Assembly: GCF_004216695.1 (NCBI RefSeq)
Contig: NZ_SGXC01000001.1
Coordinates: 2,728,001-2,792,000 of the forward strand
DNA: 64,000 nucleotides
Direction of reading: 5' to 3'
Origin: Pigmentiphaga kullae
GTDB lineage: Bacteria; Pseudomonadota; Gammaproteobacteria; Burkholderiales; Burkholderiaceae_B
A model generated the notes under the pieces. The model was not told the origin of the DNA. It did no database searches and saw only the letters and a list, made by a program, of their open reading frames with translations. Of the stretch, positions 1 to 64,000 are shown one piece after another (position 1 is the first letter of the stretch; the number at the start of each line of letters is the position of its first letter). Both the position numbers and the translations under genes were made by a program.

Positions 1-1320
1 AACACCAATGTGCGTGAGGGGGGGGAGTACCTGTCGTCGTATTGGCCAACGCTGCTGCCGGCTGCACTGGTCGTGCTTGTCGCAGCCCTGGTAGTGGCGG
101 GTTTGGTGGCGCTTGGCCGGCGTTCGGCGGGCCGTTCCCGTTGGGCGCGTGTTGTGCTGGTGTCCCTATTACTGGTCGGAACGGCCGCGCATGCCAGCAA
201 GCCATGGCGGCGTCTCCAGCCCGTGGCATTTTGGGTTAACTGGAACCTGTCCGTCCAACAACTGCGCGCGGACTGGGCCGACATGCAAGACGATCGCGAT
301 GCAGCCTTGGCCCGTGCTAAGGCGGTTCAGCCCGTTGTTTCTCGGCCTGGCCCGGCTACGGTTGTTCTGGTGATCTCTGATAGCGTCAATCGCGACAATC
401 TTTCGCTTTACGGCTATGCACGGGCCACCACACCGCGACTGATGGTTCAGCAACGTGAGTTGGGCGACAGCATGGTAGTGATGCGCCACGCTTGGTCGGT
501 CGACGCCAGTACATTACCGTCGCTGACTAACATGTTTTCGTTTGGACGCGCCGCCGGCGACGAGTCGCAGCACTTGCTGGCACTGGCCCGACAGGCCGGC
601 TACAAGACCTGGTGGATCAGTAATCACGACGATGTTGCGATCGAGCATCAGCATGGTCGACTGGCTGATGTGGTTGATTTCGTCAATCGTGAGCCTGGCC
701 GAATCACCCGATCGCTGGATGAGGAGATACTGGACTGCGTCCAGGAGGCGCTCGACGATCCCGCCGACACCAAATTCATCGTCGTGCATCTTCTCGGTGC
801 GCATCCGCATTACGAGAAGCGATTCCCCCTGGGAGACAACCCGTTCGACGACGAGGTGGACGCCGTGGAGGCGGGCATGATGCAACAGAAGCGGGCGAGC
901 TGGGTACGGCGTTCCAGGCATGCGTACGATGCCGCACTGCTGTATCACGATACGATCGTTTCACGGTTGTTGGACCAGACACGGGCAGCGGGTGAGGACC
1001 GGTCCAACGAGTACCTGGCGTGGATGTATCTGTCTGATCACGGTCAGGAGGTCGGACACGGCGGGAACCTGGTTGGGCATAGCCCCGGTACGCCGGCAGG
1101 CTATCGTATTCCGGCAATCGTCTGGCGCAATGCTTTGGCGAGTGCGCCGGCTACGGAGACGGCGCTGCGTCCCTTTCGCGCAGATTGGACAGGATGGACT
1201 GTCGCGGACCTGTTGCACCTGAGTTGGGCCGGCAAGGAGTACTCCCGGAGCGTTCTCTCAACCACCTATAAGTGGGTGGAGCCAGTTATCCCGGTGGAGG
1301 GCGTCAGCTTCAACGAGTAG
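1..1320 (+). CDS. Phosphoethanolamine transferase (EptA/CptA-like), 5' truncated by window edge
   Basis: This is the C-terminal part of an inner-membrane sulfatase-fold enzyme that moves phosphoethanolamine from phosphatidylethanolamine to lipid A or LPS core. The frame is open from base 1; a GTG at 10 exists, but family members carry about 100 more N-terminal residues with membrane helices, so the gene starts upstream. Numbering from that GTG, a membrane segment lies at about 15-37 and a second at 47-60. The alkaline-phosphatase-superfamily site ISDSVNRDN follows, with Ser125 as likely nucleophile (CptA-like; EptA has Thr), and a metal-binding DHGQE is at 343-347. Eight G residues (18-25) lie inside the coding frame. 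The gene ends tail to tail with the sensor kinase, overlapping it by 11 bp. The exact acceptor (lipid A or core heptose) cannot be told. Confidence 0.85.
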   Translation, partial: NTNVREGGEYLSSYWPTLLPAALVVLVAALVVAGLVALGRRSAGRSRWARVVLVSLLLVGTAAHASKPWRRLQPVAFWVNWNLSVQQLRADWADMQDDRDAALARAKAVQPVVSRPGPATVVLVISDSVNRDNLSLYGYARATTPRLMVQQRELGDSMVVMRHAWSVDASTLPSLTNMFSFGRAAGDESQHLLALARQAGYKTWWISNHDDVAIEHQHGRLADVVDFVNREPGRITRSLDEEILDCVQEALDDPADTKFIVVHLLGAHPHYEKRFPLGDNPFDDEVDAVEAGMMQQKRASWVRRSRHAYDAALLYHDTIVSRLLDQTRAAGEDRSNEYLAWMYLSDHGQEVGHGGNLVGHSPGTPAGYRIPAIVWRNALASAPATETALRPFRADWTGWTVADLLHLSWAGKEYSRSVLSTTYKWVEPVIPVEGVSFNE

Positions 1321-2695
1321 AAGCGTGGCCCGGACGCGACGAATTTTCTGAGTTCTCGGCATCGTGTCGCTGGTTTGGAACGCGCAGCCCAATAGCGGTA
1401 ACCGTGCCGGAGGATCGAGCAATGGGGGTGCCGCCGTGCATGCGTGCAATGGCGGCAACGATGGACAGGCCGAGGCCGTGGTTGCGTTGTCCTGTCGCAC
1501 CATTCGGGGCATCGCCACGGTAAAAACGCTGAAAAATGCGCTCCAGCTTGGCGGCACTGATTGCGTTGCCGGTGTTCTCGACTTCGATAGTCGAGGAAGT
1601 GTCGTTCCCCGACAGCCTGAGCAGCACGACAGTTCCCGCGGCGGCATGCCGCATCGCGTTCTCGATCAGATTGGAGATCGCGCGTTTCAGCAGCGACACG
1701 TCATACTCGCCGGCGACGTCGCCTACCGCGGAGACTGTGAGGCCTGCCTCTTCCAGTGTCGCCTCGTAATAGACCAGCACATCACGCAGCTCATTCAACA
1801 AGCTGTCGGAGTGGACTCGCCGGGCTTCCTCTCCCCGGTCTGCCTGAGCGAGGAAGAGCATATCTCCCACTATGGTTGTCATTCGATCCAATTCTTCGAG
1901 ATTGGACTCCAACGTATCGCGCAAAGACGGATCCGTAGCGCCACCAAGGAGGGCGAGTTCACTGCTCGCTGTCATGTTGGCAAGGGGGGTGCGCAATTCG
2001 TGAGCGACGTCCGCGCTGAATCCTTTTTGCTGCTCGTAAGCTTGATCAAGACGCAATAGCAGTGCATTGAACTGTTCGATCAATGGCTGAAGTTCAACCG
2101 GTTGCGAAGAGCCATCTAATTGCGAATGAAGTCGCCGACCGGGAATCGACTGCATTTGCGAGACAAGGTGGCTGACCGGTGCCAAGCCGCGTTTGACCAG
2201 GAAGAAACTGAACGCAGATACGACTGAGGCGCTGCCCAAGGCAACGACAAGAAGTGTGGCGGCAAGCTGCTGCAGCAGTTGATCGTCTCGTTGGGTGGCG
2301 ACTGAGAGAACGGCCGTAGTTAGGACATTCTCGGAAGCAGCAGTATTCAGCGAGAAGCGATGGGAACGTTTGGCCCCTGCCACTGCCGAGCGACTCGCGT
2401 AGATCATGTTGCCGCGAGTGTCCGTGAGCGCTAGCGAGATGTCTGTTCGGTCGCCAAAAAGGTCATCCAACTTGTGATTAAAAAGCGGGGCTTGCTCTGG
2501 CTGGCTATGTTCTGAGGACAGGTGTCTGACGAGTCGTTCATACTGAAAAAGCTGACTCTTCTGACGATCGTCAAGTTGGATCGCTGTTGCAACGTAGACA
2601 ACGATGCTGACTATTGCCAAGCCACAAAATGTCAACAGAGCTAGGCGATAGGAAAGTCGCTTCCCCAGCGAGTGACCCTTACTCAGGCGTGGCAT
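1310..2695 (-). CDS. Heavy-metal-type sensor histidine kinase (CusS/IrlS-like)
   Basis: A 461-residue membrane sensor kinase, partner of the adjacent response regulator. Membrane helices at about 16-38 and 143-166 bracket a periplasmic sensor of roughly 105 residues. A HAMP linker leads to the H-box FSADVAHELRTP with phospho-acceptor His232. The ATPase domain has an N-box (NLIEN, 342-346), a G1 box reading ENTGNAI instead of DxGxG, and a G2 box GLGL (407-410). The relaxed G1 box is usual in the CusS/IrlS heavy-metal kinases, so it need not mean inactivity. The ATG at 2695 lies 17 bp inside the regulator gene, implying translational coupling; a longer in-frame reading would merely overlap the regulator. 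The ligand is unknown; copper, silver or another divalent metal is a family-based guess. Confidence 0.88.
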   Translation of the reverse strand: MPRLSKGHSLGKRLSYRLALLTFCGLAIVSIVVYVATAIQLDDRQKSQLFQYERLVRHLSSEHSQPEQAPLFNHKLDDLFGDRTDISLALTDTRGNMIYASRSAVAGAKRSHRFSLNTAASENVLTTAVLSVATQRDDQLLQQLAATLLVVALGSASVVSAFSFFLVKRGLAPVSHLVSQMQSIPGRRLHSQLDGSSQPVELQPLIEQFNALLLRLDQAYEQQKGFSADVAHELRTPLANMTASSELALLGGATDPSLRDTLESNLEELDRMTTIVGDMLFLAQADRGEEARRVHSDSLLNELRDVLVYYEATLEEAGLTVSAVGDVAGEYDVSLLKRAISNLIENAMRHAAAGTVVLLRLSGNDTSSTIEVENTGNAISAAKLERIFQRFYRGDAPNGATGQRNHGLGLSIVAAIARMHGGTPIARSSGTVTAIGLRVPNQRHDAENSENSSRPGHASTR

Positions 2696-3374
2696 GTCGA
2701 TCTTCGAGAATGTAGCCGACGCCGCGCACGGTATGCAGCAAGGGCTTGGAGAAGGGGGCATCCAGCTTGAGTCTCAGGCGGCGTATCGCGACTTCGACCA
2801 CATTCGTTTCGGTGTCGAAGTTGATGTTCCAGACCTGTTCGGAGATGAAAGTCCTGGTGAGAGCTCGGCCGCGATGTTCCAGGAACAGCTTCAGGAGCGC
2901 GAATTCTTTCGGGCTCAGGTCAAGGATCTCGGCACTTCGACGGGCCCGATGCTTCACCAAGTCAACTTCGAGGTCAGCCAGCTTCAGGATGGTTTCCGAT
3001 GCCGTGGCCGAGCTTGCCTGTCCACGGCGCAATAATGCCTCGACGCGGGCGATGAGTTCGGAGAACGAGAAAGGCTTGGTCAGGTAGTCATCGGCGCCTG
3101 CCCGCAGTCCCTTGACGCGATCGTCGACATCGCTCTTGGCCGTCAGCATCAGAACCGGCGTTTTTCGGGTCTTGCGCAGAACCTGAAGGATTGAAAAGCC
3201 GTCCAGACCCGGCAGCATCCAGTCGAGAATGATCAAGTCGTAGTCGAACTCGACGGCCAAGTGGAGCCCGTCGAGCCCGGTGCTGGCAACGTCCACCTGG
3301 TACCCCTCTTCCTGAAGGCCCCGGGCCAGATAGGCGGCTAGCTTGGATTCGTCTTCGACAACGAGTAGCTTCAT
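2679..3374 (-). CDS. OmpR-family response regulator (CusR/CopR/IrlR-like)
   Basis: A 231-residue DNA-binding response regulator. The receiver domain shows the acidic pocket at Glu7-Asp8, phospho-acceptor Asp51 in LIILDW, Thr78 and Lys100 in LTKPF. A winged-helix output domain fills the C-terminal half (DLSPKEFALLKLF and VVEVAIRRLRLKLD). The chosen ATG at 3374 fits the canonical start MKLLVVEDE; upstream in-frame sequence is not conserved in the family. It is the first gene of a two-gene operon with the kinase. A CopR-box-like inverted repeat about 210 bp upstream (3583-3598) suggests autoregulation. The neighbouring phosphoethanolamine transferase recalls pmrCAB loci, but orientation and sequence type favour a metal-responsive system. 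Confidence 0.9.
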   Translation of the reverse strand: MKLLVVEDESKLAAYLARGLQEEGYQVDVASTGLDGLHLAVEFDYDLIILDWMLPGLDGFSILQVLRKTRKTPVLMLTAKSDVDDRVKGLRAGADDYLTKPFSFSELIARVEALLRRGQASSATASETILKLADLEVDLVKHRARRSAEILDLSPKEFALLKLFLEHRGRALTRTFISEQVWNINFDTETNVVEVAIRRLRLKLDAPFSKPLLHTVRGVGYILEDRHATPE

Positions 3375-3582
3375 TTGAGAACTTGTTGGTTGATACGCAC
3401 AACGTTCGAGTTGTGGTCGATGGGCTGACGGGCACGCGTTCTGGGAGAGAGGCGTTACCCACTCAGAGCGGTGGTCAATCTTCAGCTTCATGGTGGACTT
3501 CTTGATTCTTGCAAAGGAGTACCCCTTGTCTGACCGCGGATCCATGATAGAAAAGCGACCGTAACCGCCCACTGTCGGGAAC

Positions 3583-3598
3583 ATTACATTTATGTCAT
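3583..3598. promoter_or_regulatory. CopR/CusR-box-like inverted repeat
   Basis: ATTACAT (3583-3589), a TT spacer and ATGTCAT (3592-3598) form an inverted repeat with one mismatch. Heavy-metal OmpR-family regulators bind sites of this architecture. It lies upstream of the response regulator and could also have served a rightward promoter for the now truncated mntP stump. The rest of 3375-3642 holds no recognisable gene. Confidence 0.45.
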
Positions 3599-3642
3599 CT
3601 GATCTCTGGAAAACATGATGGTCGTTCTTTCGTAACTGCTAA

Positions 3643-4029
3643 GGCCCGGTCGGGCATGTGGCCTGTTCGTTCGTATTGCTGGCCGGCCTGGGCGGGCACA
3701 TTATCTACGAAGCGGCTCGGGGCGATGCCCAGGGCGATACCGAGAGCGCGCGAAAGGGCGGGCTGGTTTCCTTGGCGATTACGGGGCTTGCCACCAGCAT
3801 CGATGCCATGGAGGTCGGAGTGGGACTGGCCTTCGTGGACGTCAACATCTTCGTTGTCGCTGCGGTGATCGGGTTATGCACCTGTGTGATGGTGACGATC
3901 GGGATCCTGGCGGGGCGGGCGTTGAGTGCCTTGGTCGGGAAGCGCGCTGAGATGATGGGTGGGGTGGTTCTCATTGGTGTCGGTGCGACGATTCTCTATG
4001 AACACTTGCGCGCACCTGCTCTGGTCTAG
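3643..4029 (+). pseudogene. mntP: mntP remnant (manganese efflux pump, C-terminal two thirds)
   Basis: The encoded product closely resembles the end of MntP, an inner-membrane manganese exporter: FVLLAGLGG, then the signature [20 protein letters not shown], then two more hydrophobic helices. Full MntP is about 190 residues; only about 125 remain. A stop codon (TAA at 3640) precedes the frame, and the N-terminal helices are absent from the sequence upstream. A GTG at 3658 could start translation of a fragment lacking part of the conserved transport core. No yybP-ykoY manganese riboswitch was recognised upstream. It is the first of four gene stumps in a row. Confidence 0.75.
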
Positions 4030-4109
4030 GCGTTGCGGGATCTGGTCTTGTTCCCACCGCGAGTTACGACTGTGCTGGAGATGGTCGATGAAAGTGACCT
4101 GCGGAGGCT

Positions 4110-4213
4110 CGGTGGCCATAGGTATCTACTTTCGACCATGGATATCGACTCTCCGTAGCCGACGATGATGTGATCGAGCAGACGGACGTCCAGAATTGCC
4201 AGGCATTTGCCTG
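4110..4213 (-). pseudogene. radC: radC C-terminal fragment
   Basis: On the minus strand a short stretch reads AILDVRLLDHIIVGYGESIS, the conserved C-terminal segment of RadC/JAB-domain proteins. It is nearly the same as the end of the frameshifted radC at 38691-39210 (EILDVRLLDHVIVGYGASAS). Nothing of the HxHPSG metal site or the N-terminal region is present, so only about 30 residues survive. The left junction runs into unrelated sequence near 4110, the right junction into a lysR stump. Confidence 0.65.
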
Positions 4214-4243
4214 GTGCATGCTCTGAGACTGCTTGCTCGCGCT

Positions 4244-4516
4244 TTACGCGGTGCCAAGCGTCTGCCGCAGTTGCCTGGCCTCCCGGGTCAGTTCGATTCG
4301 CAGCGCCTGCAACGGGCCCTCGATGGCCCGGCTGCGGGACACTATGAGCGAAATGGGCGGCAGCGGCGTTCCGAGTTGAATCGGCAGGATGCTGATGCTG
4401 CGCAGTTGTTTGTAGCGATGCGCGGCGGACGTCGGCGATGCCGTGATCAGGCCGCCTTGCTCGACCAGGCTCAGGTTGGACAGGAAGTTGGACGCGTGGG
4501 ACGAGATGGTATCCCA
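4244..4516 (-). pseudogene. LysR-family regulator, C-terminal remnant
   Basis: About 90 residues match the last part of a LysR effector-binding domain: a segment around SLVEQGGLITASP, then LPIQLGTPLPPISLIVSRSRA and GPLQALRIELTREARQL before the stop at 4244. No helix-turn-helix half is present to the right, where the sequence changes to a GNAT stump on the other strand. It cannot act as a transcription factor. Confidence 0.6.
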
Positions 4517-4823
4517 ACAGTGGAACTGGATCCTTGTCACGGTCGTGGGCGACGAAGTCATCGGGGTACTTCAACTCACGCTGATCCCAGGGTTGTCACG
4601 CAGCGGGACGAAACGAGCCCAGATCGAGGGGGTCAGGGTGAAGACGTCGGCTCGAGGGCAATCTGTCGGCAAATCTCTCATGCAATTCGCGCTGGCCATA
4701 TCGAGAGAGCACGGCTGCGGCTTGGTGCAGCTGACTACGGACAAACGGCGCCCCGACGCCAAGCGCTTCTACGAGTCATTGGGATTCGAGGCGACACATG
4801 AAGGAATGAAACTTGTGTGGTGA
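4506..4823 (+). pseudogene. GNAT acetyltransferase, 5'-truncated
   Basis: The frame encodes the C-terminal 100 or so residues of a GNAT N-acetyltransferase: VVGDEVIGVLQLTLIPGLS, the strand before the acetyl-CoA site (AQIEGVRV), the pyrophosphate-binding loop region SARGQSVGKSL and the end ARRFYESLGF-like segment AKRFYESLGF. Normal members are about 150 residues; the first 45-50 are missing and replaced by sequence antisense to the lysR stump. An ATG at 4506 might still be used. The substrate cannot be told. Confidence 0.65.
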
Positions 4824-4830
4824 TCGCCTA

Positions 4831-5796
4831 CTACAAGCCAGCGTGCGTGAGGTCCTCGCCGAAGATCGGTTCGTCGTAGTGTTCGAGTCCAAGCATCCTG
4901 ATCTTTTTGCCCCGCATCTTGACGCATTCATCGATAAAGACATCGAGAGAACGAAGGTTCGCGTCCGCACGATGGACCAGACCTCCTTCTTGAACAATAC
5001 GCCCGCTGTTCAGCCGCAGTCCATGGAGGATGCCAGCGTCGATTTCGCGGCGGACTGCGAAAATCGGCATCAGCGCGACGGCACCCAGACTCATTCTCAG
5101 TAGCCGCTTGGCATACTCGACGTCATTCAATTCAGCCATGATCTGCGGATAGTCATTGTTGCTGCCGAAGACCTGATCGGACATCAGCCGCTGACCCGTT
5201 TTCTCCTCGAAGCGGATGAATGGCCACTCACGCAACTGGTCGATGCTTACGATGCGTCTGCGCGCAAGCGGATGCGCCCTGCCAACGACAAAAACCTGTT
5301 CGACGCTGACCATCGGGGTCGAGATCAGATTGGGATTGGTCTGGGGAAATACGGCGAAGCCGACATCGACGGATCGTTGAAGGACTCGAGTGACCGAGTC
5401 GTCCGTCTGCTCCGTGGCGTGAAAAATCAGGTTCACGCCCCGGTGCTCTGTCACGAACTCTTCAATGAGGTCGCCGTAGACGTAGGCAATGGAAATGTTG
5501 GATCCGGCAATGCGCAATGTGCCGGTCAGCTTGGCTTCCGGCGACTTGTTGAACTCATCTTTGATCTCGCCGATTTCGGCAAAGATTTTTTCGATTGAGG
5601 TCAGCAGTCGAAGACCCGCTGGGGTTGCATAGGTCTTCGGTCTTGCACGTACCAACAATGGCTCGCCAAGCTCATCTTCAAGAGTTCCGATCTGATGACT
5701 CAATGCGGACTTGGTGAGGTTGAGCTGCTTAGCTGCGGTTTGAAAGCTTCCAACCCGCGCAATCAGGCGTAACGCTTCCAGTTGCCGTAACTCCAA
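4831..5796 (-). CDS. LysR-family transcriptional regulator of cluster A
   Basis: A complete 321-residue LysR regulator. The N-terminal winged helix-turn-helix is clear (MELRQLEALRLIARVGSF, then AAKQLNLTKSALSHQIGTLE), followed by an effector-binding domain of two alpha/beta lobes. It is divergent from the cupin gene at 6169 with 372 bp between, the usual layout for a LysR activator controlling an adjacent catabolic operon. The intergenic stretch contains a LysR-box-like repeat at 6084-6103. The effector is probably the substrate or an intermediate of cluster A; this is inference. Confidence 0.88.
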   Translation of the reverse strand: MELRQLEALRLIARVGSFQTAAKQLNLTKSALSHQIGTLEDELGEPLLVRARPKTYATPAGLRLLTSIEKIFAEIGEIKDEFNKSPEAKLTGTLRIAGSNISIAYVYGDLIEEFVTEHRGVNLIFHATEQTDDSVTRVLQRSVDVGFAVFPQTNPNLISTPMVSVEQVFVVGRAHPLARRRIVSIDQLREWPFIRFEEKTGQRLMSDQVFGSNNDYPQIMAELNDVEYAKRLLRMSLGAVALMPIFAVRREIDAGILHGLRLNSGRIVQEGGLVHRADANLRSLDVFIDECVKMRGKKIRMLGLEHYDEPIFGEDLTHAGL

Positions 5797-6083
5797 TTCA
5801 TTCTCCCGCGGACCTGGTACTGACGCAATGGTGCGTGGCCCGAATTATACGGGTGCCTCTGAGTGTCGGGCGAGTCCAAACCGGCTTCGGTACGCGACCG
5901 CGAGCCAATGTTCGGTCGAAAAGCGTTTCTTCAGTTGATCCCGGCGGTGAGGCGTCGCGGCTGCGTCTTCTGCGATCGAGCGAGTTGTGGACGCTTATCT
6001 CGCGCCACTCTTGGCCCTAGGGATAGCACCTATACAAAGCACTGGAGCTCTCGAATAAAGTTGCGCCAATTGTTCAAATTAAT

Positions 6084-6103
6084 TCATCTTAATAAATAGA
6101 TGA
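6084..6103. promoter_or_regulatory. LysR-box-like inverted repeat upstream of cluster A
   Basis: TCATCT (6084-6089) and AGATGA (6098-6103) form a perfect inverted repeat with an 8-bp A/T spacer, near the centre of an AT-rich promoter region. Upstream lies a second AT-rich element (TTCAAATTAATT). The other part of the 372-bp gap (5797-6050) shows no gene and no clear structure. Confidence 0.4.
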
Positions 6104-6168
6104 TCAAATAATTTTTGACTTAACGGGTTGTGGGCTTGTTAGCACCTCAGCCGAGCTTGGGGATTTCA

Positions 6169-6741
6169 ATGGCAAAGACAACTAAAGAGTTCGTGACCTA
6201 CTGGGGGCCGTCCATCGCTGATTGGGGCAACGGCCCCGATAAGCGCTTCGTCATCGAGCGTGACGAGGAGTTGCTGAAGAACGGCACCGACGGCGGCCGC
6301 AAGATGGAGAAGATCTCGTTGAATGACATCTTCACCGAAGATGTGGTGACGGGCGTTGACATGCAGAACGGATTTTTGCCGCTGGTTCTCTTTGCCAACG
6401 AAGACCTCATCATCGAGGTCGCGAACTGCGACTGCGAGCAAGGCGGCTGGCATCGGAATATGGGTGCCGATGAATGGGCGTTTCAGTACAAGGGGTCCAG
6501 AACGATCCGCTCGGAGACTGGGCCCGTGACGATCAATGAAGGTGAAATGACGGTCATCCCGCGCGGTGTCGCTCACCAGAATGTCGGACACGGACCGAAT
6601 ATCGAGATCACGATCTACTCCAAAAAGCCACTTGTGCGTTTGTGCCCGACCGAGCCAGAGCGCGCGCGCGAGCGTATGCGCATCAAAGATGGCAAGCCGT
6701 TGGTGCCACCTGTGACGTTGGACCAGCCGTTCGACGAGTGA
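6169..6741 (+). CDS. Cupin-domain protein, possible ring-cleavage dioxygenase
   Basis: A 190-residue cytosolic cupin, first gene of cluster A. Cupin motif 1 (GGWHRNMGADEWAFQYKG) supplies likely metal ligands His95 and Glu102; motif 2 (GEMTVIPRGVAHQNV) supplies His136. Motif 1 has HxN where many members have HxH, so the metal site may have three protein ligands, as in 3-hydroxyanthranilate-type dioxygenases. It is longer than a bare cupin. ATG 6169 was chosen over an upstream GTG (6130) because a GGGGA motif precedes it and the protein begins sensibly there. Context suggests opening of an aromatic or N-heterocyclic ring, but a decarboxylase or isomerase role is possible. Confidence 0.7.
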   Translation: MAKTTKEFVTYWGPSIADWGNGPDKRFVIERDEELLKNGTDGGRKMEKISLNDIFTEDVVTGVDMQNGFLPLVLFANEDLIIEVANCDCEQGGWHRNMGADEWAFQYKGSRTIRSETGPVTINEGEMTVIPRGVAHQNVGHGPNIEITIYSKKPLVRLCPTEPERARERMRIKDGKPLVPPVTLDQPFDE

Positions 6742-6825
6742 GGTGAGTGGGCGAGGGGCGTCTTGATCGCGATGTGCGGATCGTGACGTCTTGACGTCCC
6801 TTAATTGACTTCAATGGGGTCTCCA

Positions 6826-7500
6826 ATGGATCAACTGTTTTTCGAGCCTGGCCTCGTCACAACGAGAGAGGGACTTCAAGCGCTAGGGCTAGCCCACAAC
6901 CCGATGACTGCGCTTGTCGTGCCCCGACCGATTGGCTGGATAAGCACGCGCAGTGTTGATGGCGTTCCCAACATCGCTCCGTTCTCGTTCTCGAACATGG
7001 TTTCCCAGAATCCTCCGATGGTCATGTTCTGTGCCAACGCGGTGCATGAGGAGGGCGGGGATAAGGATTCGCTGAAGAACGCGCGGGAGACGGGGGAGTT
7101 TGTCTATAACCTTGCCACCTTCGACTTGCGAGAGCAGATGAACGAGAGTTCTGCGACGCTCAGCCGTCATGTGAACGAGTTCGAGCATGCGGGTTTGACG
7201 GAAGCCGAGTGCCGGTATGTCAGTGCCCCACGAATTCTCGAGTCGCCGGTGTCGCTGGAGTGCAAGGTCGCAAAGATCGTGGATCTTCCGCGTACAAGCG
7301 AAGCAGGGCTACCCAATACCATGACTATCGGGCGAGTGGTGGGGGTTCATCTCCATAAGAGCCTGATCAGGGACGGGTTGGTAGACACGCTCGGCGTCAT
7401 GCCCCTTGCTCGGTTGGGTTACCTCGACTACGGCACATGCGGCAATGTCTTCGTGATGGACCGTCCGGCCAGCCCGGGCCCTGTCTTGCGGAGTTGCTGA
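6826..7500 (+). CDS. Flavin reductase-like FMN-binding split-barrel protein
   Basis: A 224-residue flavoprotein of the DIM6/NTAB (flavin reductase-like) family. The hallmark region is PRPIGWISTRSVDGVPNIAPFSFSN split by its FMN-binding loop, followed by NARETGEFVYNLAT. Start at ATG 6826 is preferred because GGGG lies six bases before it; ATG 6814 lacks such a site. Such proteins either hand reduced flavin to a monooxygenase or act on substrates directly. A second, HpaC-type reductase is encoded at 14935, so this one may have a separate task. The stop overlaps the start of the next gene (TGATG), so it is cotranslated with the ABC transporter genes. Confidence 0.8.
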   Translation: MDQLFFEPGLVTTREGLQALGLAHNPMTALVVPRPIGWISTRSVDGVPNIAPFSFSNMVSQNPPMVMFCANAVHEEGGDKDSLKNARETGEFVYNLATFDLREQMNESSATLSRHVNEFEHAGLTEAECRYVSAPRILESPVSLECKVAKIVDLPRTSEAGLPNTMTIGRVVGVHLHKSLIRDGLVDTLGVMPLARLGYLDYGTCGNVFVMDRPASPGPVLRSC

Positions 7501-8420
7501 TGTCTGCCCAATTCATCATCGAGCAGTTGATGCACGGTGTCGGCTACGGGCTGATGCTGTTTTTGATGGCGGCTGGTCTCACGCTGGTGTTCGGCATCAT
7601 GGACACGTTGAATCTTTCGCACGGCTCGCTGTTCATGGTTGGTGCCTACATCTCATCAACCGTGCACCAGTACATGCACTCGTTCGTCCTCGCCGTGGCA
7701 GTTGCCGTGATCGGAACGATGCTGCTGGCCGCCGTGCTCGAGCGGATATTGTTCCGTCGCCTCTATGCCGCCGACCATCTGGTGCAAGTCGTGGCAACCG
7801 TCGGAGTGATATTCGTGGCGGATAGCCTCGTCATGATGATTTGGGGTGAAGCGCCGTTGATGGCATCGACTCCCCATGCCTTGTCCGGCCCGCTTTATCT
7901 CACCGAAGATTGGCCGTATCCGTCATATCGCTTCGTTGTGCTGGCGGCTGGCCTCGGCGTAGCCGGCCTGCTGTATGTACTGGTGAACCATACCAGACTG
8001 GGAATGCTGGTCAGGGCGGGCGCATCCAACCGTCAGATGGCGGAACTCATGGGACTACGTGTCAAGCGGGTGTTCATGGTCGTGTTCGTGTTGGGCGCAG
8101 CGCTGGCCGGCCTTGCTGGATCCTTGATGGCGCCCATCAGTGCCGTTCAGGTGGGCATGGGAGAGGGAATCATGATCCCGGCATTTGCGGTGATTGTGAT
8201 CGGCGGCATCGGGTCGATGCGGGGTGCCTTGATTGCTGCGCTTCTTGTGGGCGTTGTGGAGGCGCTCGGAAAAATCTTGGGGCCTCCAACGCTCAAGCTT
8301 TGGTTGTCGCCAGCGGTCGTGGCCGACGTTCTACCTTCGTTGACGAGCATGTTGATGTTCCTGTTGATGATAGGCGTACTCATGTTCAAGCCTCGGGGGT
8401 TGTTCCCCGCCCGTGGATAA
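7500..8420 (+). CDS. Branched-chain-type ABC transporter permease (LivH-like)
   Basis: A 306-residue inner-membrane permease of the LivH family with about eight hydrophobic helices. Family segments include LVFGIMDTLNLSHGSLFMVGAY near the start and the conserved cytoplasmic loop MLVRAGASNRQMAELMG that contacts the ATPase. ATG 7500 overlaps the previous stop by one base. It forms a full importer with the LivM-, LivG-, LivF- and LivK-like products that follow directly. In catabolic clusters such importers usually take up aromatic acids or related organic acids rather than leucine. Confidence 0.9.
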   Translation: MSAQFIIEQLMHGVGYGLMLFLMAAGLTLVFGIMDTLNLSHGSLFMVGAYISSTVHQYMHSFVLAVAVAVIGTMLLAAVLERILFRRLYAADHLVQVVATVGVIFVADSLVMMIWGEAPLMASTPHALSGPLYLTEDWPYPSYRFVVLAAGLGVAGLLYVLVNHTRLGMLVRAGASNRQMAELMGLRVKRVFMVVFVLGAALAGLAGSLMAPISAVQVGMGEGIMIPAFAVIVIGGIGSMRGALIAALLVGVVEALGKILGPPTLKLWLSPAVVADVLPSLTSMLMFLLMIGVLMFKPRGLFPARG

Positions 8421-8436
8421 GCGGAGCAATCGCAAG

Positions 8437-9450
8437 ATGGACCTCAGTTTTGAAAGCAGAGCCGCTCGGACAGGGCGGGGCATCGCTGTGAAACGGCGCG
8501 AGCAAAGTCTCGGTGCCTATGGCGCAGTCGTAGCGCTGGTGGTGTTGGCTGTACTGCCGTGGGTACTGCAGGCGCTGGACGCCGACTATTACCTGGGGTT
8601 CGCCAGGCGAGTTCTGATTATTTCTCTGGCGGTCGTCAGCTTGAATCTGCTTATCGGCTACGGTGGTCTGGTGGCATTGGGGCACGCAGGATTCATGGGG
8701 GCAGGTGCCTATACGGTGGCGGCGCTGACCCATGCCGGACATCTGTCGGGGTGGTTGATACTCGCCATCGTGGTTGTGGTCAGCGCCGTGTTATCAGCAG
8801 TGATCGGCCTGGTCTCGCTACGTACTCGAGGCGTTTACTTCATCATGGTCAGCATGGCTTGCGCGCAGTTGCTGTATTACCTTGCAATCGCGTTGCGCGT
8901 GTATGGAAGCGAGGACGGATATACCTTGCCAGAGCCGTTGCAGTTCGGCTTCGGATGGACGACCGCCGATGAAAGCATCTACTACCTCATCGTGCTGGGC
9001 ATTGCGGCCGTGAGCTTTGCAGGGCTGTCGCATTTGCTGAACTCCCGATTCGGCATCGCTCTGCGCGCTGTGAGAGAGAACGAACAACGGATGGTTGCGC
9101 TGGGCTTCCCGGTCAGAACCATTCAGCTCTGGGCATTCATCGTGGCAGGAACCCTTGCAGGTCTGGCGGGTGCCCTCCTGATCGGTCACAACGGCTTTGT
9201 GACGCCTTCTCTGTTGAACTGGAGCCAATCCGCAAACCTGGTAGTGATGCTTGTTCTCGGTGGCATAGGCTACCGCTGGGGGGGCGTGGTGGGCGCAACG
9301 GTGTGGCTGGTTCTCGAAGAAGTGCTGCGGCAAATGACGACACATTGGCATTGGCCGCTTGGGCTGATCCTGATCGGGATCGTTCTGATCGCGCCTCGGG
9401 GTCTGTGCTCTTTGTTGCCCAAGGCATTTGTGGAGAAGCAGCATGGCTGA
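8437..9450 (+). CDS. Branched-chain-type ABC transporter permease (LivM-like)
   Basis: A 337-residue permease of the LivM family and heterodimer partner of the preceding LivH-like protein. Conserved parts are SLNLLIGYGGLVALGHAGF, followed by the loop FGIALRAVRENEQRMVALGF for ATPase coupling and a C-terminal hydrophobic segment ending LIAPRGL. ATG 8437 has GGAG ten bases upstream; a GTG at 8413 overlapping the livH stop is an alternative that adds eight residues. It overlaps the LivG-like gene by eight bases. Confidence 0.9.
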   Translation: MDLSFESRAARTGRGIAVKRREQSLGAYGAVVALVVLAVLPWVLQALDADYYLGFARRVLIISLAVVSLNLLIGYGGLVALGHAGFMGAGAYTVAALTHAGHLSGWLILAIVVVVSAVLSAVIGLVSLRTRGVYFIMVSMACAQLLYYLAIALRVYGSEDGYTLPEPLQFGFGWTTADESIYYLIVLGIAAVSFAGLSHLLNSRFGIALRAVRENEQRMVALGFPVRTIQLWAFIVAGTLAGLAGALLIGHNGFVTPSLLNWSQSANLVVMLVLGGIGYRWGGVVGATVWLVLEEVLRQMTTHWHWPLGLILIGIVLIAPRGLCSLLPKAFVEKQHG

Positions 9451-10201
9451 CCCCTTGCTCAAAGCCGCCCATCTGCATAAGCGCTTCCAGGCCCTACTTG
9501 CAACCGACGACGTCTCTTTGGATGTGATGCCCGGTGAGATTCATGCATTGATCGGTCCCAATGGCGCCGGTAAGAGCACATTGGTGAACCTCCTGGCCGG
9601 CGGGCTGAAGCCTGATTCCGGAACAATCGAGCTGCAAGGTGTGCGCATCGATAGCATGGCGCCCCATCACCGAGTTCATGCAGGGTTGTCTCGGTGTTTC
9701 CAAGTAAGCAGCGTCTTCCGCAACTCGACGGTGCGGGAGAACTTGATGACCGCGGTGCAGGCTGTCTCGTCAATGCCATTGAGACCCTGGGGCGCGCGGC
9801 ACACCCGCTATCTTGAGCTCACCGATCGGGTTGTAGAGCTCGCGGCACAAACCGGCCTTGAGGGCAGCCTGGATATGATCGCCGGCACGCTGCCGCATGG
9901 CGCTCAGCGGCAACTGGATGTTGCGCTAGCGCTAGCCTCTCGTCCGAAGGTCTTACTGCTTGATGAGCCAATGGCAGGCATGGGACCGGATGAATCCGAA
10001 CGCATGGGGAACCTGATCGATCGGCTCAGGGGCGAGATGGGAATTCTCTTGATCGAGCATGACATGACCGCGGTCTTTCGCCTTGCCGATCGAATCACGG
10101 TCCTGGTCAACGGACGCGTCCTGGCCAGCGGGAAGACGGATGCCATCCGCAATAACGCCGAGGTGCGTGCGGTCTATCTCGGGACAGAGGAGGAAGCATG
10201 A
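9443..10201 (+). CDS. ABC transporter ATPase (LivG-like)
   Basis: A 252-residue nucleotide-binding subunit. Walker A is GPNGAGKST (38-46) and Walker B is KVLLLDEPMAGM. The signature motif is degenerate (LPHGAQRQLD in place of LSGGQ), as is common in LivG proteins. The C-terminal segment ILLIEHDM carries the switch histidine. Start ATG 9443 lies inside the livM-like gene; the end overlaps the LivF-like start by four bases (ATGA). Confidence 0.92.
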   Translation: MADPLLKAAHLHKRFQALLATDDVSLDVMPGEIHALIGPNGAGKSTLVNLLAGGLKPDSGTIELQGVRIDSMAPHHRVHAGLSRCFQVSSVFRNSTVRENLMTAVQAVSSMPLRPWGARHTRYLELTDRVVELAAQTGLEGSLDMIAGTLPHGAQRQLDVALALASRPKVLLLDEPMAGMGPDESERMGNLIDRLRGEMGILLIEHDMTAVFRLADRITVLVNGRVLASGKTDAIRNNAEVRAVYLGTEEEA

Positions 10202-10926
10202 GCCACGACGATCTTCTCCGGTGCGAGCGATTGGAGGCACGGTACGGGGCCAGTCAAGTACTGTTTGGAATCGATTTCAACGTTCGCCGTGGCGAAGTGG
10301 TCGCGTTGCTCGGTCGCAATGGCATGGGCAAGAGCACGGCGATCAAGAGCATTCTAGGCTTGCTGCGGACCATCGACGGACAAATCTACTTCGATGGCCA
10401 GCGCGTCGACACCTTGAGCATGGACGTCATAGCCCGTCTTGGCATCGCCATCGTTCCGGAGGGAAGACAGTGTTTCCCAAATCTTACCGTTCATGAACAT
10501 TTGATCGCGTTTGCACGTCACTCTGCTGGAGCGGAAAAGGGCAGGCGTTCGGTCTGGTCTCCCGACAGGTTGTACGCCCTGTTCCCCCGTCTGGCAGAGC
10601 GCAAAAAAAATCTGGGCGGGCAGCTCTCCGGTGGAGAACAACAGATGCTGGCGATCGGTCGCGCGTTGTCCACGCACCCCAAGCTCTTGATTCTCGACGA
10701 GGCCACCGAGGGCCTGGCACCGCTCATCCGAGAACAGATATGGGATTGCCTTCATTTGCTCCGCAAGGAGGGGCAAACCACGCTCGTTGTGGACAAGTAC
10801 GTAGATCGACTTCTCACCGTCGCGGATCGTCACCTGATCTTGGAGCGGGGAAGAATTGTCTGGCAAGGGAACTCAACAGAGCTCTCCGCCGATCGAGACC
10901 TCTGGACCCGCTATTTGGCGCTCTGA
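10198..10926 (+). CDS. ABC transporter ATPase (LivF-like)
   Basis: A 242-residue ATPase, second of the pair. Walker A is GRNGMGKST (39-47), signature LSGGEQQML, Walker B LLILDEATEGL. The switch region reads TTLVVDKYVDR where LivF proteins normally have VEQN, so the segment after Walker B is atypical although the rest is well conserved. The gene is translationally coupled to the LivG-like gene. Confidence 0.9.
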   Translation: MSHDDLLRCERLEARYGASQVLFGIDFNVRRGEVVALLGRNGMGKSTAIKSILGLLRTIDGQIYFDGQRVDTLSMDVIARLGIAIVPEGRQCFPNLTVHEHLIAFARHSAGAEKGRRSVWSPDRLYALFPRLAERKKNLGGQLSGGEQQMLAIGRALSTHPKLLILDEATEGLAPLIREQIWDCLHLLRKEGQTTLVVDKYVDRLLTVADRHLILERGRIVWQGNSTELSADRDLWTRYLAL

Positions 10927-10975
10927 GTTACGCAAGGTCGGTACGTCAAACCAATCAAACATAAGGTAGGCCGAA

Positions 10976-12154
10976 ATGAAAATCAAGAAACTCACGCTGA
11001 CGGTTCTCTGTTCTGCTCTTCTGATCGGTGGCTCTGCCGTGCAAGCGGCGGACAAGATCAAAGTCGGTCTGCTGACGACGCTCTCCGGATCCAACGCCGT
11101 GCTGGGCGTAGACGTCCGAGATGGATTCAACCTTGGTATCAAGCACAGTGGCGACCGGCTGGGAAATCTTCCTGTCGACTTGAGCATCTTGGACGATCAG
11201 TTGAACCCGGAAAGCGGTCGTCAGGCCGCCGAGCGCTTCATCAAGCGGGATCGCGTGGATGTGATGACCGGAGTGGTAGCTGCCAGCGTCCTGTTGCCGA
11301 TACTTCCAGGCATTCTCGCCAGCGACACCATTTATCTGAGTACGAACACCGGGCCCGCAGACTATGCCGGCGCGAAGTGCAACAAGAACTTCTTCGCCGT
11401 GGCCTGGCAGAACGAAGATATCCCGCGAGCGATGGGTGTCTATGCAACGTCCAAGAAAATCGAGCGCGTTGCGATCATTGCCCCCAACTATCCCGGCGGG
11501 CGCGAGTCGCTGACAGGCTTCAAGAACGGATACGGCGGCAAGATCGTCGAAGAGATATACACCAAGCTCAACCAGCTCGACTTCGCCTCCGAATTGACCA
11601 CACTGCGTTCGCTTAAGCCCGATGCCGTGTTCTTCTTCCTGCCTGGTGGCATGGGAGTCAACTTCATCAAGCAATTCCATGCGTCTGGCCTCAGCAAGGA
11701 GGTCGCGCTGCTTGCTCCGGGATTTTCTGCAGACATGGATACCATTCGCGCCGTTGGCGACAGCATGGTCGGACTGCACAACGCATCGCAGTGGGCAGCG
11801 GACCTCGACAACGAGGCTAACAAGCGATTCGTTGCCGACTTTACCAAGACCTACGGCCGGGCTCCAACCATGTACGCCTCGCAAGGATATGACGCTGCTC
11901 GTCTCATCGACAGCGCTGTGCGGGCAGTGGGGGGGAAGATCGAGGATCGCGCTGCGTTGCGGGCGGCGTTGAACAAGGCTGACTTCAAGTCGGTCAGAGG
12001 CAGCTTCCGCTTCAACCGGAACCAGTTTCCGATTCAAGACATCTACACCCGGGTAGTGGTGAAAGACGAAGCCGGGCAAATCGGGAACAAGCTGGTCGGG
12101 ACAATCGTGAAGAACAACGAGGATACGTTCGTTAAAGAATGCTCGATGAAGTAG
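10976..12154 (+). CDS. ABC transporter periplasmic substrate-binding protein (LivK-type)
   Basis: A 392-residue type I periplasmic binding protein. A signal peptide is evident (MKIKKLTLTVLCSALLIGG, cleavage near AVQA-ADK). The mature part begins IKVGLLTTLSGSNAVLG and contains LDDQLNPESGRQAAERFI, both characteristic of the Peripla_BP_6 family. It lies 49 bp after the LivF-like gene and completes the importer. Relatives in aromatic degradation loci bind aromatic acids or lignin-derived compounds; the ligand here is not predictable from sequence alone. Confidence 0.9.
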   Translation: MKIKKLTLTVLCSALLIGGSAVQAADKIKVGLLTTLSGSNAVLGVDVRDGFNLGIKHSGDRLGNLPVDLSILDDQLNPESGRQAAERFIKRDRVDVMTGVVAASVLLPILPGILASDTIYLSTNTGPADYAGAKCNKNFFAVAWQNEDIPRAMGVYATSKKIERVAIIAPNYPGGRESLTGFKNGYGGKIVEEIYTKLNQLDFASELTTLRSLKPDAVFFFLPGGMGVNFIKQFHASGLSKEVALLAPGFSADMDTIRAVGDSMVGLHNASQWAADLDNEANKRFVADFTKTYGRAPTMYASQGYDAARLIDSAVRAVGGKIEDRAALRAALNKADFKSVRGSFRFNRNQFPIQDIYTRVVVKDEAGQIGNKLVGTIVKNNEDTFVKECSMK

Positions 12155-12208
12155 GCGGACGGGAGGGATTTTTGCCCGTAATGAATCAAGAAATTTTGGA
12201 CTCAGACA

Positions 12209-13684
12209 ATGACGCAGGCGGCAAAGACAGGCAGCGATCACTTGAAGGCGCTGCAAGATGGACGTTGGATCTCGATCAACGGTGAAGTGGTCTCCAATCA
12301 TATCGAGCACCCGGCGTTCCGGGCGGCAGTTAAGACGGCCGCAGACCTGTATGACTTCAGTTCTGCGTCGCCCAACCTCGAGAAAATGACGTTTCGATCG
12401 CCGACGTCGGGACGGGCAGTGAGCAGGGCTTGGCAACTTCCCACCACCTACCAGGAACTGGTGGAGCGTCGCCAAGCGCTTGAACAGATCGCCTGCAACA
12501 CCTCTGGATGGGTGGGTAGAACGCCTGATCACGTGGCGTCCACGCTGTCGGCGATGGTGATGGGTATTGACCTGTTTGAGCGTCATGGCGTGAAGCGGGC
12601 CAGTGCTCTGCAAGAGTACTTCACGTGGGCGCGTGACAACGACATCTGGGCGGGCTATGCGATCGTTCCTCCACAGACCGATCGTCAGCCACCGGCCAGG
12701 CAGGGCGACTTTATTAATGCCTCTGTCTGCGATGAAGATAGCGAGGGCATCACGATCAAGGGGGCTCGTCAGTTGGCCACGGGCCTGCCCATGGCGCAAG
12801 AGCTTCTGTTGGGCGCTGTCCAGCCGCTCAAGCCGGGTGACGAGCGGGCAAGCTTCACCGCCATGGTGCCTGTCAATGCGAAGGGCGTGAAGCTGATGTC
12901 TCGTAAGTCTTACGAGCAGCTCGCCGGGTCGACGTTCGACTATCCCCTCTCGTCACGGTTCGACGAGAACGACACGGTCGTTTATTGCGATGAAGTCAAG
13001 ATTCCCTGGGATCGGGTGTTTGTGCACAACGATATACAGATGGCCAGGGCACAGTGGTTCGACATTCCGGTCATGGCTTATCAGAACTACCCCGCGCAGA
13101 TTCGCTTGAGTGTGAAGCTTCGCTTTTTGCTGGGGCTCGCGTATCGGATGGCTCAGGAAAACGGCTTGTTGGCCTTACCGCCGGTTATGGAGACACTGGG
13201 ACAGATGGCCGCGGAGGTGAATGTCGTTCAAGGCATGATCACTGCCATGGAAACGAACGGCGTTCAGTACGGGAAGTACTTCATTCCCAACTCCAGCATT
13301 CAGTACAGCGCGATGGTGTATTCGCAGTCTCTTTATCCAGCCTTCATCGCCCGGATGCGAGAGCTTGCCGGCGGGTCGATGTTGAGCCTGCCGTCATCCG
13401 TTGCGGATTTCACCAGTTCTGCAACGGCCGAGTACGTCGAACGTACCCATGGAACGGCGAAACGTTCCGCCGTGGATCGGGTCAAGCTCTTCAATCTTGG
13501 CTGGGATGCCATTGGTTCCGAGTTCGCCTCGCGCCATGCTCAGTACGAGATCTTCTATTCGGGACCGGCCTTCGGTAACCGTATCCGCAATTACTCCGCT
13601 TACGACTGGGGCCAGGCCACCACGTTGGTTGACAACTTCCTGTCGTCCTACGACGGTCCGGCAGGGCCGGTCCTGGGCGCCTGA
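12209..13684 (+). CDS. FADH2-dependent monooxygenase, HpaB-like
   Basis: A 491-residue oxygenase of the 4-hydroxyphenylacetate 3-monooxygenase (HpaB/PvcC) family, which uses reduced flavin to hydroxylate an aromatic ring. Family marks are the segment GRTPDHVASTLSAMVMG near residue 110, the flavin-binding middle domain and the C-terminal part with RVKLFNLGWDAIGSEF and SGPAFGNRIRNY. Reduced FAD would come from the HpaC-like reductase at 14935, possibly also from the split-barrel protein at 6826. Relatives act on phenols, pyrrole-2-carboxylate and other heterocycles, so the substrate is open. Confidence 0.85.
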   Translation: MTQAAKTGSDHLKALQDGRWISINGEVVSNHIEHPAFRAAVKTAADLYDFSSASPNLEKMTFRSPTSGRAVSRAWQLPTTYQELVERRQALEQIACNTSGWVGRTPDHVASTLSAMVMGIDLFERHGVKRASALQEYFTWARDNDIWAGYAIVPPQTDRQPPARQGDFINASVCDEDSEGITIKGARQLATGLPMAQELLLGAVQPLKPGDERASFTAMVPVNAKGVKLMSRKSYEQLAGSTFDYPLSSRFDENDTVVYCDEVKIPWDRVFVHNDIQMARAQWFDIPVMAYQNYPAQIRLSVKLRFLLGLAYRMAQENGLLALPPVMETLGQMAAEVNVVQGMITAMETNGVQYGKYFIPNSSIQYSAMVYSQSLYPAFIARMRELAGGSMLSLPSSVADFTSSATAEYVERTHGTAKRSAVDRVKLFNLGWDAIGSEFASRHAQYEIFYSGPAFGNRIRNYSAYDWGQATTLVDNFLSSYDGPAGPVLGA

Positions 13685-13705
13685 TCTACATAGCAAGGAT
13701 TCCTC

Positions 13706-14812
13706 ATGCATTTCTTTTTTCCAGACAACTATCGCTGGTCGTACAACACGCTGCTGGCATTCTCCGCCGGAGCCGAAATCGGCGATTTCGGGACCATCCT
13801 GCCGGAACTGAGCAAGAACGTCGGCGACGACGAGGCCTGGCGAGACGGCTGGCTTGCGCTCGCGCATGTTCTCGAAGCACGCGCGCAAGGCAAGACCGGG
13901 ATTACCCGCTCCGAGGACATGTTCCTAGCCAGCCTCTATCACACGATCTCCGAGCACTTCATCAACCCGAATGATCCGCGGCGACTCGAGGGTTACCACG
14001 AGGTGCTGCGGTGCTTTGAGCAGGCGCGGGCCGCTGCACCGTTCAAGATGGAGCGTGTACTGGTCCCTTTCGAGGGCACCACGCTGCCGGCGTACTTCAT
14101 GCCGGCCATCGGTCGGACGGGACCCCGTCCCACGTCAATCTTCGTGTGTGGACTGGATACTACGAAAGAATTGTGGTTCTTGCGTGCACGTGAGCAGTTC
14201 GCGCTGCGCGGCGTGAACTGCCTTTTCCTGGATACCCCAGGGGTGGGGGAGGCGTTGCGTTTGCAGAAGCTCTACACCCGGCATGACTACGAGCGCCCGG
14301 TCGGCGCGGCCATCGATTACCTGCTGACCCGGCCCGAAGTGGACGCTGCCCGCATCGGACTGGTCGGAAGCAGTCTCGGCGGCTATTACGCGGCCAGAGC
14401 AGCGGCTTTCGAGCCCCGTCTGAGAGCGACCATCGCCTGGGGTGCGATCTACGACTATCACCGTGTGTGGGTACAGCGCATGGCCGGTAACGGCGCGTCA
14501 GCCGCTCCGACTTTCCAGCTCATGTTCATCACGGGAAAGAGCACCATGGAGGCCGCCATCGAGCACGTGTCGCAGTTCAAGATCGCCGGCTTTGCAGATC
14601 GGATAACCCAGCCGTTCCTGATCATGCACGGTGCAGAGGACCTCCAGGTACCACTTTCAGACGCCCAGTCTATGTATGAGTCCGTGGCTAGTGAAGACAA
14701 AGAGCTGGTGATCTTCGATGGAAAGAATGGAGGAGCCGCTCACACGCAGTTCGACAACCATCGGCCGGCATTGCATTACGCGGCGGACTGGATGCAGCAG
14801 AAGCTTGCATGA
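13706..14812 (+). CDS. Alpha/beta hydrolase (FrsA/pseudooxynicotine-hydrolase-like)
   Basis: A 368-residue hydrolase with an N-terminal helical region and a C-terminal alpha/beta fold. The nucleophile elbow is G-S-S-L-G with Ser223; the likely acid is Asp in HGAEDLQVP and the base His in GAAHTQFDN. This architecture resembles 2,6-dihydroxypseudooxynicotine hydrolase, which breaks a C-C bond beside an aromatic ring, and the FrsA family. Lying 21 bp after the HpaB-like gene, it probably cuts the hydroxylated intermediate. An esterase role is the alternative. Confidence 0.8.
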   Translation: MHFFFPDNYRWSYNTLLAFSAGAEIGDFGTILPELSKNVGDDEAWRDGWLALAHVLEARAQGKTGITRSEDMFLASLYHTISEHFINPNDPRRLEGYHEVLRCFEQARAAAPFKMERVLVPFEGTTLPAYFMPAIGRTGPRPTSIFVCGLDTTKELWFLRAREQFALRGVNCLFLDTPGVGEALRLQKLYTRHDYERPVGAAIDYLLTRPEVDAARIGLVGSSLGGYYAARAAAFEPRLRATIAWGAIYDYHRVWVQRMAGNGASAAPTFQLMFITGKSTMEAAIEHVSQFKIAGFADRITQPFLIMHGAEDLQVPLSDAQSMYESVASEDKELVIFDGKNGGAAHTQFDNHRPALHYAADWMQQKLA

Positions 14813-14934
14813 GCGGAGCAGCGGGCGGCGGAGTGTGCCGTTGCCTGCTGCGGTTATTCGTCTGGACTCCGGGGCAGGCAGGGCGGTCGATAGGTCACTT
14901 CCTGCGTTCCAGACGTTTTCGAGAGGTGATTGCA

Positions 14935-15450
14935 ATGAGCGAAAGCACAGAATTCGATACCCGTACCTTGCGTAATGCGCTGGGGCATTTCGCCACGGGC
15001 GTCGCTCTGGTTACTGCCAGGGTCGACGGCGTTCGCCTGGCCGCCACGGTCAGCTCGTTCAACTCGGTGTCCCTGAGTCCCCCCCTTGTACTGTTCAGCC
15101 TGGCGAGATCGGCACTCAGCTTCGACATGTGGCGTCGTGCCGAAAAGTTCGCCGTCATGGTGCTGTCAAGTGAGCAGGCTGAGATATCGAGCCGGTTCGC
15201 AAGGGCTGGAAGCGATAAATGGCAGGATGTCGAAGTCGTTCCTGGTATCAATGGATCGCCTTTGGTAGCGGGCGCACTCGCGTGCTTCGAGTGTGGGGTC
15301 TATGCGCGCTATGACGGAGGCGACCACGAGATCATCGTCGGACGTGTAGAACACTTTGAGACCCGTGGCGCTTCCCGCGCGGATCCGTTGATTTTTTTCA
15401 GCGGCGCCTATCGCAGTCTTGCCATGGGCATGGAGCACTCGACGTCGTGA
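14935..15450 (+). CDS. Flavin reductase, HpaC-like
   Basis: A 171-residue NAD(P)H:flavin oxidoreductase, the expected small partner of the HpaB-like monooxygenase. Key segments are LRNALGHFATGVALVTA, VSSFNSVSLSPPLVLFSLA (flavin-binding loop) and the C-terminal DHEIIVGRVE followed by PLIFFSGAYRSL. ATG 14935 follows GAGAGG at good spacing; an upstream in-frame ATG (14809) would add 42 arginine-rich residues not found in the family. Confidence 0.88.
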   Translation: MSESTEFDTRTLRNALGHFATGVALVTARVDGVRLAATVSSFNSVSLSPPLVLFSLARSALSFDMWRRAEKFAVMVLSSEQAEISSRFARAGSDKWQDVEVVPGINGSPLVAGALACFECGVYARYDGGDHEIIVGRVEHFETRGASRADPLIFFSGAYRSLAMGMEHSTS

Positions 15451-15462
15451 CGATCCGACCGT

Positions 15463-16650
15463 ATGTCTGAATCGGAGCCGAGCAGGCTGCCGGGCGTCAC
15501 GCCTGCACTGATCATTCTGCTGGCAATCAATCTGCGCCCCGCGCTCACAAGCGTCGGCCCTTTGATTGAAGACATCCGAGCCTCTACGGGAATCTCGGTG
15601 TCGGAGGCGGGCGTGATCAGCAGCCTGCCTCTTGTCGTTTTTGGAGTCTTTGCGCCATTGGCGCATCTACAAAAGCGCATTGGCGCTGAACGGCTAGTCG
15701 TCGCGGCGCTATTGCTGCTCATTGTGGGACTGCTCGTGCGGTCGTTTGGCTCCGCGTTAGGGCTGTTCGCGGGAACCATTGTGTTTGCTGCCGGCATTGC
15801 CGTGTGCAATGTGGTGGTTCCTGCTTTGATCAAACGGGACTTCCCGAGCCGCATTCAAAGCATGACGACGGTCTACGCTTTTACGCTTGGCGTCAGCGCC
15901 GCCGTCGCGTCTGGATTGTCTGCTCCGATTGCGCACGCGCTGCCGGGAGGTTGGCAGACTGCGCTAGCGATCTGGTGTGCGCCAGCATTGGTGGCCGCGT
16001 ACTTTTGGGGCCTTCAGATTCCCGGTCCGGACGTGGCAACTGCCAACGCTCGATCAGGATCAGATACGCAGCGGCTACCCGTCTGGCATTCACCCGTGGC
16101 CTGGTTCGTGGCCGCGTTTATGGGGCTGCAATCACTGAGCTTCTACGCCGCAATCGCATGGTTTCCCAGCTTTTTACTGCATGAAGGATACGCGCCGATC
16201 GAGGCTGGGGCGCTGGTCACCCTTCTCCAGGTTGCGGGGCTTGTCTCCAGCGTGGGTGCTCCGCAGATACTTAAGCGTCTCGCGAACCAGTCGAGCATTG
16301 CATGTCTCGCATCTGCAGCCATGGTCAGTGCGCTGCTCGGCATGATGTCGATGCCGAAGATGGCGGTTCTGTGGATGATCCTATTTGGGGCTGGGGTGGG
16401 TTGCTCCATGGTGCTTGCTCTCGCGTTCATCGGCCTGCGCAGCGAGAGTCATGGAGAAGCTGCTTCGCTCTCGGTCATGACCCAGTCGCTGGGGTACTTG
16501 CTGGCGGCGGTCGGTCCGCTTTTGCTCGGTGTGTCTTACGACCATACCGGAGGTTGGGCGGTTCCGCTGGCGACCCTCGCGGCGTTGGCAGTGCTACAGG
16601 CGGTTGTCGGGGTCGCAGCAGGGAGAGCGCGGACGCTTTTCGGAAGTTGA
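15463..16650 (+). CDS. MFS transporter, CynX/NimT family
   Basis: A 395-residue inner-membrane carrier with about twelve hydrophobic helices. The opening INLRPALTSVGPLI is diagnostic of the CynX/NimT (YeaN) subgroup of the major facilitator superfamily, whose members move cyanate, nitroimidazoles and related small compounds. It begins 12 bp after the flavin reductase gene, so it belongs to the cluster A operon. Export of a toxic intermediate, or import of a second substrate, are both possible. Confidence 0.85.
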   Translation: MSESEPSRLPGVTPALIILLAINLRPALTSVGPLIEDIRASTGISVSEAGVISSLPLVVFGVFAPLAHLQKRIGAERLVVAALLLLIVGLLVRSFGSALGLFAGTIVFAAGIAVCNVVVPALIKRDFPSRIQSMTTVYAFTLGVSAAVASGLSAPIAHALPGGWQTALAIWCAPALVAAYFWGLQIPGPDVATANARSGSDTQRLPVWHSPVAWFVAAFMGLQSLSFYAAIAWFPSFLLHEGYAPIEAGALVTLLQVAGLVSSVGAPQILKRLANQSSIACLASAAMVSALLGMMSMPKMAVLWMILFGAGVGCSMVLALAFIGLRSESHGEAASLSVMTQSLGYLLAAVGPLLLGVSYDHTGGWAVPLATLAALAVLQAVVGVAAGRARTLFGS

Positions 16651-16757
16651 GCTTTCCGAGACGCTTACTGTTACTTGCCACAAGTTGGACGCGCTCTCGG
16701 GATACCCCTCATTTCTCCTGTATGGACTTTGAAATAGAGTGACCATGATGTCAATAA

Positions 16758-16789
16758 TTATTAAACTTGAATTAGATTTGGTTTATTAA
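16758..16789. promoter_or_regulatory. AT-rich promoter region with near-perfect inverted repeat
   Basis: TTATTAAAC (16758-16766) and GTTTATTAA (16781-16789) are inverted with one mismatch, within the most AT-rich stretch of the 219-bp gap before the Rieske oxygenase gene. This gap probably holds a separate promoter, making 16870-20164 a second transcription unit. Confidence 0.35.
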
Positions 16790-16869
16790 ATTTTAACAAA
16801 ATAGCGTTGGGCATATCCAGGTAGAGACGGTCCGTCTCGACTGAAGTCGACGCCCAGTCCAAGAGGAAG

Positions 16870-17901
16870 ATGATGGCCTTTCTGAAGAATTGTTGGTATC
16901 TGGCAGCCTGGGATCATGAAATACAAGCGTCAGCGATCCTGGCTCGGAAAATTCTTGATCAGCCGATCGCGTTCTACAGGGATGAGGCAGGGGCTGTCGT
17001 TGCACTACACGATCGCTGTCCCCATCGCTTCGCGCCTCTTAGCAAGGGCAAGCTGGAGGGAGGCGCAGTGCATTGCGGCTATCACGGGCTGGGCTTTGCC
17101 AGTACAGGTAAGTGCATCGTCAACCCACATGGCCCCATCGGCAACAACTTGTCCGTGCCATCGTATCCCACCAAGGAGAAGTACAGAGGTATCTGGATCT
17201 GGATGGGAGATCCCGTGCTTGCCGAGGGTACCGAGCCTCCCTGTCTGCCTTTCTTCGAGGACATCGTTGACTCTGCATATAGCAATGGATATCTCCGAGG
17301 CGAAGCGCATTACATGTTGTTTGTCGACAATGTTCTCGACCTGACGCATACCGACTACCTGCATCCGGACACGCTCGGCGGAGGCTCCTACACACGCACG
17401 CGAGCCACAGTCACCGAGCATGACAAGGGTATGTCGCTGCACTGGCATTGCTGGAACGAGGTGCCCCAGCCGATTCAGCGGATGAATGGGTTGACCGCGG
17501 AGCGTGTCGACTCGTGGACCGAGATCGAATGGAGTGCGCCAAGCATTATGACGATCCGGAACGGCGCGGTCCCTGCGGGGACCCCCGTCGATGAGGGAAA
17601 AAGCTTTCTAGTGGCTCATATCATGACGCCGGAAACGGAGGCGTCGACGCATTACTTCTTCGCGGCGACACGTGATTTCGCTCGCGACGATGCAGAGGTG
17701 AACTCAAAGATCGCGGCCAACCGGGCAAAGATATTTTCTTTGGAAGATCTACCCATGATCGAGGCACAGCAAGCGCGCATGAAGGGGCAGGAGTTCTGGT
17801 CACTCAAGCCGGCGCTGTTGCGAAGCGATGAAGGGGCTGTGCGGGTGAGACGCAGGCTTGACGAGATGATCCGCATGGAGGCGGAAGCAGCAGCTCGATA
17901 G
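16870..17901 (+). CDS. Rieske non-heme iron oxygenase, VanA-like
   Basis: A 343-residue terminal oxygenase subunit. The Rieske [2Fe-2S] ligands are Cys50 and His52 (CPHRFAPLSKG) and Cys69 and His72 (CGYHG). The catalytic iron site follows in the segment DNVLDLTHTDYLH. The length and the C-terminal domain place it with vanillate O-demethylase-type (class IA) oxygenases. A ferredoxin reductase is needed for activity, but none lies next to it; the only candidate in the window is at 29039. The start has an AGAGGAAG ribosome site. Confidence 0.88.
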   Translation: MMAFLKNCWYLAAWDHEIQASAILARKILDQPIAFYRDEAGAVVALHDRCPHRFAPLSKGKLEGGAVHCGYHGLGFASTGKCIVNPHGPIGNNLSVPSYPTKEKYRGIWIWMGDPVLAEGTEPPCLPFFEDIVDSAYSNGYLRGEAHYMLFVDNVLDLTHTDYLHPDTLGGGSYTRTRATVTEHDKGMSLHWHCWNEVPQPIQRMNGLTAERVDSWTEIEWSAPSIMTIRNGAVPAGTPVDEGKSFLVAHIMTPETEASTHYFFAATRDFARDDAEVNSKIAANRAKIFSLEDLPMIEAQQARMKGQEFWSLKPALLRSDEGAVRVRRRLDEMIRMEAEAAAR

Positions 17902-17905
17902 GCGA

Positions 17906-18907
17906 ATGACGGATATGACAACGGGGGAAAACAAGGTGGGTTCGTTCAAGGCTTTTGCACTCGGATTTGTGATGCTCGCAGGTGTAGATATGTGGGGCGG
18001 CAGCGTGCTTGCCGTGGAACCGACCAAACCCATTCGAATCGTTGTTCCTTTTGCGCCGGGAGGAAGTATAGACACGATTCCTCGTCTGATCGGAGAGCGT
18101 CTGTCGCCATTGCTTGGTGTACCGGTGATCGTGGAGAACAGACCGGGGGCGGGCGGTAATATTGGCGCGGAGCTCGTTTACCGCGCGCCGCCAGATGGCT
18201 CGACGTTCCTTGCCACGCCGATGCCTCTATTGGCGGTGAATCCTCACTTGTATTCGTCGCTGAGATTCGAACCGCTGAAGTTCGAACCCGTTACGGTGGT
18301 GACCAGGTATCCCATTGTTCTTCTTGCCCGGCAGTCGCTCGGCGTGTCGGATATCGGCGAACTGCTCGACTTCGCCCGAAAGAACCCGGGCAAACTTTCG
18401 TATGCTTCTCAGGGCGATGGGGCCGTTGGGCACGTCGTGTTCGAGAAGTTCCAGCACGATGCGAAGATCCAGGCCGTTCATGTTCCCTACAAAGGGAACG
18501 GTCCGGCTTTGAGCGACCTCATGGCAGGGCATGTCGACCTGATGTTCTCTGATCTGATCGCCGGTATGCCCGCCATCCAGAGCGGAAGGGTCAAGATGCT
18601 GGCTGTGGCCGGCGAGACCAGACTCACCGCTTACCCCAACGTTCAGACCATCGCGGAGACCTTGCCGGGATTCGTGACAACCTCTTGGATAGGTATCGTT
18701 GCGCCGCCTAAAACACCGGAGGCGATCACTGAACGAGTCGCGACCGCGCTCAAAGCTGTTCTGGGAGACCCGGCAATCACCAGCTATCTGGAAAAGCTGT
18801 ATGCGGCGCCCGCAGGTGAAGGACGGCAGGCCATGCGAGTTGAACTTGACTCTGCCTCACGCGTTTGGGCCGATGTCGTGCGTCGGGCAAATATCAGGCT
18901 CGAGTGA
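17906..18907 (+). CDS. Bug-family tripartite tricarboxylate receptor protein
   Basis: A 333-residue extracytoplasmic solute receptor of the Bug/TctC family. A signal segment (about 14-36) precedes the conserved entry strand PIRIVVPFAPGGSIDTIPR and the VIVENRPGAGGNIGA loop; HVPYKGNGPALSDL is the usual ligand-cap motif. It starts four bases after the Rieske oxygenase stop. No TctA/TctB membrane subunits are encoded nearby, as is usual for the expanded Bug families of Bordetella-like bacteria. Confidence 0.92.
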   Translation: MTDMTTGENKVGSFKAFALGFVMLAGVDMWGGSVLAVEPTKPIRIVVPFAPGGSIDTIPRLIGERLSPLLGVPVIVENRPGAGGNIGAELVYRAPPDGSTFLATPMPLLAVNPHLYSSLRFEPLKFEPVTVVTRYPIVLLARQSLGVSDIGELLDFARKNPGKLSYASQGDGAVGHVVFEKFQHDAKIQAVHVPYKGNGPALSDLMAGHVDLMFSDLIAGMPAIQSGRVKMLAVAGETRLTAYPNVQTIAETLPGFVTTSWIGIVAPPKTPEAITERVATALKAVLGDPAITSYLEKLYAAPAGEGRQAMRVELDSASRVWADVVRRANIRLE

Positions 18908-18922
18908 GCGGCAGTCGGGAAC

Positions 18923-20164
18923 ATGATTGCAATGGTTGTAGGTAGCAAGTTGGCATGTCGGGAGATGATGTTGAGTCGCAGCAAGAATGTGGGAATAGTG
19001 GGTGCGGGAATTGGTGGGCTGACCGCGGCAATAGCCCTGCGCCAATTCGGGCACGACGTAACGGTTTTCGAGCAGGCAAAGAAGCCGTCGGAGATTGGCG
19101 CCGGCATCATCGTCGGGCCGAATGCGGTGAAAGTCCTTCGGGCGCTAGACCTAGGTAGCGAACTTGATCGCATCGCGGTCGAGCCCGGCAAGCATAGACT
19201 GCGAAACTGGAAGACTGGTCGCATCATGTTCGATCAACCTATGGGTGAATCCTTCCGTGAGAGGTTCGGAGCAGGTTATCTCCAAGTACATAGGGCAGAC
19301 CTCATCGAGATCCTGGTTCGCAAACTTCCGGCCGATCGAGTATGTCTCAGTTCGCGCGCGGCATCCGTTCGCCAAGACAGCAGCGCTGCGGCTTTAGTGC
19401 TCGAGAATGGCAAGGAGCTGGAGTTCGACATGCTCGTCGGCGCTGACGGGATCAAGTCCGCGGTTCGCTCGAGCTTGTTCGGATTGGAGTCACCTCGCTT
19501 CACAGGCAACGTATGCTGGCGGGGCACGGTGCCGAGTGAAGACGTACCCCAAGGGGTGTTCTCTTCTGATATCCACGTCTGGGTGGGGCCAGGCGGTCAC
19601 GTGGTGAACTACTATATTCGCGGCGGGAAGCTGATGAACTTCATCGCGATCCATCAAGCCGACGATTGGAGCGCAGAGTCTTGGTCATTCGATGCCGATC
19701 GCGAGGAGCTGGCGCGGCGTTACGCGGACTGGCATCCCGCGCTCGCCGCCATGTTCGAGCGTGCCACAGCATGTTCCAAATGGGCGCTCTTCGACCGTGA
19801 TCCTATGTCTCGCTGGAGTGAGGGGCGCGTAACGCTGCTGGGCGATGCCGCGCACCCCATGCTGCCTTATCTTGCTCAAGGCGCGGCGATGGCAATGGAG
19901 GACGGCATCGTTCTGGCCAAGCTGATCACTCGCGAGGTCGATATCGTGCCAGCCCTCCAACGTTACGAGAAGATCAGATTGCCCAGGACGACGAGAACCC
20001 AGTTGGGCGCTCGAGCTCGGGCGAAGCAGAATCACATGACGTCGCCTGTTGCGCGGCTGATGCGGGACATCGGGCTCGGCTTGAGACGCACGTTTCGCCC
20101 GTCATCCACTTCGTACAACGTCGAGTGGTTGTACGAATATGATGCGGCGCTTGCTGTTGATTGA
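18923..20164 (+). CDS. FAD-dependent aromatic monooxygenase (salicylate hydroxylase-like)
   Basis: A group A flavoprotein monooxygenase of up to 413 residues. It shows the Rossmann motif GAGIGGLTAA, the NAD(P)H/FAD motif VGADGIKSAVR and the FAD ribityl motif GDAAHPMLPYLAQGA. It resembles salicylate, 3-hydroxybenzoate 6- and 6-hydroxynicotinate 3-hydroxylases. The start is uncertain: ATG 18923, or 18965/18968, just before the Rossmann strand; no strong ribosome site decides. It is cotranscribed with the Rieske oxygenase and Bug genes. Confidence 0.85.
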   Translation: MIAMVVGSKLACREMMLSRSKNVGIVGAGIGGLTAAIALRQFGHDVTVFEQAKKPSEIGAGIIVGPNAVKVLRALDLGSELDRIAVEPGKHRLRNWKTGRIMFDQPMGESFRERFGAGYLQVHRADLIEILVRKLPADRVCLSSRAASVRQDSSAAALVLENGKELEFDMLVGADGIKSAVRSSLFGLESPRFTGNVCWRGTVPSEDVPQGVFSSDIHVWVGPGGHVVNYYIRGGKLMNFIAIHQADDWSAESWSFDADREELARRYADWHPALAAMFERATACSKWALFDRDPMSRWSEGRVTLLGDAAHPMLPYLAQGAAMAMEDGIVLAKLITREVDIVPALQRYEKIRLPRTTRTQLGARARAKQNHMTSPVARLMRDIGLGLRRTFRPSSTSYNVEWLYEYDAALAVD

Positions 20165-20347
20165 GTGCGCCTTTTAATCCAGAGCGTCGTCTCGTCGGTT
20201 TGGGAGTTGCCGCAGATTCTGAGGGTCTGATGGCGCATGTCGTGAAAGGCCAGATGACAGCATAGACGATCAACCCCGGCGCAAACGCTGTAGCGGCGTA
20301 TGACCTGCCGCGCGACTTACACAACAACTGTCTCTCTGTAATTTGCC

Positions 20348-21328
20348 ATGTCAAATTTCTCCAAAGAACGTCGCGCCGCGCTTTTGGCTGGCCTTTGTGC
20401 ACTATCAGCGGTCCCCTCGGTGCGTGCGGCACAGAATGTGTGGCCCACCAAGCCACTGCGCATCATCGTTGGCTTTCCCGCCGGCTCTGCGCCCGACATG
20501 CAAGCCCGTCTGATTGCAGATCCGTTGGCGCGCATTCTTGGCCAACCCGTAGTCATCGAGAATAAACCGGGAGCCAGCGGCAACATAGGCGCCGATATGA
20601 CTGCGAAAGCCCGGGATGGGCACACCATTGGCGTGATAGGAAACGGGCCGCTAACCAGCTCGCAGTTCTTGTATGACAGGTTGCCGTACAACCCACGTAG
20701 AGATCTCGCGCCGGTAGGGACAATTGGTCTGGCTCCTCTTGTGTGGGTGGCCTCTGCCCAAAGCGCTTCGCCTCGGGAATTTATCCAGTGGGCTCGCGAA
20801 AGACAAGATCGTACTACATACGGCTCCATTGGCTCAGGATCGGGCAGCCATCTCGGAATGGAAGTCGTCAACGACGCGCTCGGTCTAAAGGCAAGACACA
20901 TTCCTTATAACGGCGGACCCCCGGTAGTCAATGCGCTGCTCGGTTCCCAGGTGGACATGGCGCTATTGCCGGGGTCAAGTGTGCTTCCCCTCATCAGGCA
21001 GGGGAAGTTGTACGCGATAGGCGTGACGTCGGCTGAACGCTCGCCATCGGCGCCGGAACTCCTGTCGATGCGAGAGCTGGGTGCGCCTCTCGTAAACGTC
21101 GAGGTATGGAACGCGATTATGGCTCCCGCAACTCTGCCACCCGCTCATCAAGAGCAGTTGGCGGCGGCGCTTGCGAAAGTTTTGGGCACGGAGGTCGTGA
21201 TGCAGAAATTATCCGAGTTCGGTTGGCAAGTCGGCAGCGCGAAGCCACAGGAGTTGGCCCAACGGATTGACAGCGATACGGTGCTCTATGGCGAGTTGAT
21301 CCAGCGCTTAGGGGTCAAGCTCGACTAG
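20348..21328 (+). CDS. Bug-family solute receptor protein
   Basis: A 326-residue periplasmic receptor. The signal peptide carries twin arginines (KERRAALLAGLCALSAV), possibly a Tat substrate. The mature part has PLRIIVGFPAGSAPDMQARL, VVIENKPGASGNIGA and HIPYNGGPPVVNALL. It is the only gene between cluster A and the scarred zone at 21.3-22.2 kb. A perfect 16-bp palindrome (21343-21358) lies 15 bp after its stop. Confidence 0.9.
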   Translation: MSNFSKERRAALLAGLCALSAVPSVRAAQNVWPTKPLRIIVGFPAGSAPDMQARLIADPLARILGQPVVIENKPGASGNIGADMTAKARDGHTIGVIGNGPLTSSQFLYDRLPYNPRRDLAPVGTIGLAPLVWVASAQSASPREFIQWARERQDRTTYGSIGSGSGSHLGMEVVNDALGLKARHIPYNGGPPVVNALLGSQVDMALLPGSSVLPLIRQGKLYAIGVTSAERSPSAPELLSMRELGAPLVNVEVWNAIMAPATLPPAHQEQLAAALAKVLGTEVVMQKLSEFGWQVGSAKPQELAQRIDSDTVLYGELIQRLGVKLD

Positions 21329-21342
21329 AACGTTGTCGGAAG

Positions 21343-21358
21343 GCTGCCATATGGCAGC
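21343..21358. repeat. Perfect 16-bp palindrome downstream of bug gene
   Basis: GCTGCCAT followed by ATGGCAGC forms a loopless perfect palindrome 14 bases past the stop. It lacks a T-run, so it is not a standard intrinsic terminator. A further hairpin (TGCTCTC, 3-nt loop, GAGAGCA) lies at 21481-21497, and another (TGCTGCC/GGCAGCA) at 21880-21898. Confidence 0.45.
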
Positions 21359-21502
21359 GCTGACGTGGGCTCGATCATGCAATTCAAATGAGGGAAAGCC
21401 TTAAGCTGGAAGCGATGCCACTTAGCGGAAGTCATCGCGCGCGCAAAGTTGCCGAATGCGTGGCACCAGTGCGCGTCCGTTGCTCTCATCGAGAGCAGTG
21501 CA

Positions 21503-21730
21503 TTACTGCAGCTTGACGCCAGTGGTCTTGATTACGTCAGCCCAGCGGGTCACCTCTTCATCGATGAACCTCTTGGCCTCTGAGCCGTTGACCATCATTG
21601 ACTCAGCACCCTGCGAAAGTAGGCGTTGTTTGAATTCGTTTGGAACACTATCGTATGCCCCGGTACGCACACCAAATGATTCGACCCGTGGCACGAGGAG
21701 CGGTTTGATCTCAACAGACTTGATTCTCAT
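21503..21730 (-). pseudogene. Chimeric remnant: enolase-superfamily N-terminus fused to Bug C-terminus
   Basis: A 75-residue frame with a good ribosome site (AGGAAAG) before ATG 21730. The first 35 or so residues (MRIKSVEIKPLLVPRVESFG onward) look like the start of a mandelate racemase/muconate lactonizing family enzyme. The last 40 (LLSQGAESMMVNGSEAKRF, then WADVIKTTGVKLQ) are the typical end of a Bug receptor. The simplest history is an internal deletion joining the start of one gene to the end of the next in the same operon. The product can have neither function. Confidence 0.6.
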
Positions 21731-21806
21731 TACTTTCCTAAGCGAAAGATGGTTGTAACTCGTCCGTGACGAGCCTAGCGAGCCTCCTGCGATCCAAAAC
21801 AATTTC

Positions 21807-21838
21807 ATCCTCACTACTTGGATCCAAGTAGTGAGGAT
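21807..21838. promoter_or_regulatory. Perfect 32-bp palindrome, GntR-type operator candidate
   Basis: ATCCTCACTACTTGGA (21807-21822) is followed directly by its exact reverse complement (21823-21838). The centre TTGGATCCAA resembles operators of GntR/FCD regulators such as VanR. It lies 77 bp upstream of the chimeric remnant start on the minus strand and thus is probably the surviving operator of the lost operon. The rest of 21839-22202 has no gene; it holds a small hairpin at 21880-21898 and a TGTGAARTTC direct repeat (22068 and 22107). Confidence 0.6.
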
Positions 21839-22202
21839 CACATGTTGGTTGTCAGTAGGTTGCGTCCCTGTGTTAAGTATGCTGCCGTTGGGGCAGCACC
21901 CATCATTAAGTTCGCTCTACTGTTGAGTAGGCCGCCGAGCAAGCGTCTCAAGCTCACTCCTCATATGGATCAACTACGGTCCCAGCGTCATTGATAAGGC
22001 GGCCTCTTGCCTATTTCAACATCCACCGTCGAGGTACTCGAGCGTGGTGTGGAGATGCTTGCACACATGTGAAATTCCGCAAACAAACTCCAGTTTCTTG
22101 CCCATGTGTGAAGTTCTCCACTTAGTTCTTCAAGAGCATCACCCGGTTCTCTAGACTTCGTCGAATCAATTGCCGCGACGACGGTGCGCTACGAGGGTCA
22201 CT

Positions 22203-23534
22203 ATGCTGAGTATCAAAGACAACGAAGAACTTACCCGCGTCGGCCCGGGTACGTTGATGGGGGATCTGTTTCGACGGTTCTGGCTGCCGGCCTTGCTGTC
22301 TCGTGAGCTTCCTGAGAGCGACGGAGTGCCGGTTCGACTCCGCATCCTGGGGGAGGACCTTATTGCGTTCCGCAACTCCAGTGGAAGCGTTGGAATTATC
22401 GGGGCTTACTGTTCGCACAGGCGTGCGCCGTTGTTCTTCGGAAGAAATGAAGAGGAGGGGATACGGTGTCCTTACCACGGCTGGAAGTTCGGCGTTGATG
22501 GCAAGTGCATGGAGGCGCCGAACGCAGGCGAACGCGATGGAGAAGGACTGCGTTCGCGTTTGAGTATTTCCGGGTATCCGACGCGGGAGCAAGGCGGTTT
22601 GGTGTGGGTCTACATGGGCCCCCCGGAGAGCACACCGGACATGCCAAGTTTCGAATGGTTGGGCCTGCCTTCAGAGCACGTGCATGTATCCCGGTGGTTG
22701 CAGCGCTCCAATTTCATGCAAGGCGTGGAAGGGGAAATCGATTCCTCTCACATTAGCTTCTTGCATAAGGAGTACGCGGACGTCGGCAACAACAAGAGCG
22801 TGCGTATCGCAAGCGCTGACGGTGCCCCGCACGTTGCGATCAAGGAGACGCCGTATGGTTTTATGAGCGGCGCGCGGCGTAGTCTCGACAACCGTCACTA
22901 CTGGCGAGTCACGCACTGGTTGCTTCCAACATACAGCGCGGTACCGAGGTCGACCGGTACTAACTTTACCGTGGGTGGGGGGCGGATTTGGGTTCCTGTT
23001 GACGACGACAATGTTACGACATTCGCGGTCTCGTATCGGGTGGATGCATCTCTCAGCAGTCGAGAGTTGGGGCTCATTGAAAGTGGAAAGGGCTTTCCTC
23101 CCAGGGCCACGCGAACTACTGTGACTTTGGCTGGGGGGCAGCGGATCGATACGTTCTTGCCTGACGCCAATATCGACAATGACTACCTCGTCGACCGAAA
23201 TCACCAGAAGTTCATGAACTTCACTGGTATCTGGGGGGCGAATGAACAAGACCGCTCACTTCAGGAATCCATGCAGCGCGGTGCGCTGGGGCAAACCGTG
23301 GACAGGTCTATCGAACATCTTGTTGCGGCCGACGCGGCGATTGTCGCTGCCCGCAGACGGCTACTCAAGGTTGCTCGGGATCTGAGGGCGGAATCCATTA
23401 GTCCTGTTCCCCCTGGTGATACGTATGCGGTAAGAGCACTCAGCGAGTTCTCTGAATACGACGACTTTAATTCTTTCGTCTCGCAGTTCGGACAAGTCAT
23501 GCGCGCTCCTGTGCACAATGGCGGCAACCAATGA
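22203..23534 (+). CDS. Rieske oxygenase, phthalate 4,5-dioxygenase-like
   Basis: A 443-residue terminal oxygenase, first gene of cluster B. Rieske ligands are Cys70 and His72 (YCSHRRAPLFFG) and Cys89 and His92 (CPYHGWKF). The mononuclear iron region is GEIDSSHISFLHKEY, as in phthalate dioxygenase (Pht3/OphA2) relatives. ATG 22203 follows GAGGG. This class takes electrons from a single flavin-[2Fe-2S] reductase, and one is encoded at 29039. Substrate may be a benzene-carboxylate (dioxygenation) or a methoxy-aromatic acid (O-demethylation); the DesZ-like ring-cleavage enzyme downstream makes the latter worth considering. Confidence 0.88.
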   Translation: MLSIKDNEELTRVGPGTLMGDLFRRFWLPALLSRELPESDGVPVRLRILGEDLIAFRNSSGSVGIIGAYCSHRRAPLFFGRNEEEGIRCPYHGWKFGVDGKCMEAPNAGERDGEGLRSRLSISGYPTREQGGLVWVYMGPPESTPDMPSFEWLGLPSEHVHVSRWLQRSNFMQGVEGEIDSSHISFLHKEYADVGNNKSVRIASADGAPHVAIKETPYGFMSGARRSLDNRHYWRVTHWLLPTYSAVPRSTGTNFTVGGGRIWVPVDDDNVTTFAVSYRVDASLSSRELGLIESGKGFPPRATRTTVTLAGGQRIDTFLPDANIDNDYLVDRNHQKFMNFTGIWGANEQDRSLQESMQRGALGQTVDRSIEHLVAADAAIVAARRRLLKVARDLRAESISPVPPGDTYAVRALSEFSEYDDFNSFVSQFGQVMRAPVHNGGNQ

Positions 23535-24727
23535 GCGACCCCAAAACGGTTCCCCCGCTACGGGTAGGTGTCATCGGCTTGGGCATTGCTGGTGCCGCGA
23601 TGGTGCCCGCACTTTGCGATCACCCCCGGGCAGTGCTGGCGGGAGCTGCAGACGTCAATGCAGAGCTACGGCGGCGCTTCACGTCTGATAAAGGATTGCC
23701 AGCGGTCGACAACGCTCTGGATCTGATAGGACGGGACGAAGTCGACGCCGTCTACATCGCGACGCCGCATCAGTTCCACCTCGAGCACGCGGTCGAGGCG
23801 GCCCGTCGCGGGAAACACATCATCGTCGAGAAGCCGATGGCACTCTCGTTGGATGATTGCGACGTCATGGAGCAGGAAGCACGCCGCAACAATGTCGTGA
23901 TGATCGTGGGCCATACCCATGGCTTCGATCTTCCGGTTTTGCGAATGCGGCAAGCGACGACTTCCGGAGAATACGGACGGCTGTCGATGCTTTCAATGTG
24001 GAACTACACCAACTTCCTTTACCGTCCTCGAAGAGAGGAGGAACTGGATACGAGCAAAGGCGGGGGAGTGCTGTTCAATCAATTGCCGCATCAGGTCGAT
24101 GTGGCCAGAACTATCGCTGACTCTCCGGTACGAAGCGTACGCGCATCGACGGCGATCCTTGATCCTCGCAGACCAACAGAAGGTAGCTATACGGTCTTCA
24201 TCGACTTTGAGTCGGGTGTCACGGCAAGCCTGGTCTATAGCGGTTACGACCACTTTGATAGCGATGAGTTGCATCAGTGGATCAGCTCGAGCGGAAAGCC
24301 CAAGAAGCCTCAGCATGGCAAGGCGCGAAAAGCTTGGGAAGGACTGGCCGACGCGAAAGATGAGCTTGAACTGCGGCAACGCGAGTATGGCTATGGAGGC
24401 GCCTTCCTGGCGGGAGAGTCGCGGTATCAGCCCCATTTCGGTCTGATGGTCGTGAGTTGTCAGAACGCCGACCTCAAAATTGCGCCCGATGGCATCGCGG
24501 TTTACTCGGATGAGGGGATGACGACCTTGCCGCTGGTTGGAGGGCAGGATGGTCGAACGAATGTCATCGATGAGCTGTGTGCCGCCGTTCTCGATGATGT
24601 CAGGCCGTTGCACGACGGTGCCTTTGCTCGAGAGACGCTGAGAGTCTGCCTCGCAGTTCATGAGTCGGCGCGCCAGCGCCGGGAGATCTCCATCGCCGAT
24701 CTGCAGCGCCGACATGTCAGTCAATAA
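23531..24727 (+). CDS. Gfo/Idh/MocA-family dehydrogenase (dihydrodiol dehydrogenase-like)
   Basis: A 398-residue NAD(P)-dependent oxidoreductase. The dinucleotide-binding motif is GVIGLGIAGAA; the catalytic lysine lies in IIVEKPMALSLDDC, and the HQVDVAR segment belongs to the substrate site. The length and its position directly after a phthalate-dioxygenase-like gene (4-bp overlap) recall Pht4/OphB, the cis-4,5-dihydrodihydroxyphthalate dehydrogenase. LigC, which oxidises carboxy-hydroxymuconate semialdehyde, belongs to the same superfamily but is shorter. Confidence 0.8.
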   Translation: MSDPKTVPPLRVGVIGLGIAGAAMVPALCDHPRAVLAGAADVNAELRRRFTSDKGLPAVDNALDLIGRDEVDAVYIATPHQFHLEHAVEAARRGKHIIVEKPMALSLDDCDVMEQEARRNNVVMIVGHTHGFDLPVLRMRQATTSGEYGRLSMLSMWNYTNFLYRPRREEELDTSKGGGVLFNQLPHQVDVARTIADSPVRSVRASTAILDPRRPTEGSYTVFIDFESGVTASLVYSGYDHFDSDELHQWISSSGKPKKPQHGKARKAWEGLADAKDELELRQREYGYGGAFLAGESRYQPHFGLMVVSCQNADLKIAPDGIAVYSDEGMTTLPLVGGQDGRTNVIDELCAAVLDDVRPLHDGAFARETLRVCLAVHESARQRREISIADLQRRHVSQ

Positions 24728-24758
24728 CCTCAATCATCCCTCAGGGAAATCGGCAGCC

Positions 24759-25712
24759 ATGAACCGAATCATCGTCTGTATCTTTGCAATGATAGCTGTC
24801 CCGGGGGCTTGCTTGGCGCAGGCCTGGCCAGATCGCAGTGTGCGCATCATCGTCCCTTACAGCGCCGGTTCGGTGGTGGACAGCCTCGCCCGCGTGCTGT
24901 TCAACAAGGTCGGAGAAAACACAGGCCAAACTTTCATTGTCGATAACCGACCCGGTGCGAGCGCGATGCTTGGAACCGGTGTTGTTGCCCGGGCCAAGCC
25001 AGACGGAAGCACGCTGGTCTTTGCAGCAGCGGGCCCGCTGAACGTGAACGCGCTTCTCTTCAAGAAGATGCCCTATGACCCATTTCAAGATTTGACCCCG
25101 GTGTGTAGCGTGGCACAAGGTCAATTGGTGCTGCTGGTTAGCGAGTCGGTGAAAGCCAAGAACATGAAGGAGCTGCTCGCGGAAGTCCGAGCCAATGGAG
25201 CCAAGATGGCGTATGGCTCATCTGGGATCGGCACCCAGGCTCATCTGGCGATGGCCGACATAACGAGGGATACGGAAATCGTACACATCCCGTTCAGTGG
25301 ATCGCCTCAGACAGTGTCCGGACTCATCAGTAACAACATTCAAATGGCGCTGCTTCCGATTGAAATGGCAGCGGCGGCCAGTCGAGCCCACGGCCTTCGC
25401 GCTATCGCTACCTTGGGAGCAAATCGCGGCAGCTGGATGCCAGACATCCCAACTTTCAAGGAAGCTGGCGTGAATCTAAGTGCCAATGGCTGGATGGGAG
25501 TGGCCGCGCCTGGAAAAACGCCGTCCGCGGTGGTGGAACAGATCTACAAGCATATTGCCGTCGCACTGAAGGACCAGCGGGTAATCGACGGTTTTCGCCA
25601 GATCGGCTACGACGTCCTGGTACGCAACCCGACTGAGTTCCGGGACTTTCTGCTCGCCGACTATCGGGAGTGGGAGCCGCTGATCAAGAGAAACAACATC
25701 GCACTGCAGTAG
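24759..25712 (+). CDS. Bug-family solute receptor protein (tandem copy 1)
   Basis: A 317-residue receptor with a cleavable signal peptide (MNRIIVCIFAMIAVPGACLA). Conserved parts are VRIIVPYSAGSVVDSLAR, FIVDNRPGASAMLGTG and IVHIPFSGSPQTVSGL. ATG 24759 is preferred to an in-frame upstream start because it gives a clean signal peptide. It is strikingly similar to the next gene, a tandem duplication. Both sit between the upper- and lower-pathway genes of cluster B. Confidence 0.92.
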   Translation: MNRIIVCIFAMIAVPGACLAQAWPDRSVRIIVPYSAGSVVDSLARVLFNKVGENTGQTFIVDNRPGASAMLGTGVVARAKPDGSTLVFAAAGPLNVNALLFKKMPYDPFQDLTPVCSVAQGQLVLLVSESVKAKNMKELLAEVRANGAKMAYGSSGIGTQAHLAMADITRDTEIVHIPFSGSPQTVSGLISNNIQMALLPIEMAAAASRAHGLRAIATLGANRGSWMPDIPTFKEAGVNLSANGWMGVAAPGKTPSAVVEQIYKHIAVALKDQRVIDGFRQIGYDVLVRNPTEFRDFLLADYREWEPLIKRNNIALQ

Positions 25713-25783
25713 ACAATCGCGCCAACCCATCTCTGGCGTGTTGCGTACTGCCGGAATTCATGAAGCGTAGAAAGGAGACGAGT

Positions 25784-26743
25784 GTGAATAAGACGATCGC
25801 CTGTTTGGCCGCAGTACTAATTCTGCCCGGTCCGCTGTTCGCTCAGGCGTGGCCCGAGAGAGCAGTTCGAGTTGTCGTTCCGTACAGTGCCGGCTCGACG
25901 CCCGATGGCCTCGCCCGGACGCTCTTCAGCAAGGTCAGCGAGAACACGGGGCAGACTTTCATTGTCGACAATCGTCCGGGTGCTAGTGCCATGGTGGGTA
26001 CGAACATGGTGGCGAAGGCTAAACCCGATGGTCATACGTTGGTGTTCGCGTCGTCGGGGCCGATGGATGTCAATACGCTCCTCTTCAAGGAGATGCCCTA
26101 TGACCCATTCAATGATTTGAAGCCGATTACGCTGGCTGCGCATGGACACACGGTGCTGGTGGTCAGCAATTCGGTCAAGGCTCAAGATGCCAAAGGCTTG
26201 CTGCAAGAGGTCGCCGCCAACGGCTCAAAGTATGCATATGGGACATCGGGTGTCGGTAGCGGGCAGCATCTGTCTCTGGCCGATTTATTCTCACGCGGTG
26301 GGGCCGACGTCGTGCACGTACCCTTCGGGGGCATCCCCCAAGTCGTCGCCGCACTGATCAGCGACAACATTCAAATCGCGGCGCTTCCAGTCCAGACAGC
26401 CGTCACGATGATCCAGGCGCACCGCTTGAGGGCAATCGCAGCTTTCGGCTCGGAGCGCGCCATCCAATTGCCCGATCTTCCCACTCTGAAAGAGCAGGGC
26501 GTCGATTTCAGCACCATTGGATGGATGGGCGTTGCGACAACGGCAAGAACGCCGCCCGCTGTCGCCAATGCCATTCACGCCCAGATTGCGAAGGCACTTC
26601 AGGACTCTGAAGTCGGCAATGGATTCAGGAAGCAGGGTTTCGAACCGGCCATACAGAGCCAGGATGAATTTCGGAAATTCATGTTGGGCGAGGTTGAGCG
26701 GTGGAGGCCGGTCATCAAGCGCAACAGCATCATGCTGCAGTAG
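25784..26743 (+). CDS. Bug-family solute receptor protein (tandem copy 2)
   Basis: A 319-residue receptor. GTG 25784 is chosen: AAAGGAG lies six bases before it and the product then starts with a normal signal peptide (MNKTIACLAAVLILPGPLFA). It shares long stretches with copy 1, such as FIVDNRPGASAM and LFKEMPYDPF versus LFKKMPYDPF. The two may bind related ligands or form alternative receptors for one TctAB-type carrier encoded elsewhere. Confidence 0.92.
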   Translation: MNKTIACLAAVLILPGPLFAQAWPERAVRVVVPYSAGSTPDGLARTLFSKVSENTGQTFIVDNRPGASAMVGTNMVAKAKPDGHTLVFASSGPMDVNTLLFKEMPYDPFNDLKPITLAAHGHTVLVVSNSVKAQDAKGLLQEVAANGSKYAYGTSGVGSGQHLSLADLFSRGGADVVHVPFGGIPQVVAALISDNIQIAALPVQTAVTMIQAHRLRAIAAFGSERAIQLPDLPTLKEQGVDFSTIGWMGVATTARTPPAVANAIHAQIAKALQDSEVGNGFRKQGFEPAIQSQDEFRKFMLGEVERWRPVIKRNSIMLQ

Positions 26744-26794
26744 CGCTGAAGCTCACTGTGCAATCTGTCTCATTATCTCAAATCAGGATCGAAC

Positions 26795-27886
26795 ATGTAC
26801 AAAGGCAAGCTGGTCATTGACGCGCATGGGCATATCTCGACGCCACCCCATTTTCGCGCGTTTGCCATGAACCTCATGTCATTGCGTACCACGAAGTACG
26901 ACTTGGCGATTCCGGAAGCTGCCATGGCGGCAGCTCAGGAACGCCACTTGAGCATGATGGACGAAAGAAATATCGATGTGCAGTTGCTGTCACCCCGGCC
27001 CGTGGCAATGATGCATTGGGAGCGTCCCTTTGTTGTGGAGAAGTGGACCAAAACAACCAATGACCTTATTGCTTCGCAGTGCAGGCTGCATCCGAAGCGG
27101 TTCGTAGGTATCGCACAACTGCCGCAGAATGCCCACCAGCCGGTGACTGCGGCTCTTCCGGAACTCGAGCGTTGTATCAAGGACCTCGGCTTCGTTGGTG
27201 CCATCGTTAATCCGGATCCCGGCGGCGATCGCACCACGCCAGGGATGGACAACGAGTACTGGTTTCCTTTGTATGAGAAGGCCGAGGAGCTCGATGCAAC
27301 CTTGGTTGTGCATCCGTCCCTGACACGCGATCCGCGCGTTGAGCGCATCCCGCACTCTTACCAGTACAACAACCTCACCGAGGAAGCACTCGCGGTACAG
27401 TTGCTCGAATACAGCGATGTGTTCCAGCGACACCCGAAGCTGCGTGTCGTTGTATGCCACTGCGGCGGTGCGTTACGTCGGATGCTGGATCATGGCGGTC
27501 CCATGAACGCCCTGGCTGCGGAACATGGCGAGGACAGCCTTGTACGTCCCAGCGGTCAACAGGCGGGAGGCCAGGTGGGACAGAGCTTCGGACGGGTAGA
27601 GGATGCGAAGCCCGATCTCAGCAAGAATCTGTTCTTCGATACGTGTGCCTACGATCCATACTTCTTGGGTACCGCAATCAGACAGCGTGGCGCGAATCGG
27701 ATGGTGTTCGGCACAGAGGTGCCAGGCTCAGGCTCCGGCGTTCTCAATCCGGAAACGGGTAAACCCAGCGATGATGTGCTCGCAATGCTCGATCACTTCG
27801 ACTTCCTCAATGATGACGATCGGGTGAAGATGGTGCACGACAACGTTCGCCGGGCCTTCCCGCTTCTTGAGCGCGTGTTCTTCTAG
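26795..27886 (+). CDS. Amidohydrolase-family enzyme, 4-oxalomesaconate hydratase-like (LigJ-like)
   Basis: A 363-residue TIM-barrel protein of the amidohydrolase-2 group. Metal-site residues include His11 and His13 (VIDAHGH), the His in LVVHPSL and the VVCHCGGAL segment. The C-terminal stretch FGTEVPGSGSGVLNPETG with the NVRRAFPLL end corresponds to the region found in LigJ-type hydratases. In the protocatechuate and gallate 4,5-cleavage routes LigJ hydrates oxalomesaconate to 4-carboxy-4-hydroxy-2-oxoadipate. The same fold also includes aromatic decarboxylases (ACMSD, LigW), which is the main alternative. Confidence 0.75.
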   Translation: MYKGKLVIDAHGHISTPPHFRAFAMNLMSLRTTKYDLAIPEAAMAAAQERHLSMMDERNIDVQLLSPRPVAMMHWERPFVVEKWTKTTNDLIASQCRLHPKRFVGIAQLPQNAHQPVTAALPELERCIKDLGFVGAIVNPDPGGDRTTPGMDNEYWFPLYEKAEELDATLVVHPSLTRDPRVERIPHSYQYNNLTEEALAVQLLEYSDVFQRHPKLRVVVCHCGGALRRMLDHGGPMNALAAEHGEDSLVRPSGQQAGGQVGQSFGRVEDAKPDLSKNLFFDTCAYDPYFLGTAIRQRGANRMVFGTEVPGSGSGVLNPETGKPSDDVLAMLDHFDFLNDDDRVKMVHDNVRRAFPLLERVFF

Positions 27887-27899
27887 CATCGATGACATC

Positions 27900-28910
27900 A
27901 TGGCAGAAATCGTACTTGGCATCGCCAGTTCCCACGGCCCCATGCTATCAACGCCGCCGGAAAAATGGGGGCAGAGAGTGGAGGCCGACAAGGCGGAACT
28001 CCACCACGCGTACCGGGGCAGTACCTACTCTTTCGATGGGCTCTCCCGATTGAGGCGTTCGGAGGGGCTGGAAGAGCAGATCCGCCCCGAGGTCTGGCAG
28101 TCGCGACACAGCGCCTGCCAAGCTGCCATTGCCAATCTGGCCGAGGTTTTCCATCGAGCGAATCCCGATATCGCGATCATCGTTGGCAATGACCAGATGG
28201 AGCTATTTACCGACGCGAATATTCCGGCGTTCGCAATGTACTGGGGCGAAACCATACTGAACCACGAACCGAAGCGCGATCCAAGCAAGCCCAGGGCGCC
28301 TGGGCTGGACGTGGCAATGCGCGGTCGAATCCCGGAAGGTGGTGCCGAGTATCCGGGGCATGGTGAACTCGCAAGGCATTTGATTCTGTCAGCGATGAGA
28401 GACGGGTTCGATGTGGCTGCTCTGAAGGAGTTTCCGCAGTTGACTCAGACAGTGCCTCATGCCTACGGATTCGTTTACCGGCAGATCATGCGCGACAACG
28501 TTGTGCCCTCGGTGCCTGTGTTCACCAATACGTTTTATCCGCCCAATCAGCCCACCGCTCAGCGCTGCAGCGAGCTCGGCTACTCTCTGGCTCGAGCCAT
28601 CGAGTCATGGCCTGGCGACGAACGCGTCGCACTGATCGCCTCAGGCGGCCTGAGCCATTTCGTGATTGATGAAGAGATCGATCGGCTTGTGATCGAGAGC
28701 ATCAAGGACGGCGATCTGTCATCCCTGCAAGCGTTGCCAGAGACTCACTTCCAGTCCGGTACTTCCGAGATCAAGAACTGGATACCTGTTATGGCTGCCA
28801 TGTCTCAACAGGGCCTCCGAGGCAAGCTGGTCGACTATGTCCCGTGCTATCGCTCCGAAGCTGGAACAGGAAACGCAATGGGCTTTGCATACTGGAGCAA
28901 GGAAGCCTGA
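27900..28910 (+). CDS. Class III extradiol ring-cleavage dioxygenase (DesZ/LigB-like)
   Basis: A 336-residue iron(II) dioxygenase of the LigB superfamily, acting on a single polypeptide as in 3-O-methylgallate 3,4-dioxygenase. The first metal ligand is His12 in IASSHGPML; other family parts are IIVGNDQMELF, VPSVPVFTNTFYPPNQPT, the GGLSHFVIDEEID segment and the C-terminal VDYVPCYRSEAGTGNAMGF. ATG 27900 is preferred to a start inside the preceding gene. It should open the ring of a catechol- or gallate-type intermediate whose product passes to the LigJ- and LigK-like enzymes. Confidence 0.85.
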   Translation: MAEIVLGIASSHGPMLSTPPEKWGQRVEADKAELHHAYRGSTYSFDGLSRLRRSEGLEEQIRPEVWQSRHSACQAAIANLAEVFHRANPDIAIIVGNDQMELFTDANIPAFAMYWGETILNHEPKRDPSKPRAPGLDVAMRGRIPEGGAEYPGHGELARHLILSAMRDGFDVAALKEFPQLTQTVPHAYGFVYRQIMRDNVVPSVPVFTNTFYPPNQPTAQRCSELGYSLARAIESWPGDERVALIASGGLSHFVIDEEIDRLVIESIKDGDLSSLQALPETHFQSGTSEIKNWIPVMAAMSQQGLRGKLVDYVPCYRSEAGTGNAMGFAYWSKEA

Positions 28911-29038
28911 CGTAGGGAGAGCGCGAACGCTGCAGCGCTATTCCTCGGTCCTTTCGACGGGTGCTGCTGCGCAGTCCTGCTACAACCGCGCGAGCGCCGA
29001 CTTGGGTCATCTGACGAATCCTTTAATCAGAAGCAATC

Positions 29039-29995
29039 ATGAACAGTTCTGCGCGAACGACCGTTGTCGTTCACGCCATTCGCCTAGAGGCGGAAGGCAT
29101 CGTCAGTGTTGAATTACGAGCCGTCCTTGGCGAATCCCTACCGCGGTTCTCGGCTGGTGCGCATCTTGATCTCCACCTACCCAATGACATGGTCCGCAGC
29201 TACTCGTTGTGCAGTAGCCCTGCAGACCGCAGCCGATATGTCGTTGGGGTGATGAATGACCGCAAGAGTCGGGGCGGATCGCGCTACATCCACGAGCACC
29301 TGCGCGTGGGATCCAGAATCGATATTTCGGGTCCGCGCAACCATTTCGAGCTGGACGAGGGGGCCAAAAGTTCAGTGCTGGTGGCAGGTGGAATTGGCGT
29401 TACGCCCATCCTTTGCATGTTCGATAGGCTCCGCGACATCGGCAGACCGGTTGAACTGATCTACTGCGCGAGATCCAGGAGGGTCGCCGCCTTCGTGACT
29501 GAGCTTTCCATGTCCGACTCACCCGTTACTCTGCACTTCGATGATGAGACGGGGCATGCTGCCAGACTGCCTGAACTGTTGAAAGGTCGGGACAGTGACG
29601 CACATTACTACTGCTGCGGCCCTGCGCCGATGTTGGAGGCCTTCGAGGCAGCTTGCCGAGATCTCGGCTACGCGAACGTTCACATCGAGCGGTTCGCCGC
29701 CGCAGACGAGGTCGAGTCGAGTCAGAAGAGTGGGTACGACGTTCACCTGAAGCAGTCTGGGAGAACTTTGAATGTCTTTCCTGGCATCGTACTTCTCGAC
29801 GCGTTGCTGGATGTCGGCATCGATCTTCCCTACAGCTGCCGGGAAGGCATATGCGGTGCATGTGAGGTGAAGGTTCTGGAGGGCACTCCCGATCATCGCG
29901 ACTTCATACTGAGTGAGCGAGAGCGAACCGATGGCAAGGTCATGATGCCGTGCGTCTCAGGGTGCAGGGGAGCCGCTCTGACGTTGGACCTCTGA
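29039..29995 (+). CDS. Class IA oxygenase reductase (phthalate dioxygenase reductase/VanB-like)
   Basis: A 318-residue electron-transfer protein. In order: FMN domain with RSYSLCSSP, NADH domain with VAGGIGVTPILCMFDRL and the CGPAPMLEAF motif, and a C-terminal plant-type ferredoxin with cysteines in YSCREGICGACEVKVLEG plus MMPCVSG. It should supply electrons to the phthalate-dioxygenase-like oxygenase at 22203 and might also serve the VanA-like oxygenase at 16870, which has no local reductase. It starts 128 bp after the extradiol dioxygenase. Confidence 0.92.
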   Translation: MNSSARTTVVVHAIRLEAEGIVSVELRAVLGESLPRFSAGAHLDLHLPNDMVRSYSLCSSPADRSRYVVGVMNDRKSRGGSRYIHEHLRVGSRIDISGPRNHFELDEGAKSSVLVAGGIGVTPILCMFDRLRDIGRPVELIYCARSRRVAAFVTELSMSDSPVTLHFDDETGHAARLPELLKGRDSDAHYYCCGPAPMLEAFEAACRDLGYANVHIERFAAADEVESSQKSGYDVHLKQSGRTLNVFPGIVLLDALLDVGIDLPYSCREGICGACEVKVLEGTPDHRDFILSERERTDGKVMMPCVSGCRGAALTLDL

Positions 29996-30184
29996 GAGCA
30001 CCAATTATTTTCTCTGTATATGCAAGCGGTCCAAAATGAATTGACCCCTGTCCCCGGCAGACAAGATGATGAATCGGCGTATCAACTGCGCACAATGCGT
30101 GGCAAAAAGTTTATCTGATGAGCTCGGCACAATCGCGAGTTCGCTTGGATGACGACTCTATAAATCACTTGCTTGGGGGTAGGT

Positions 30185-31225
30185 ATGGTTCGATGTGCTG
30201 TCGTGGCTGTGCTGGCAGGGTTCGCTTGTAGCGCCGGCGCTCAAAGCGTCACGTTGTACGGAATGGTCGATGCGGGCGTCATCATCGACAAACTTGATGG
30301 AGCACCGACTCGCGCGGGTGTCGACAGCGGTTTGTATGCTCCGTCCCGCTTTGGTATGCGGGGGGTAGAAAGCCTGGGCGGCGCCACGAGCGCGTTCTTC
30401 ACCCTGGAGAATGGCTTCTCCACCGACTCAGGTATGGCAGGGAATGGCGGCCGCCTGTTTGGGCGCGAAGCTCATGTCGGATTGCGCAATCCGGGTTGGG
30501 GGGCTATATGGCTGGGCAGGACAACCAATCTGGGGCAGAAATGGACACCGACGATCGTCAGCCCGTTCGGTCTCAGTTTCATCCTTAGCGGTGTCTACTC
30601 AACCTTCGCGTTTGACGAAGCGCCATTCGGTAGTGGCAGGGTCGATAACTCTGTCTACTACGAGACGCCGGCCATGAAAGGTTTGCAGTTCAGCGGCGGA
30701 TATAGCTTTTCCGTCAACGGTAGCGAGGTGCCAGGTGCAGCAAACAATGTGCGCTCGCTGGACTTGGCCGCTAGATATACATCCGGGAGTCTCAGCGCTG
30801 TGGCCAATTATCTCCATAGCAAACAAGGGAGCGGTGGGGCCAGAGACCCGAAGTCGATCATAGTTGGCGCTTCCTATGACTTTGGCCTGTTGCGATTGCA
30901 TGGTGGATACAATCGCATTCAAGATGCGGTAACCCAGCCGAGTGGGAGTGCGATCGGGAATACTGGATGGCTAACAGCAGCGCGCAATGACGACAACGCT
31001 TACTCGATGGGAGTGTCGGCGCCAGTTGGGAAGGGACGCGTGATGGCCGGTGTACAGTGGCTCACATCTGCGGACGTGAGGATAGCCGCTGTTGGCTATA
31101 CCTACAGCCTCTCAAAGAGAACGATGCTTTATTCGTTCTTTGCTCACAACAAGACGCAGAATTTCACGGTATCCAAAGACGAAAAGCGGCAGCAGCTGGC
31201 TCTCGGAGTCTGGCATTCCTTCTGA
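30185..31225 (+). CDS. Gram-negative trimeric porin (OmpC/Porin_4 family)
   Basis: A 346-residue outer-membrane beta-barrel. A signal peptide (ending ACSAGA) precedes QSVTLYGMVDAGV, the hallmark beginning of betaproteobacterial porins; the protein ends with a terminal aromatic Phe (LGVWHSF). ATG 30185 follows GGGGG at good distance. Placement at the end of the cluster B oxygenase genes suggests passage of the aromatic acid across the outer membrane. A short gap (29996-30184) has no gene. Confidence 0.92.
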   Translation: MVRCAVVAVLAGFACSAGAQSVTLYGMVDAGVIIDKLDGAPTRAGVDSGLYAPSRFGMRGVESLGGATSAFFTLENGFSTDSGMAGNGGRLFGREAHVGLRNPGWGAIWLGRTTNLGQKWTPTIVSPFGLSFILSGVYSTFAFDEAPFGSGRVDNSVYYETPAMKGLQFSGGYSFSVNGSEVPGAANNVRSLDLAARYTSGSLSAVANYLHSKQGSGGARDPKSIIVGASYDFGLLRLHGGYNRIQDAVTQPSGSAIGNTGWLTAARNDDNAYSMGVSAPVGKGRVMAGVQWLTSADVRIAAVGYTYSLSKRTMLYSFFAHNKTQNFTVSKDEKRQQLALGVWHSF

Positions 31226-31421
31226 AGGGGCGGAAGCGTCGAGCCATTATGGGAGAAATATGTAGGTAGTTTTCCCACGTGGAATTGCGCAACTAGAGTG
31301 CCGTGGCGTAGTCGCGAAACTTCACTTGCGAGCGTAGGCGGCTTCGCCACGGTGTAATCAGGACTCACGGACGCTGCATGCTGCAATTGGCAACCGGTCG
31401 CCCGTTTGTGAAGGAGCAATC

Positions 31422-32150
31422 ATGATCGCGCGCACCGCAGACCGGGCCCTGTTGATATTCGAAACCTTCGCGGAGCGACTCGAACCTCTGACGTTGTCCG
31501 AGCTTTCGCGTGCGGTCCAGATGCCAATTTCCACCACGGCAAAGCTGATCAAGACGTTAATAGCAAGGGGTTATCTCTACGAGGTCAACTGTCGAAAGGC
31601 TTATTACCCAACCTCCAGGTGGCTGCAAAAGGCGAAGCTGATTTCCTCGGCAGACAGAACCGTCGAGCGATTTCAGCCATTCTTGCAGGAGCTTCGCGAT
31701 GAGACAGGAGAGACGGCGTTGCTTGCCAAACGTTTGGGCGTGCAAATCATCTATCTCGGTATTTCCGAGAGCGCCAAGGATATCCGCTACAGCGGGCAAG
31801 TCGGCGATATCAAGGAATTCTGGCGTACGGCTAGCGGGCCGGCAATGCTCGCCGCGATGCCTCTGGTTGCGCGATTGGAGACCATTGCTCGCCTGAACGA
31901 GCGGCAAAAGATGCTTGCCTCCGCGAGCGACGGATCCATTCTTGCTTCGGTAAACGAAGGGCTGACGAGGAAATGGTGGCTGAGGCGGGGGGAGGGAGCG
32001 TCCGACGTCATGTCTATCTCCTCGACTATCGAGATGGATGACCCCCTCGCATTTGTTGTGGTGGGGCCTGTATCACGTATTGAGCCCCGTTTGAACGAAA
32101 TGGTGAAGACTCTTCTGCGGGTATGCGCGGGGGCCGATCGGATGTTCTAG
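31422..32150 (+). CDS. IclR-family transcriptional regulator of cluster B
   Basis: A 242-residue regulator. The N-terminal winged helix-turn-helix is visible (LTLSELSRAVQMPISTTAKL), followed by an IclR effector domain (ETALLAKRLGVQIIYLG, then a C-terminal cap). It lies between the porin and the convergent rraA genes. Upstream an inverted repeat CCGTGGCG/CGCCACGG (31301-31308, 31345-31352) might be its site or a hairpin. Likely targets are the cluster B operons; this is inference from location. Confidence 0.85.
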   Translation: MIARTADRALLIFETFAERLEPLTLSELSRAVQMPISTTAKLIKTLIARGYLYEVNCRKAYYPTSRWLQKAKLISSADRTVERFQPFLQELRDETGETALLAKRLGVQIIYLGISESAKDIRYSGQVGDIKEFWRTASGPAMLAAMPLVARLETIARLNERQKMLASASDGSILASVNEGLTRKWWLRRGEGASDVMSISSTIEMDDPLAFVVVGPVSRIEPRLNEMVKTLLRVCAGADRMF

Positions 32151-32215
32151 CACTGCCTGGCCGGCGGAGCCGTCAGTCAAGCCACTAGGCATCTTTGTCG
32201 CGATGCCAACGTTGG

Positions 32216-32899
32216 TCAGAAGTCGTAGATTTCAAGCGTACGTTCTCCCTCTCGTAAGCGAGCCATCACATTCGCCTCTTTGATCTCTCGGGCTAGAGAG
32301 TCGTCGATCACCTGCCTGGCGGATACCCGAGGGATCGCTACGACCCCGTCTGCGTCGCCAACGATCAGGTCGCCAGCTTCAATGACAATGTCGCCCATCA
32401 TCAGGGGATAATTAATCCAACCCCTTGCCCCAATATCTTTACCGGTACCCCTCATGCACAGCCCGCGTGCAGCAACAGGAAAGCTCGAGGTTGCCAAAGT
32501 GGCACCATCGCGTACGCAACCATCAATCACCAACCCGCCTAAGCCGCGAGCTGTCGCGGCGCAAGACATGATCTCACCCCAATAGCCGTAATCGAAGCCG
32601 TAGCTGACATGAACGACAAGAATGTCTCCAGGCTTCGCAACGTAGAGCGCCCTGTGCAACCACAGGTTGTCGCCGCTCGGCGAGTGGACGGTCAAGGCCG
32701 GGCCGCAGATTTTCATACCTGTTGCCACTGGCTTTATCTCAGGAGGGAGCACGCCAATGCGTCCAGCCGCTTCATGAAGGGTAGATGCCGGCAACCCTCG
32801 AGCTGCCTCGATCAGTACAGTGTCGACACGTTGTATGTCGTTCTTTATCGTTGGCCCGGAAGGGCGGGCGAGTTCTGCATGGAATGCGTATGTATTCAT
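32216..32899 (-). CDS. RraA-family 4-carboxy-4-hydroxy-2-oxoadipate aldolase-like (LigK-like)
   Basis: A 227-residue protein of the RraA/HMG aldolase family. The active-site stretch GYWGEIMSCAATARGLGG followed by VIDGCVRDG and the start STLHEAAGRIGVLPPEIKP agree with class II CHA aldolases, which split carboxy-hydroxy-oxoadipate into pyruvate and oxaloacetate. This is the expected last step after the LigJ-like hydratase at 26795. It overlaps the next upstream gene by one base and is last of three related genes on this strand. Confidence 0.8.
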   Translation of the reverse strand: MNTYAFHAELARPSGPTIKNDIQRVDTVLIEAARGLPASTLHEAAGRIGVLPPEIKPVATGMKICGPALTVHSPSGDNLWLHRALYVAKPGDILVVHVSYGFDYGYWGEIMSCAATARGLGGLVIDGCVRDGATLATSSFPVAARGLCMRGTGKDIGARGWINYPLMMGDIVIEAGDLIVGDADGVVAIPRVSARQVIDDSLAREIKEANVMARLREGERTLEIYDF

Positions 32900-33552
32900 T
32901 ACTTCTCCCGGGTTTGCAGCGAGTGGTAGCGGTACTGCGCGCGCGCCTCTCGTAGACTCATTCCGTTTCGAACTGCCGTACGGATAGCGTCTTCGGATTC
33001 CTGGATCGATTCTGCCGCCTCCAGGACTGCTTCTTCATGCTCACGTGCTATGACAACAACCCCATCGGCATCGCCCCGAATCAAGTCGCCCGGACAAACG
33101 CGGACGTTGCCAATGTTGACGGGTACGCCTGTCGCCTCGACTTGCACCCGATCCTTACCTGTACGCATCCAACTATCCCGGCTGTAAACGGGGTAGCCGA
33201 GTTCGAGGCAGAGCGAGACATCGCGGTTGACGCCATCGATAACCGTGCCGGCGACACCCCGACGCGAGGCGACTTCCGTCAGAATGTCGCCCCACACTGT
33301 TGCATCGGAACGACCGCCGTTGTCGAGAACGACCACGCTACCGGGCTCGATATCGTCGATGTAGTCACCGACTGTGCCTGCGGGCGAGGCCGCGGGTCCG
33401 TAAAGCAGAGTCCAGGCGCGGCCAGTGATCCGGAACGCCGTTGATCGCGGTTTGATGCCTTGGCACTGTCCGTTCAAACCCAGGCGATCAAGTGCATCGC
33501 TGAGCGTCGCGGTGTCTAGGCGTTCGGCGCGAACCACATTCTGATCAGTCAT
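32899..33552 (-). CDS. RraA-family protein (paralogue 2)
   Basis: A 217-residue RraA-like protein with TATLSDALDRLGLNG, the VWGDILTEVASRRGVAG segment, TVIDGVNRD and GDLIRGDADGVVVI. It keeps the Arg-Asp pair of the aldolase site. Sequence differs clearly from both neighbours, so it may act on a different oxo-acid, or regulate rather than catalyse. It lies between the other two rraA-like genes in one operon. Confidence 0.75.
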   Translation of the reverse strand: MTDQNVVRAERLDTATLSDALDRLGLNGQCQGIKPRSTAFRITGRAWTLLYGPAASPAGTVGDYIDDIEPGSVVVLDNGGRSDATVWGDILTEVASRRGVAGTVIDGVNRDVSLCLELGYPVYSRDSWMRTGKDRVQVEATGVPVNIGNVRVCPGDLIRGDADGVVVIAREHEEAVLEAAESIQESEDAIRTAVRNGMSLREARAQYRYHSLQTREK

Positions 33553-33569
33553 CTTTCTCCCTCCAATTT

Positions 33570-34247
33570 CTAGCGCAACATATGTTCATAATCCGCACCC
33601 ATCACCTGCCCGATAGGTTGGCTCGACAACAAGGACTTGGTCATCGCGGCTTCGCGCCCTGCGATCATCTCGGCAGCGTCGAGTACGGGCGCGATTTGTC
33701 CCGCAGGAATGAACGCTACCCCGCTGGCGTCAGCGACGACGTAATCCCCGGGGGCTACCGTGACTTCATCGATGCAGATAGGCTGGTTGGTATATGCCTC
33801 AACGACGCGGCTACGCGCAGTTCTGGCCGTTGATCCGCGTGCGAAGACGGGAAAATCGTAAGCGCGCGCCTCGTCAAGGTCACGCACTAGGCCATCAGAA
33901 ATAACGCCGGCAATGCCACGTAGCTTTGCCCCCAGCGTGAGAATTCCTCCCCAGCTGCCTGCGGTGATCCCGGTTCGCTGCTCAACGACGATCACATCGC
34001 CGGAAGAGGCGGCTTCTATGGCAGTCGCACCGAGGTGTTTCGGTGTTGCTGATGCTTCGCGCTGATCAGCCGCTGCGACCAATTTCACGGTCACCACCCG
34101 GCCAGCAATGCGCTTGTCGGTTGCCAAGCGGCCGAGGCTGCTTACGCTGGCCGGTAGACCTAGTTTGTCGAGTGCATCGGAAACGGCACAACAGTCCAGT
34201 CGTCCCAGCCTCAAGAGGTAGTCATCGTCTCCAAGTTCTTTTGGCAC
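33570..34247 (-). CDS. RraA-family protein (paralogue 3)
   Basis: A 225-residue RraA-like protein, first of the three-gene set. Conserved parts are CAVSDALDKLGLPA, GSWGGILTLGAKLRGIAG and ISDGLVRDLDEA; the glutamate after the WG pair of paralogue 1 is replaced by glycine. GTG 34247 is chosen because GGAGAGG lies just before it; a TTG at 34262 would overlap that ribosome site. Function could be an aldolase, a dimethylmenaquinone-methyltransferase-like fold protein, or an inactive partner. Confidence 0.75.
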   Translation of the reverse strand: MPKELGDDDYLLRLGRLDCCAVSDALDKLGLPASVSSLGRLATDKRIAGRVVTVKLVAAADQREASATPKHLGATAIEAASSGDVIVVEQRTGITAGSWGGILTLGAKLRGIAGVISDGLVRDLDEARAYDFPVFARGSTARTARSRVVEAYTNQPICIDEVTVAPGDYVVADASGVAFIPAGQIAPVLDAAEMIAGREAAMTKSLLSSQPIGQVMGADYEHMLR

Positions 34248-34351
34248 AGCATTCCTCTCCAATAGTCACCACGATCGGTTTCGGTTCGCAACCCGTTGGA
34301 GCCAATACTAGGGAATGAACAACATTTTAAAAAGCGATATTTTTCGATAAG

Positions 34352-34371
34352 ATTCTATCTACTTATAGAAT
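34352..34371. promoter_or_regulatory. LysR-type operator between rraA operon and lysR
   Basis: ATTCTAT (34352-34358) and ATAGAAT (34365-34371) form a perfect inverted repeat with a 6-bp spacer, 17 bp before the lysR start and about 105 bp before the divergent rraA operon. It fits the T-N11-A pattern of LysR sites. A CGATA/TCGATA element lies immediately to the left. Confidence 0.55.
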
Positions 34372-34387
34372 GTATTGCGGGCTCTGA

Positions 34388-35290
34388 ATGACGTTCAAAC
34401 AGTTGGAAGCGATTTACTGGATCGTTCAACTCGGCGGGTTTGCCGCCGCCGCGCGGAAACTGAACACCACCCAGTCGGCAGTTTCCAAAAGGGTGCAGGA
34501 GCTCGAGATGGAGTACGGCGCTGAGTTGTTCGATCGCGCTCAGCGGACCGCCCGTCTTACCGGTCGAGGCGAAGACATGTATACGCTTGCGAAAGAGATG
34601 CTGGCGCGTAGAGACAGCGCCATCGAGCAGTTCACCTATCCCGAGACTATTAGGCGCCGCGTTCGGATCGGCGTCACCGAGCTCAGTGCGATGACGTGGC
34701 TCCCTCGTTGGGTGAGGCTCGTCCAGCTGCACTATCCCAAAGTCACACTCGAGCCCGTCGTCGATCTCAGTATTGTCTTGAGGGATAAGTTGATGGCGGA
34801 CGAAATCGACTTCGCAGTGGTCTCAGATGTGTTAGCCGACAGGAGATTCGCCTATCAACCTGTGGGCGTAGTAGAGAATGCGTGGATGTGCAAGAGGGGA
34901 CTTGCGCCAACGAAGCAGCCGATCGCCATGCAGGAGCTAGCGACTTACACACTCCTCATCCAGGGAAACAAGTCCGGGACAGGGTTGGTCTATGAGCGTT
35001 GGTTCAAGTCCTTGGCCCTTGTGCCAAGCGACGTGATCGTTAGCGACAGCGTAATCGCCCTGATGGGGATGACGGTCTCCGGGCTCGGCATCAGCTACTT
35101 GCCACGCCGGTGCTTTGCTCAATGGATCGAAGAGGGCGCTCTTGACGTTCTCAGAACGAAGCCGTCCCCCCCGCCAATACGGTACGTAGCGATGCGTCGG
35201 GTTTCGAACCGGAGCGCATTGACGGCATCGCTCATGGAGCTAACGCGACAGACATGTGACTTCTCGCGCATTTTTCAGGTGGATCGGTAG
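34388..35290 (+). CDS. LysR-family transcriptional regulator
   Basis: A 300-residue LysR regulator. The helix-turn-helix region is FAAAARKLNTTQSAVSKRVQ near the N-terminus; a full effector domain follows (VRIGVTELSAMTWLPRWVRL, then GMTVSGLGISYLP near the end). Divergent from the three rraA-like genes with an inverted-repeat operator between, it probably controls them and possibly itself. The inducer may be a dicarboxylic intermediate of cluster B. Confidence 0.88.
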   Translation: MTFKQLEAIYWIVQLGGFAAAARKLNTTQSAVSKRVQELEMEYGAELFDRAQRTARLTGRGEDMYTLAKEMLARRDSAIEQFTYPETIRRRVRIGVTELSAMTWLPRWVRLVQLHYPKVTLEPVVDLSIVLRDKLMADEIDFAVVSDVLADRRFAYQPVGVVENAWMCKRGLAPTKQPIAMQELATYTLLIQGNKSGTGLVYERWFKSLALVPSDVIVSDSVIALMGMTVSGLGISYLPRRCFAQWIEEGALDVLRTKPSPPPIRYVAMRRVSNRSALTASLMELTRQTCDFSRIFQVDR

Positions 35291-35424
35291 GTGAATGGCA
35301 TGGACCGGGTTCAGCGTGCGTCCAACCTGCCTGCTTTCGCTCTCAACCGTCCAGCTCCGACCGTACTCAGCGGTCAAGCACCAGTGTTGGCGTATTGTGT
35401 GCCACCTGGGGGGGGCGCCTGTCA

Positions 35425-36351
35425 CTAAAACGTGCGCTTGACCTCGGTGTTCTGCAACGCTTTGTCCTCTATTTGAATCGTTGAGTGTATCAAGCCGAAA
35501 CTTGTTCTCAACGCATCGCGCGCTGCAGCGAGCGTCGTCTGCGCGGACGCCATGTCTGCGACTACGAGATGACCGCTCATCGCATCAGCACCAGATGTGA
35601 TCGTCCAAACGTGGAGATCGTGTATTGCGATCACCCCTGGAATATCGAGCAGCGCCTTTTCAAGCAATGTCATGTCAATTTCCGGTGGTGTGCCCTCCAT
35701 GAGAATGTGGGTCGCCTGCTTCAGCAAAATCCATGTGCGCGGAACAATTAGTAGTCCTATACCTGCCCCGATAATCGGATCTGCAAGCTGCCAGCCGGTT
35801 ATAACCACTACGAGTGCTGCAACAATTACGCCGAGGGAACCAAGCATGTCTGCAAGCACCTCGAAGTAAGCACCTTTGACGTTAAGGCTCTCCGCGGAGC
35901 CCGTGGACAGTAACTTCATACTGATCAGGTTCACGCTTAAGCCCACAACAGCAACGACTAACATCGGCCATCCCACCACATCCGGTGGGTCTAGAAATCG
36001 CTGGTAGGCTTCATAGACAATATAAATCGTCAGAAGCAACAGAACCACGGCGTTGATCAACGCTGACAGTACTTCCGTACGTACATAGCCGAACGTGTTT
36101 CGCGGTGTCCTTGGTCGCTGCGAAAAGCGAATCGCGATTAAAGCCAGCGCTAAGCCGCCTGCGTCCGTCATCATGTGCGCTGCGTCTGCTAGCAGTGCGA
36201 GGCTATTTGTCCACAAACCGCCAACAATTTCCACTGCCATGAAGGTTGTTGTTAGCAATAGAGCGACGGATAGGCGGCTTTTGTGTCGACCCGCTGCGGT
36301 TAGAGTTACTTCGTTCTGTGAACTGCTTGCGGGCACATCGACCTCTTTCAT
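35425..36351 (-). CDS. Cation diffusion facilitator (CzcD/ZitB-like metal exporter)
   Basis: A 308-residue inner-membrane proton-driven exporter of Zn, Co or Cd. Six helices are apparent. The TM2 metal site is HMMTD within LLADAAHMMTDAGGL; the TM5 site reads EVLAD, with Glu where many members have His or Asp. The C-terminal cytoplasmic domain (VIAIHDLHVWTITSGADAMSGH) is the usual dimerisation and metal-sensing part. It is followed on the other side by a zinc-ribbon gene in the same orientation. Confidence 0.9.
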   Translation of the reverse strand: MKEVDVPASSSQNEVTLTAAGRHKSRLSVALLLTTTFMAVEIVGGLWTNSLALLADAAHMMTDAGGLALALIAIRFSQRPRTPRNTFGYVRTEVLSALINAVVLLLLTIYIVYEAYQRFLDPPDVVGWPMLVVAVVGLSVNLISMKLLSTGSAESLNVKGAYFEVLADMLGSLGVIVAALVVVITGWQLADPIIGAGIGLLIVPRTWILLKQATHILMEGTPPEIDMTLLEKALLDIPGVIAIHDLHVWTITSGADAMSGHLVVADMASAQTTLAAARDALRTSFGLIHSTIQIEDKALQNTEVKRTF

Positions 36352-36453
36352 TCTCTTGTCCCGTAGCCTTTATCTATCAATGGAATGCGCGCGCGTCTTA
36401 GCCTCGGCTTGGTCAGAATGTAGGCTGCCAAGTAGACCGACAAATAAAGGTTG

Positions 36454-36765
36454 TCACCTGGCTTGTGAACCAGTAAAAGCAACCGCCTTGCCACAAGACG
36501 AACAGAACTTGGAGTGGGCTGCAATAGGTGCGTTGCACTCTGGACACGTTGCTTCGAGCAGTCCAAAGCGCTGGCCGCAATTGGCGCAAAAGTGGCTGGT
36601 GGACGCGTTGTCGGAGCGGCAGTTAGGGCAAACTAACAAGCGCTGAACCGCGGTTGGTGTTGAGTGATCGGTCTCATACCCATGCCCACGCGAGTTTTTT
36701 TTATGGTGTCCCTCATACTCGCCAGTCCGGCGGCCAAGAAGACGGTCGAGAAAATGGGATCCCAT
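36454..36765 (-). CDS. Small double zinc-ribbon protein
   Basis: A 103-residue protein with four CxxC pairs: CPNC and CANC forming one ribbon, CPEC and CSSC forming another. The first 40 residues are polar with several His. A strong ribosome site (AGGAG) precedes ATG 36765. It is probably the first gene of an operon with the CDF exporter 102 bp downstream. Metal buffering or sensing beside the exporter is a guess; many zinc-ribbon proteins of this size have no known function. Confidence 0.75.
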   Translation of the reverse strand: MGSHFLDRLLGRRTGEYEGHHKKNSRGHGYETDHSTPTAVQRLLVCPNCRSDNASTSHFCANCGQRFGLLEATCPECNAPIAAHSKFCSSCGKAVAFTGSQAR

Positions 36766-37008
36766 GTAATCTCCTAACGCGAAATCAGCGGTTTGTTATA
36801 GGTAATAGAGGTTACGCCAATGCTGGCGAATTATTACTGAGAAGATTTAGCAACACCCTACGTTCTGATCAAATTTTTACTTTCGCACAGAACTATCTTA
36901 GTCTTAAAATTGCCTTGGCAGAGGGACGTAACGTCATTTGTGAAATACTAATGGTCAGGCTCACGCCGTTAGTTGGTGCATCTTTTTAAGTAATGCTACA
37001 CCGGTTGT

Positions 37009-37037
37009 TGTCAATGTTCTGTCAATTTTCTATCAAT
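37009..37037 (+). promoter_or_regulatory. Three heptamer repeats phased at 11 bp upstream of mgtC-like gene
   Basis: TGTCAAT starts at 37009 and 37020, and TATCAAT at 37031, exactly 11 bp apart, so all three face the same side of the helix. OmpR-family regulators such as PhoP bind half-sites with this spacing, and mgtC genes are classic PhoP targets. The array ends 17 bp before ATG 37055. The remainder of the 289-bp gap (36766-37008) is AT-rich without a gene. Confidence 0.5.
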
Positions 37038-37054
37038 ATGGTGGATGGATTTCC

Positions 37055-37501
37055 ATGATGAGATTTGCGGCGCTGGACTGGATGGAAGTGGCTTCGCATC
37101 TAATCGACTTAGCGATCGCATACGCTTTGGCGCTGCCTATTGGATGGGATCGCGAAGGCCAAGAGCGAAGTGCTGGCTTAAGGACGTTTCCGCTGGTTGC
37201 GATCGCCGCCTGTGGCTTCGTACTGATCGCTATCCGGGTGTTGGGTGAAACCTCGATCGGACAAGCTCGTATCCTCGAAGGGTTGATTACCGGCGTGGGA
37301 TTTATCGGCGGTGGCGCAATTCTCAAACGGGGATTTCATGCTTCCGGCACTGCGACGGCAGCAAGCTTATGGGCGACTGGAGCGCTAGGAGGCGCTGTTG
37401 GCTACGGTTTGTACGATATTGCGGTCGTGCTGAGCGTAGTGACTTTTGCAACTTTACGTTCTCTCTCTCAATTTAAGCAGATGGTAAGAGCTCAAAAATA
37501 G
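37055..37501 (+). CDS. MgtC/SapB-family membrane protein
   Basis: A 148-residue membrane protein of the MgtC/SapB group. Typical parts are YALALPIGWDREGQERSAGLR, split here by its helix turn, then LEGLITGVGFIGGGAIL and TAASLWATGALGGAVGYG. The protein has the N-terminal membrane domain of MgtC but lacks its C-terminal cytoplasmic domain, which is true for many SapB-type members. Role is probably adaptation to low magnesium, acid or intramacrophage life; the ion is not fixed. Confidence 0.85.
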   Translation: MMRFAALDWMEVASHLIDLAIAYALALPIGWDREGQERSAGLRTFPLVAIAACGFVLIAIRVLGETSIGQARILEGLITGVGFIGGGAILKRGFHASGTATAASLWATGALGGAVGYGLYDIAVVLSVVTFATLRSLSQFKQMVRAQK

Positions 37502-38001
37502 TAAAAAGTGGCCGCTAATGAACCGCTATGACGGGATCAAGAGTGCCTTCGTGGTGTGAGGTTTCCAGCGAATGCGAGGGCGCCGACGTCGTGTTCTCGA
37601 TGGTTGATTAGCTTCTCACTTGTGTCTGGTTGACACTATTCACGGTCAACGCAATTTACCCCTTCCGAGCCTCATTCTAAGTTGGGCCGCTGGGCGCACC
37701 GGCGCTGATTTCGAAGTTGAACGCCTGCGTGCAATCCGGCAGTCCGCGTGCGGGTCGATGCGAGTCGATGGTGGGAGCGCGAGGGGGCTGTTAACGCTTG
37801 ATTGGGCGGGCGCTGTCGATCGACTCTGAGGCGTCTACCGAGCCAACTGTTTCCACCATTGAGAATGCCGAGGCCTGTGTCCGTTATCCGATAAACGTGC
37901 ACGGGGGGGGCGCGATGAAGCGCCGAGTCAGCGGATGCGGATCAAGTATGAGCGATATAACCGGGCCGTCGCGCGTAGCGGTTATTTTCACGATAATTTT
38001 T
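37502..38001. other. 500-bp stretch without a recognisable gene
   Basis: No frame here has a recognisable domain, codon bias or a good ribosome site. It contains a run of G near 37904-37911 and no clear terminator. It may be decayed island sequence between the mgtC-like gene and the hypothetical membrane protein. Confidence 0.5.
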
Positions 38002-38640
38002 CTAATTCGTGCTTGGCGACCGAACTTCCGGTAAAGCACCGTCTTTCAATGCAAGGTTTTCAGGGGCCGGTTTGTTGTTTGCTGATCTCCAAGTCTCTGT
38101 CAGTTGGAGTAGGATGCGAGCCTGGTTATCAACGAGGCCGGCACGGCCATAGGCGCGAAGTCCTCTTGTGCTTAGAGAGTTCTGATTTGAATTTAATAAT
38201 TCGATGGCCGCAATGTGATACGCAATTTCACGTAATACTATGAGTATCGGAGCCATAGCGGGTAGCGGAAGGTCTTTAGTAAGAAATATGCGGAACGTCT
38301 CTTGAATATCGCGCAGACGTTCTATATGAATTGGATGTTGCCCCTCGGAAATCTTTTTTGCATAGCTTTTCATTGAAGCGGCTGCTCCCGCTGTGGCGTC
38401 AGCGCACACTTGCAGTAGCTCATGTTGAAGTTGGCGACGGCTTTCCGCCATCGCATTCGTATTTGTTTGAACCTGATGTTGGATGCTAATCCAAGCCACT
38501 CCTACAGCACCGACCGTCACGATCATATGTACCCAAGCGGCCCATTCAACGGAATCGTTCACAGGCCAGCCATGGATGAGTAGAGTCATAAGAGGTGCGA
38601 CTATTACTAAACCGACTATAGTAGGAAGCAACGTATACAT
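38002..38640 (-). CDS. Hypothetical membrane protein with cytoplasmic helical domain
   Basis: I do not recognise the family. The 212-residue product has two hydrophobic helices (about 3-24 and 33-53) and a long helical, charged remainder containing Gln/Arg-rich segments, suggesting a membrane-anchored cytosolic domain. ATG 38640 is used; GTG at 38667 would add nine residues. It lies beside a broken radC and an integrase, a place where accessory proteins of unknown role are common. G+C looks low compared with the right half of the window. Confidence 0.55.
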   Translation of the reverse strand: MYTLLPTIVGLVIVAPLMTLLIHGWPVNDSVEWAAWVHMIVTVGAVGVAWISIQHQVQTNTNAMAESRRQLQHELLQVCADATAGAAASMKSYAKKISEGQHPIHIERLRDIQETFRIFLTKDLPLPAMAPILIVLREIAYHIAAIELLNSNQNSLSTRGLRAYGRAGLVDNQARILLQLTETWRSANNKPAPENLALKDGALPEVRSPSTN

Positions 38641-38690
38641 GATTCTCACGGAGATCGGATGACCCACTAATAGGCATTTATGCGGTAGCT

Positions 38691-39210
38691 TTAATCAACG
38701 TAGCCACCTTCCGCCATCGAAGCTGATGCGCCGTAGCCGACAATGACGTGATCAAGTAGGCGAACGTCGAGAATTTCTAATCCTTCAGAAAGCTTGCGCG
38801 TTAACGCTATACCTGCGTGGCTCGGTCTTAGCTTGCCTGAGGGGTGATTGTGAGCCACTACGACGTTTGTTGCTCTACTGCTCAATACAGATTCTAATAG
38901 GTGGCGCGGATAGACCGCTTCCTGGTTCACCGTACCTTCTGACAGTACGACCCACCCTAGCAGCCGTGGTCGAGTGTCAAGCAAGACGGCTAGAAATACT
39001 TCGTTGGCTAGTCATGCGAGCTTGGCCTGCGAAACGTCCGACAAGCGTCGGCGAATCCATTGTTGCTCCCTTTGGTCGGAGCGACAAGATGGCAGTGCGC
39101 GATGCGGCTACGATCTCATTGGCTGTCGCTAAGCGTAATCCACTCGCCTCTGATACGAATAGTTGATCAGTTCTGTCGGCGAGATTGTGTTTTTCATCCA
39201 TGATTGACAA
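38691..39210 (-). pseudogene. radC: radC-like JAB-domain gene, frameshifted
   Basis: The N-terminal part (ATANEIVAASRTAILSLRPKG-like, from 39210) and the C-terminal part from LLDTRPRLLGWVVLSEGTV are in different frames. Reading across the break near 39000-39015 restores ANEVFLAVLLDTRPRLLGW, the usual RadC sequence. The metal site HNHPSG and the end ILDVRLLDHVIVGYG are intact. A one-base indel is therefore the likely cause; the N-terminal helix-hairpin-helix region of full RadC is also missing. RadC-like genes are common in integrative elements. Compare the fragment at 4110-4213. Confidence 0.75.
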
Positions 39211-39338
39211 GCTCGTGCAGATGGGATGACCTTAGCCAGTCCATCTGCTTTGATATGGTGATCGGGAAATGGCTGCTGCCGGAATGGCGCGGCCGGGAAA
39301 CGAAGACTTGAAGCTAGGGAAGCGGTTCGTGCAAAGGC

Positions 39339-40529
39339 TTATGCACCGGCGAAGCTAGACCAGGCTTCCATCAGTTCCGCACGCTTCTGAAGAAGGTCCC
39401 CCCGCGCGTAGGCCGCTTCAGTTTTATTGCGCAATGTGTGGGCCAACGCAGCTTCCGCTAGTTCGCGCGGGAATGATGTGGTCTCACCAACCCAATCCCG
39501 AAAGGTCGATCTAAAGCCATGTGCTGTGAGGTCGTCTCGGCCCATCCGTTTCAGCAACTGTAGAAGTGCCATGTTCGAAAGGGGCTTTCCAGCTTTGCCA
39601 CCCTCAAAAACGAAAGCAGTGGTTGAGATCGTCTTCTGTTTTTCGAGTAAGGTCAGAGCCGCTAGTGAAAGAGGTACTCGATGTTCTTGGCCTGCCTTCA
39701 TCCGCAAAGCTGGAATCGTCCAAGTTTTGGACTCGAAGTCAACCTCGTCCCAGGTCGCTTCGATCGTCTCGGAGGTTCTCGTTGCAGTCAGAATCAGTAG
39801 TTCCAGGGCGCGTGCTGCGTTGCCGTTAAGTTCCCGCAGCTTCTTCATGAAGGAGGTCAGCTCCTGGTAGGGTAGAGCTGGATGGTGTTCGACCTTCTGG
39901 ACTTTGGACCGCTTGGGTAGCAGATGATCAAGATGGCCTTTCCAGCGTGCGGGGTTCTCGCCTTGTCTATATCCGCGAACCGCAGCCCAGTCGAGCACGG
40001 CTTCAATCCGACCCCGAAGCCGGCTAGCGGTTTCGGTCTTGGTTGCCCAAATTGGCTCTACCGCCTTCATCACCAGAGTCGTGTCGATTTTTGAAGCGGG
40101 CAGCTTTCCAAATACAGGCGAGGCATACGTGTTCAACGTACTTTGCCATTGAGCCGCATGCTTTTCGCTCTTCCAGGCTCTCTCGTGCGTAGCGATGTAG
40201 GCAGTTGCACACTCGTCAAAAGTTTTGCTGTGGAGTTCAAGAAGTTGCTCGGTATGCTTGGCAGCGCTTTTCGACTCGAGAGGATCTTCGCCTGCGAGCA
40301 ATTGCCTGCGGCACTCCAGGGCTTTGGTTCTCGCTTCCGCCAGTGACACGAGATGGGTAGGCCCAAGGCCCATACCGCGCGCCTTGCCTTTTTTCATATA
40401 ACGAAATAGCCACGACTTAACTCCGGCAGCGGTGACCTGTAGATACAGGCCATTGCCGTCGCTGTACAAGCCGGGCTTCGACTGCCTGGTCACTCCCAGG
40501 CTGTTCAGTCGATTTGTGGTGCGTGTCAT
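39339..40529 (-). CDS. int: Tyrosine integrase, P4/DUF4102 type
   Basis: A 396-residue site-specific recombinase. The N-terminal arm-binding domain shows SKPGLYSDGNGLYLQVTAAG and a GLGPTHLVSLAEAR segment. The catalytic residues are Arg in LTATRTSE, His and Arg in HGFRSTFRD, and the nucleophile Tyr in EAAYARGD. ATG 40529 follows GGAGTGA. It reads away from the tRNA-like sequence at 40669, as expected for an island integrase next to its attachment site. It appears intact. Confidence 0.92.
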   Translation of the reverse strand: MTRTTNRLNSLGVTRQSKPGLYSDGNGLYLQVTAAGVKSWLFRYMKKGKARGMGLGPTHLVSLAEARTKALECRRQLLAGEDPLESKSAAKHTEQLLELHSKTFDECATAYIATHERAWKSEKHAAQWQSTLNTYASPVFGKLPASKIDTTLVMKAVEPIWATKTETASRLRGRIEAVLDWAAVRGYRQGENPARWKGHLDHLLPKRSKVQKVEHHPALPYQELTSFMKKLRELNGNAARALELLILTATRTSETIEATWDEVDFESKTWTIPALRMKAGQEHRVPLSLAALTLLEKQKTISTTAFVFEGGKAGKPLSNMALLQLLKRMGRDDLTAHGFRSTFRDWVGETTSFPRELAEAALAHTLRNKTEAAYARGDLLQKRAELMEAWSSFAGA

Positions 40530-40668
40530 GTTCACTCCAACTATCAAAACAACTATCAAATTGATGCTTGCTTTGACAGGATTGCTGTGGATCAGCAGGG
40601 AATGAAAATATTATAACATATTGAATTTATTGGGTATTTTTGTTTTTCTGGAACGTGGTGGAATTTAG

Positions 40669-40691
40669 TTCGAATGACACCCTGTCCGCCA
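40669..40691 (+). other. Putative attachment site: tRNA-Ser 3'-end remnant
   Basis: TTCGAAT (40669-40675) followed by GA and CACCCTGTCCGCCA (40678-40691) looks like the T-loop, T-stem, acceptor strand, discriminator G and encoded CCA of a serine tRNA. The matching 5' half is absent upstream, so only the 3' end survives, as made when an island enters the end of a tRNA gene. The partner repeat and intact tRNA should lie at the island's other end, outside or at the left of this window. Identity as tRNA-Ser is inferred from memory of the acceptor sequence. Confidence 0.5.
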
Positions 40692-40722
40692 AGGACACCG
40701 CAATGGTTAGCGCCCGTTGCCC

Positions 40723-40757
40723 AAAAAGCCGCTTCTCCCCAGGGAAAGCGGCTTTTT
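40723..40757. terminator. Bidirectional rho-independent terminator
   Basis: AAAAAGCCGCTT (40723-40734) and AAGCGGCTTTTT (40746-40757) pair perfectly over 12 bp around an 11-nt loop, giving a GC-rich stem with T-runs on both strands. It would end arsenic-operon transcription from the right (arsH stops 72 bp away) and may be the former tRNA terminator for reading from the left. Confidence 0.85.
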
Positions 40758-40828
40758 CTTTGCCCGCCGTCGCCTGGCGTGAGCCAAAGTGTTGCGCCTG
40801 AATGAGAAGCCCGGTGATGCTTGGTTCG

Positions 40829-41554
40829 TCAGATCGATCGCTGATTCACGCGCTTCGATAGTTCCTCCGCACTCTCTTTCCGTTCGCTGTATCGATCCAC
40901 CAGGTAGTCCCGAACACCGCGTGTGAGCAGCGTGAACTTCATCAGTTCCTCCATGACATCCACCACGCGGTCGTAGTAGCTCGACGGCTGCATGCGTCCT
41001 GCCTCGTCGAACTCCAGGAAGGCCTTGGGCACCGAAGACTGGTTGGGAATCGTGAGCATCCGCATCCAGCGCCCCAGGAGCCGCATCTGGTTGACGGCAT
41101 TGAACGATTGCGAGCCGCCCGATACCTCCATGACCGCCAGCGTTTTGCCCTGTGTAGGACGGACGGCGCCGAGGGATAGAGGGATCCAATCGATTTGGGC
41201 CTTCATGATGCCGGTCATCGCGCCGTGGCGCTCCGGCGAGACCCAGACCATGCCGTCGGCCCATTGGACGAGATCGCGCAGCTCTTGGACCTTGGCGTCG
41301 GAGTCCGGTACGCTGTCCGGAAGGGGAAGTCCGACAGGGTTGAAAATCCGGGTCTCTCCGCCCAGGGCCTGGAGGAGCCGGCCGGCTTCTTGAGCCAGAA
41401 GCCGGCTGTATGACCGTTGACGAACGGAGCCATATAGCACCAGGAATCTGGGCGGTTGCCCTGACCGCGACGAGGGGAACTGAAACTGGCCCAGCTCCGG
41501 ACGAGTGAAAAGCGTTTCGTCAATATTCGGCAAGTCTGGCCAACGTTCAGACAC
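40829..41554 (-). CDS. arsH: ArsH, NADPH-dependent FMN oxidoreductase (organoarsenical resistance)
   Basis: A 241-residue flavoprotein that oxidises trivalent methylated and aromatic arsenicals to less toxic pentavalent forms. The FMN-binding loop is [20 protein letters not shown], and [18 protein letters not shown] is the second family motif. GTG 41554 is chosen since GGAGG lies six bases upstream, giving the start [10 protein letters not shown]; it overlaps the arsC stop by eight bases. It is the last gene of the arsenic operon. Confidence 0.92.
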
Positions 41555-41969
41555 GACGGCCCTCCGCATCCACGACGACCTGGCCGTCTTCCTTCGTGTA
41601 CGCCCCTTGCTGTGGACGAGGCAGGATGTCCAGCACTGCTTCGGACGGCCGGCACAGGCGGGTGCCGAGCGGCGTCACCACGAAAGGCCGGTTCATCAGG
41701 ATCGGATGCTTACCGATGAAGTCGAGCAACTGTTCGTCGGTCCACTTTGGGTCGTCCAGGCCCAGCTCGTCGTAGGGTGTGCCCTTGACGCGCAACGCCT
41801 CCCGGACTGTCAGTTCCGCGTCGGAGATCAGCCGAGCGAGCGTTTCGCGCGACGGTGGTTCGTTCAGGTATTCGATAACGGTGGGTTCTTCGCCGCTGTT
41901 GCGGATCATGGCGAGCGTGTTGCGCGACGTGCCGCAAGCCGGGTTGTGATAGATGGTGACGTTGCTCAT
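41547..41969 (-). CDS. arsC: Glutaredoxin-type arsenate reductase
   Basis: A 140-residue ArsC. The catalytic Cys12 lies in [11 protein letters not shown]; the three arginine-type substrate contacts include the [11 protein letters not shown] loop near residue 107. It reduces arsenate to arsenite with glutaredoxin and glutathione. A second, unrelated arsenate reductase is encoded at 43068 in the same operon. Confidence 0.95.
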
Positions 41970-41990
41970 GGGAGCGGTCCAGGTGGGATG

Positions 41991-43058
41991 TTAGGCACGC
42001 TCGTACCAGTTACGGGACCGGTTGACGACGCGCACCACCAGCAGCATGACGGGAACTTCGATCAGCACGCCTACCACGGTCGCCAATGCAGCGCCGGACT
42101 GGAAGCCGAACAGGGCGATCGCGGCCGCCACGGCCAGCTCGAAGAAATTTGATGCGCCGATGAGGGCGGAGGGGCAGGCGATGTCGTGTTTCTCGCCGAC
42201 ACGCCGGTTGAGCCAGTAGGCCAGGCTGGAGTTGAAGAAGACCTGGATCAGGATGGGGACGGCCAGCATGGCGATGACCAGCGGTTGCTGGATGATGGCT
42301 TGGCCCTGGAACGCGAACAGCAGGACCAGCGTCAGTAGCAGGGCCGCGATGGACAGCGGGCCGATGCGGGCCATGGCGCGCTCGAAGGCGGCTTGGCCCC
42401 GCTTGAGCAGCGCGCGCCGCCAGAGCTGCGACAGGAGCACGGGGATGACGATGTAGAGCACGACCGAAGTCAGCAAGGTATCCCAGGGTACGGTGATGGA
42501 CGAGATTCCCAGCAGCAGGCCGACGATGGGCGCGAACGCAAACACCATGATGGCGTCGTTCAGCGCTACTTGCGAAAGCGTGAACACGGGATCGCCGCCG
42601 GTGAGTCGGCTCCAGACGAACACCATCGCGGTGCAGGGCGCGGCGGCCAGCAGGATCAAGCCGGCGATGTAGCTGTCGAGCTGGTCCTGCGGCAGCCAGG
42701 GGGCGAATACCTGCCGCACGAACAGCCAGCCCAGGAAGGCCATGGAAAAGGGCTTGACCGCCCAGTTGACGAACAGGGTGACGCCGATGCCGCGCCAGTG
42801 CCGGCGCACCTGGCCCAACGCAGCGAAATCCACCTTGACCAACATCGGGATCACCATGATCCAGATGAGCAGGCCCACGGGCAGGTTGACCTGGGCGACC
42901 TCCATGTGTCCGATCGCTTGGAAGATGCCGGGGGCGATCTGGCCTGCTGCGATACCGATGACGATGCACAGCAGCACCCAGACGGTGAGGTAGCGCTCGA
43001 AAATGCTCATTGAAGGCGCCGGTGTGGCACATCCCAGCGCGGGATTCTGCGCAGACAT
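41991..43058 (-). CDS. acr3: Arsenite efflux permease, ACR3 type
   Basis: A 355-residue inner-membrane arsenite carrier with ten hydrophobic helices. Hallmarks are SIFERYLTVWVLLCIVIG at the start, the essential Cys in AAPCTAMVFVWS and the SALIGASNFFELAVAAAIALFG-like helix (its first part). It exports arsenite made by the two reductases. It begins nine bases after the upstream arsC stop. Confidence 0.95.
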   Translation of the reverse strand: MSAQNPALGCATPAPSMSIFERYLTVWVLLCIVIGIAAGQIAPGIFQAIGHMEVAQVNLPVGLLIWIMVIPMLVKVDFAALGQVRRHWRGIGVTLFVNWAVKPFSMAFLGWLFVRQVFAPWLPQDQLDSYIAGLILLAAAPCTAMVFVWSRLTGGDPVFTLSQVALNDAIMVFAFAPIVGLLLGISSITVPWDTLLTSVVLYIVIPVLLSQLWRRALLKRGQAAFERAMARIGPLSIAALLLTLVLLFAFQGQAIIQQPLVIAMLAVPILIQVFFNSSLAYWLNRRVGEKHDIACPSALIGASNFFELAVAAAIALFGFQSGAALATVVGVLIEVPVMLLVVRVVNRSRNWYERA

Positions 43059-43067
43059 GCCAGCCCC

Positions 43068-43559
43068 TTACCGCTTGCCGATGCTCTGCAGCTCGTGCTG
43101 CAAAGACATACCGTCCAGCTTCTGGATCGGCAGCGCCAGGAATAGCTCGATGCGGCGTTTGAGCGCGATGGCTGCATCGTGGAAGGCCTTGCGCTGTTCA
43201 TCATCCCCTTCCACCGCGGCGGGGTCGGGCACGCCCCAATGGGCCGATACCGGCTTGCCCGGCCAGATCGGGCAAACCTCTCCCGCCGCGTTGTCGCAGA
43301 CGGTGAAGATGAAATCGAGCGGCGGGGCATCGGCACGCGCAAATTCGTCCCAGTTCTTGCTGCGATATCCCGTGGTCGGCAAAGCCAGGCGCTCCAAGGT
43401 AACCAGTGCCTGTGGGTGCACTTCGCCTTTGGGGTGGCTGCCGGCCGAGTATGCGCGGAAGCGTCCCTTGCCCAGTCCGTTGAGCAAGCCTTCAGCCAGG
43501 ATGGATCGAGCCGAATTGCCGGTGCAGATGAACAGAACGTTGTAGGCCTTGTTTTCCAT
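43068..43559 (-). CDS. arsC: LMW-phosphatase-type arsenate reductase
   Basis: A 163-residue protein of the low-molecular-weight tyrosine phosphatase fold. The phosphate loop is CTGNSARS with Cys12 and Arg18. Further marks are YSAGSHPKGEVHP and the Asp segment WGVPDPA. ATG 43559 is used; the longer upstream reading lacks family similarity. The redox cysteines expected for a thioredoxin-coupled enzyme are less clear than in the Gram-positive type, so the electron donor is uncertain. Confidence 0.9.
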   Translation of the reverse strand: MENKAYNVLFICTGNSARSILAEGLLNGLGKGRFRAYSAGSHPKGEVHPQALVTLERLALPTTGYRSKNWDEFARADAPPLDFIFTVCDNAAGEVCPIWPGKPVSAHWGVPDPAAVEGDDEQRKAFHDAAIALKRRIELFLALPIQKLDGMSLQHELQSIGKR

Positions 43560-43590
43560 GGGGGTCTCGCGAGCGCAGTTCATTGGGAAA

Positions 43591-43917
43591 TCAACATGCG
43601 GTGCATGCGTCGGCGCCGGAGATTTCACAGGCGGCGCCCTGGCAGCAGTGTTCGGTCAAATAGCCGAGCAGCCCGTTCATCTGGGCGAAGTCGGCGCGAT
43701 AGATCAGGTTGCGCCCCTGTTGCTCCACGGTCACCAGGCCAGCGTGCGCCAACTCTTTCAGGTGAAAGGACAGGGTATTGCGGGCGACCTGGAGCTGGTC
43801 TGCCAGGGTGCTTGGCGTCAGTCCGGCCGGCCCTGCCACGACCAGGGCGCGAAAGGTTCGCAGCCGTTGGGCATGGGCCAAGGCGGAGAGCGCATTGATG
43901 GCTTGGATCTCGTTCAT
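43591..43917 (-). CDS. arsR: ArsR/SmtB-family arsenic repressor
   Basis: A 108-residue winged-helix repressor. The DNA-recognition helix lies around TPSTLADQLQVARNTLSFHLKEL (its central part). The canonical ELCVCDL metal site of E. coli ArsR is absent; instead cysteines cluster at the C-terminus: Cys91, Cys92, Cys97, Cys105 and Cys108, close to the C-terminal site described for Acidithiobacillus ArsR. ATG 43917 starts the first gene of the operon; arsenite should release it from the promoter just upstream. Confidence 0.92.
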   Translation of the reverse strand: MNEIQAINALSALAHAQRLRTFRALVVAGPAGLTPSTLADQLQVARNTLSFHLKELAHAGLVTVEQQGRNLIYRADFAQMNGLLGYLTEHCCQGAACEISGADACTAC

Positions 43918-44079
43918 TATTCTACGATACAACATTCATTGAATTATTGTGTGAATAATATGTTGCAGGTTTTGGAAAGCGGAACGGTGCCAGTTGCGTC
44001 AGGTGAACGGCTGAAGTTTCACTTGACGGACATGATGATCGTTGAAGCAATTGTGGAGAATGCGCCGGGCGCAACCGCA

Positions 44080-44112
44080 GGCCCTTTGATTTCATCGGGA
44101 ACTCAAAGGGCC
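44080..44112 (+). terminator. Terminator-like hairpin in the arsR-iclR gap
   Basis: GGCCCTTTGA (44080-44089) and TCAAAGGGCC (44103-44112) pair perfectly over 10 bp with a 13-nt loop, followed on the plus strand by TTGATTTTT. No plus-strand gene was recognised upstream between 43918 and 44080, so it may end an unknown small transcript or be a relic. The rest of this 270-bp gap shows AT-rich arsR promoter sequence. Confidence 0.6.
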
Positions 44113-44187
44113 TTGATTTTTACGCTTTTCTGCAACTCATTTCGCGCTACGCGCAGACGTTGGCAGCCATTGCCACTTTCCCGCGCT

Positions 44188-45009
44188 CTAACGGGGTGCT
44201 CCCAACCTGCGCGACAGTTCGTCGGCCGTATTGCGCAGCGCTTCTTCGAATTGGGCAACGGCTGTGTCGTCGGGCTCTGGCCCGAGAGTGGTGATCGCGG
44301 CGCACAGTTGCCGCATTTGATCGAACACCGGCGCCGATGCCGCGGAAAATCCGCCGCTCATGGCTGAGTCGGTGCGCGCGATTCCGTCGCGCCGGACGTC
44401 TTTCGCAATATCGACGATGGTTGCGTCGCGTATCCGTGCGTCGAAGTTTCCGGCCAGGCTGACACTGGACGACCGCTCCTGCTCCACGAGCTGTCCCGTC
44501 TGCTCGGCGGGGAGCCACGACAGGAATACGCGCCCGGTGGCGGTGCTGAGTAGAGGCAGCACATGTCCGACGCGTACTCCCATGGGGCCGTATTCGTCGC
44601 CGTCGATCTTGAAAACGATGGTCGGTCCGCGGTTGCCCCATACAGCCAGGAATACCGAGTGGCGCGTCTGCGTGCGCAATTGACTGAGAAGGTCCTTGGC
44701 TCGTTCGACCAGGCTGGACTGTCGTAGCGCCGCGGAGCCGAGTTGCACGGCGAAGGGGCCGAGCCCGTAGCGGCCGGTAGCCGCGTCCCGCTCGACGACC
44801 CCTTCATGCAGGAAGCTCGCCAGGTAGAGATGCGCATTGCTGGCAGGCATGCCTACCCCTACAGCGATGTCCCGCAGAAGCAGTTTTTCCTGTGCCTGTT
44901 CCAAGAGCCGAAGAATCCGGAATCCGACTTCGATGGATTTGATGCGGCGCGGCTCCCGCGTAGTCGATTCGTCGTCCATGAGGGCAGTGTGTGGCGTGTG
45001 TCTTGACAT
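44188..45009 (-). CDS. IclR-family transcriptional regulator
   Basis: A 273-residue regulator with N-terminal helix-turn-helix (LLLRDIAVGVGMPASNAHLYL) and an IclR effector domain (TRHSVFLAVWGNRGPTIVFK; C-terminal DSAMSGGFSAASAPVFD). It is divergent from the Bug gene at 45114. Two AT-rich palindromic sites lie between (45032-45072), covering its own promoter, so autorepression and control of the Bug-monooxygenase pair are likely. Confidence 0.88.
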   Translation of the reverse strand: MSRHTPHTALMDDESTTREPRRIKSIEVGFRILRLLEQAQEKLLLRDIAVGVGMPASNAHLYLASFLHEGVVERDAATGRYGLGPFAVQLGSAALRQSSLVERAKDLLSQLRTQTRHSVFLAVWGNRGPTIVFKIDGDEYGPMGVRVGHVLPLLSTATGRVFLSWLPAEQTGQLVEQERSSSVSLAGNFDARIRDATIVDIAKDVRRDGIARTDSAMSGGFSAASAPVFDQMRQLCAAITTLGPEPDDTAVAQFEEALRNTADELSRRLGAPR

Positions 45010-45031
45010 GCCAAGTTTAGCTCGTACAATA

Positions 45032-45072
45032 AATTTATACTTAGTATTATTAATTTATACATTGTATAAATT
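45032..45072. promoter_or_regulatory. Tandem operator sites of the IclR regulator
   Basis: The right site is a perfect inverted repeat, AATTTATAC (45052-45060), ATT, GTATAAATT (45064-45072). The left site repeats the first arm, AATTTATAC (45032-45040), TTA, then an imperfect GTATTATTA arm (45044-45052). The two begin 20 bp apart, about two helical turns, fitting cooperative binding of two dimers. Confidence 0.65.
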
Positions 45073-45113
45073 CGTGGAATGAACCGCGACCATTTCCCCA
45101 AGAGGATGGAGAC

Positions 45114-46085
45114 ATGAGGAAATTCCCTCGCCGTGGAGCGTGGCTGCTGATGTTTGCCATAGGGGGCGGGCATGCTGCCGCGACCTATCCCGAGCGTCCT
45201 TTGCGAATCGTCGTGCCGTTCGCGCCCGGTGGCGTTGCGGATGCGACAGCGCGGTTGATAGCCGCAGAAATGTCGGAAGAGCTCGGGCAATCGGTCGTCG
45301 TCGAGAATCGTGCAGGGGGGGCCGCCATCATAGGAACCACCCTGGTCGCCAAGGCACCGGCGGACGGCTATACCTTGTTGCTGGGCAGCACCAACATTTC
45401 AACCAATCCTGCGCTGTACAAGAAACTTCCCTACGACGTGGACAAGGAACTGACCCCGGTGGCGCTGGCGGTGGTGGTGCCCGGGGTGATCGTCACGCAT
45501 CCCTCGGTCCCTGCCCGCAACCTGCCTGACCTCGTCCAATACGCGCGCCGAAATCCGGACAAGTTGAGCTATTCGTCGGTGGGGCTTGGAAGTTTCTCGC
45601 ACCTGGCTGTCGAGCGGCTCGCCCAGCAGACCTCAACCAAGGTGGTACACGTTCCCTATAAGGGCTACGCCCCGGCCATCATGTCGGTGATCAGCGGCGA
45701 GACCCATTTCCTGATCAGCGATCTGCAGGGAGCCTTGCCGTATATCAAGGCCGGCAAGCTCAATGCGATGGCGGTGACAGGCAACAAACGTCTTGCCGTT
45801 CTGCCCGATGTCGCGACGGCTCAAGAGGCCGGCCTCAAGGATTACGAGGCGGTGGGATGGCTGGGCATCATGGCTCCGGCGGGTACTCCGCAACCCGTGA
45901 TTGCAAGATTGAATGCAATCGTGAACAAGGCCATGCGCAGGCAGGACGTGTCCCAACGTTACCTCGAGCAGGGCTCGGAAACCTTCGACGGCAGCCCGCA
46001 GGACTTTCGCCGCTTCCTTGACGAGAACCGCCGCGGTTGGGAGCAGGTGATTCGCGCCGGCGGCATCACCGTCGATGCTTCCTGA
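45114..46085 (+). CDS. Bug-family solute receptor protein
   Basis: A 323-residue periplasmic receptor. After a basic N-terminus and signal segment (LLMFAIGGGHAAA) come PLRIVVPFAPGGVADATARL, VVVENRAGGAAIIGT and HVPYKGYAPAIMSVI. AGGATGGAG precedes the ATG. It forms an operon with the FAD monooxygenase 62 bp downstream and should deliver that enzyme's substrate or a related acid to an unlinked carrier. Confidence 0.92.
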   Translation: MRKFPRRGAWLLMFAIGGGHAAATYPERPLRIVVPFAPGGVADATARLIAAEMSEELGQSVVVENRAGGAAIIGTTLVAKAPADGYTLLLGSTNISTNPALYKKLPYDVDKELTPVALAVVVPGVIVTHPSVPARNLPDLVQYARRNPDKLSYSSVGLGSFSHLAVERLAQQTSTKVVHVPYKGYAPAIMSVISGETHFLISDLQGALPYIKAGKLNAMAVTGNKRLAVLPDVATAQEAGLKDYEAVGWLGIMAPAGTPQPVIARLNAIVNKAMRRQDVSQRYLEQGSETFDGSPQDFRRFLDENRRGWEQVIRAGGITVDAS

Positions 46086-46147
46086 ACGGGACGGCTCATA
46101 CCCTTCGAATCGGCCTGGCGACACTTTTCATCATCAAAGGATTTTCC

Positions 46148-47326
46148 ATGCACATGTCTTCCATCTCCCGAGCGCCGAGGGTGGCCCTGGTCGGGGCTGG
46201 GATCGGCGGCCTGACCGCGGCGGCAGCCTTGCATCAGCGAGGCTTCGAAGTCTCGGTCTATGAGCGGGCTTCGCACCTCGGCGAGGTGGGGGCGGGATTG
46301 CAGATGGCGCCGAATGCGGTGAAGGTGTTGCGCGCGCTGGGCGTAGAAGAGGCTTTCGGACGCTTTGCCCCGGAGCCGTCCGTGCGTCTGTCCATCAAGT
46401 GGGACGACGGCACCGTGCGAGACCGCGTGCCATTGCCCGCGGCCATGCGGGCGCAATATGGCGCGAGCTATCACACCGCGCACCGGGCGGATCTTCACTC
46501 GCTATTGGCCAGCCTTGTGCCCGAAGGGACCATCCACACCGACGCGGAGTGCGCATCGGTCGAAAACACGAAGTCAGGGGCGGTAATCTCCTTGACGGAT
46601 GGCCGGCAAGTCGAGGCCGATGTGGTGGTTGGCGCCGACGGTATTCACTCTCGGGTCGCGAGGTGTCTTTTCGGCGAACGCGAGGCGCGCTTCACGCACC
46701 AGATTTGCTGGCGCATCATTCTTCCCATGCAAGCATTGCGCGATGCGTCGGCGTCGCTGCCAGTCCCTCTGGATGGTTCCGAATATACGGGCTGGCTCGG
46801 GCCAACGGGGCATGTTCTTTTCTATCCGCTGCGCAAGGGAGAACTGCTCAACATTTTTGCCGGCCGAGTGGCCAAGGACGATTGGGCGGAAGAGAACTGG
46901 GCCGTGCCCAGCCGTATCGACGATATGCTGAAAGCCTATGCGGGTTGGCATCCGGGTATGCTCGATGTGATGTCGCGCGCGCAGGAAGTCTACAAGTGGG
47001 GAATCCGGGATCGTGACCCGTTGCAGGAATGGGGGCGTGGTCGGATCACATTGCTGGGCGATGCCGCGCATCCGATGATGCCGACGCTCGCACAAGGGGC
47101 CGCCGTCTCGATGGAGGACGGCTACGCCCTGGCGCATTTTCTCGACTACGGACGCGGCGATCTGGACAGCGCGCTGCTGGCTTATCAGCGCGAACGCCAA
47201 CCGCGAGCCGCAAAGGTACAACTGCAGGCCCGCGATCAATTCCGCAATAACCAGTTGACGCCACCCCCGCCGCCGCTGCCGGTGGATTGGATCTATGGCT
47301 ACGACGTTGCGAAGCTGCCTGTTTGA
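46148..47326 (+). CDS. FAD-dependent aromatic monooxygenase (salicylate/3-hydroxybenzoate hydroxylase-like)
   Basis: A 392-residue group A flavoprotein hydroxylase with GAGIGGLTAAAALHQRGFEV, VGADGIHSRVARCLFG and GDAAHPMMPTLAQGAAVSMED. It is a clear paralogue of 18923-20164 and more distantly of 61186-62376. AAAGGA precedes ATG 46148. A hydrophobic proline-rich tail (TPPPPPLPVDWIYGYDV) closes the protein. Substrate is unknown; the Bug neighbour suggests an aromatic acid. Confidence 0.85.
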   Translation: MHMSSISRAPRVALVGAGIGGLTAAAALHQRGFEVSVYERASHLGEVGAGLQMAPNAVKVLRALGVEEAFGRFAPEPSVRLSIKWDDGTVRDRVPLPAAMRAQYGASYHTAHRADLHSLLASLVPEGTIHTDAECASVENTKSGAVISLTDGRQVEADVVVGADGIHSRVARCLFGEREARFTHQICWRIILPMQALRDASASLPVPLDGSEYTGWLGPTGHVLFYPLRKGELLNIFAGRVAKDDWAEENWAVPSRIDDMLKAYAGWHPGMLDVMSRAQEVYKWGIRDRDPLQEWGRGRITLLGDAAHPMMPTLAQGAAVSMEDGYALAHFLDYGRGDLDSALLAYQRERQPRAAKVQLQARDQFRNNQLTPPPPPLPVDWIYGYDVAKLPV

Positions 47327-47372
47327 GATTTGCCAGAGTGCCGGCGTCTGGCACCCGCCAAAGCCATGGGCT

Positions 47373-47996
47373 TCATGAAGACGGCGCGCGGTGGAGCATC
47401 GTGCCCGGCCGCGCCGCGCTGACCGTCGCCAGGATGGACTCGAATGCCTCGTGCGTCTGGTGCATCGCCGACGGCGAGGCCGGGTCGATCCACAGATAGC
47501 TGTAGTAATACATGCCCAGCAGCGCCTTGAGCCGGAAGCGCGAGTACGGCGCGAAGACGCCGGTCTTTTCGCCTTCGATCAGCGTTTCCTTCCAGATCCT
47601 CTCGTAGCTGGCATGCAACGCCAGCACCGCCTGGCGCCGGTCGTCGCTCAGGGACAGGGTTTCCCGGAAGCAGACGGCCAGTTCGTCGCGATGGGCGCCG
47701 ATGACGTCGATGAGTTCGGCGCCCAGGCGCCGCAGCCGCAGCGCCGGGTCGGCGATCTCGGCCTTGGCCAGCTTGGCCTGCTGGAGCAGCTTGGCCATGT
47801 AGCGCCGGCATATTTCCTCCAGCAAGTCCTCCTTGCTGGGGAAGTAGTGGTAGAACGCCCCGCGGCTGAGGCTCAGCGCCGCGCACAGTTCGCTCATGCC
47901 CACGGCATGGAACCCTCGATGGGCGAAAAGCGCCGCCGCGCCGGCCAATATCCGATCGCGGTTGGCGGCCAGCTCTTCCGTTTTCCTGTTCACCAC
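47373..47996 (-). CDS. TetR-family transcriptional regulator
   Basis: A 207-residue repressor with the TetR N-terminal helix-turn-helix (RILAGAAALFAHRGFHAVGM, ALSLSRGAFYHYFPSKEDLL) and a helical ligand domain. GTG at 47996 or 47993 starts it. It is divergent from the sulfite dehydrogenase genes, with a perfect palindrome between (48092-48115). Ligand unknown. Confidence 0.9.
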   Translation of the reverse strand: MVNRKTEELAANRDRILAGAAALFAHRGFHAVGMSELCAALSLSRGAFYHYFPSKEDLLEEICRRYMAKLLQQAKLAKAEIADPALRLRRLGAELIDVIGAHRDELAVCFRETLSLSDDRRQAVLALHASYERIWKETLIEGEKTGVFAPYSRFRLKALLGMYYYSYLWIDPASPSAMHQTHEAFESILATVSAARPGTMLHRAPSS

Positions 47997-48091
47997 GATG
48001 GTTGTGGGCGCACTGCCTTGTCGATATCAGCGGGAATTGTAATGGGAGCCGGGGTGGGCGCGGCTCGCCGGCTCATGTACACTCCGCATGG

Positions 48092-48115
48092 CAGACCGAC
48101 CGATCGGTCGGTCTG
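48092..48115. promoter_or_regulatory. Perfect 24-bp palindrome, TetR operator
   Basis: CAGACCGACCGA (48092-48103) is followed directly by its reverse complement TCGGTCGGTCTG (48104-48115). It lies 96 bp from the tetR start and 53 bp from the soxC-like start, in the position of a shared operator. Sequences built from ACCGACCGGTC units are known for several TetR repressors. Confidence 0.75.
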
Positions 48116-48167
48116 TGGGATTTGAAGGGCTGGGATCGGTGGGATCCGGACGAGACAAGGAGGGAGC

Positions 48168-49490
48168 ATGAATAGTCGAGACAACGCAGGCAGTGCGCTG
48201 GCGGAGCCGGTCGAGGCGGCTGCCGGCGGCAGGCGGCAGTTCCTGGCGCGGAGCACCGCGGTGGCCACCTCGCTGGCGACCATGGCGCTGTCGGAGTCGG
48301 CCATGGCCCAATCGGGCGCGACCGCGGCCGCGCCGGACGTAGCGAAGAAGAATCTGCCGCCGAATGTGCCGGCATGGACGAAATCCCTGGGCGCGCCCAC
48401 GGCCTCGCCCTACGGGGTACCGTCGAAGTTCGAGACGGAGGCGACAAGAAAGCTGTACCCGGGCCTCAAGGAGCCGATGTCCGCCTACAGCACGACGCCG
48501 CTACAGGAACTGGATGGCACCATCACCCCCAATGGGCTGTTCTATGAACGGCACCATGCGGGCGTTCCGGAAATCGACCCGCGTCAGCACCGCCTGATGA
48601 TCCACGGGTTGGTGAAGAATCCGATGATCTTCGAGGTGCAGGAGCTGCGGCAGTTTCCCAGTGAAAGCCATGTCTATTTCCTGGAGTGTTCGGGGAACCC
48701 TTCGTTCCTGCCGCCTTACGGAAAGACCGCGGCCGAGGTGGCCGGCCTCGTCAGCTGCGCGGAGTGGACGGGGGTTCCGCTCAAGACGCTCTTGAATCGC
48801 GCGGGCCTGGATCCGAAGGCGAAATGGATCGTGGCCGAAGGCGCCGATGGCGCCGCCATGACACGCAGCATTCCGATCGAGAAGTGCCTGGACGATGTGC
48901 TCATCGCCTACAGCCAGAACGGCGAGCGCCTACGTCCGGAGCAGGGCTACCCCATCCGGCTTTTCGTGCCGGGTTTCGAGGGGAACATGAGCATCAAGTG
49001 GCTGCGTCGCCTGCACGTGACGGACCAGCCGGGCTATACGCGGGAAGAAACGGCCAAGTACACGGATTTGATGGGCGACGGCCGCGCGCGCAAGTTCTCG
49101 TTCGTCATGGAGTGCAAGTCGATCATCACGTCTCCCTCGGGCACGCATCGCCTGACTCGCAAGGGGACGCACGAGATGCGGGGAATCGCCTGGAGCGGCC
49201 GTGGAAAGATCACGGGTGTCGATGTGTCCATCGATGGCGGCAACAGCTGGTATCCCGCCACTTTGCAGGAGCCGGTGCGTTCGAAGGCGTTGACGGCGTT
49301 CCGGGCGCCCTTCGAGTGGAACGGCAAGGAACTGGTGATCATGAGCCGGGCGATGGACGAAACCGGCTACGTGCAGCCCACGCTGGAGCAGCTCATCTCG
49401 GTCAGGGGGAAGGTTTCCTTCTACCACAACAACTCGGTTCAACCATGGCGGATCGCCGCCAGCGGGGAGGTGACCAATGGACGCGCGTAA
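48168..49490 (+). CDS. soxC: Sulfite dehydrogenase molybdopterin subunit (SoxC/SorA-like)
   Basis: A 440-residue periplasmic molybdoenzyme of the sulfite oxidase family. A Tat signal (GGRRQFLARSTAVATS) is followed by the Moco domain, with Cys174 in FLECSGN as molybdenum ligand, and a C-terminal dimerisation domain (ITGVDVSIDGGNSW). It oxidises sulfite to sulfate, or bound sulfane sulfur in the Sox complex. Its stop overlaps the cytochrome gene by 14 bp. No other sox genes are seen, so a stand-alone sulfite dehydrogenase is likely. Confidence 0.9.
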   Translation: MNSRDNAGSALAEPVEAAAGGRRQFLARSTAVATSLATMALSESAMAQSGATAAAPDVAKKNLPPNVPAWTKSLGAPTASPYGVPSKFETEATRKLYPGLKEPMSAYSTTPLQELDGTITPNGLFYERHHAGVPEIDPRQHRLMIHGLVKNPMIFEVQELRQFPSESHVYFLECSGNPSFLPPYGKTAAEVAGLVSCAEWTGVPLKTLLNRAGLDPKAKWIVAEGADGAAMTRSIPIEKCLDDVLIAYSQNGERLRPEQGYPIRLFVPGFEGNMSIKWLRRLHVTDQPGYTREETAKYTDLMGDGRARKFSFVMECKSIITSPSGTHRLTRKGTHEMRGIAWSGRGKITGVDVSIDGGNSWYPATLQEPVRSKALTAFRAPFEWNGKELVIMSRAMDETGYVQPTLEQLISVRGKVSFYHNNSVQPWRIAASGEVTNGRA

Positions 49491-50052
49491 CGCCATCATC
49501 GCCGCGGCCCTCGGGTTTTGCGCGGCGCTGGCCCCGGCCGCGAGCCAGGCCGGCTATGAAAACCTCGGCCGGCACTTGAGCAAGGAAGAGCTTGCCGGCT
49601 GGGACATAGACGTGTCGGTGGACGGCAAGGGGCTGCCACGCGGAAAGGGAACCGTGGCCCAGGGGGAAAAGGTCTACCAGGCCATGTGCGTGGCCTGCCA
49701 TGGCGTGAAGCTGGAGGGAGGGCTGGGGCCCGCGCTGGCCGGCGGCGTGGGCAGCCTGACCACCGACAAGCCGCTCAAGACCATCGGTAGCTATTGGCCC
49801 TACGCCACCACGCTGTTCGATTACATCCGCCGGGCGATGCCGTTCCAGGCTCCCCAGTCGATGTCCAGCGACGACGTCTACAGCGTGACGGCCTACCTGT
49901 TGCACAAGAATGGCATCCTGCCGGCGAACGCCACGGTGGACGCCGGCAGCCTGGCCAAGGTCAAGATGCCCAATCGCGACAACTTCTATGTCGACGACCG
50001 CCCCGACGTGAAGGGCGTCCGTTGCATGAAGGACTGTCTCTCGAAGAAATAG
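49477..50052 (+). CDS. Cytochrome c subunit of sulfite dehydrogenase (SoxD/SorB-like)
   Basis: A 191-residue periplasmic monoheme cytochrome. A signal peptide (about 1-25) is followed by the heme site CVACH (71-75) and a probable axial Met in RRAMPFQAP. The overlap with the molybdoenzyme gene shows it is the electron acceptor of that enzyme. It lacks the second SoxD domain of classical Sox systems. Confidence 0.88.
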   Translation: MDARNAIIAAALGFCAALAPAASQAGYENLGRHLSKEELAGWDIDVSVDGKGLPRGKGTVAQGEKVYQAMCVACHGVKLEGGLGPALAGGVGSLTTDKPLKTIGSYWPYATTLFDYIRRAMPFQAPQSMSSDDVYSVTAYLLHKNGILPANATVDAGSLAKVKMPNRDNFYVDDRPDVKGVRCMKDCLSKK

Positions 50053-50060
50053 GCCAGGCC

Positions 50061-51239
50061 TCATCGACCACGGCCGGCGCTCGCGGTATTCGAGGACATC
50101 CGGGGCGCCGCCGTCCTCATTCCATATCTCATCACCCCCACGACGCATAGCAGGGCGATGAGCGCCCCGCCCAGCGCGACCAGCGCCCGGCCCAGGGGGC
50201 CCAGCACCTTGCCGGAGTGGACCGGATACTGCCAGACCAGGAACCGGTCCACCGGCGTGCCGCTGGCATAGCCGAAGCGTCCTGCCAGTTCCCCGGTCCT
50301 GTCGTCGATGAAGACCTGTTCGTAGCGCACGCGCAGGGCGGATTCGCGCAGATCCTTTTCCTTGAACGCGACCCGGTACATGCCGCGCGAGGCCAGGTGT
50401 CCGAAGTACCAGGGCTCGTAGTCCCGGGTGCCTTCCGGCAGCAGTGCCCGCGCCAGGACGACGCTCTGCAGGGGGCTGATGGGAGGCGCCGGAGAGGGCG
50501 CCGACACCGGTGCCCGCGTCGCGACCGGATGCGGGCTGACCGGGCCGAACAGGCTGGCGATGGGCTTGAACACTTCGTTGCCCAGGCCGAGGTAGATGCC
50601 GGTGAAGGCGATGGGCAGGGCCACCGCCAGCGTCCACAGGCCGATGGTCCGGTGCAGGTCGTTCACCAGCTTCAGCCCGCGCGCGCCGGGGCTCATGCGC
50701 CAGGCGGCCCGCCATGGCCGCCCCCCACGGGTGGGCAAGGTCAGGTACACACCCGCCAGCGAGATGAGCAGCCAGGCGACGCTGACCCATCCAAGCAGCC
50801 GGCCGCCCCATGGGCCGGGCAGCGCCAGGTTCCGGTGGAAGCGGTTGAGCCAGGGCATCAAGTGGGCGCGATCCCAGTTCCAGGCGCCCCATTTGCGCGT
50901 GCCCAGGATGCGGCCGGACGCGGGGTCGACGAACAGGCGGTCGAAGCCGACGGCGGCGCCGGGCCGGGCCTCGACCTGGACTTCGCTGGCCTGGCCCGGC
51001 GGCGTGTCCAGCGGCAGCTGCGTCACCCGGATGCGGCCGTCCTGCGATTCGATCCGCGCCAGCAGCGTGTCGAAGGGCAGGGCGGGGCGCGTGTCGCCGG
51101 TCTTGAACAGCGCGGGATTCAGCCACGCATCCAGTTCGTGCTCGAAGGCGATCAGGCTGCCCGTCAGGGCGGTGATCGCGACGAACAGGGCGATGGCCAG
51201 GCCGCACCAGCGGTGCAGCCCGCGAAGAAACGCCTTCAT
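50061..51239 (-). CDS. PepSY-associated membrane protein of an iron-uptake operon
   Basis: A 392-residue inner-membrane protein with four main helices and PepSY-type periplasmic segments. The N-terminal LHRWCGLAIALFVAITALTGS and the later NDLHRTIGLWTLAVALPIAFTG carry the conserved histidines of the PiuB/FsrB-like group, probably heme- or metal-related. It follows the TonB receptor by four bases. Such proteins often reduce ferric siderophores at the inner membrane; this is a family-based inference. Confidence 0.85.
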   Translation of the reverse strand: MKAFLRGLHRWCGLAIALFVAITALTGSLIAFEHELDAWLNPALFKTGDTRPALPFDTLLARIESQDGRIRVTQLPLDTPPGQASEVQVEARPGAAVGFDRLFVDPASGRILGTRKWGAWNWDRAHLMPWLNRFHRNLALPGPWGGRLLGWVSVAWLLISLAGVYLTLPTRGGRPWRAAWRMSPGARGLKLVNDLHRTIGLWTLAVALPIAFTGIYLGLGNEVFKPIASLFGPVSPHPVATRAPVSAPSPAPPISPLQSVVLARALLPEGTRDYEPWYFGHLASRGMYRVAFKEKDLRESALRVRYEQVFIDDRTGELAGRFGYASGTPVDRFLVWQYPVHSGKVLGPLGRALVALGGALIALLCVVGVMRYGMRTAAPRMSSNTASAGRGR

Positions 51240-51243
51240 CGCG

Positions 51244-53724
51244 CTACCAGGTGTGGGCGTAGCTGATTCTCAGGACCGTGCCGGCCGCGGGCAGGTGGCT
51301 GGTGTTGTTGTTGCTGCGCAGGAGCTGGCTGTAGAGCGGGTAATAGTGGCGGTTGAACAGGTTCTCGATGCCCAGCGAGACCCGGTTCTTGGCGTCGATG
51401 CGCCAGTGGCTGACCAGATCCACCGTGGTGTAGCCCTTGGCATCGTAGCGTCCGAAGCTGTTCTGGCCGTTCAGGCGGTAGTCCCGGGACGCGTACGAGG
51501 TCATCTGGATCCGGTGGCTCCAGCTGCCGTTGGGGCGGTACTCGGCATAGGCGGTCAGTTTCAGCGGCGGGATCCGGAAGCCGGTCATGTCCTGATAGGC
51601 GATGGCGTTCTGGGGAAGCTCGCGGCCTTTCATCCACGTGAAGCTGCCGCCCGCGCTCCAGCGGTCGTCGTCGCTGAAGTAGTCCAGGCTGGCTTCCACG
51701 CCATGGATCTTTTCCTTGGTCCGGAGCAGGGTCAGTCCGTTGTTGAAGCTTTGCACCGCTCCCAGATCGGACCGCGACTGGAAGACGCTCAGGCTGGTCC
51801 GCAGGTTTTCGAAGCGCCCGCGCCAGCCGAGTTCGTAGGTATCCGTCTTGATGGGCTTCAGGTTGGAGTTGCCGATATTGAAGCTGGGCGAGGCATTGCG
51901 CAGCACGACGCCGATGTCGGGCAGCTCGAAGCCCTGGCTGTACGAGGCATAGAACTCCTGGCCCTTGACCGGGGTGAAGACCGTGCCCAGGTTGAAGGTC
52001 CAGGCGCCGTAGTTCACCGCGCCTCCGGCCACCGACTGGGGGTTGGCGACGCGCGACTGCGACAGGGGCGTGAAGTCGTCGAAGCTGGCCCGGGAGCGCT
52101 CGTAGCGGGCGCCGCCCTCGATGGACCAGCGGTCGTTGAACTTGTGCTGTGCCTGGGCGAAGGCGCCCAGGCTGCGCGTCGTGAGCGGCGGCATGTACAT
52201 CAGGCGGCCGGTCTTCCTGAAGACCAGGCCGCCGCTGGCGTCATAGGCCGCGGGGTCGAAGATGTCGAGCGGCATGTCGGTCCGCTCGTGGTTGAAGTCC
52301 GCGCCCCAGACCAGCAGGGTGTTCCGGTCCTGGCCCAGGGGCGTTTTCACCGTCAACCGTCCGCCGAAGACCTTCGAATTCTGCATGGCCTGGTCGACGT
52401 TGCCGCCGCGCACGGGAACGGCGCGCGCGTCGAACGGCGAGAAGCGCGTGAAGAAATCGCGGTAGTAGAGCTGCGCGGCCAGCGTGCTGCCCGCCACGTT
52501 CCTGTTTTCGTAGTCCAGCCCCAGTATGGTGTTCTGGATCTGGTTCTGCTTGTCGAGCTGGAGCCCCTTGATGGACTTGGCCGGCACGGACCCGGGGGGC
52601 AGCTTGGCCACCGACGGGTCCGAGGCGTACTTCGTGTCCTGCCGGGCGTCGTAGCGGCTGGCCGACAGTTGCAGCCGCTGGTCCTCGGCCAGCTTGAATC
52701 CCACCTTGGCCGAGGCGTTGTAGATGTTGGCGTCGAACATGTCGCCCTGGCTGGGCTCCGGGGCGATGCGATGGCCGTCCCCGTCGTACGAGCCGCCCAC
52801 GTGGCGTGCGCCCAGGCTGACGGAGTAGTCGACCACGTCGCCGCCGCCCGACAGGTAGTGCTGCACCTCGCCGCCCAGCCCCGCGCCGCCCAGCCGCGAC
52901 AAGGGCGTCACGCCGCTGACGATGGTCTCGGCCTTGGTTTCGCCCGAGGGGCGCTTGGTGCGGATGGAGACGATGCCGCCGGCGGCGCCGCTGCCATAGA
53001 TGGCGCTGCTGCCCCGAAGCACCTCGATCTGTTCGATGTCGGCGGGATTGATGTTGGCGAGGTTCCGGGACGAATCGCGATTGGTGTTCAGCGGAACGCC
53101 ATCGACCAGTACCAGCATGTTCCGGCCGCGCAGGGTCTGGCCGTAGTCCGTGATGGTGTGGCTGGAATCGGCCATGCCGGGGACGGCCTTGCTCAGCATC
53201 GTCGCCAGGCTGTCGGAACCCTGGCGCAACTGCTGGATTTCCTCGCCTTCCAGCACCGTGACCTGCCTGGCGGGCGCCGTGAGGTTGTTCTGCGTGCGCG
53301 CACTGACGGTGACGGTGGCGAGTTCCGTCGTTTCGGTGGCGGCCGCTGCCGTCTCGGCCGCCCGCACGCCAGGGACGGGCTCCAGGGCGTAGTTGCCTTC
53401 CCCCATCCGCCGCAACCGCAGGCCGCTCTGCTCCAGCAGCCGCGCGAAACCGTCCTCGACGGAGAACGAGCCGGACAGGCCCGGGGTGGCCATCCCGCGC
53501 AATTGGGCCGAATCGACGCTGAGGTTGACGCCGGCCTGGGCCGCGAACTGCATCAGGGCGGGCGCCAGCGGCCCCGCGGGAATGCGATAGGCCTTCTGGA
53601 CCTGGCCGGCGGCGGGCGCGGCGGCCAGCGCGGACGGTCCATGGAAGGCCAGGACGCTCATGCCGAGGACGGCGGCAAGGCGGCGCGGAGCGGGGCGCGG
53701 GTGGCGGGCGCGGTGTTGGGGCAT
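51244..53724 (-). CDS. TonB-dependent siderophore receptor with STN signalling domain
   Basis: An 826-residue outer-membrane receptor. After the signal peptide there is a secretin/TonB short N-terminal domain (about 45-110: YRIPAGPLAPALMQFAAQAG), the marker of receptors that signal through FecR. The TonB box region, plug (LVLVDGVPLN, IEVLRGSSAIYGSGAAGGI) and 22-strand barrel follow, ending LRISYAHTW with terminal aromatic residue. The ligand is a ferric siderophore or chelate of unknown type. Confidence 0.92.
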   Translation of the reverse strand: MPQHRARHPRPAPRRLAAVLGMSVLAFHGPSALAAAPAAGQVQKAYRIPAGPLAPALMQFAAQAGVNLSVDSAQLRGMATPGLSGSFSVEDGFARLLEQSGLRLRRMGEGNYALEPVPGVRAAETAAAATETTELATVTVSARTQNNLTAPARQVTVLEGEEIQQLRQGSDSLATMLSKAVPGMADSSHTITDYGQTLRGRNMLVLVDGVPLNTNRDSSRNLANINPADIEQIEVLRGSSAIYGSGAAGGIVSIRTKRPSGETKAETIVSGVTPLSRLGGAGLGGEVQHYLSGGGDVVDYSVSLGARHVGGSYDGDGHRIAPEPSQGDMFDANIYNASAKVGFKLAEDQRLQLSASRYDARQDTKYASDPSVAKLPPGSVPAKSIKGLQLDKQNQIQNTILGLDYENRNVAGSTLAAQLYYRDFFTRFSPFDARAVPVRGGNVDQAMQNSKVFGGRLTVKTPLGQDRNTLLVWGADFNHERTDMPLDIFDPAAYDASGGLVFRKTGRLMYMPPLTTRSLGAFAQAQHKFNDRWSIEGGARYERSRASFDDFTPLSQSRVANPQSVAGGAVNYGAWTFNLGTVFTPVKGQEFYASYSQGFELPDIGVVLRNASPSFNIGNSNLKPIKTDTYELGWRGRFENLRTSLSVFQSRSDLGAVQSFNNGLTLLRTKEKIHGVEASLDYFSDDDRWSAGGSFTWMKGRELPQNAIAYQDMTGFRIPPLKLTAYAEYRPNGSWSHRIQMTSYASRDYRLNGQNSFGRYDAKGYTTVDLVSHWRIDAKNRVSLGIENLFNRHYYPLYSQLLRSNNNTSHLPAAGTVLRISYAHTW

Positions 53725-53809
53725 GTCGTGGAATCCTCGTGGCTGTCGTGGCCCGTTGCAGGCAGGCTCAGTGGATATGACAGGCGAGATCCAAAAACCG
53801 GACAGAGAT

Positions 53810-54763
53810 CTAGCGGCGGGCCACCCTGACCCAGTAGCGGGTCCGTTCTTCCGTCCGCACGGGCAGCGTGCGGGTCAGGAGATCCAGGATGCGGGAGGTG
53901 TCGTTCAATTGGAAGCTGCCGGAGACCCGCAGGTCCGCGGCATCCGGGGCGCACTGCAGGATGCCGGGCCGGTAGCGGGCCAGTTCGGCCAGGAAGTCCT
54001 CGAGCCGCATGTCTTGCGCATAGAGCACGCCCTGGGTCCAGGCGTCCGCTGCGGGCGCAAGCGCCGCCACGGGGCGGACCGCCTGGCTGTCGAATTCGGC
54101 GCGTTCTCCGGCCTGGACGATGGTGCCCCGCGTCGACCGGGCGGGGGCTATCCTGACCGCTCCGTCCAGCACCGCAAGCGTGGTGCCCTGGCCGTGCGTC
54201 CGGACCAGGAAGCGGGTGCCCAGGGCCTGCATCTCCCCATCGTCGGTCTGGACGATGAAGGGTTGGTCCGCGTATCGGGCCGGATGCGCGGTCTCGACCA
54301 GGATCTCCCCGGCGTGCAGGCGCACCCGCCGGGATGCGCCATCGAAGTTCGCGCTGAGGGCCGAGGCCGTGTTCAGCAGGATGCTGCTGCCATCGGCCAG
54401 CGTGACCGACCGCCGTTCCCCGGTGGCGGTCCTGAAGTCGGCATTCCAGGCTTGCCAGGGAAGGCGGCGATACGCCAGCCAGCCCAGCGCTGGCGCGCCG
54501 ATGGCCAGCGCGGCGGTCTTGAGGAAATGCCGGCGGCTGGCCGTGCGGCGGGGCCTGTCCAGCACGGCCATGCCCATCGGGGCGGGCAGCGCGTTCATCC
54601 GTTCCTTCAGGCGTTCGGCCTGTTGCCAGACGTGTTCGTGGATGGAGCTCTGGCCGCGCCAGCGCAGCAGCTCCGCGTGTTCCGATTCGCTGAAATCGGA
54701 AGCGTGCCGGCGCGCGAGCCAGTGCGCGGCTTCGTCGAGGATGCGCGCGTCGACGGCGGTCAT
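53810..54763 (-). CDS. FecR-family anti-sigma factor
   Basis: A 317-residue inner-membrane sigma regulator. The N-terminal cytosolic part (HWLARRHASDFSESEHAELLRW) holds the sigma factor; a membrane helix preceded by SRRHFLKTAALAIGAPALGW leads to the periplasmic FecR domain (RSVTLADGSSILLNTAS) that senses the receptor STN domain. ATG 54763 overlaps the sigma gene stop (ATGA). Confidence 0.9.
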   Translation of the reverse strand: MTAVDARILDEAAHWLARRHASDFSESEHAELLRWRGQSSIHEHVWQQAERLKERMNALPAPMGMAVLDRPRRTASRRHFLKTAALAIGAPALGWLAYRRLPWQAWNADFRTATGERRSVTLADGSSILLNTASALSANFDGASRRVRLHAGEILVETAHPARYADQPFIVQTDDGEMQALGTRFLVRTHGQGTTLAVLDGAVRIAPARSTRGTIVQAGERAEFDSQAVRPVAALAPAADAWTQGVLYAQDMRLEDFLAELARYRPGILQCAPDAADLRVSGSFQLNDTSRILDLLTRTLPVRTEERTRYWVRVARR

Positions 54764-55290
54764 GTTCCGCTGGCCAGCATGACTTGCAGGCACTGCCTGA
54801 AGCCCTGTGCCATGTAGCGCGTGACCGTGCGCACGCTGACCTGCATGTGCGCGGCGATTTCCTCGTAGGACAGGCCTTCCAGCTGGGACAGCAGGAAGGC
54901 CGTGCGGGCCTTGGCAGGCAGTTCGTCCAGCAGCGCGTCCAGTTCCTCCAGCGTTTCCAGCAGGATCGCCCGGGCCTCTACCGACGGCACGGTGTTCTCG
55001 GGCAAGAGGTGCAGGGATGCCAGGTAGGCCTGTTGCAGCGACTGGCGTTCGAGGTGGTTGACGACCAGGCGCTTGGCCACGGTCGTCAGGTAGGCCCGGG
55101 GTTCACGGATGTCCTGGATGGCCTGCGTCCTGGCGCCTGCCCAGATGCGGGTGAAGGTGTCCTGGGCGATGTCCGCGGCGTCGGAGCGATTGCCAAGCTT
55201 TCTTTGCAGCCAGGCAACCAGCCACTGGCTGTGCTGGGTGTAGATGCCGCCGAGCGCTTGACTGGCGGCACTGTCGGCAGGTCGGGACAC
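54760..55290 (-). CDS. ECF sigma factor, FecI type
   Basis: A 176-residue extracytoplasmic-function sigma factor. Region 2 is seen in AADIAQDTFTRIWAGA and PRAYLTTVAKRLVVNHLER; region 4 in LEGLSYEEIAAHMQVSVRTVTRYM. GTG 55290 follows AAGGGGAAC. It is the first gene of the sigma-anti-sigma-receptor-PepSY operon, and a Fur-box-like site lies just upstream, so iron starvation should switch the system on. Confidence 0.92.
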   Translation of the reverse strand: MSRPADSAASQALGGIYTQHSQWLVAWLQRKLGNRSDAADIAQDTFTRIWAGARTQAIQDIREPRAYLTTVAKRLVVNHLERQSLQQAYLASLHLLPENTVPSVEARAILLETLEELDALLDELPAKARTAFLLSQLEGLSYEEIAAHMQVSVRTVTRYMAQGFRQCLQVMLASGT

Positions 55291-55338
55291 GCGTTCCCCT
55301 TACAGGGTCAAGGAAATTCTCCTATTTTTGCATAAAAT

Positions 55339-55357
55339 GATATCGATTCGCATTATT
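55339..55357. promoter_or_regulatory. Fur-box-like site upstream of fecI
   Basis: GATATCGATTCGCATTATT matches the 19-bp E. coli Fur consensus at 13 positions by direct comparison. It lies about 50 bp before the fecI start, where Fur would block the promoter under iron-replete conditions. Confidence 0.6.
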
Positions 55358-55391
55358 GTTCTTGCAGGGCGGCCAGCAAGGCCGCGGGGGC

Positions 55392-55432
55392 TATACTCCC
55401 CGGCGGAAAAAAGAACCGTAATAAAACGGTTC
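55392..55432 (+). promoter_or_regulatory. Promoter and leader hairpin of the TauE-like gene
   Basis: TATACT at 55392-55397 is a good -10 box. Downstream, GAACCGT (55413-55419) and ACGGTTC (55426-55432) pair perfectly around AATAAA, in the leader just before the ribosome site GGGGGAG. The hairpin may be an operator or an RNA element controlling translation. Confidence 0.45.
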
Positions 55433-55449
55433 CCACTGGGGGAGCAGCC

Positions 55450-56193
55450 ATGACGGCTGGAATTTTCGCCATCGTCAGCCTCTTGACCGTGTTCGCTTCA
55501 TTCCTGTCGGGCGTGTTCGGCATGGCGGGCGGCATGGTGCTGATGGGCGCCTTGCTGTTGCTGATGCCGGTCACGGCTGCGATGGTCGTGCAAAGCGTGG
55601 CCTTGCTGGCGTCGAACGTCTGGCGCGCGGTCCTGTGGCGCGCCCATACCGATTGGCGGATCGTGGGGCGGTTCGCCATGGGGGCCGCCGTCGCGTTCGC
55701 GCTGATGTTCAGCGTCCGGTTCGTTCCCAGCCGCAGCCTGGCGCTGATCGTCCTGGGGCTGAGTCCCTTCATCGCGCTGGCCGTGCCGGCCCGCCTGGCG
55801 CCTCAGGCCGAGCGGCGCATGGCGGCCGAGATATGCGGCTTCGTGTGCCAGGTGATGCATCTGCTGAGCGGCGTCACGGGTCCGCTGCTGGATATCTTCT
55901 TCGTGCGTTCGACCTCCATGGACCGCCGGACCGTGGTGGCGACGAAGGCGACGTGCCAGGTGCTGGGGCACACCTCGAAGCTGGCGTATTTCGGCGGCGC
56001 GCTGGGCGCGGCGGAGCTGTCGGCGCAGTGGTGGCACTGGGTGGTGCTGATCGGATGCGCCGTCGCCGGCACGTCATTGAGCCGGGCCGTGCTGGAACGC
56101 ATCACCGACGCGCAGTTCCGTCGCTGGACCCGGACGATCGTGCTGGGCATCGGAACCGTCTATCTGATCCAGGGCGTGGCTTCCATGATGTAG
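55450..56193 (+). CDS. TauE/SafE-family membrane permease
   Basis: A 247-residue inner-membrane protein with about seven or eight hydrophobic segments, typical of the TauE/SafE sulfite and sulfonate exporters. The opening FLSGVFGMAGGMVLMGALL carries the family glycine motif; VTGPLLDIFFVRS in the second half is the repeat counterpart. Export of sulfite or an aromatic or organic anion is possible; the sulfite dehydrogenase 6 kb away is only a loose hint. Confidence 0.85.
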   Translation: MTAGIFAIVSLLTVFASFLSGVFGMAGGMVLMGALLLLMPVTAAMVVQSVALLASNVWRAVLWRAHTDWRIVGRFAMGAAVAFALMFSVRFVPSRSLALIVLGLSPFIALAVPARLAPQAERRMAAEICGFVCQVMHLLSGVTGPLLDIFFVRSTSMDRRTVVATKATCQVLGHTSKLAYFGGALGAAELSAQWWHWVVLIGCAVAGTSLSRAVLERITDAQFRRWTRTIVLGIGTVYLIQGVASMM

Positions 56194-56215
56194 CCGGTGG
56201 CGCGCCGCCGTCGTC

Positions 56216-58159
56216 CTAGTCTGCTTCCACCATGAAGCCGTCGAAGAACCCCGCCAGTTCCGCGTGGGCATCCAGCGGCAGCACGTGCGCCACGTACTGG
56301 TCGGGCCGCACGATCACCACGCAGCCGCGCCGGCGGTCGATGCCGCGCAGGTCGAAGATGTCCTGGCCGGTTTTCAGGTCGGGGCAGAACATCTTTTCGT
56401 AGTCGATCAGTCCGTAGCGTCCCTTGCGCGGCAGCAGGAAGGCCGGCATGGCCTCGAGCGCCAGCGCGCGGTGGGCTTGCTGGAAGACCGCGCGCACGTC
56501 GATCACGGCGTCGGCGTCGGCGCCCGCGGGCGTGTATTTCCTGACGGGCGAGTGTTCGGATTCGCCCAGGAAGCGGCACAGTTCGCCGATGGCCGAGGAC
56601 GACGCGGCGGGGTCCGCGGCATCGGCGAAGGCGAATACGCGCCAGCGGCCGTCGGCCTTGACCGCGTGGCCCAGGTGCATGGGCTTGGCATCGGCCAGCC
56701 GGATGACCGGGGCGGAATGGAAGCGCATGCCGATGACGAGGCCGAGCGCCAGTTCCTGATGGGTGGGTTCGGCGCTGATGACGGACGGGTAGTAGCGGGT
56801 TTCGGTGCCGGCGGTGAAGCGCCCCTGCTTGACGAAATAGCGCTGGAACTCGGCCGGGTCGATGCCTTCGCTGTCGTCCCTGGAAGGATCCTTGGGGGCG
56901 GCGCTGAACATCTTGGCGAACTCGCGATCGAAGTCGATCAGTTCCTTGGCGACGGTCTGGCGTTCCTTGGAGTAAGTGTGCAGGATCTGCGGCGTGCTCT
57001 GGCCGCGCAGCACGGCGGCGAGTTTCCAGCCCAGGTTGAAGCCGTCCTGCATCGAGACGTTCATGCCCTGGCCCGCCTTGGGGCTGTGGGTGTGGCAGGC
57101 GTCGCCGGCGATGAAGACGCGCGGCAGGCGGGCGTGCTCTTCCTGTTCGGGCACGTCGTCGAATTTGTCGCACAGGCGCTGGCCGATCTCGTACACGGAC
57201 CACCAGGCGACCTCCTTCACGTCCAGGGTGTAGGGGTGCAGGATGCGCTGGGCGGCGGCGATCAGGCGGTCGGAGGTGATCTGCCGGCTGGCGACGCGCT
57301 CGTTCTCGTTCAGTTTGTCGAGTTCGATGTACAGGCGCACCAGATAGCCGCCCTCGCGCGGGATGATCAGCACGCTGCCTTCGCTGGCAGAATGGATGGC
57401 CGACTTGATGCGGATGTCGGGGAAGTCGGTGATGGCCAGCACGTCCATCACGCCCCAGGCCTGGTTGGCCGATTCGCCGTGCAGCGCGCGGCCCAGCGAC
57501 TTGCGCACCGCGCTGTGGGCGCCGTCGCAGCCGACCGCGAAGCGGGCGCGCACGGTCTCGATCTGGCCCTCGTGTCCCGGGTCGGTGCGTTCGAAGCGCG
57601 CCGTGACCGGGTGGGTGGGGGCGCCGCCGGCCGGGGCTTGCGCCACGGCCAGGTCCAGCAGGCGGCGCGAGTAGTGGGGTTCGAGCCGGGATGGCGCGTT
57701 GCGCATGACGTCCAGGTAGAAGTCGTGGACGCGGGCCTGGTTCAGGATCACGTGAGGGAACTCGGACAGCCCGTCCTCGGTGTCCTGGATACGGCCGCTG
57801 CGCGCGATGCGGTCGCGCTGTGCGTCGTCGGGTTTCCAGAACGAGGTCTCGTTCACCCAATAGGCTTCCTTCAGCACGCGCTGGCTGAAGTCGAAGGCCT
57901 CGAACATTTCGACCGTCCGACAGGCGATGCCGTCGGCTTGGCCCAGGCGCAGCGGCCCGGGCTTTTGTTCGACGATGCAGGTCTTCAGGTCGGGAAAGGC
58001 CGCCAGCTGCGTGGCCAGGGTCAGGCCGGTGGGGCCGCTGCCCACGATCAGGATGTCGACCTCGCCCGGCAGCGCGTCGGCGCGCGGGGCTGCGCCTTGC
58101 CCGGCGGGTTCGGAGATGTCGGGGTCGCCGGGTTTGAACCCGTTCAGGTGGAATTGCAT
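56216..58159 (-). CDS. mobA: 3-Hydroxybenzoate 4-monooxygenase-like flavoprotein (MobA/phenol hydroxylase family)
   Basis: A 647-residue flavin hydroxylase. FAD motifs are ILIVGSGPTGLTLA, GCDGAHSAVRKSLG and VFIAGDACHTHSPKAGQGMN; the C-terminal thioredoxin-like domain of phenol hydroxylases (VVIVRPDQYVAHVLPLDA) is present. Length and sequence agree with 3-hydroxybenzoate 4-hydroxylase (MobA), which gives protocatechuate. ATG 58159 starts it; longer upstream readings are spurious. A phenol 2-monooxygenase role is the alternative. It stands alone on its strand, followed upstream by a hemerythrin gene. Confidence 0.85.
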   Translation of the reverse strand: MQFHLNGFKPGDPDISEPAGQGAAPRADALPGEVDILIVGSGPTGLTLATQLAAFPDLKTCIVEQKPGPLRLGQADGIACRTVEMFEAFDFSQRVLKEAYWVNETSFWKPDDAQRDRIARSGRIQDTEDGLSEFPHVILNQARVHDFYLDVMRNAPSRLEPHYSRRLLDLAVAQAPAGGAPTHPVTARFERTDPGHEGQIETVRARFAVGCDGAHSAVRKSLGRALHGESANQAWGVMDVLAITDFPDIRIKSAIHSASEGSVLIIPREGGYLVRLYIELDKLNENERVASRQITSDRLIAAAQRILHPYTLDVKEVAWWSVYEIGQRLCDKFDDVPEQEEHARLPRVFIAGDACHTHSPKAGQGMNVSMQDGFNLGWKLAAVLRGQSTPQILHTYSKERQTVAKELIDFDREFAKMFSAAPKDPSRDDSEGIDPAEFQRYFVKQGRFTAGTETRYYPSVISAEPTHQELALGLVIGMRFHSAPVIRLADAKPMHLGHAVKADGRWRVFAFADAADPAASSSAIGELCRFLGESEHSPVRKYTPAGADADAVIDVRAVFQQAHRALALEAMPAFLLPRKGRYGLIDYEKMFCPDLKTGQDIFDLRGIDRRRGCVVIVRPDQYVAHVLPLDAHAELAGFFDGFMVEAD

Positions 58160-58182
58160 GGCTAGTCCGATCCGGCCGGGTG

Positions 58183-58662
58183 TTACATCTTGCGCCGCAG
58201 CACGATGGGCTTGCCGCCGTAGGCGCGCTTGCTCATCCAGGCGGCCAGCGCCGCGTCCAGGTAGTCGGCATGGCCGGGGAACCATTGGAACAGGTGCATG
58301 GCGAAGTCGTGCACCAGCGCCACGTCGGCCTGTCCGCTCAGGAACAGTTCGCGTACCTCGCGGGTGGACTTCATCACGGCCTCGTGTTCCTGCACGTGGC
58401 AGTCGGACGGCGGAAACTCGGTGGTGCGCATCCACTCTTCTTCCTGGCCGAAGTGCGATTTGACGTGTTCCTCGAACGCATCCAGCGCCGCTGGCGCGGA
58501 GTCCTGGGTACAGGTCAGCAGACGGAAGGCGACGTCGTAGAACTCCTTGTGCGACTCGTCCATGGGATGGAATCCGAGCAGCCGGGCATCGGACCAAAGG
58601 AAGCTGGTGTCGCTTTCCGGGCGAGGAGCGCTGTCGTCGCGCAAAGTCGGTTCTTGCTTCAT
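58183..58662 (-). CDS. Bacteriohemerythrin
   Basis: A 159-residue oxygen-binding diiron protein. Likely ligands lie in FHPMDESHKEFYD, FEEHVKSHFGQEEEWM, CHVQEHEAVM and the C-terminal HDFAMHLFQWFPGHADYLD, matching the spacing of the hemerythrin four-helix bundle. ATG 58662 gives MKQEPTLRDD; an earlier ATG at 58698 would add 12 residues. It sits directly upstream of the mobA-like gene on the same strand and may supply oxygen to it or sense oxygen. Confidence 0.85.
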   Translation of the reverse strand: MKQEPTLRDDSAPRPESDTSFLWSDARLLGFHPMDESHKEFYDVAFRLLTCTQDSAPAALDAFEEHVKSHFGQEEEWMRTTEFPPSDCHVQEHEAVMKSTREVRELFLSGQADVALVHDFAMHLFQWFPGHADYLDAALAAWMSKRAYGGKPIVLRRKM

Positions 58663-58757
58663 GGGGCTTCTAGGTGGTTTCGACAAGCAGGTGGACATGG
58701 TACCCCGCTTTTGCGGGCAGCCGGGGCGGCGAAGCCTCCCGCCCGGCTGCCCGGCCG

Positions 58758-59234
58758 TCAGGCCGCAACGGTGCCCATCAGTTCTTCCTTGCGCGCCGCC
58801 ATCATGTCGGCCGCTTCCCGCAGATCGATCTTCTTGTTGACGATCTTGGGAAACAGTTCCTCTTCTTCTTCCTTGACGTGATGGTTGATGTATTCGCACA
58901 AGACCGTGACCTTGGCGTCGTACATCTCGTCGGCGGGGCGCATGGCCTGAATCTGCGCGATCAGGTCCTTGGCGCTGGCGTGCTCGACGATGGCTTCGTC
59001 CAGCAGGTCGGCGAAGGGCTGGCCGCCTTCCCGCCGCACCAGGGGGTAGAAGATTTCCTCTTCCAGCATGGTATGGATGGTCAATTCCTTACAGACCGTC
59101 TGGGCGATTTCTTCCTTTTCGGCGCCGGATCCGGCTTCCTTGAATTGCTTGAACAGCTTTTTGGCGTTGCGATGGTCGTCCAGCAGCAGGCTCAGGGCGG
59201 CCTTTTGCGGGGCGGGCAGGGTCGATTTGTTCAT
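58758..59234 (-). CDS. Hemerythrin HHE-domain protein
   Basis: A 158-residue protein with two helical HHE-type halves: LLLDDHRNAKKLFKQF, TIHTMLEEEIFYPLV, VEHASAKDLI and INHHVKEEEEELFPKI. These supply five His and two Glu for a diiron site. It lacks close resemblance to the neighbouring bacteriohemerythrin, so the two are not a recent duplication. Roles of such proteins include oxygen, nitric oxide or iron handling. Confidence 0.85.
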   Translation of the reverse strand: MNKSTLPAPQKAALSLLLDDHRNAKKLFKQFKEAGSGAEKEEIAQTVCKELTIHTMLEEEIFYPLVRREGGQPFADLLDEAIVEHASAKDLIAQIQAMRPADEMYDAKVTVLCEYINHHVKEEEEELFPKIVNKKIDLREAADMMAARKEELMGTVAA

Positions 59235-59296
59235 GGGAATTTCTCCAGAGTGCCCCTCTCACCGAGGTGAGAACCCTTAGCAATCGCCATGCCCGG

Positions 59297-60190
59297 CTAT
59301 TCGCGGAATACGCTGGCGGCCATCGCCCGCAGCCATTTGCAGCCGGCATCGCGGTGGTAGCGTTCGTGCCAGTACTGGCGCACGAGGTAGGACGGCAGCT
59401 CGAACGGCACCGCCAGGTAGCGGATGGTTCCATGGGCGGCCAGCAGGCGCGCCAGGTGGATGGGGGCCAGCGCGAGCAGGTCGGTCCTGGCGACGATTTC
59501 TTCCAGGCCCAGGAACGAGGGCACCCACAAGGCCGTCTTGCGGGCGATGCCGGCGTCGTCGATCGCCTTGTCCAGCAGCCAGTGGGCCGTGCCGGTGGTC
59601 ATGACGGCCACGTGGGACTCGGACAGGAATTGCGACTTCGTCAGCCTGGACTTGACGCGCGGATGGCCGGCGCGGACCAGGCAGACGTAGTGTTCGCTGA
59701 ACAGCGTCTGCTGGTGGAAGCCCGCCTGCATGCTGGTCGTGTAGCCCATGGCCAGGTCGGCATCGCCTGTTTCCAGGCGGCGCGGCGTGTCCGGGTCCAG
59801 GTCCCGCACTTCCAGGCGCACGTGGGGCGCGACGTCGGCCAGGCGGTTGAGCAGGCGGGCCAGGACGACCATCTGGCCGGTGTTGGTCATGCAGATGCGG
59901 AACACCCGGTCGGACGTTGCGGGGTCGAAGTCCGGCTCCCGGCCTTCGCGGCCGTCGAACAGGGCCAGCGCGCCTTGCAGCGCCGGTGTCAGCGAGGCCG
60001 CCCGGGGCGTGGGCACCATGCCGGCGGACGTGCGCACGAACAGCGGATCCTTGAAGTGCCGGCGCAGCCTGCCCAGGCGGATGCTGACCGAAGGCTGGCT
60101 CAGGCCCAGTTCATCGGCCGTGGCCGACACCGTGCCGGTCCGGCCCAGCGATTGCAAAAGGCGCAGGTCGGTCAGGTCGAGTTTGCTCAT
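59297..60190 (-). CDS. LysR-family regulator of the gentisate operon
   Basis: A 297-residue NahR/MobR-like LysR protein: LTDLRLLQSLGRTGTVSATA, then ELGLSQPSVSIRLGRLRRHF for DNA binding, then the effector domain. ATG 60190 is the natural start. It is divergent from the FAH-type gene (123 bp), with a perfect inverted repeat in the gap, so it should activate the gentisate operon, probably with 3-hydroxybenzoate or gentisate as inducer. Confidence 0.9.
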   Translation of the reverse strand: MSKLDLTDLRLLQSLGRTGTVSATADELGLSQPSVSIRLGRLRRHFKDPLFVRTSAGMVPTPRAASLTPALQGALALFDGREGREPDFDPATSDRVFRICMTNTGQMVVLARLLNRLADVAPHVRLEVRDLDPDTPRRLETGDADLAMGYTTSMQAGFHQQTLFSEHYVCLVRAGHPRVKSRLTKSQFLSESHVAVMTTGTAHWLLDKAIDDAGIARKTALWVPSFLGLEEIVARTDLLALAPIHLARLLAAHGTIRYLAVPFELPSYLVRQYWHERYHRDAGCKWLRAMAASVFRE

Positions 60191-60218
60191 GGGCACCGTC
60201 GGGTCGGGAACAGGGTAT

Positions 60219-60234
60219 TGTATTTTTAAATACA
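60219..60234. promoter_or_regulatory. LysR-box between lysR and the gentisate operon
   Basis: TGTATTT (60219-60225), TT, AAATACA (60228-60234) is a perfect inverted repeat, 29 bp from the lysR start and 80 bp before the operon's first gene. It matches the T-N11-A layout of LysR recognition sites. Confidence 0.65.
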
Positions 60235-60313
60235 GCGAATAAATTCTAGTCGATTGACGCAATAGTGCGGCATGCCTAGTCTTCCTGCCTGACATTCCCG
60301 CAAGGAGACACAC

Positions 60314-61189
60314 ATGCTGCTTTGCCGCTTCGACGCGAACCGGCTCGGACTGGTGGAAGGGGATCGGGTCCGCGACGTCACGCCCGCCCTGGCCATACTG
60401 CCCGCCCACACCTACCCGCTGCCGTCTTTCGACCCGCTGATCGCCAACCTGGACGCGGTACAGCGATGCATACGCGATCTGTTGCCCGGGGCGCCCAGCG
60501 TGCCGCTCAAGGACGTGTCCCTGTTGAGTCCGGTGGCCAGTCCCGGGAAGATCGTCGCGGCGCCGGTCAACTACCTGAAGCACCTGGACGAAGCCCGGGG
60601 CGACGCGCAAATCCACCACCGCAACCAGGTCGGCGAAATCCAGCGTGTGGGCCTGTTCCTGAAGGCCACCAGTTCCCTGGTCGGTCCGGCCGCGGGCGTC
60701 GCGCTCAAGCATCCCGACCGCCGCAACGACCACGAAGCCGAGGTCGTGGTCGTCATCGGCCGGCGCGGCCGCGACATTCCCGCCGCGCGCGCCCACGAGT
60801 ACATCGCGGGCTATTGCGTGGGGCTGGACATGACCACCCGTGGGCCGGAGGAGCGCAGCCTGCGCAAATCCATCGACACCTACTCGGTCCTGGGGCCGTG
60901 GATGGCGACGCCGGACGAAGTGCCGGACCCGGCCAACCTGGATTTCTGGCTGACCGTGAACGGCCAGCCGCGCCAGCGGGCCAATACCCGGGATCTCGTG
61001 CTGGGGATTCCCGAGCTGATCGAGCTGGCCTCGTCGTTCTATACGCTGCATCCCGGCGACCTGTTGTACACGGGGACGCCGGAAGGCGTTGGGCCGGTCG
61101 AGGCGGGCGACGTCATCGACGTCGAGGTGGCGGGCGTGGGCCGGATGACGGTGGCCGTGCGCCAGGCGCAGGCGGGAGACCCGGCATGA
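60314..61189 (+). CDS. Fumarylacetoacetate hydrolase-family enzyme (fumarylpyruvate/maleylpyruvate hydrolase)
   Basis: A 291-residue FAH-fold hydrolase. Metal-binding residues fall in DHEAEVVVVIG (Glu), and the GYCVGLDMTTRG and TGTPEGVGPVEAGD segments are characteristic. As first gene of a gentisate operon it should split the ring-cleavage product into pyruvate and fumarate or maleate. No maleylpyruvate isomerase is seen nearby, so it may act directly on maleylpyruvate. AAGGAGA precedes the ATG. Confidence 0.88.
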   Translation: MLLCRFDANRLGLVEGDRVRDVTPALAILPAHTYPLPSFDPLIANLDAVQRCIRDLLPGAPSVPLKDVSLLSPVASPGKIVAAPVNYLKHLDEARGDAQIHHRNQVGEIQRVGLFLKATSSLVGPAAGVALKHPDRRNDHEAEVVVVIGRRGRDIPAARAHEYIAGYCVGLDMTTRGPEERSLRKSIDTYSVLGPWMATPDEVPDPANLDFWLTVNGQPRQRANTRDLVLGIPELIELASSFYTLHPGDLLYTGTPEGVGPVEAGDVIDVEVAGVGRMTVAVRQAQAGDPA

Positions 61190-62376
61190 GCGCGGACGAT
61201 ACTTCCCGGGTCCTGGTGTCGGGCGGCGGCATAGGCGGCCTGGCGGCGGCGCTGGCGCTGGCGCGCGCCGGACGCCCGGCGACGGTGTTCGAGCAGACCG
61301 AGACCTTCAAGGAAATCGGCGCCGGCATCCAGCTGGGCCCCAACGCCTTCCATACTTTCGATGCGCTGGGCATCACCGACAAGGTGAACCGGCTGGCTTC
61401 GTTTCCCGACGACATCGTCGCGATGGACGCGCTGTCCGGCGAACGGCTGGTGCAATTGCCTGTCGCCCGCCTGTTTCCGCAGCGCTTCGGCCGGCCCTAC
61501 GGACTGATCCACCGTGCGGACCTGCATGCGATCCTGCTGGAAGCCTGCCGGGAAAGCGGGCGCGTCACGCTGCATGCCGCCACCAAGGTGCAGGACCACG
61601 AGGAAACGCCGGATGGCGTCGTGGTCCGTACCCATCAAGGGCAAACGTACTCCGGCGCGGCGCTGATCGGCGCCGACGGGCTCTGGTCCACCCTCCGCGC
61701 GGGCATCGTGGGCGACGGCAAGCCCCGCGTCTCGGGCCACATCGCCTACCGCGCGGTGCTGCGCGCCGACGAGGTGCCGGACAGCAACCGGCTGAACGCC
61801 ATGGTGGTGTGGATGGGGCCCAAGTATCACCTGGTCCACTATCCCTTGCGGGGCAACGAGCTGTTCAACCTGGTGGCGGTGTTCCACAGCGATCGCTACG
61901 AGGACGGCTGGGACACCTACGGCGACCCGGAGGAACTGCACCTGCGCTTCCAGGGCGCGCATCCCCTGGTCCTGGGCATGCTCGAGAAGATCGAATCCTG
62001 GCGCATGTGGGTGTTGTGCGACCGCGAGCCGGTGGCCAACTGGAGCAAGGGGCGGGTCACGCTGCTGGGCGATGCCGCGCATCCGATGCTGCAATACCTG
62101 GCGCAGGGCGCCTGCATGGCCATGGAAGACGCCGTGTGCCTGGCCGGCAAGGTGCAGGCCCACCGGGGCGACATGGCCGCCGCGTTCCTGGACTACCAGC
62201 AGGCACGCTACCTGCGCACCGCCCGCACGCAGTTGACGGCGCGGCTCTACGGCCATGCCTACCACGCCGCGGGCGCCACGCGCGACCTGCGCAATGCGTT
62301 CCTGGGCGCCAGGACGGCGGAGCAGACCATGGAAAGCATGGCCTGGATGTACGACCCGAAGGAGATTCCGCGATGA
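61186..62376 (+). CDS. 3-Hydroxybenzoate 6-monooxygenase
   Basis: A 396-residue group A flavin hydroxylase giving gentisate (2,5-dihydroxybenzoate). FAD motifs are SGGGIGGLAAALALARAG, LIGADGLWSTLRA and GDAAHPMLQYLAQGACMAMED; the stretch KYHLVHYPLRGNELFNLVAVF is also typical. Start and stop both overlap neighbours by four bases (ATGA), indicating tight coupling with the FAH-type and gentisate dioxygenase genes. Salicylate 5-hydroxylation is an alternative reaction of related enzymes. Confidence 0.9.
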   Translation: MSADDTSRVLVSGGGIGGLAAALALARAGRPATVFEQTETFKEIGAGIQLGPNAFHTFDALGITDKVNRLASFPDDIVAMDALSGERLVQLPVARLFPQRFGRPYGLIHRADLHAILLEACRESGRVTLHAATKVQDHEETPDGVVVRTHQGQTYSGAALIGADGLWSTLRAGIVGDGKPRVSGHIAYRAVLRADEVPDSNRLNAMVVWMGPKYHLVHYPLRGNELFNLVAVFHSDRYEDGWDTYGDPEELHLRFQGAHPLVLGMLEKIESWRMWVLCDREPVANWSKGRVTLLGDAAHPMLQYLAQGACMAMEDAVCLAGKVQAHRGDMAAAFLDYQQARYLRTARTQLTARLYGHAYHAAGATRDLRNAFLGARTAEQTMESMAWMYDPKEIPR

Positions 62377-63404
62377 CGGACGACATGCGCGCGCGGCGCG
62401 AGGCGTTCTACGGCCGCATCGACGCCAGCCATTGCACGCCGCTGTGGGAAGTGCTGCACGGCCTGATCACCCCTACGCCGTCCACGCCCTGCCAGCCTTG
62501 CCATTGGCCTTGGGAAACCATGTGGCCTTACCTGCGGGACGCGGGCGGCCTGATCAGCGCAGAAGAGGCCGAGCGCCGGGTCCTGGTGCTGGAGAACCCG
62601 GGGTTGCGCGGGCGGTCCCGCATCACGCACAGCCTGTATGCGGGGCTGCAGCTCATCCTGCCCGGCGAGGTGGCGCCGCCGCATCGCCACTCGCAGTCGG
62701 CCATGCGTTTCGTCCTGCAGGGCAAGGGCGCCTATACGGCGGTGGACGGACGCCGGATCGCGATGGAGGAGGGGGACTTCGTCATCACCCCGTCGTGGGC
62801 CTTCCATGACCACGGCAATCCTTCCGACGAGCCCATGGTCTGGCTGGACGGGCTGGACGTGCCCATCGTGGAACTGTTCGACGCGCAATTCATGGAGAAG
62901 GGCGAGGCCGCGCCGTCGGGGCAGGGCGGCGATGGCGCGGACAACCTGGCGGCCTTCGGCGCGACGATGAAGCCGGTGGGTTTCGAGCCGGCCAGCCGGA
63001 CCTCGCCGCTGTGCTGGTACCCGTACGCGCGCAGCCGCGAGGCCTTGCTGGCCTTCGCGCGGTCGCAGGCGCCGCATCCGTGCTGGGGCCACAAGCTGCA
63101 ATACGTCAACCCCGTCACCGGCGGGTGGCCCATGCCGACCATGGGTACGTTCCTGCAGTACCTGCCGGCCGGTTTCGACGGCGCGGCCTATCGTTCGACC
63201 GACGCCACCGTCTATGCCGTGCGGGAAGGCAGCGGGACGTGCCGCATAGGCGGACGGGAACTGCGCTTTGGCCAGCGCGACGTGTTCGTCTGCCCGTCAT
63301 GGATGCCCTACACCCTGCATGCGGATGCCGATACCGTCCTGTTCAGTTTCTCGGACCGGCCGGCGCAGCAGAGCCTGGACATCTGGCGCGAGCAGGCGGG
63401 CTGA
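62373..63404 (+). CDS. Gentisate 1,2-dioxygenase
   Basis: A 343-residue bicupin iron(II) dioxygenase cleaving gentisate to maleylpyruvate. The active N-terminal cupin carries iron ligands His104 and His106 (PPHRHSQSAMRFVLQGKG) and His145 (SWAFHDHGN). The C-terminal cupin (GSGTCRIGGRELRFGQRD-type segment, then FVCPSWMPYTLHAD) has lost most metal ligands, as usual in this family. Length matches the roughly 345 residues of known members. Last gene of the operon, convergent with a LysR gene. Confidence 0.93.
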   Translation: MTDDMRARREAFYGRIDASHCTPLWEVLHGLITPTPSTPCQPCHWPWETMWPYLRDAGGLISAEEAERRVLVLENPGLRGRSRITHSLYAGLQLILPGEVAPPHRHSQSAMRFVLQGKGAYTAVDGRRIAMEEGDFVITPSWAFHDHGNPSDEPMVWLDGLDVPIVELFDAQFMEKGEAAPSGQGGDGADNLAAFGATMKPVGFEPASRTSPLCWYPYARSREALLAFARSQAPHPCWGHKLQYVNPVTGGWPMPTMGTFLQYLPAGFDGAAYRSTDATVYAVREGSGTCRIGGRELRFGQRDVFVCPSWMPYTLHADADTVLFSFSDRPAQQSLDIWREQAG

Positions 63405-63413
63405 GGGCCGCGG

Positions 63414-64000
63414 TCACATCGCGACCGCGGCGCGTTCGAACAAGGTGGACAGATAGGCCGCCGCCGGCGTCAAGGGTACGCCGGCGCGCGAGATCTGCAC
63501 GATGTCCGGGCCCTCGATGTGCTCGCGCACCGGGATGGCCTCGATCACCCCTTCGAACAGGCGGGCCTGCAGCCACTGCCGCGGCAGCATGGCGAGCGCA
63601 TCGGTCGAGCTGAGCAGCGCCGCCACGCCCACCATGGATTCGGCCTGGGTCATGGGCACCGGCGGGGGCAGCCCCTGGCTGGCGAAGGCATCCTCGAACT
63701 CCGCTTCCACCCGTTCGCGCACGCCCGTCAGGACCCAGTCCTCGCCGACCAGTTCGGCCAGGCTGGTGGCATGGCGCCGGGGGTGGCCCTTGCGGCCCAC
63801 GACCACCCGCTCGTTGTGGAACAGCAGGTCGACCTTGTAGCCGTCGCCGATGGGGCGCGCGGGCCGGGGGCCGATGAAGAAATCCAGGGTGCCGTCCTGC
63901 AGGCGGCCTTCCAGCATGGAGAAGAAGCCTTCCATCATGCGCAGCCGCACGCCGGGATATTTCTTGCGAAAGCCCTGGTGCGCCTGGGCCGCCATGACCA
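63414..64000 (-). CDS. LysR-family regulator, 5' end beyond window
   Basis: About 195 residues of a LysR effector-binding domain, from the first lobe (KKYPGVRLRMMEGFFSMLEG) to the C-terminus. The helix-turn-helix part lies past base 64000; an internal ATG at 63995 is not the start. Parts such as GTLDFFIGPRP and ALLSSTDALAMLPRQWL resemble regulators of the CbbR/GbpR type. It is convergent with the gentisate dioxygenase gene, nine bases between stops, so it probably controls genes to the right. Confidence 0.85.
   Translation of the reverse strand, partial: VMAAQAHQGFRKKYPGVRLRMMEGFFSMLEGRLQDGTLDFFIGPRPARPIGDGYKVDLLFHNERVVVGRKGHPRRHATSLAELVGEDWVLTGVRERVEAEFEDAFASQGLPPPVPMTQAESMVGVAALLSSTDALAMLPRQWLQARLFEGVIEAIPVREHIEGPDIVQISRAGVPLTPAAAYLSTLFERAAVAM

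Follow-up and report, generated by a model that had tools for sequence, protein, structure and literature searches.

Cluster A of Pigmentiphaga kullae, together with the Rieske oxygenase gene that follows it, is tentatively viewed here as a probably acquired unit for the catabolism of an aromatic carboxylic acid that most likely carries both methoxy groups and nitrogen. The earlier note on this DNA had proposed an unassigned ring-degradation pathway with its own importer. This is partly supported: an unassigned catabolic unit stands, yet importer, HpaC-like reductase and CynX-like carrier do not qualify as parts of its core.

Gene content and island setting

Cluster A occupies positions 6169-16650 of the window, i.e., of the whole 64,000-nucleotide stretch analysed. 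Reading frames and domain scans show 11 intact, co-directional genes, from a cupin to a CynX-like carrier, with intergenic gaps of -8 to +122 bases; in all 11 frames the terminal stop is the only one. Likely starts are those of DIM6 (6826), LivH (7500), LivM (8437), LivG (9443) and the HpaC-like protein (14935). The succession of cupin, DIM6, Liv set, HpaB-like oxygenase, hydrolase, reductase and carrier in one direction with short gaps is thus confirmed as previously described.

4831..5796, -, LysR-type regulator (PF03466, PF00126), divergent from cluster A; putative regulator by its position
6169..6741, +, monocupin, 190 aa, putative ring-opening dioxygenase; core gene
6826..7500, +, DIM6/NTAB-type flavoprotein (PF01613), putative flavin reductase of the oxygenase; core gene
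7500..8420, +, LivH-type permease (PF02653, BPD_transp_2)
8437..9450, +, LivM-type permease (PF02653, BPD_transp_2)
9443..10201, +, LivG-type ATPase (PF00005, PF12399)
10198..10926, +, LivF-type ATPase (PF00005)
10976..12154, +, LivJ-type periplasmic binding protein (PF13458, Peripla_BP_6)
12209..13684, +, R-H-Y-clade oxygenase of the HpaB superfamily (PF11794, PF03241), with a residue swap; core gene
13706..14812, +, FrsA/DHPON-hydrolase-like alpha/beta hydrolase (PF06500); core gene
14935..15450, +, HpaC/FerA/HsaB-like flavin reductase (PF01613, 135 bits; NCBIfam matches under their cut-offs)
15463..16650, +, CynX/NimT-like MFS carrier
16870..17901, +, VanA/DdmC-type Rieske oxygenase, putative O-demethylase
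29039..29995, +, ferredoxin/FAD oxidoreductase (PF00111, with weaker matches to reductase domains), which may supply electrons to the island's Rieske oxygenases
39339..40559, -, tyrosine-recombinase integrase (PF00589, PF22022, PF13356), an island mark located where the G+C content of the window is lowest

The extent given in the earlier note holds for these 11 genes but probably not for the end at 16650. The unit probably runs past this point because the Rieske gene is 67% identical to a gene near the core in Sphingopyxis sp. Root154; it probably belongs to the unit too.

The G+C content of the window reaches its minimum (0.52) at 36-40 kb. Low G+C, the integrase and the absence of a cupin ortholog from all 10 other genomes of the host genus suggest that cluster A and the Rieske gene were probably acquired horizontally. 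A second gene set on the island comprises a LigXa-type Rieske, Amidohydro_2, LigB and RraA. The island setting, the putative O-demethylase and a host module at C1:2.42 Mb are all absent from the earlier reading.

A four-gene core in distant genomes

The genes for the HpaB-like oxygenase, the DIM6 flavoprotein, the FrsA-like hydrolase and the cupin occur together in two Alphaproteobacteria, Sphingopyxis sp. Root154 and Altererythrobacter segetis, with identities of 58-83%. For the cupin these are 78 and 83%, for the oxygenase 66 and 65%, and for the hydrolase 67 and 64%, respectively; the DIM6 flavoprotein is 58% identical to its core counterpart. In both genomes no more than about 7 kb separates the four genes, whose order has changed. 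Judged by the sequences, this co-occurrence is more than chance, and from the recurrence one can conclude that the core probably constitutes a functional unit. The synteny search proposed for cupin, HpaB-like oxygenase and hydrolase thus recovered the trio, along with DIM6, in two distant genomes. This supports their assignment to a single unassigned catabolic unit and answers the objection that the HpaB-like and cupin proteins might act in unrelated routes. Liv importer, HpaC-like reductase and CynX-like carrier have no match beside the core in either sphingomonad (E 1e-6); the Altererythrobacter cluster has a different reductase of the RutF/HpaC type.

The enzymes and the importer

The oxygenase is a member of the HpaB superfamily (PF11794, 246 bits; PF03241, 160 bits; both over cut-off). 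It remains far below the equivalog cut-offs (TIGR02310, 232 vs 885; TIGR02309, 232 vs 480), and by these scores 'HpaB' is a distant label. In PMC10816480 substrate binding by E. coli HpaB is attributed to Arg113, Tyr117 and His155. In the alignment the window oxygenase has R, H and Y at these positions, i.e., Tyr117 is replaced by His and His155 by Tyr. The R-H-Y pattern is present in 12 of 12 HpaB relatives of at least 39.5% identity (L071 being a partial protein) and in none of four outgroup proteins near 30%. The closest solved structure of the DIM6 flavoprotein is 3bpk, component B of NTA monooxygenase.

The cupin exceeds no Pfam or NCBIfam cut-off in profile scans (Cupin_2, 17 bits vs 27). 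H95, E102 and H136 are invariant in 10 aligned proteins; the structure model has a mean pLDDT of 36. With the cupin as a query, a plasmid search returned only eight matches, all weak and partial. Identification as homogentisate 1,2-dioxygenase was not upheld: no HgmA match appeared up to E 1, and a profile comparison with HGO (probability 79) covered only 33 columns, all of them N-terminal to the middle of that protein. Similarly, 3-hydroxyanthranilate 3,4-dioxygenase was not upheld (PF06052, 15 bits vs a cut-off of 25; profile probability 21).

The best solved match of the hydrolase is 2jbw, 2,6-dihydroxypseudooxynicotine hydrolase (E 7e-26, 94 bits). A Ser223-Asp312-His346 triad in an FrsA-like fold is invariant in seven proteins; presumably these residues have the catalytic roles of Ser, Asp and His. 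The protein is a putative C-C hydrolase of this type.

The Rieske oxygenase is of the VanA/DdmC type: PF00355 and PF19112 are over cut-off, the closest solved structure is DdmC (230 bits), and a His160/His165/Asp293-type site, which we take to be the iron ligands, is invariant in four aligned proteins. It is a putative, core-linked O-demethylase. In the Altererythrobacter cluster no Rieske gene of this type was matched, and a DesA-like protein is present instead (NF047633, 516 bits vs a cut-off of 800). Two unrelated demethylase types in one setting point to a methoxy group on the substrate.

Among solved structures the binding protein of the importer is closest to 4evq (172 bits) and 4ey3 (152 bits), presumably both hydroxybenzoate-binding proteins. 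Import of an aromatic acid, as previously suggested, fits these relatives. The carrier reaches 337 bits with TIGR00896, below the cut-off of 406, and accordingly 'CynX' is a distant label by sequence. Because of this score and because the carrier is unmatched beside the core in the relatives, the hint at nitrogen formerly drawn from it was dropped.

Nitrogen and a putative lower module

A nitrogen-containing substrate, lacking support from the carrier, is favoured on other grounds. An amide hydrolase is encoded close to hpaB in eight of nine R-H-Y relatives whose surroundings were read (a tally of R-H-Y relatives only, outgroup not included, L071 and L148 left out), among them all six plasmid relatives read and the two sphingomonads. 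Cluster A itself has none, and the amidase gene nearest to the host's own HpaB paralog (42%) is about 12 kb away. Both sphingomonad clusters contain an enamidase-like gene. The H-x-H metal motif of the Sulfitobacter enamidase is present in L121-L125, whereas the host, Sphingopyxis and Altererythrobacter proteins have Q-x-H. In Sulfitobacter an enamidase homolog and an AA_synth gene lie beside 6-hydroxynicotinate reductase; a homolog of this reductase was unmatched in the window, the C1:2.42 Mb region and the Sphingopyxis and Altererythrobacter loci. The aldehyde dehydrogenase of Sphingopyxis Root154 is over the SSADH cut-off.

The host has an enamidase-like gene at C1:2.42 Mb, about 0.3 Mb from cluster A. 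Such a gene is found in eight of 11 genomes of the host genus, at no less than 76% identity and mostly without the core; hence the host copy was not brought by the island. For the same reason this gene (79%) was rejected as proof of a split pathway. Between the host aldehyde dehydrogenase at this locus and its Sphingopyxis Root154 counterpart identity is only 38%.

Proposed route and alternatives

In the route which we propose the Liv importer would take up the aromatic acid and the VanA/DdmC-type oxygenase, or in Altererythrobacter the DesA-like protein, would remove an O-methyl group. The R-H-Y-clade HpaB would hydroxylate the ring using reduced flavin from DIM6 and/or the HpaC-like protein, the monocupin would open it, and the FrsA-like serine hydrolase would cut a C-C bond beside a carbonyl. 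The order of demethylation, hydroxylation, ring opening and C-C hydrolysis is a guess. Finally, the enamidase-like amidohydrolase, AA_synth (TgnF/HcdD-type) and aldehyde dehydrogenase would lead to succinate semialdehyde and succinate. In the sphingomonads these lower-module genes belong to the cluster itself, whereas the host has them at a locus of their own; for the host this step is a proposal. The probably acquired aerobic route may feed an enamidase-like lower module common to most of the host genus.

A nitrogen-free substrate, i.e., a carbocyclic phenol with methoxy groups that derives from plants or lignin (of the syringyl, acetophenone or coumarin type), appears rather unlikely. HpaB and cupin would then open the ring, the FrsA-like enzyme would cut an aryl ketone or a ring-cleavage product, and the sphingomonad enamidase-like protein would be a lactone hydrolase. 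Both O-demethylase types, Rieske and DesA-like, agree with such a substrate, as does the LigXa-type Rieske, Amidohydro_2, LigB and RraA set on the same island. Distant relatives of the hydrolase have VOC, FAH, SMP-30 and Rieske genes as neighbours; at locus L036 the neighbours are two genes of the glyoxalase superfamily and a domain of the acyl-CoA-dehydrogenase type. Moreover, a 7-hydroxycoumarin operon includes AA_synth and a cupin-like protein, according to PMC7913881. The amide hydrolases next to most R-H-Y relatives and the Sulfitobacter enamidase homolog adjoining 6-hydroxynicotinate reductase argue against it.

Some two-component monooxygenases of pyrrole-2-carboxylate and anthranilate resemble HpaB. 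Cluster A could be a close variant of a described route, e.g., of the nicotine, pyrrole-2-carboxylate or hydroxyanthranilate type; we consider this improbable. The hydrolase is nearest to the DHPON hydrolase of nicotine degradation, the dehydrogenase of Sphingopyxis Root154 is of the SSADH type, and reviews cite two-component monooxygenases for pyrrole-2-carboxylate and anthranilate. But none of the cluster A enzymes scanned, a set without the Liv genes, reached an equivalog cut-off, and the literature searched, with partial coverage, contained no operon of this make-up. Very improbable is a mosaic in which importer, cupin, HpaB and hydrolase belong to different routes and were merely gathered on the island. 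The importer, HpaC-like protein and carrier unmatched near the sphingomonad cores, a cupin that matches none of the ring-cleaving families and the other aromatic genes on the island would suit a mosaic, yet the four core genes have been kept together in three genomes from two classes despite the changed order.

Beyond the favoured reading of a methoxylated, nitrogen-containing acid a broader one is conceivable, if on the unlikely side. The R-H-Y HpaBs would be a separate family whose hydroxylation of N-heterocyclic or amino-aromatic acids allows an amide-type bond to be opened next; its members would be coupled to a cupin and an amide hydrolase. Cluster A would be its most elaborate form, its island completing an enamidase/TgnF/succinate-semialdehyde route that the genus mostly owned before. 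O-demethylation, ring opening by the monocupin and C-C hydrolysis of the aryl-ketone type would feed a methoxylated N-heterocyclic acid into this lower route, and the pathway would be split between island and core genome. 

If the interpretation given here is right, plasmid and chromosomal genes annotated as 4-hydroxyphenylacetate 3-hydroxylase have a different class of substrates, and through a rare transferable operon acids with methoxy groups and probably nitrogen can be broken down. The residue swap marking the clade, the unclassified cupin, the C-C hydrolase and the demethylase constitute a short list for testing.

Comparison with known systems

With HpaBC, 4-hydroxyphenylacetate 3-monooxygenase, the cluster A pair has the fold family and the two-component layout in common; E. 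coli HpaB differs by an identity of only about 30%, the exchange of Tyr117 and His155 and the distance to both equivalog cut-offs. 2jbw and the window hydrolase share the order of the triad, but the similarity is distant (94 bits). The lower routes of trigonelline and nicotinate degradation (TgnE/TgnF, enamidase) share SSADH-type, AA_synth and enamidase-like genes with the sphingomonad clusters, whereas their upper enzymes are unlike those of cluster A and the sphingomonads.

HpaB-cupin-amidase-DUF2848 clusters on plasmids of Caballeronia NK8, Thioclava, Roseateles and Cupriavidus P-10, for which no characterisation was found, have in common with cluster A an R-H-Y HpaB (45-48% identity), a cupin and a small flavin reductase. 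Within the stretch read three of the four also have Liv-type transporter genes. Their cupin is small and of the Cupin_7 type, whereas that of cluster A has 190 aa, and Amidase and DUF2848 take the place of hydrolase and Rieske gene. For the two sphingomonad clusters a characterisation was likewise not found. They resemble cluster A in the four core genes and, in Sphingopyxis Root154, in the Rieske gene. Both clusters additionally have genes of the enamidase-like, AA_synth, GntR and aldehyde dehydrogenase kinds, joined in Altererythrobacter by the DesA-like gene, while cluster A adds the Liv importer, the HpaC-like protein and the CynX-like carrier.

Cluster A and its genomic setting

The gene group which the earlier note had delineated as cluster A is a real unit: 11 intact genes run in one direction with intergenic gaps of -8 to +122 bases (genome size 6.22 Mb; window at C1:2728001-2792000).

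Features in and around cluster A
4831-5796, divergent, upstream of cluster A: LysR gene
6169-16650, one direction, cluster A: monocupin, DIM6-type flavoprotein, two Liv-type permeases, two Liv-type ATPases, LivJ-type binding protein, HpaB-like oxygenase, FrsA-like hydrolase, small flavin reductase and CynX-like carrier
16870-17901, 219 bases downstream of cluster A: VanA/DdmC-type Rieske gene
39339-40559: integrase

Cluster A is a rare catabolic set made of known parts and is probably mobile. The better boundary of the unit is the core (oxygenase, DIM6 flavoprotein, hydrolase and cupin) plus the putative demethylase (Rieske gene). The region is likely an acquired island. The G+C content is 0.52-0.59 over the first 40 kb of the window vs 0.66-0.69 past 48 kb. 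No tRNA genes were found within the window. A cupin ortholog is present in 0 of 10 other genomes of the genus; five show weaker, partial matches only.

The same island carries a second aromatic gene set (22170-34262) with LigXa-type Rieske, Gfo/Idh oxidoreductase, Amidohydro_2, LigB-type dioxygenase, ferredoxin reductase, IclR and RraA-type genes. At 18968-20164 an FAD monooxygenase resembling 3-hydroxybenzoate 6-hydroxylase (310 bits, cut-off 459) is flanked on each side by a tripartite-transporter-type binding protein.

The core in other genomes

A pattern-based scan with the hydrolase as query, one genome per species in 84,980 species, yielded 18 loci, three of which exceed 60% identity. 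The core is complete in two, Sphingopyxis sp. Root154 (L034) and Altererythrobacter segetis (L035), with respective identities of 66/65% (HpaB), 67/64% (hydrolase), 78/83% (cupin) and 58/58% (DIM6). L036, the third, covers a fragment of 3.8 kb in which the neighbours of the hydrolase are two genes of the glyoxalase superfamily and an acyl-CoA-dehydrogenase-type C-terminal domain. None of the Liv genes, the HpaC-like protein and the carrier of the window was matched in L034 or L035 (E 1e-6). DIM6 is the sole PF01613-type protein matched by window queries in L034, which suggests that it acts as flavin reductase there. Orthologs of the cupin turned up in one genome of the 274 sampled from the class (that of the host itself), in two of 347 from the sphingomonad family (L034, L035) and in one of 385 from the wider class (L034); remaining matches in these samples are weak and partial.

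In L034 a Rieske gene (67% to that of the window) lies about 4 kb from hpaB. In L035 no counterpart of it was matched within 17.5 kb; a DesA-like protein is encoded (NF047633, 516 bits vs a cut-off of 800). A methoxylated substrate is favoured by this finding of two unrelated kinds of putative demethylase in one setting. Where the Sphingopyxis stretch ends (L034 20160-20954), an arylmalonate decarboxylase/EutA-type protein, maleate-isomerase-like as judged by eye, adjoins an aromatic-acid carrier.

The core enzymes

The oxygenase belongs to the HpaB superfamily, outside the HpaB equivalogs. Arg113, Tyr117 and His155 of E. coli HpaB are described as vital for substrate binding in a passage of a review (PMC10816480). 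The window's protein keeps Arg113 and has His for Tyr117 and Tyr for His155. This R-H-Y pattern is found in 12/12 aligned proteins at identities of at least 39.5%, the window's own counted, and in none of four near 30% (R-Y-H in three, R-F-H in one). In alignments with its five best solved matches, these too carry Tyr and His at the second and third of these positions, as E. coli HpaB does.

An amide hydrolase is encoded near hpaB in 8/9 R-H-Y relatives read, a count made within this clade. It comprises all six plasmid relatives (CN_hydrolase in L142; Amidase in L096, L097, L098, L143 and L144) as well as L034 and L035, where the gene is enamidase-like. Genes for a small cupin and a DUF2848 protein are present in five of the six plasmid relatives. 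The miss is the host's own 42% HpaB paralog, with the nearest Amidase gene about 12 kb off. Cluster A itself is without amide hydrolase; about 10 kb downstream, the neighbouring gene set includes an Amidohydro_2 gene (26795-27886). The amide hydrolases of the relatives favour nitrogen in the substrate. The paralog's locus (L108, G000:C1:2396263-2402777) also encodes a DIM6-like protein (43-47%), an HpaC-like protein and a 277-aa protein with no Pfam match which looks like a bicupin.

The closest solved structure to the hydrolase is DHPON hydrolase (E 7e-26), and Ser223, Asp312 and His346 are invariant in seven proteins; its predicted reaction is cleavage of a C-C bond. On a Rhodococcus sp. USK13 plasmid (L121, 11995-15814) enamidase-like (49%) and FrsA-like hydrolase (32%) genes lie two genes apart, accompanied by genes for a ferredoxin and for an FAD oxidoreductase; this is another case in which the two families occur together.

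For the cupin no curated family passed (Cupin_2 17 bits, cut-off 27; 3-HAO 15 bits, cut-off 25). Across ten aligned proteins, the cupin and nine others, H95, E102 and H136 do not vary; seven of the nine are the N-terminal halves of bicupins from the genus. Profile comparison gave an alignment of only 33 columns to homogentisate dioxygenases (probability 79) and one of 66 columns to 3-HAO (probability 21). Position and residues point to a putative ring-opening enzyme. Several genomes of the genus encode bicupins about 330 aa long that carry the motif HRN-x(2-3)-DE (L063, L065, L087-L094); that of L065 has no Pfam family over cut-off.

Probable substrate class and proposed lower route

The relatives of the binding protein, probably binders of aromatic acids, favour such an acid as substrate. 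Our best explanation, held tentatively, is that cluster A and the Rieske gene constitute an acquired route for an aromatic acid, likely methoxylated and N-containing. A literature search, mostly of journals open without subscription, gave no match to an operon of this make-up.

Beyond the core, the sphingomonad clusters encode an enamidase-like protein (2vun, E 1e-98), an AA_synth protein (PF06684, read for L034) and an aldehyde dehydrogenase, the L034 copy being over the SSADH cut-off (653 vs 646 bits). The host has at C1:2.42 Mb GntR, DUF4286, AA_synth, enamidase-like (79%) and FAD-monooxygenase genes; its aldehyde dehydrogenase there is just 38% identical to that of L034. Because 8 of 11 genomes of the genus have the enamidase-like gene, at 76-79%, it is not island-borne, and a link of this module with cluster A is a proposal. 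That R-H-Y HpaB proteins form a separate family for N-heterocyclic or amino-aromatic acids, with cluster A and the host module as one split pathway, we consider rather unlikely. In the host, L034 and L035 enamidase-like copies Gln replaces the first His of HxH, so these copies may catalyse something other than the enamidase reaction.

Passages of one paper report that TgnF, an AA_synth homolog, stimulates succinate-semialdehyde oxidation in trigonelline degradation and that comparable stimulation could not be demonstrated for HcdD (PMC7913881). In Sulfitobacter a 44% enamidase and two AA_synth genes adjoin 6-hydroxynicotinate reductase. Agrobacterium vitis and Mariluticola combine GntR, AA_synth, enamidase-like, DUF4286 and FAD-monooxygenase genes, Mariluticola additionally an SSADH gene; among solved structures PnpA and HspB are closest to the Mariluticola monooxygenase.
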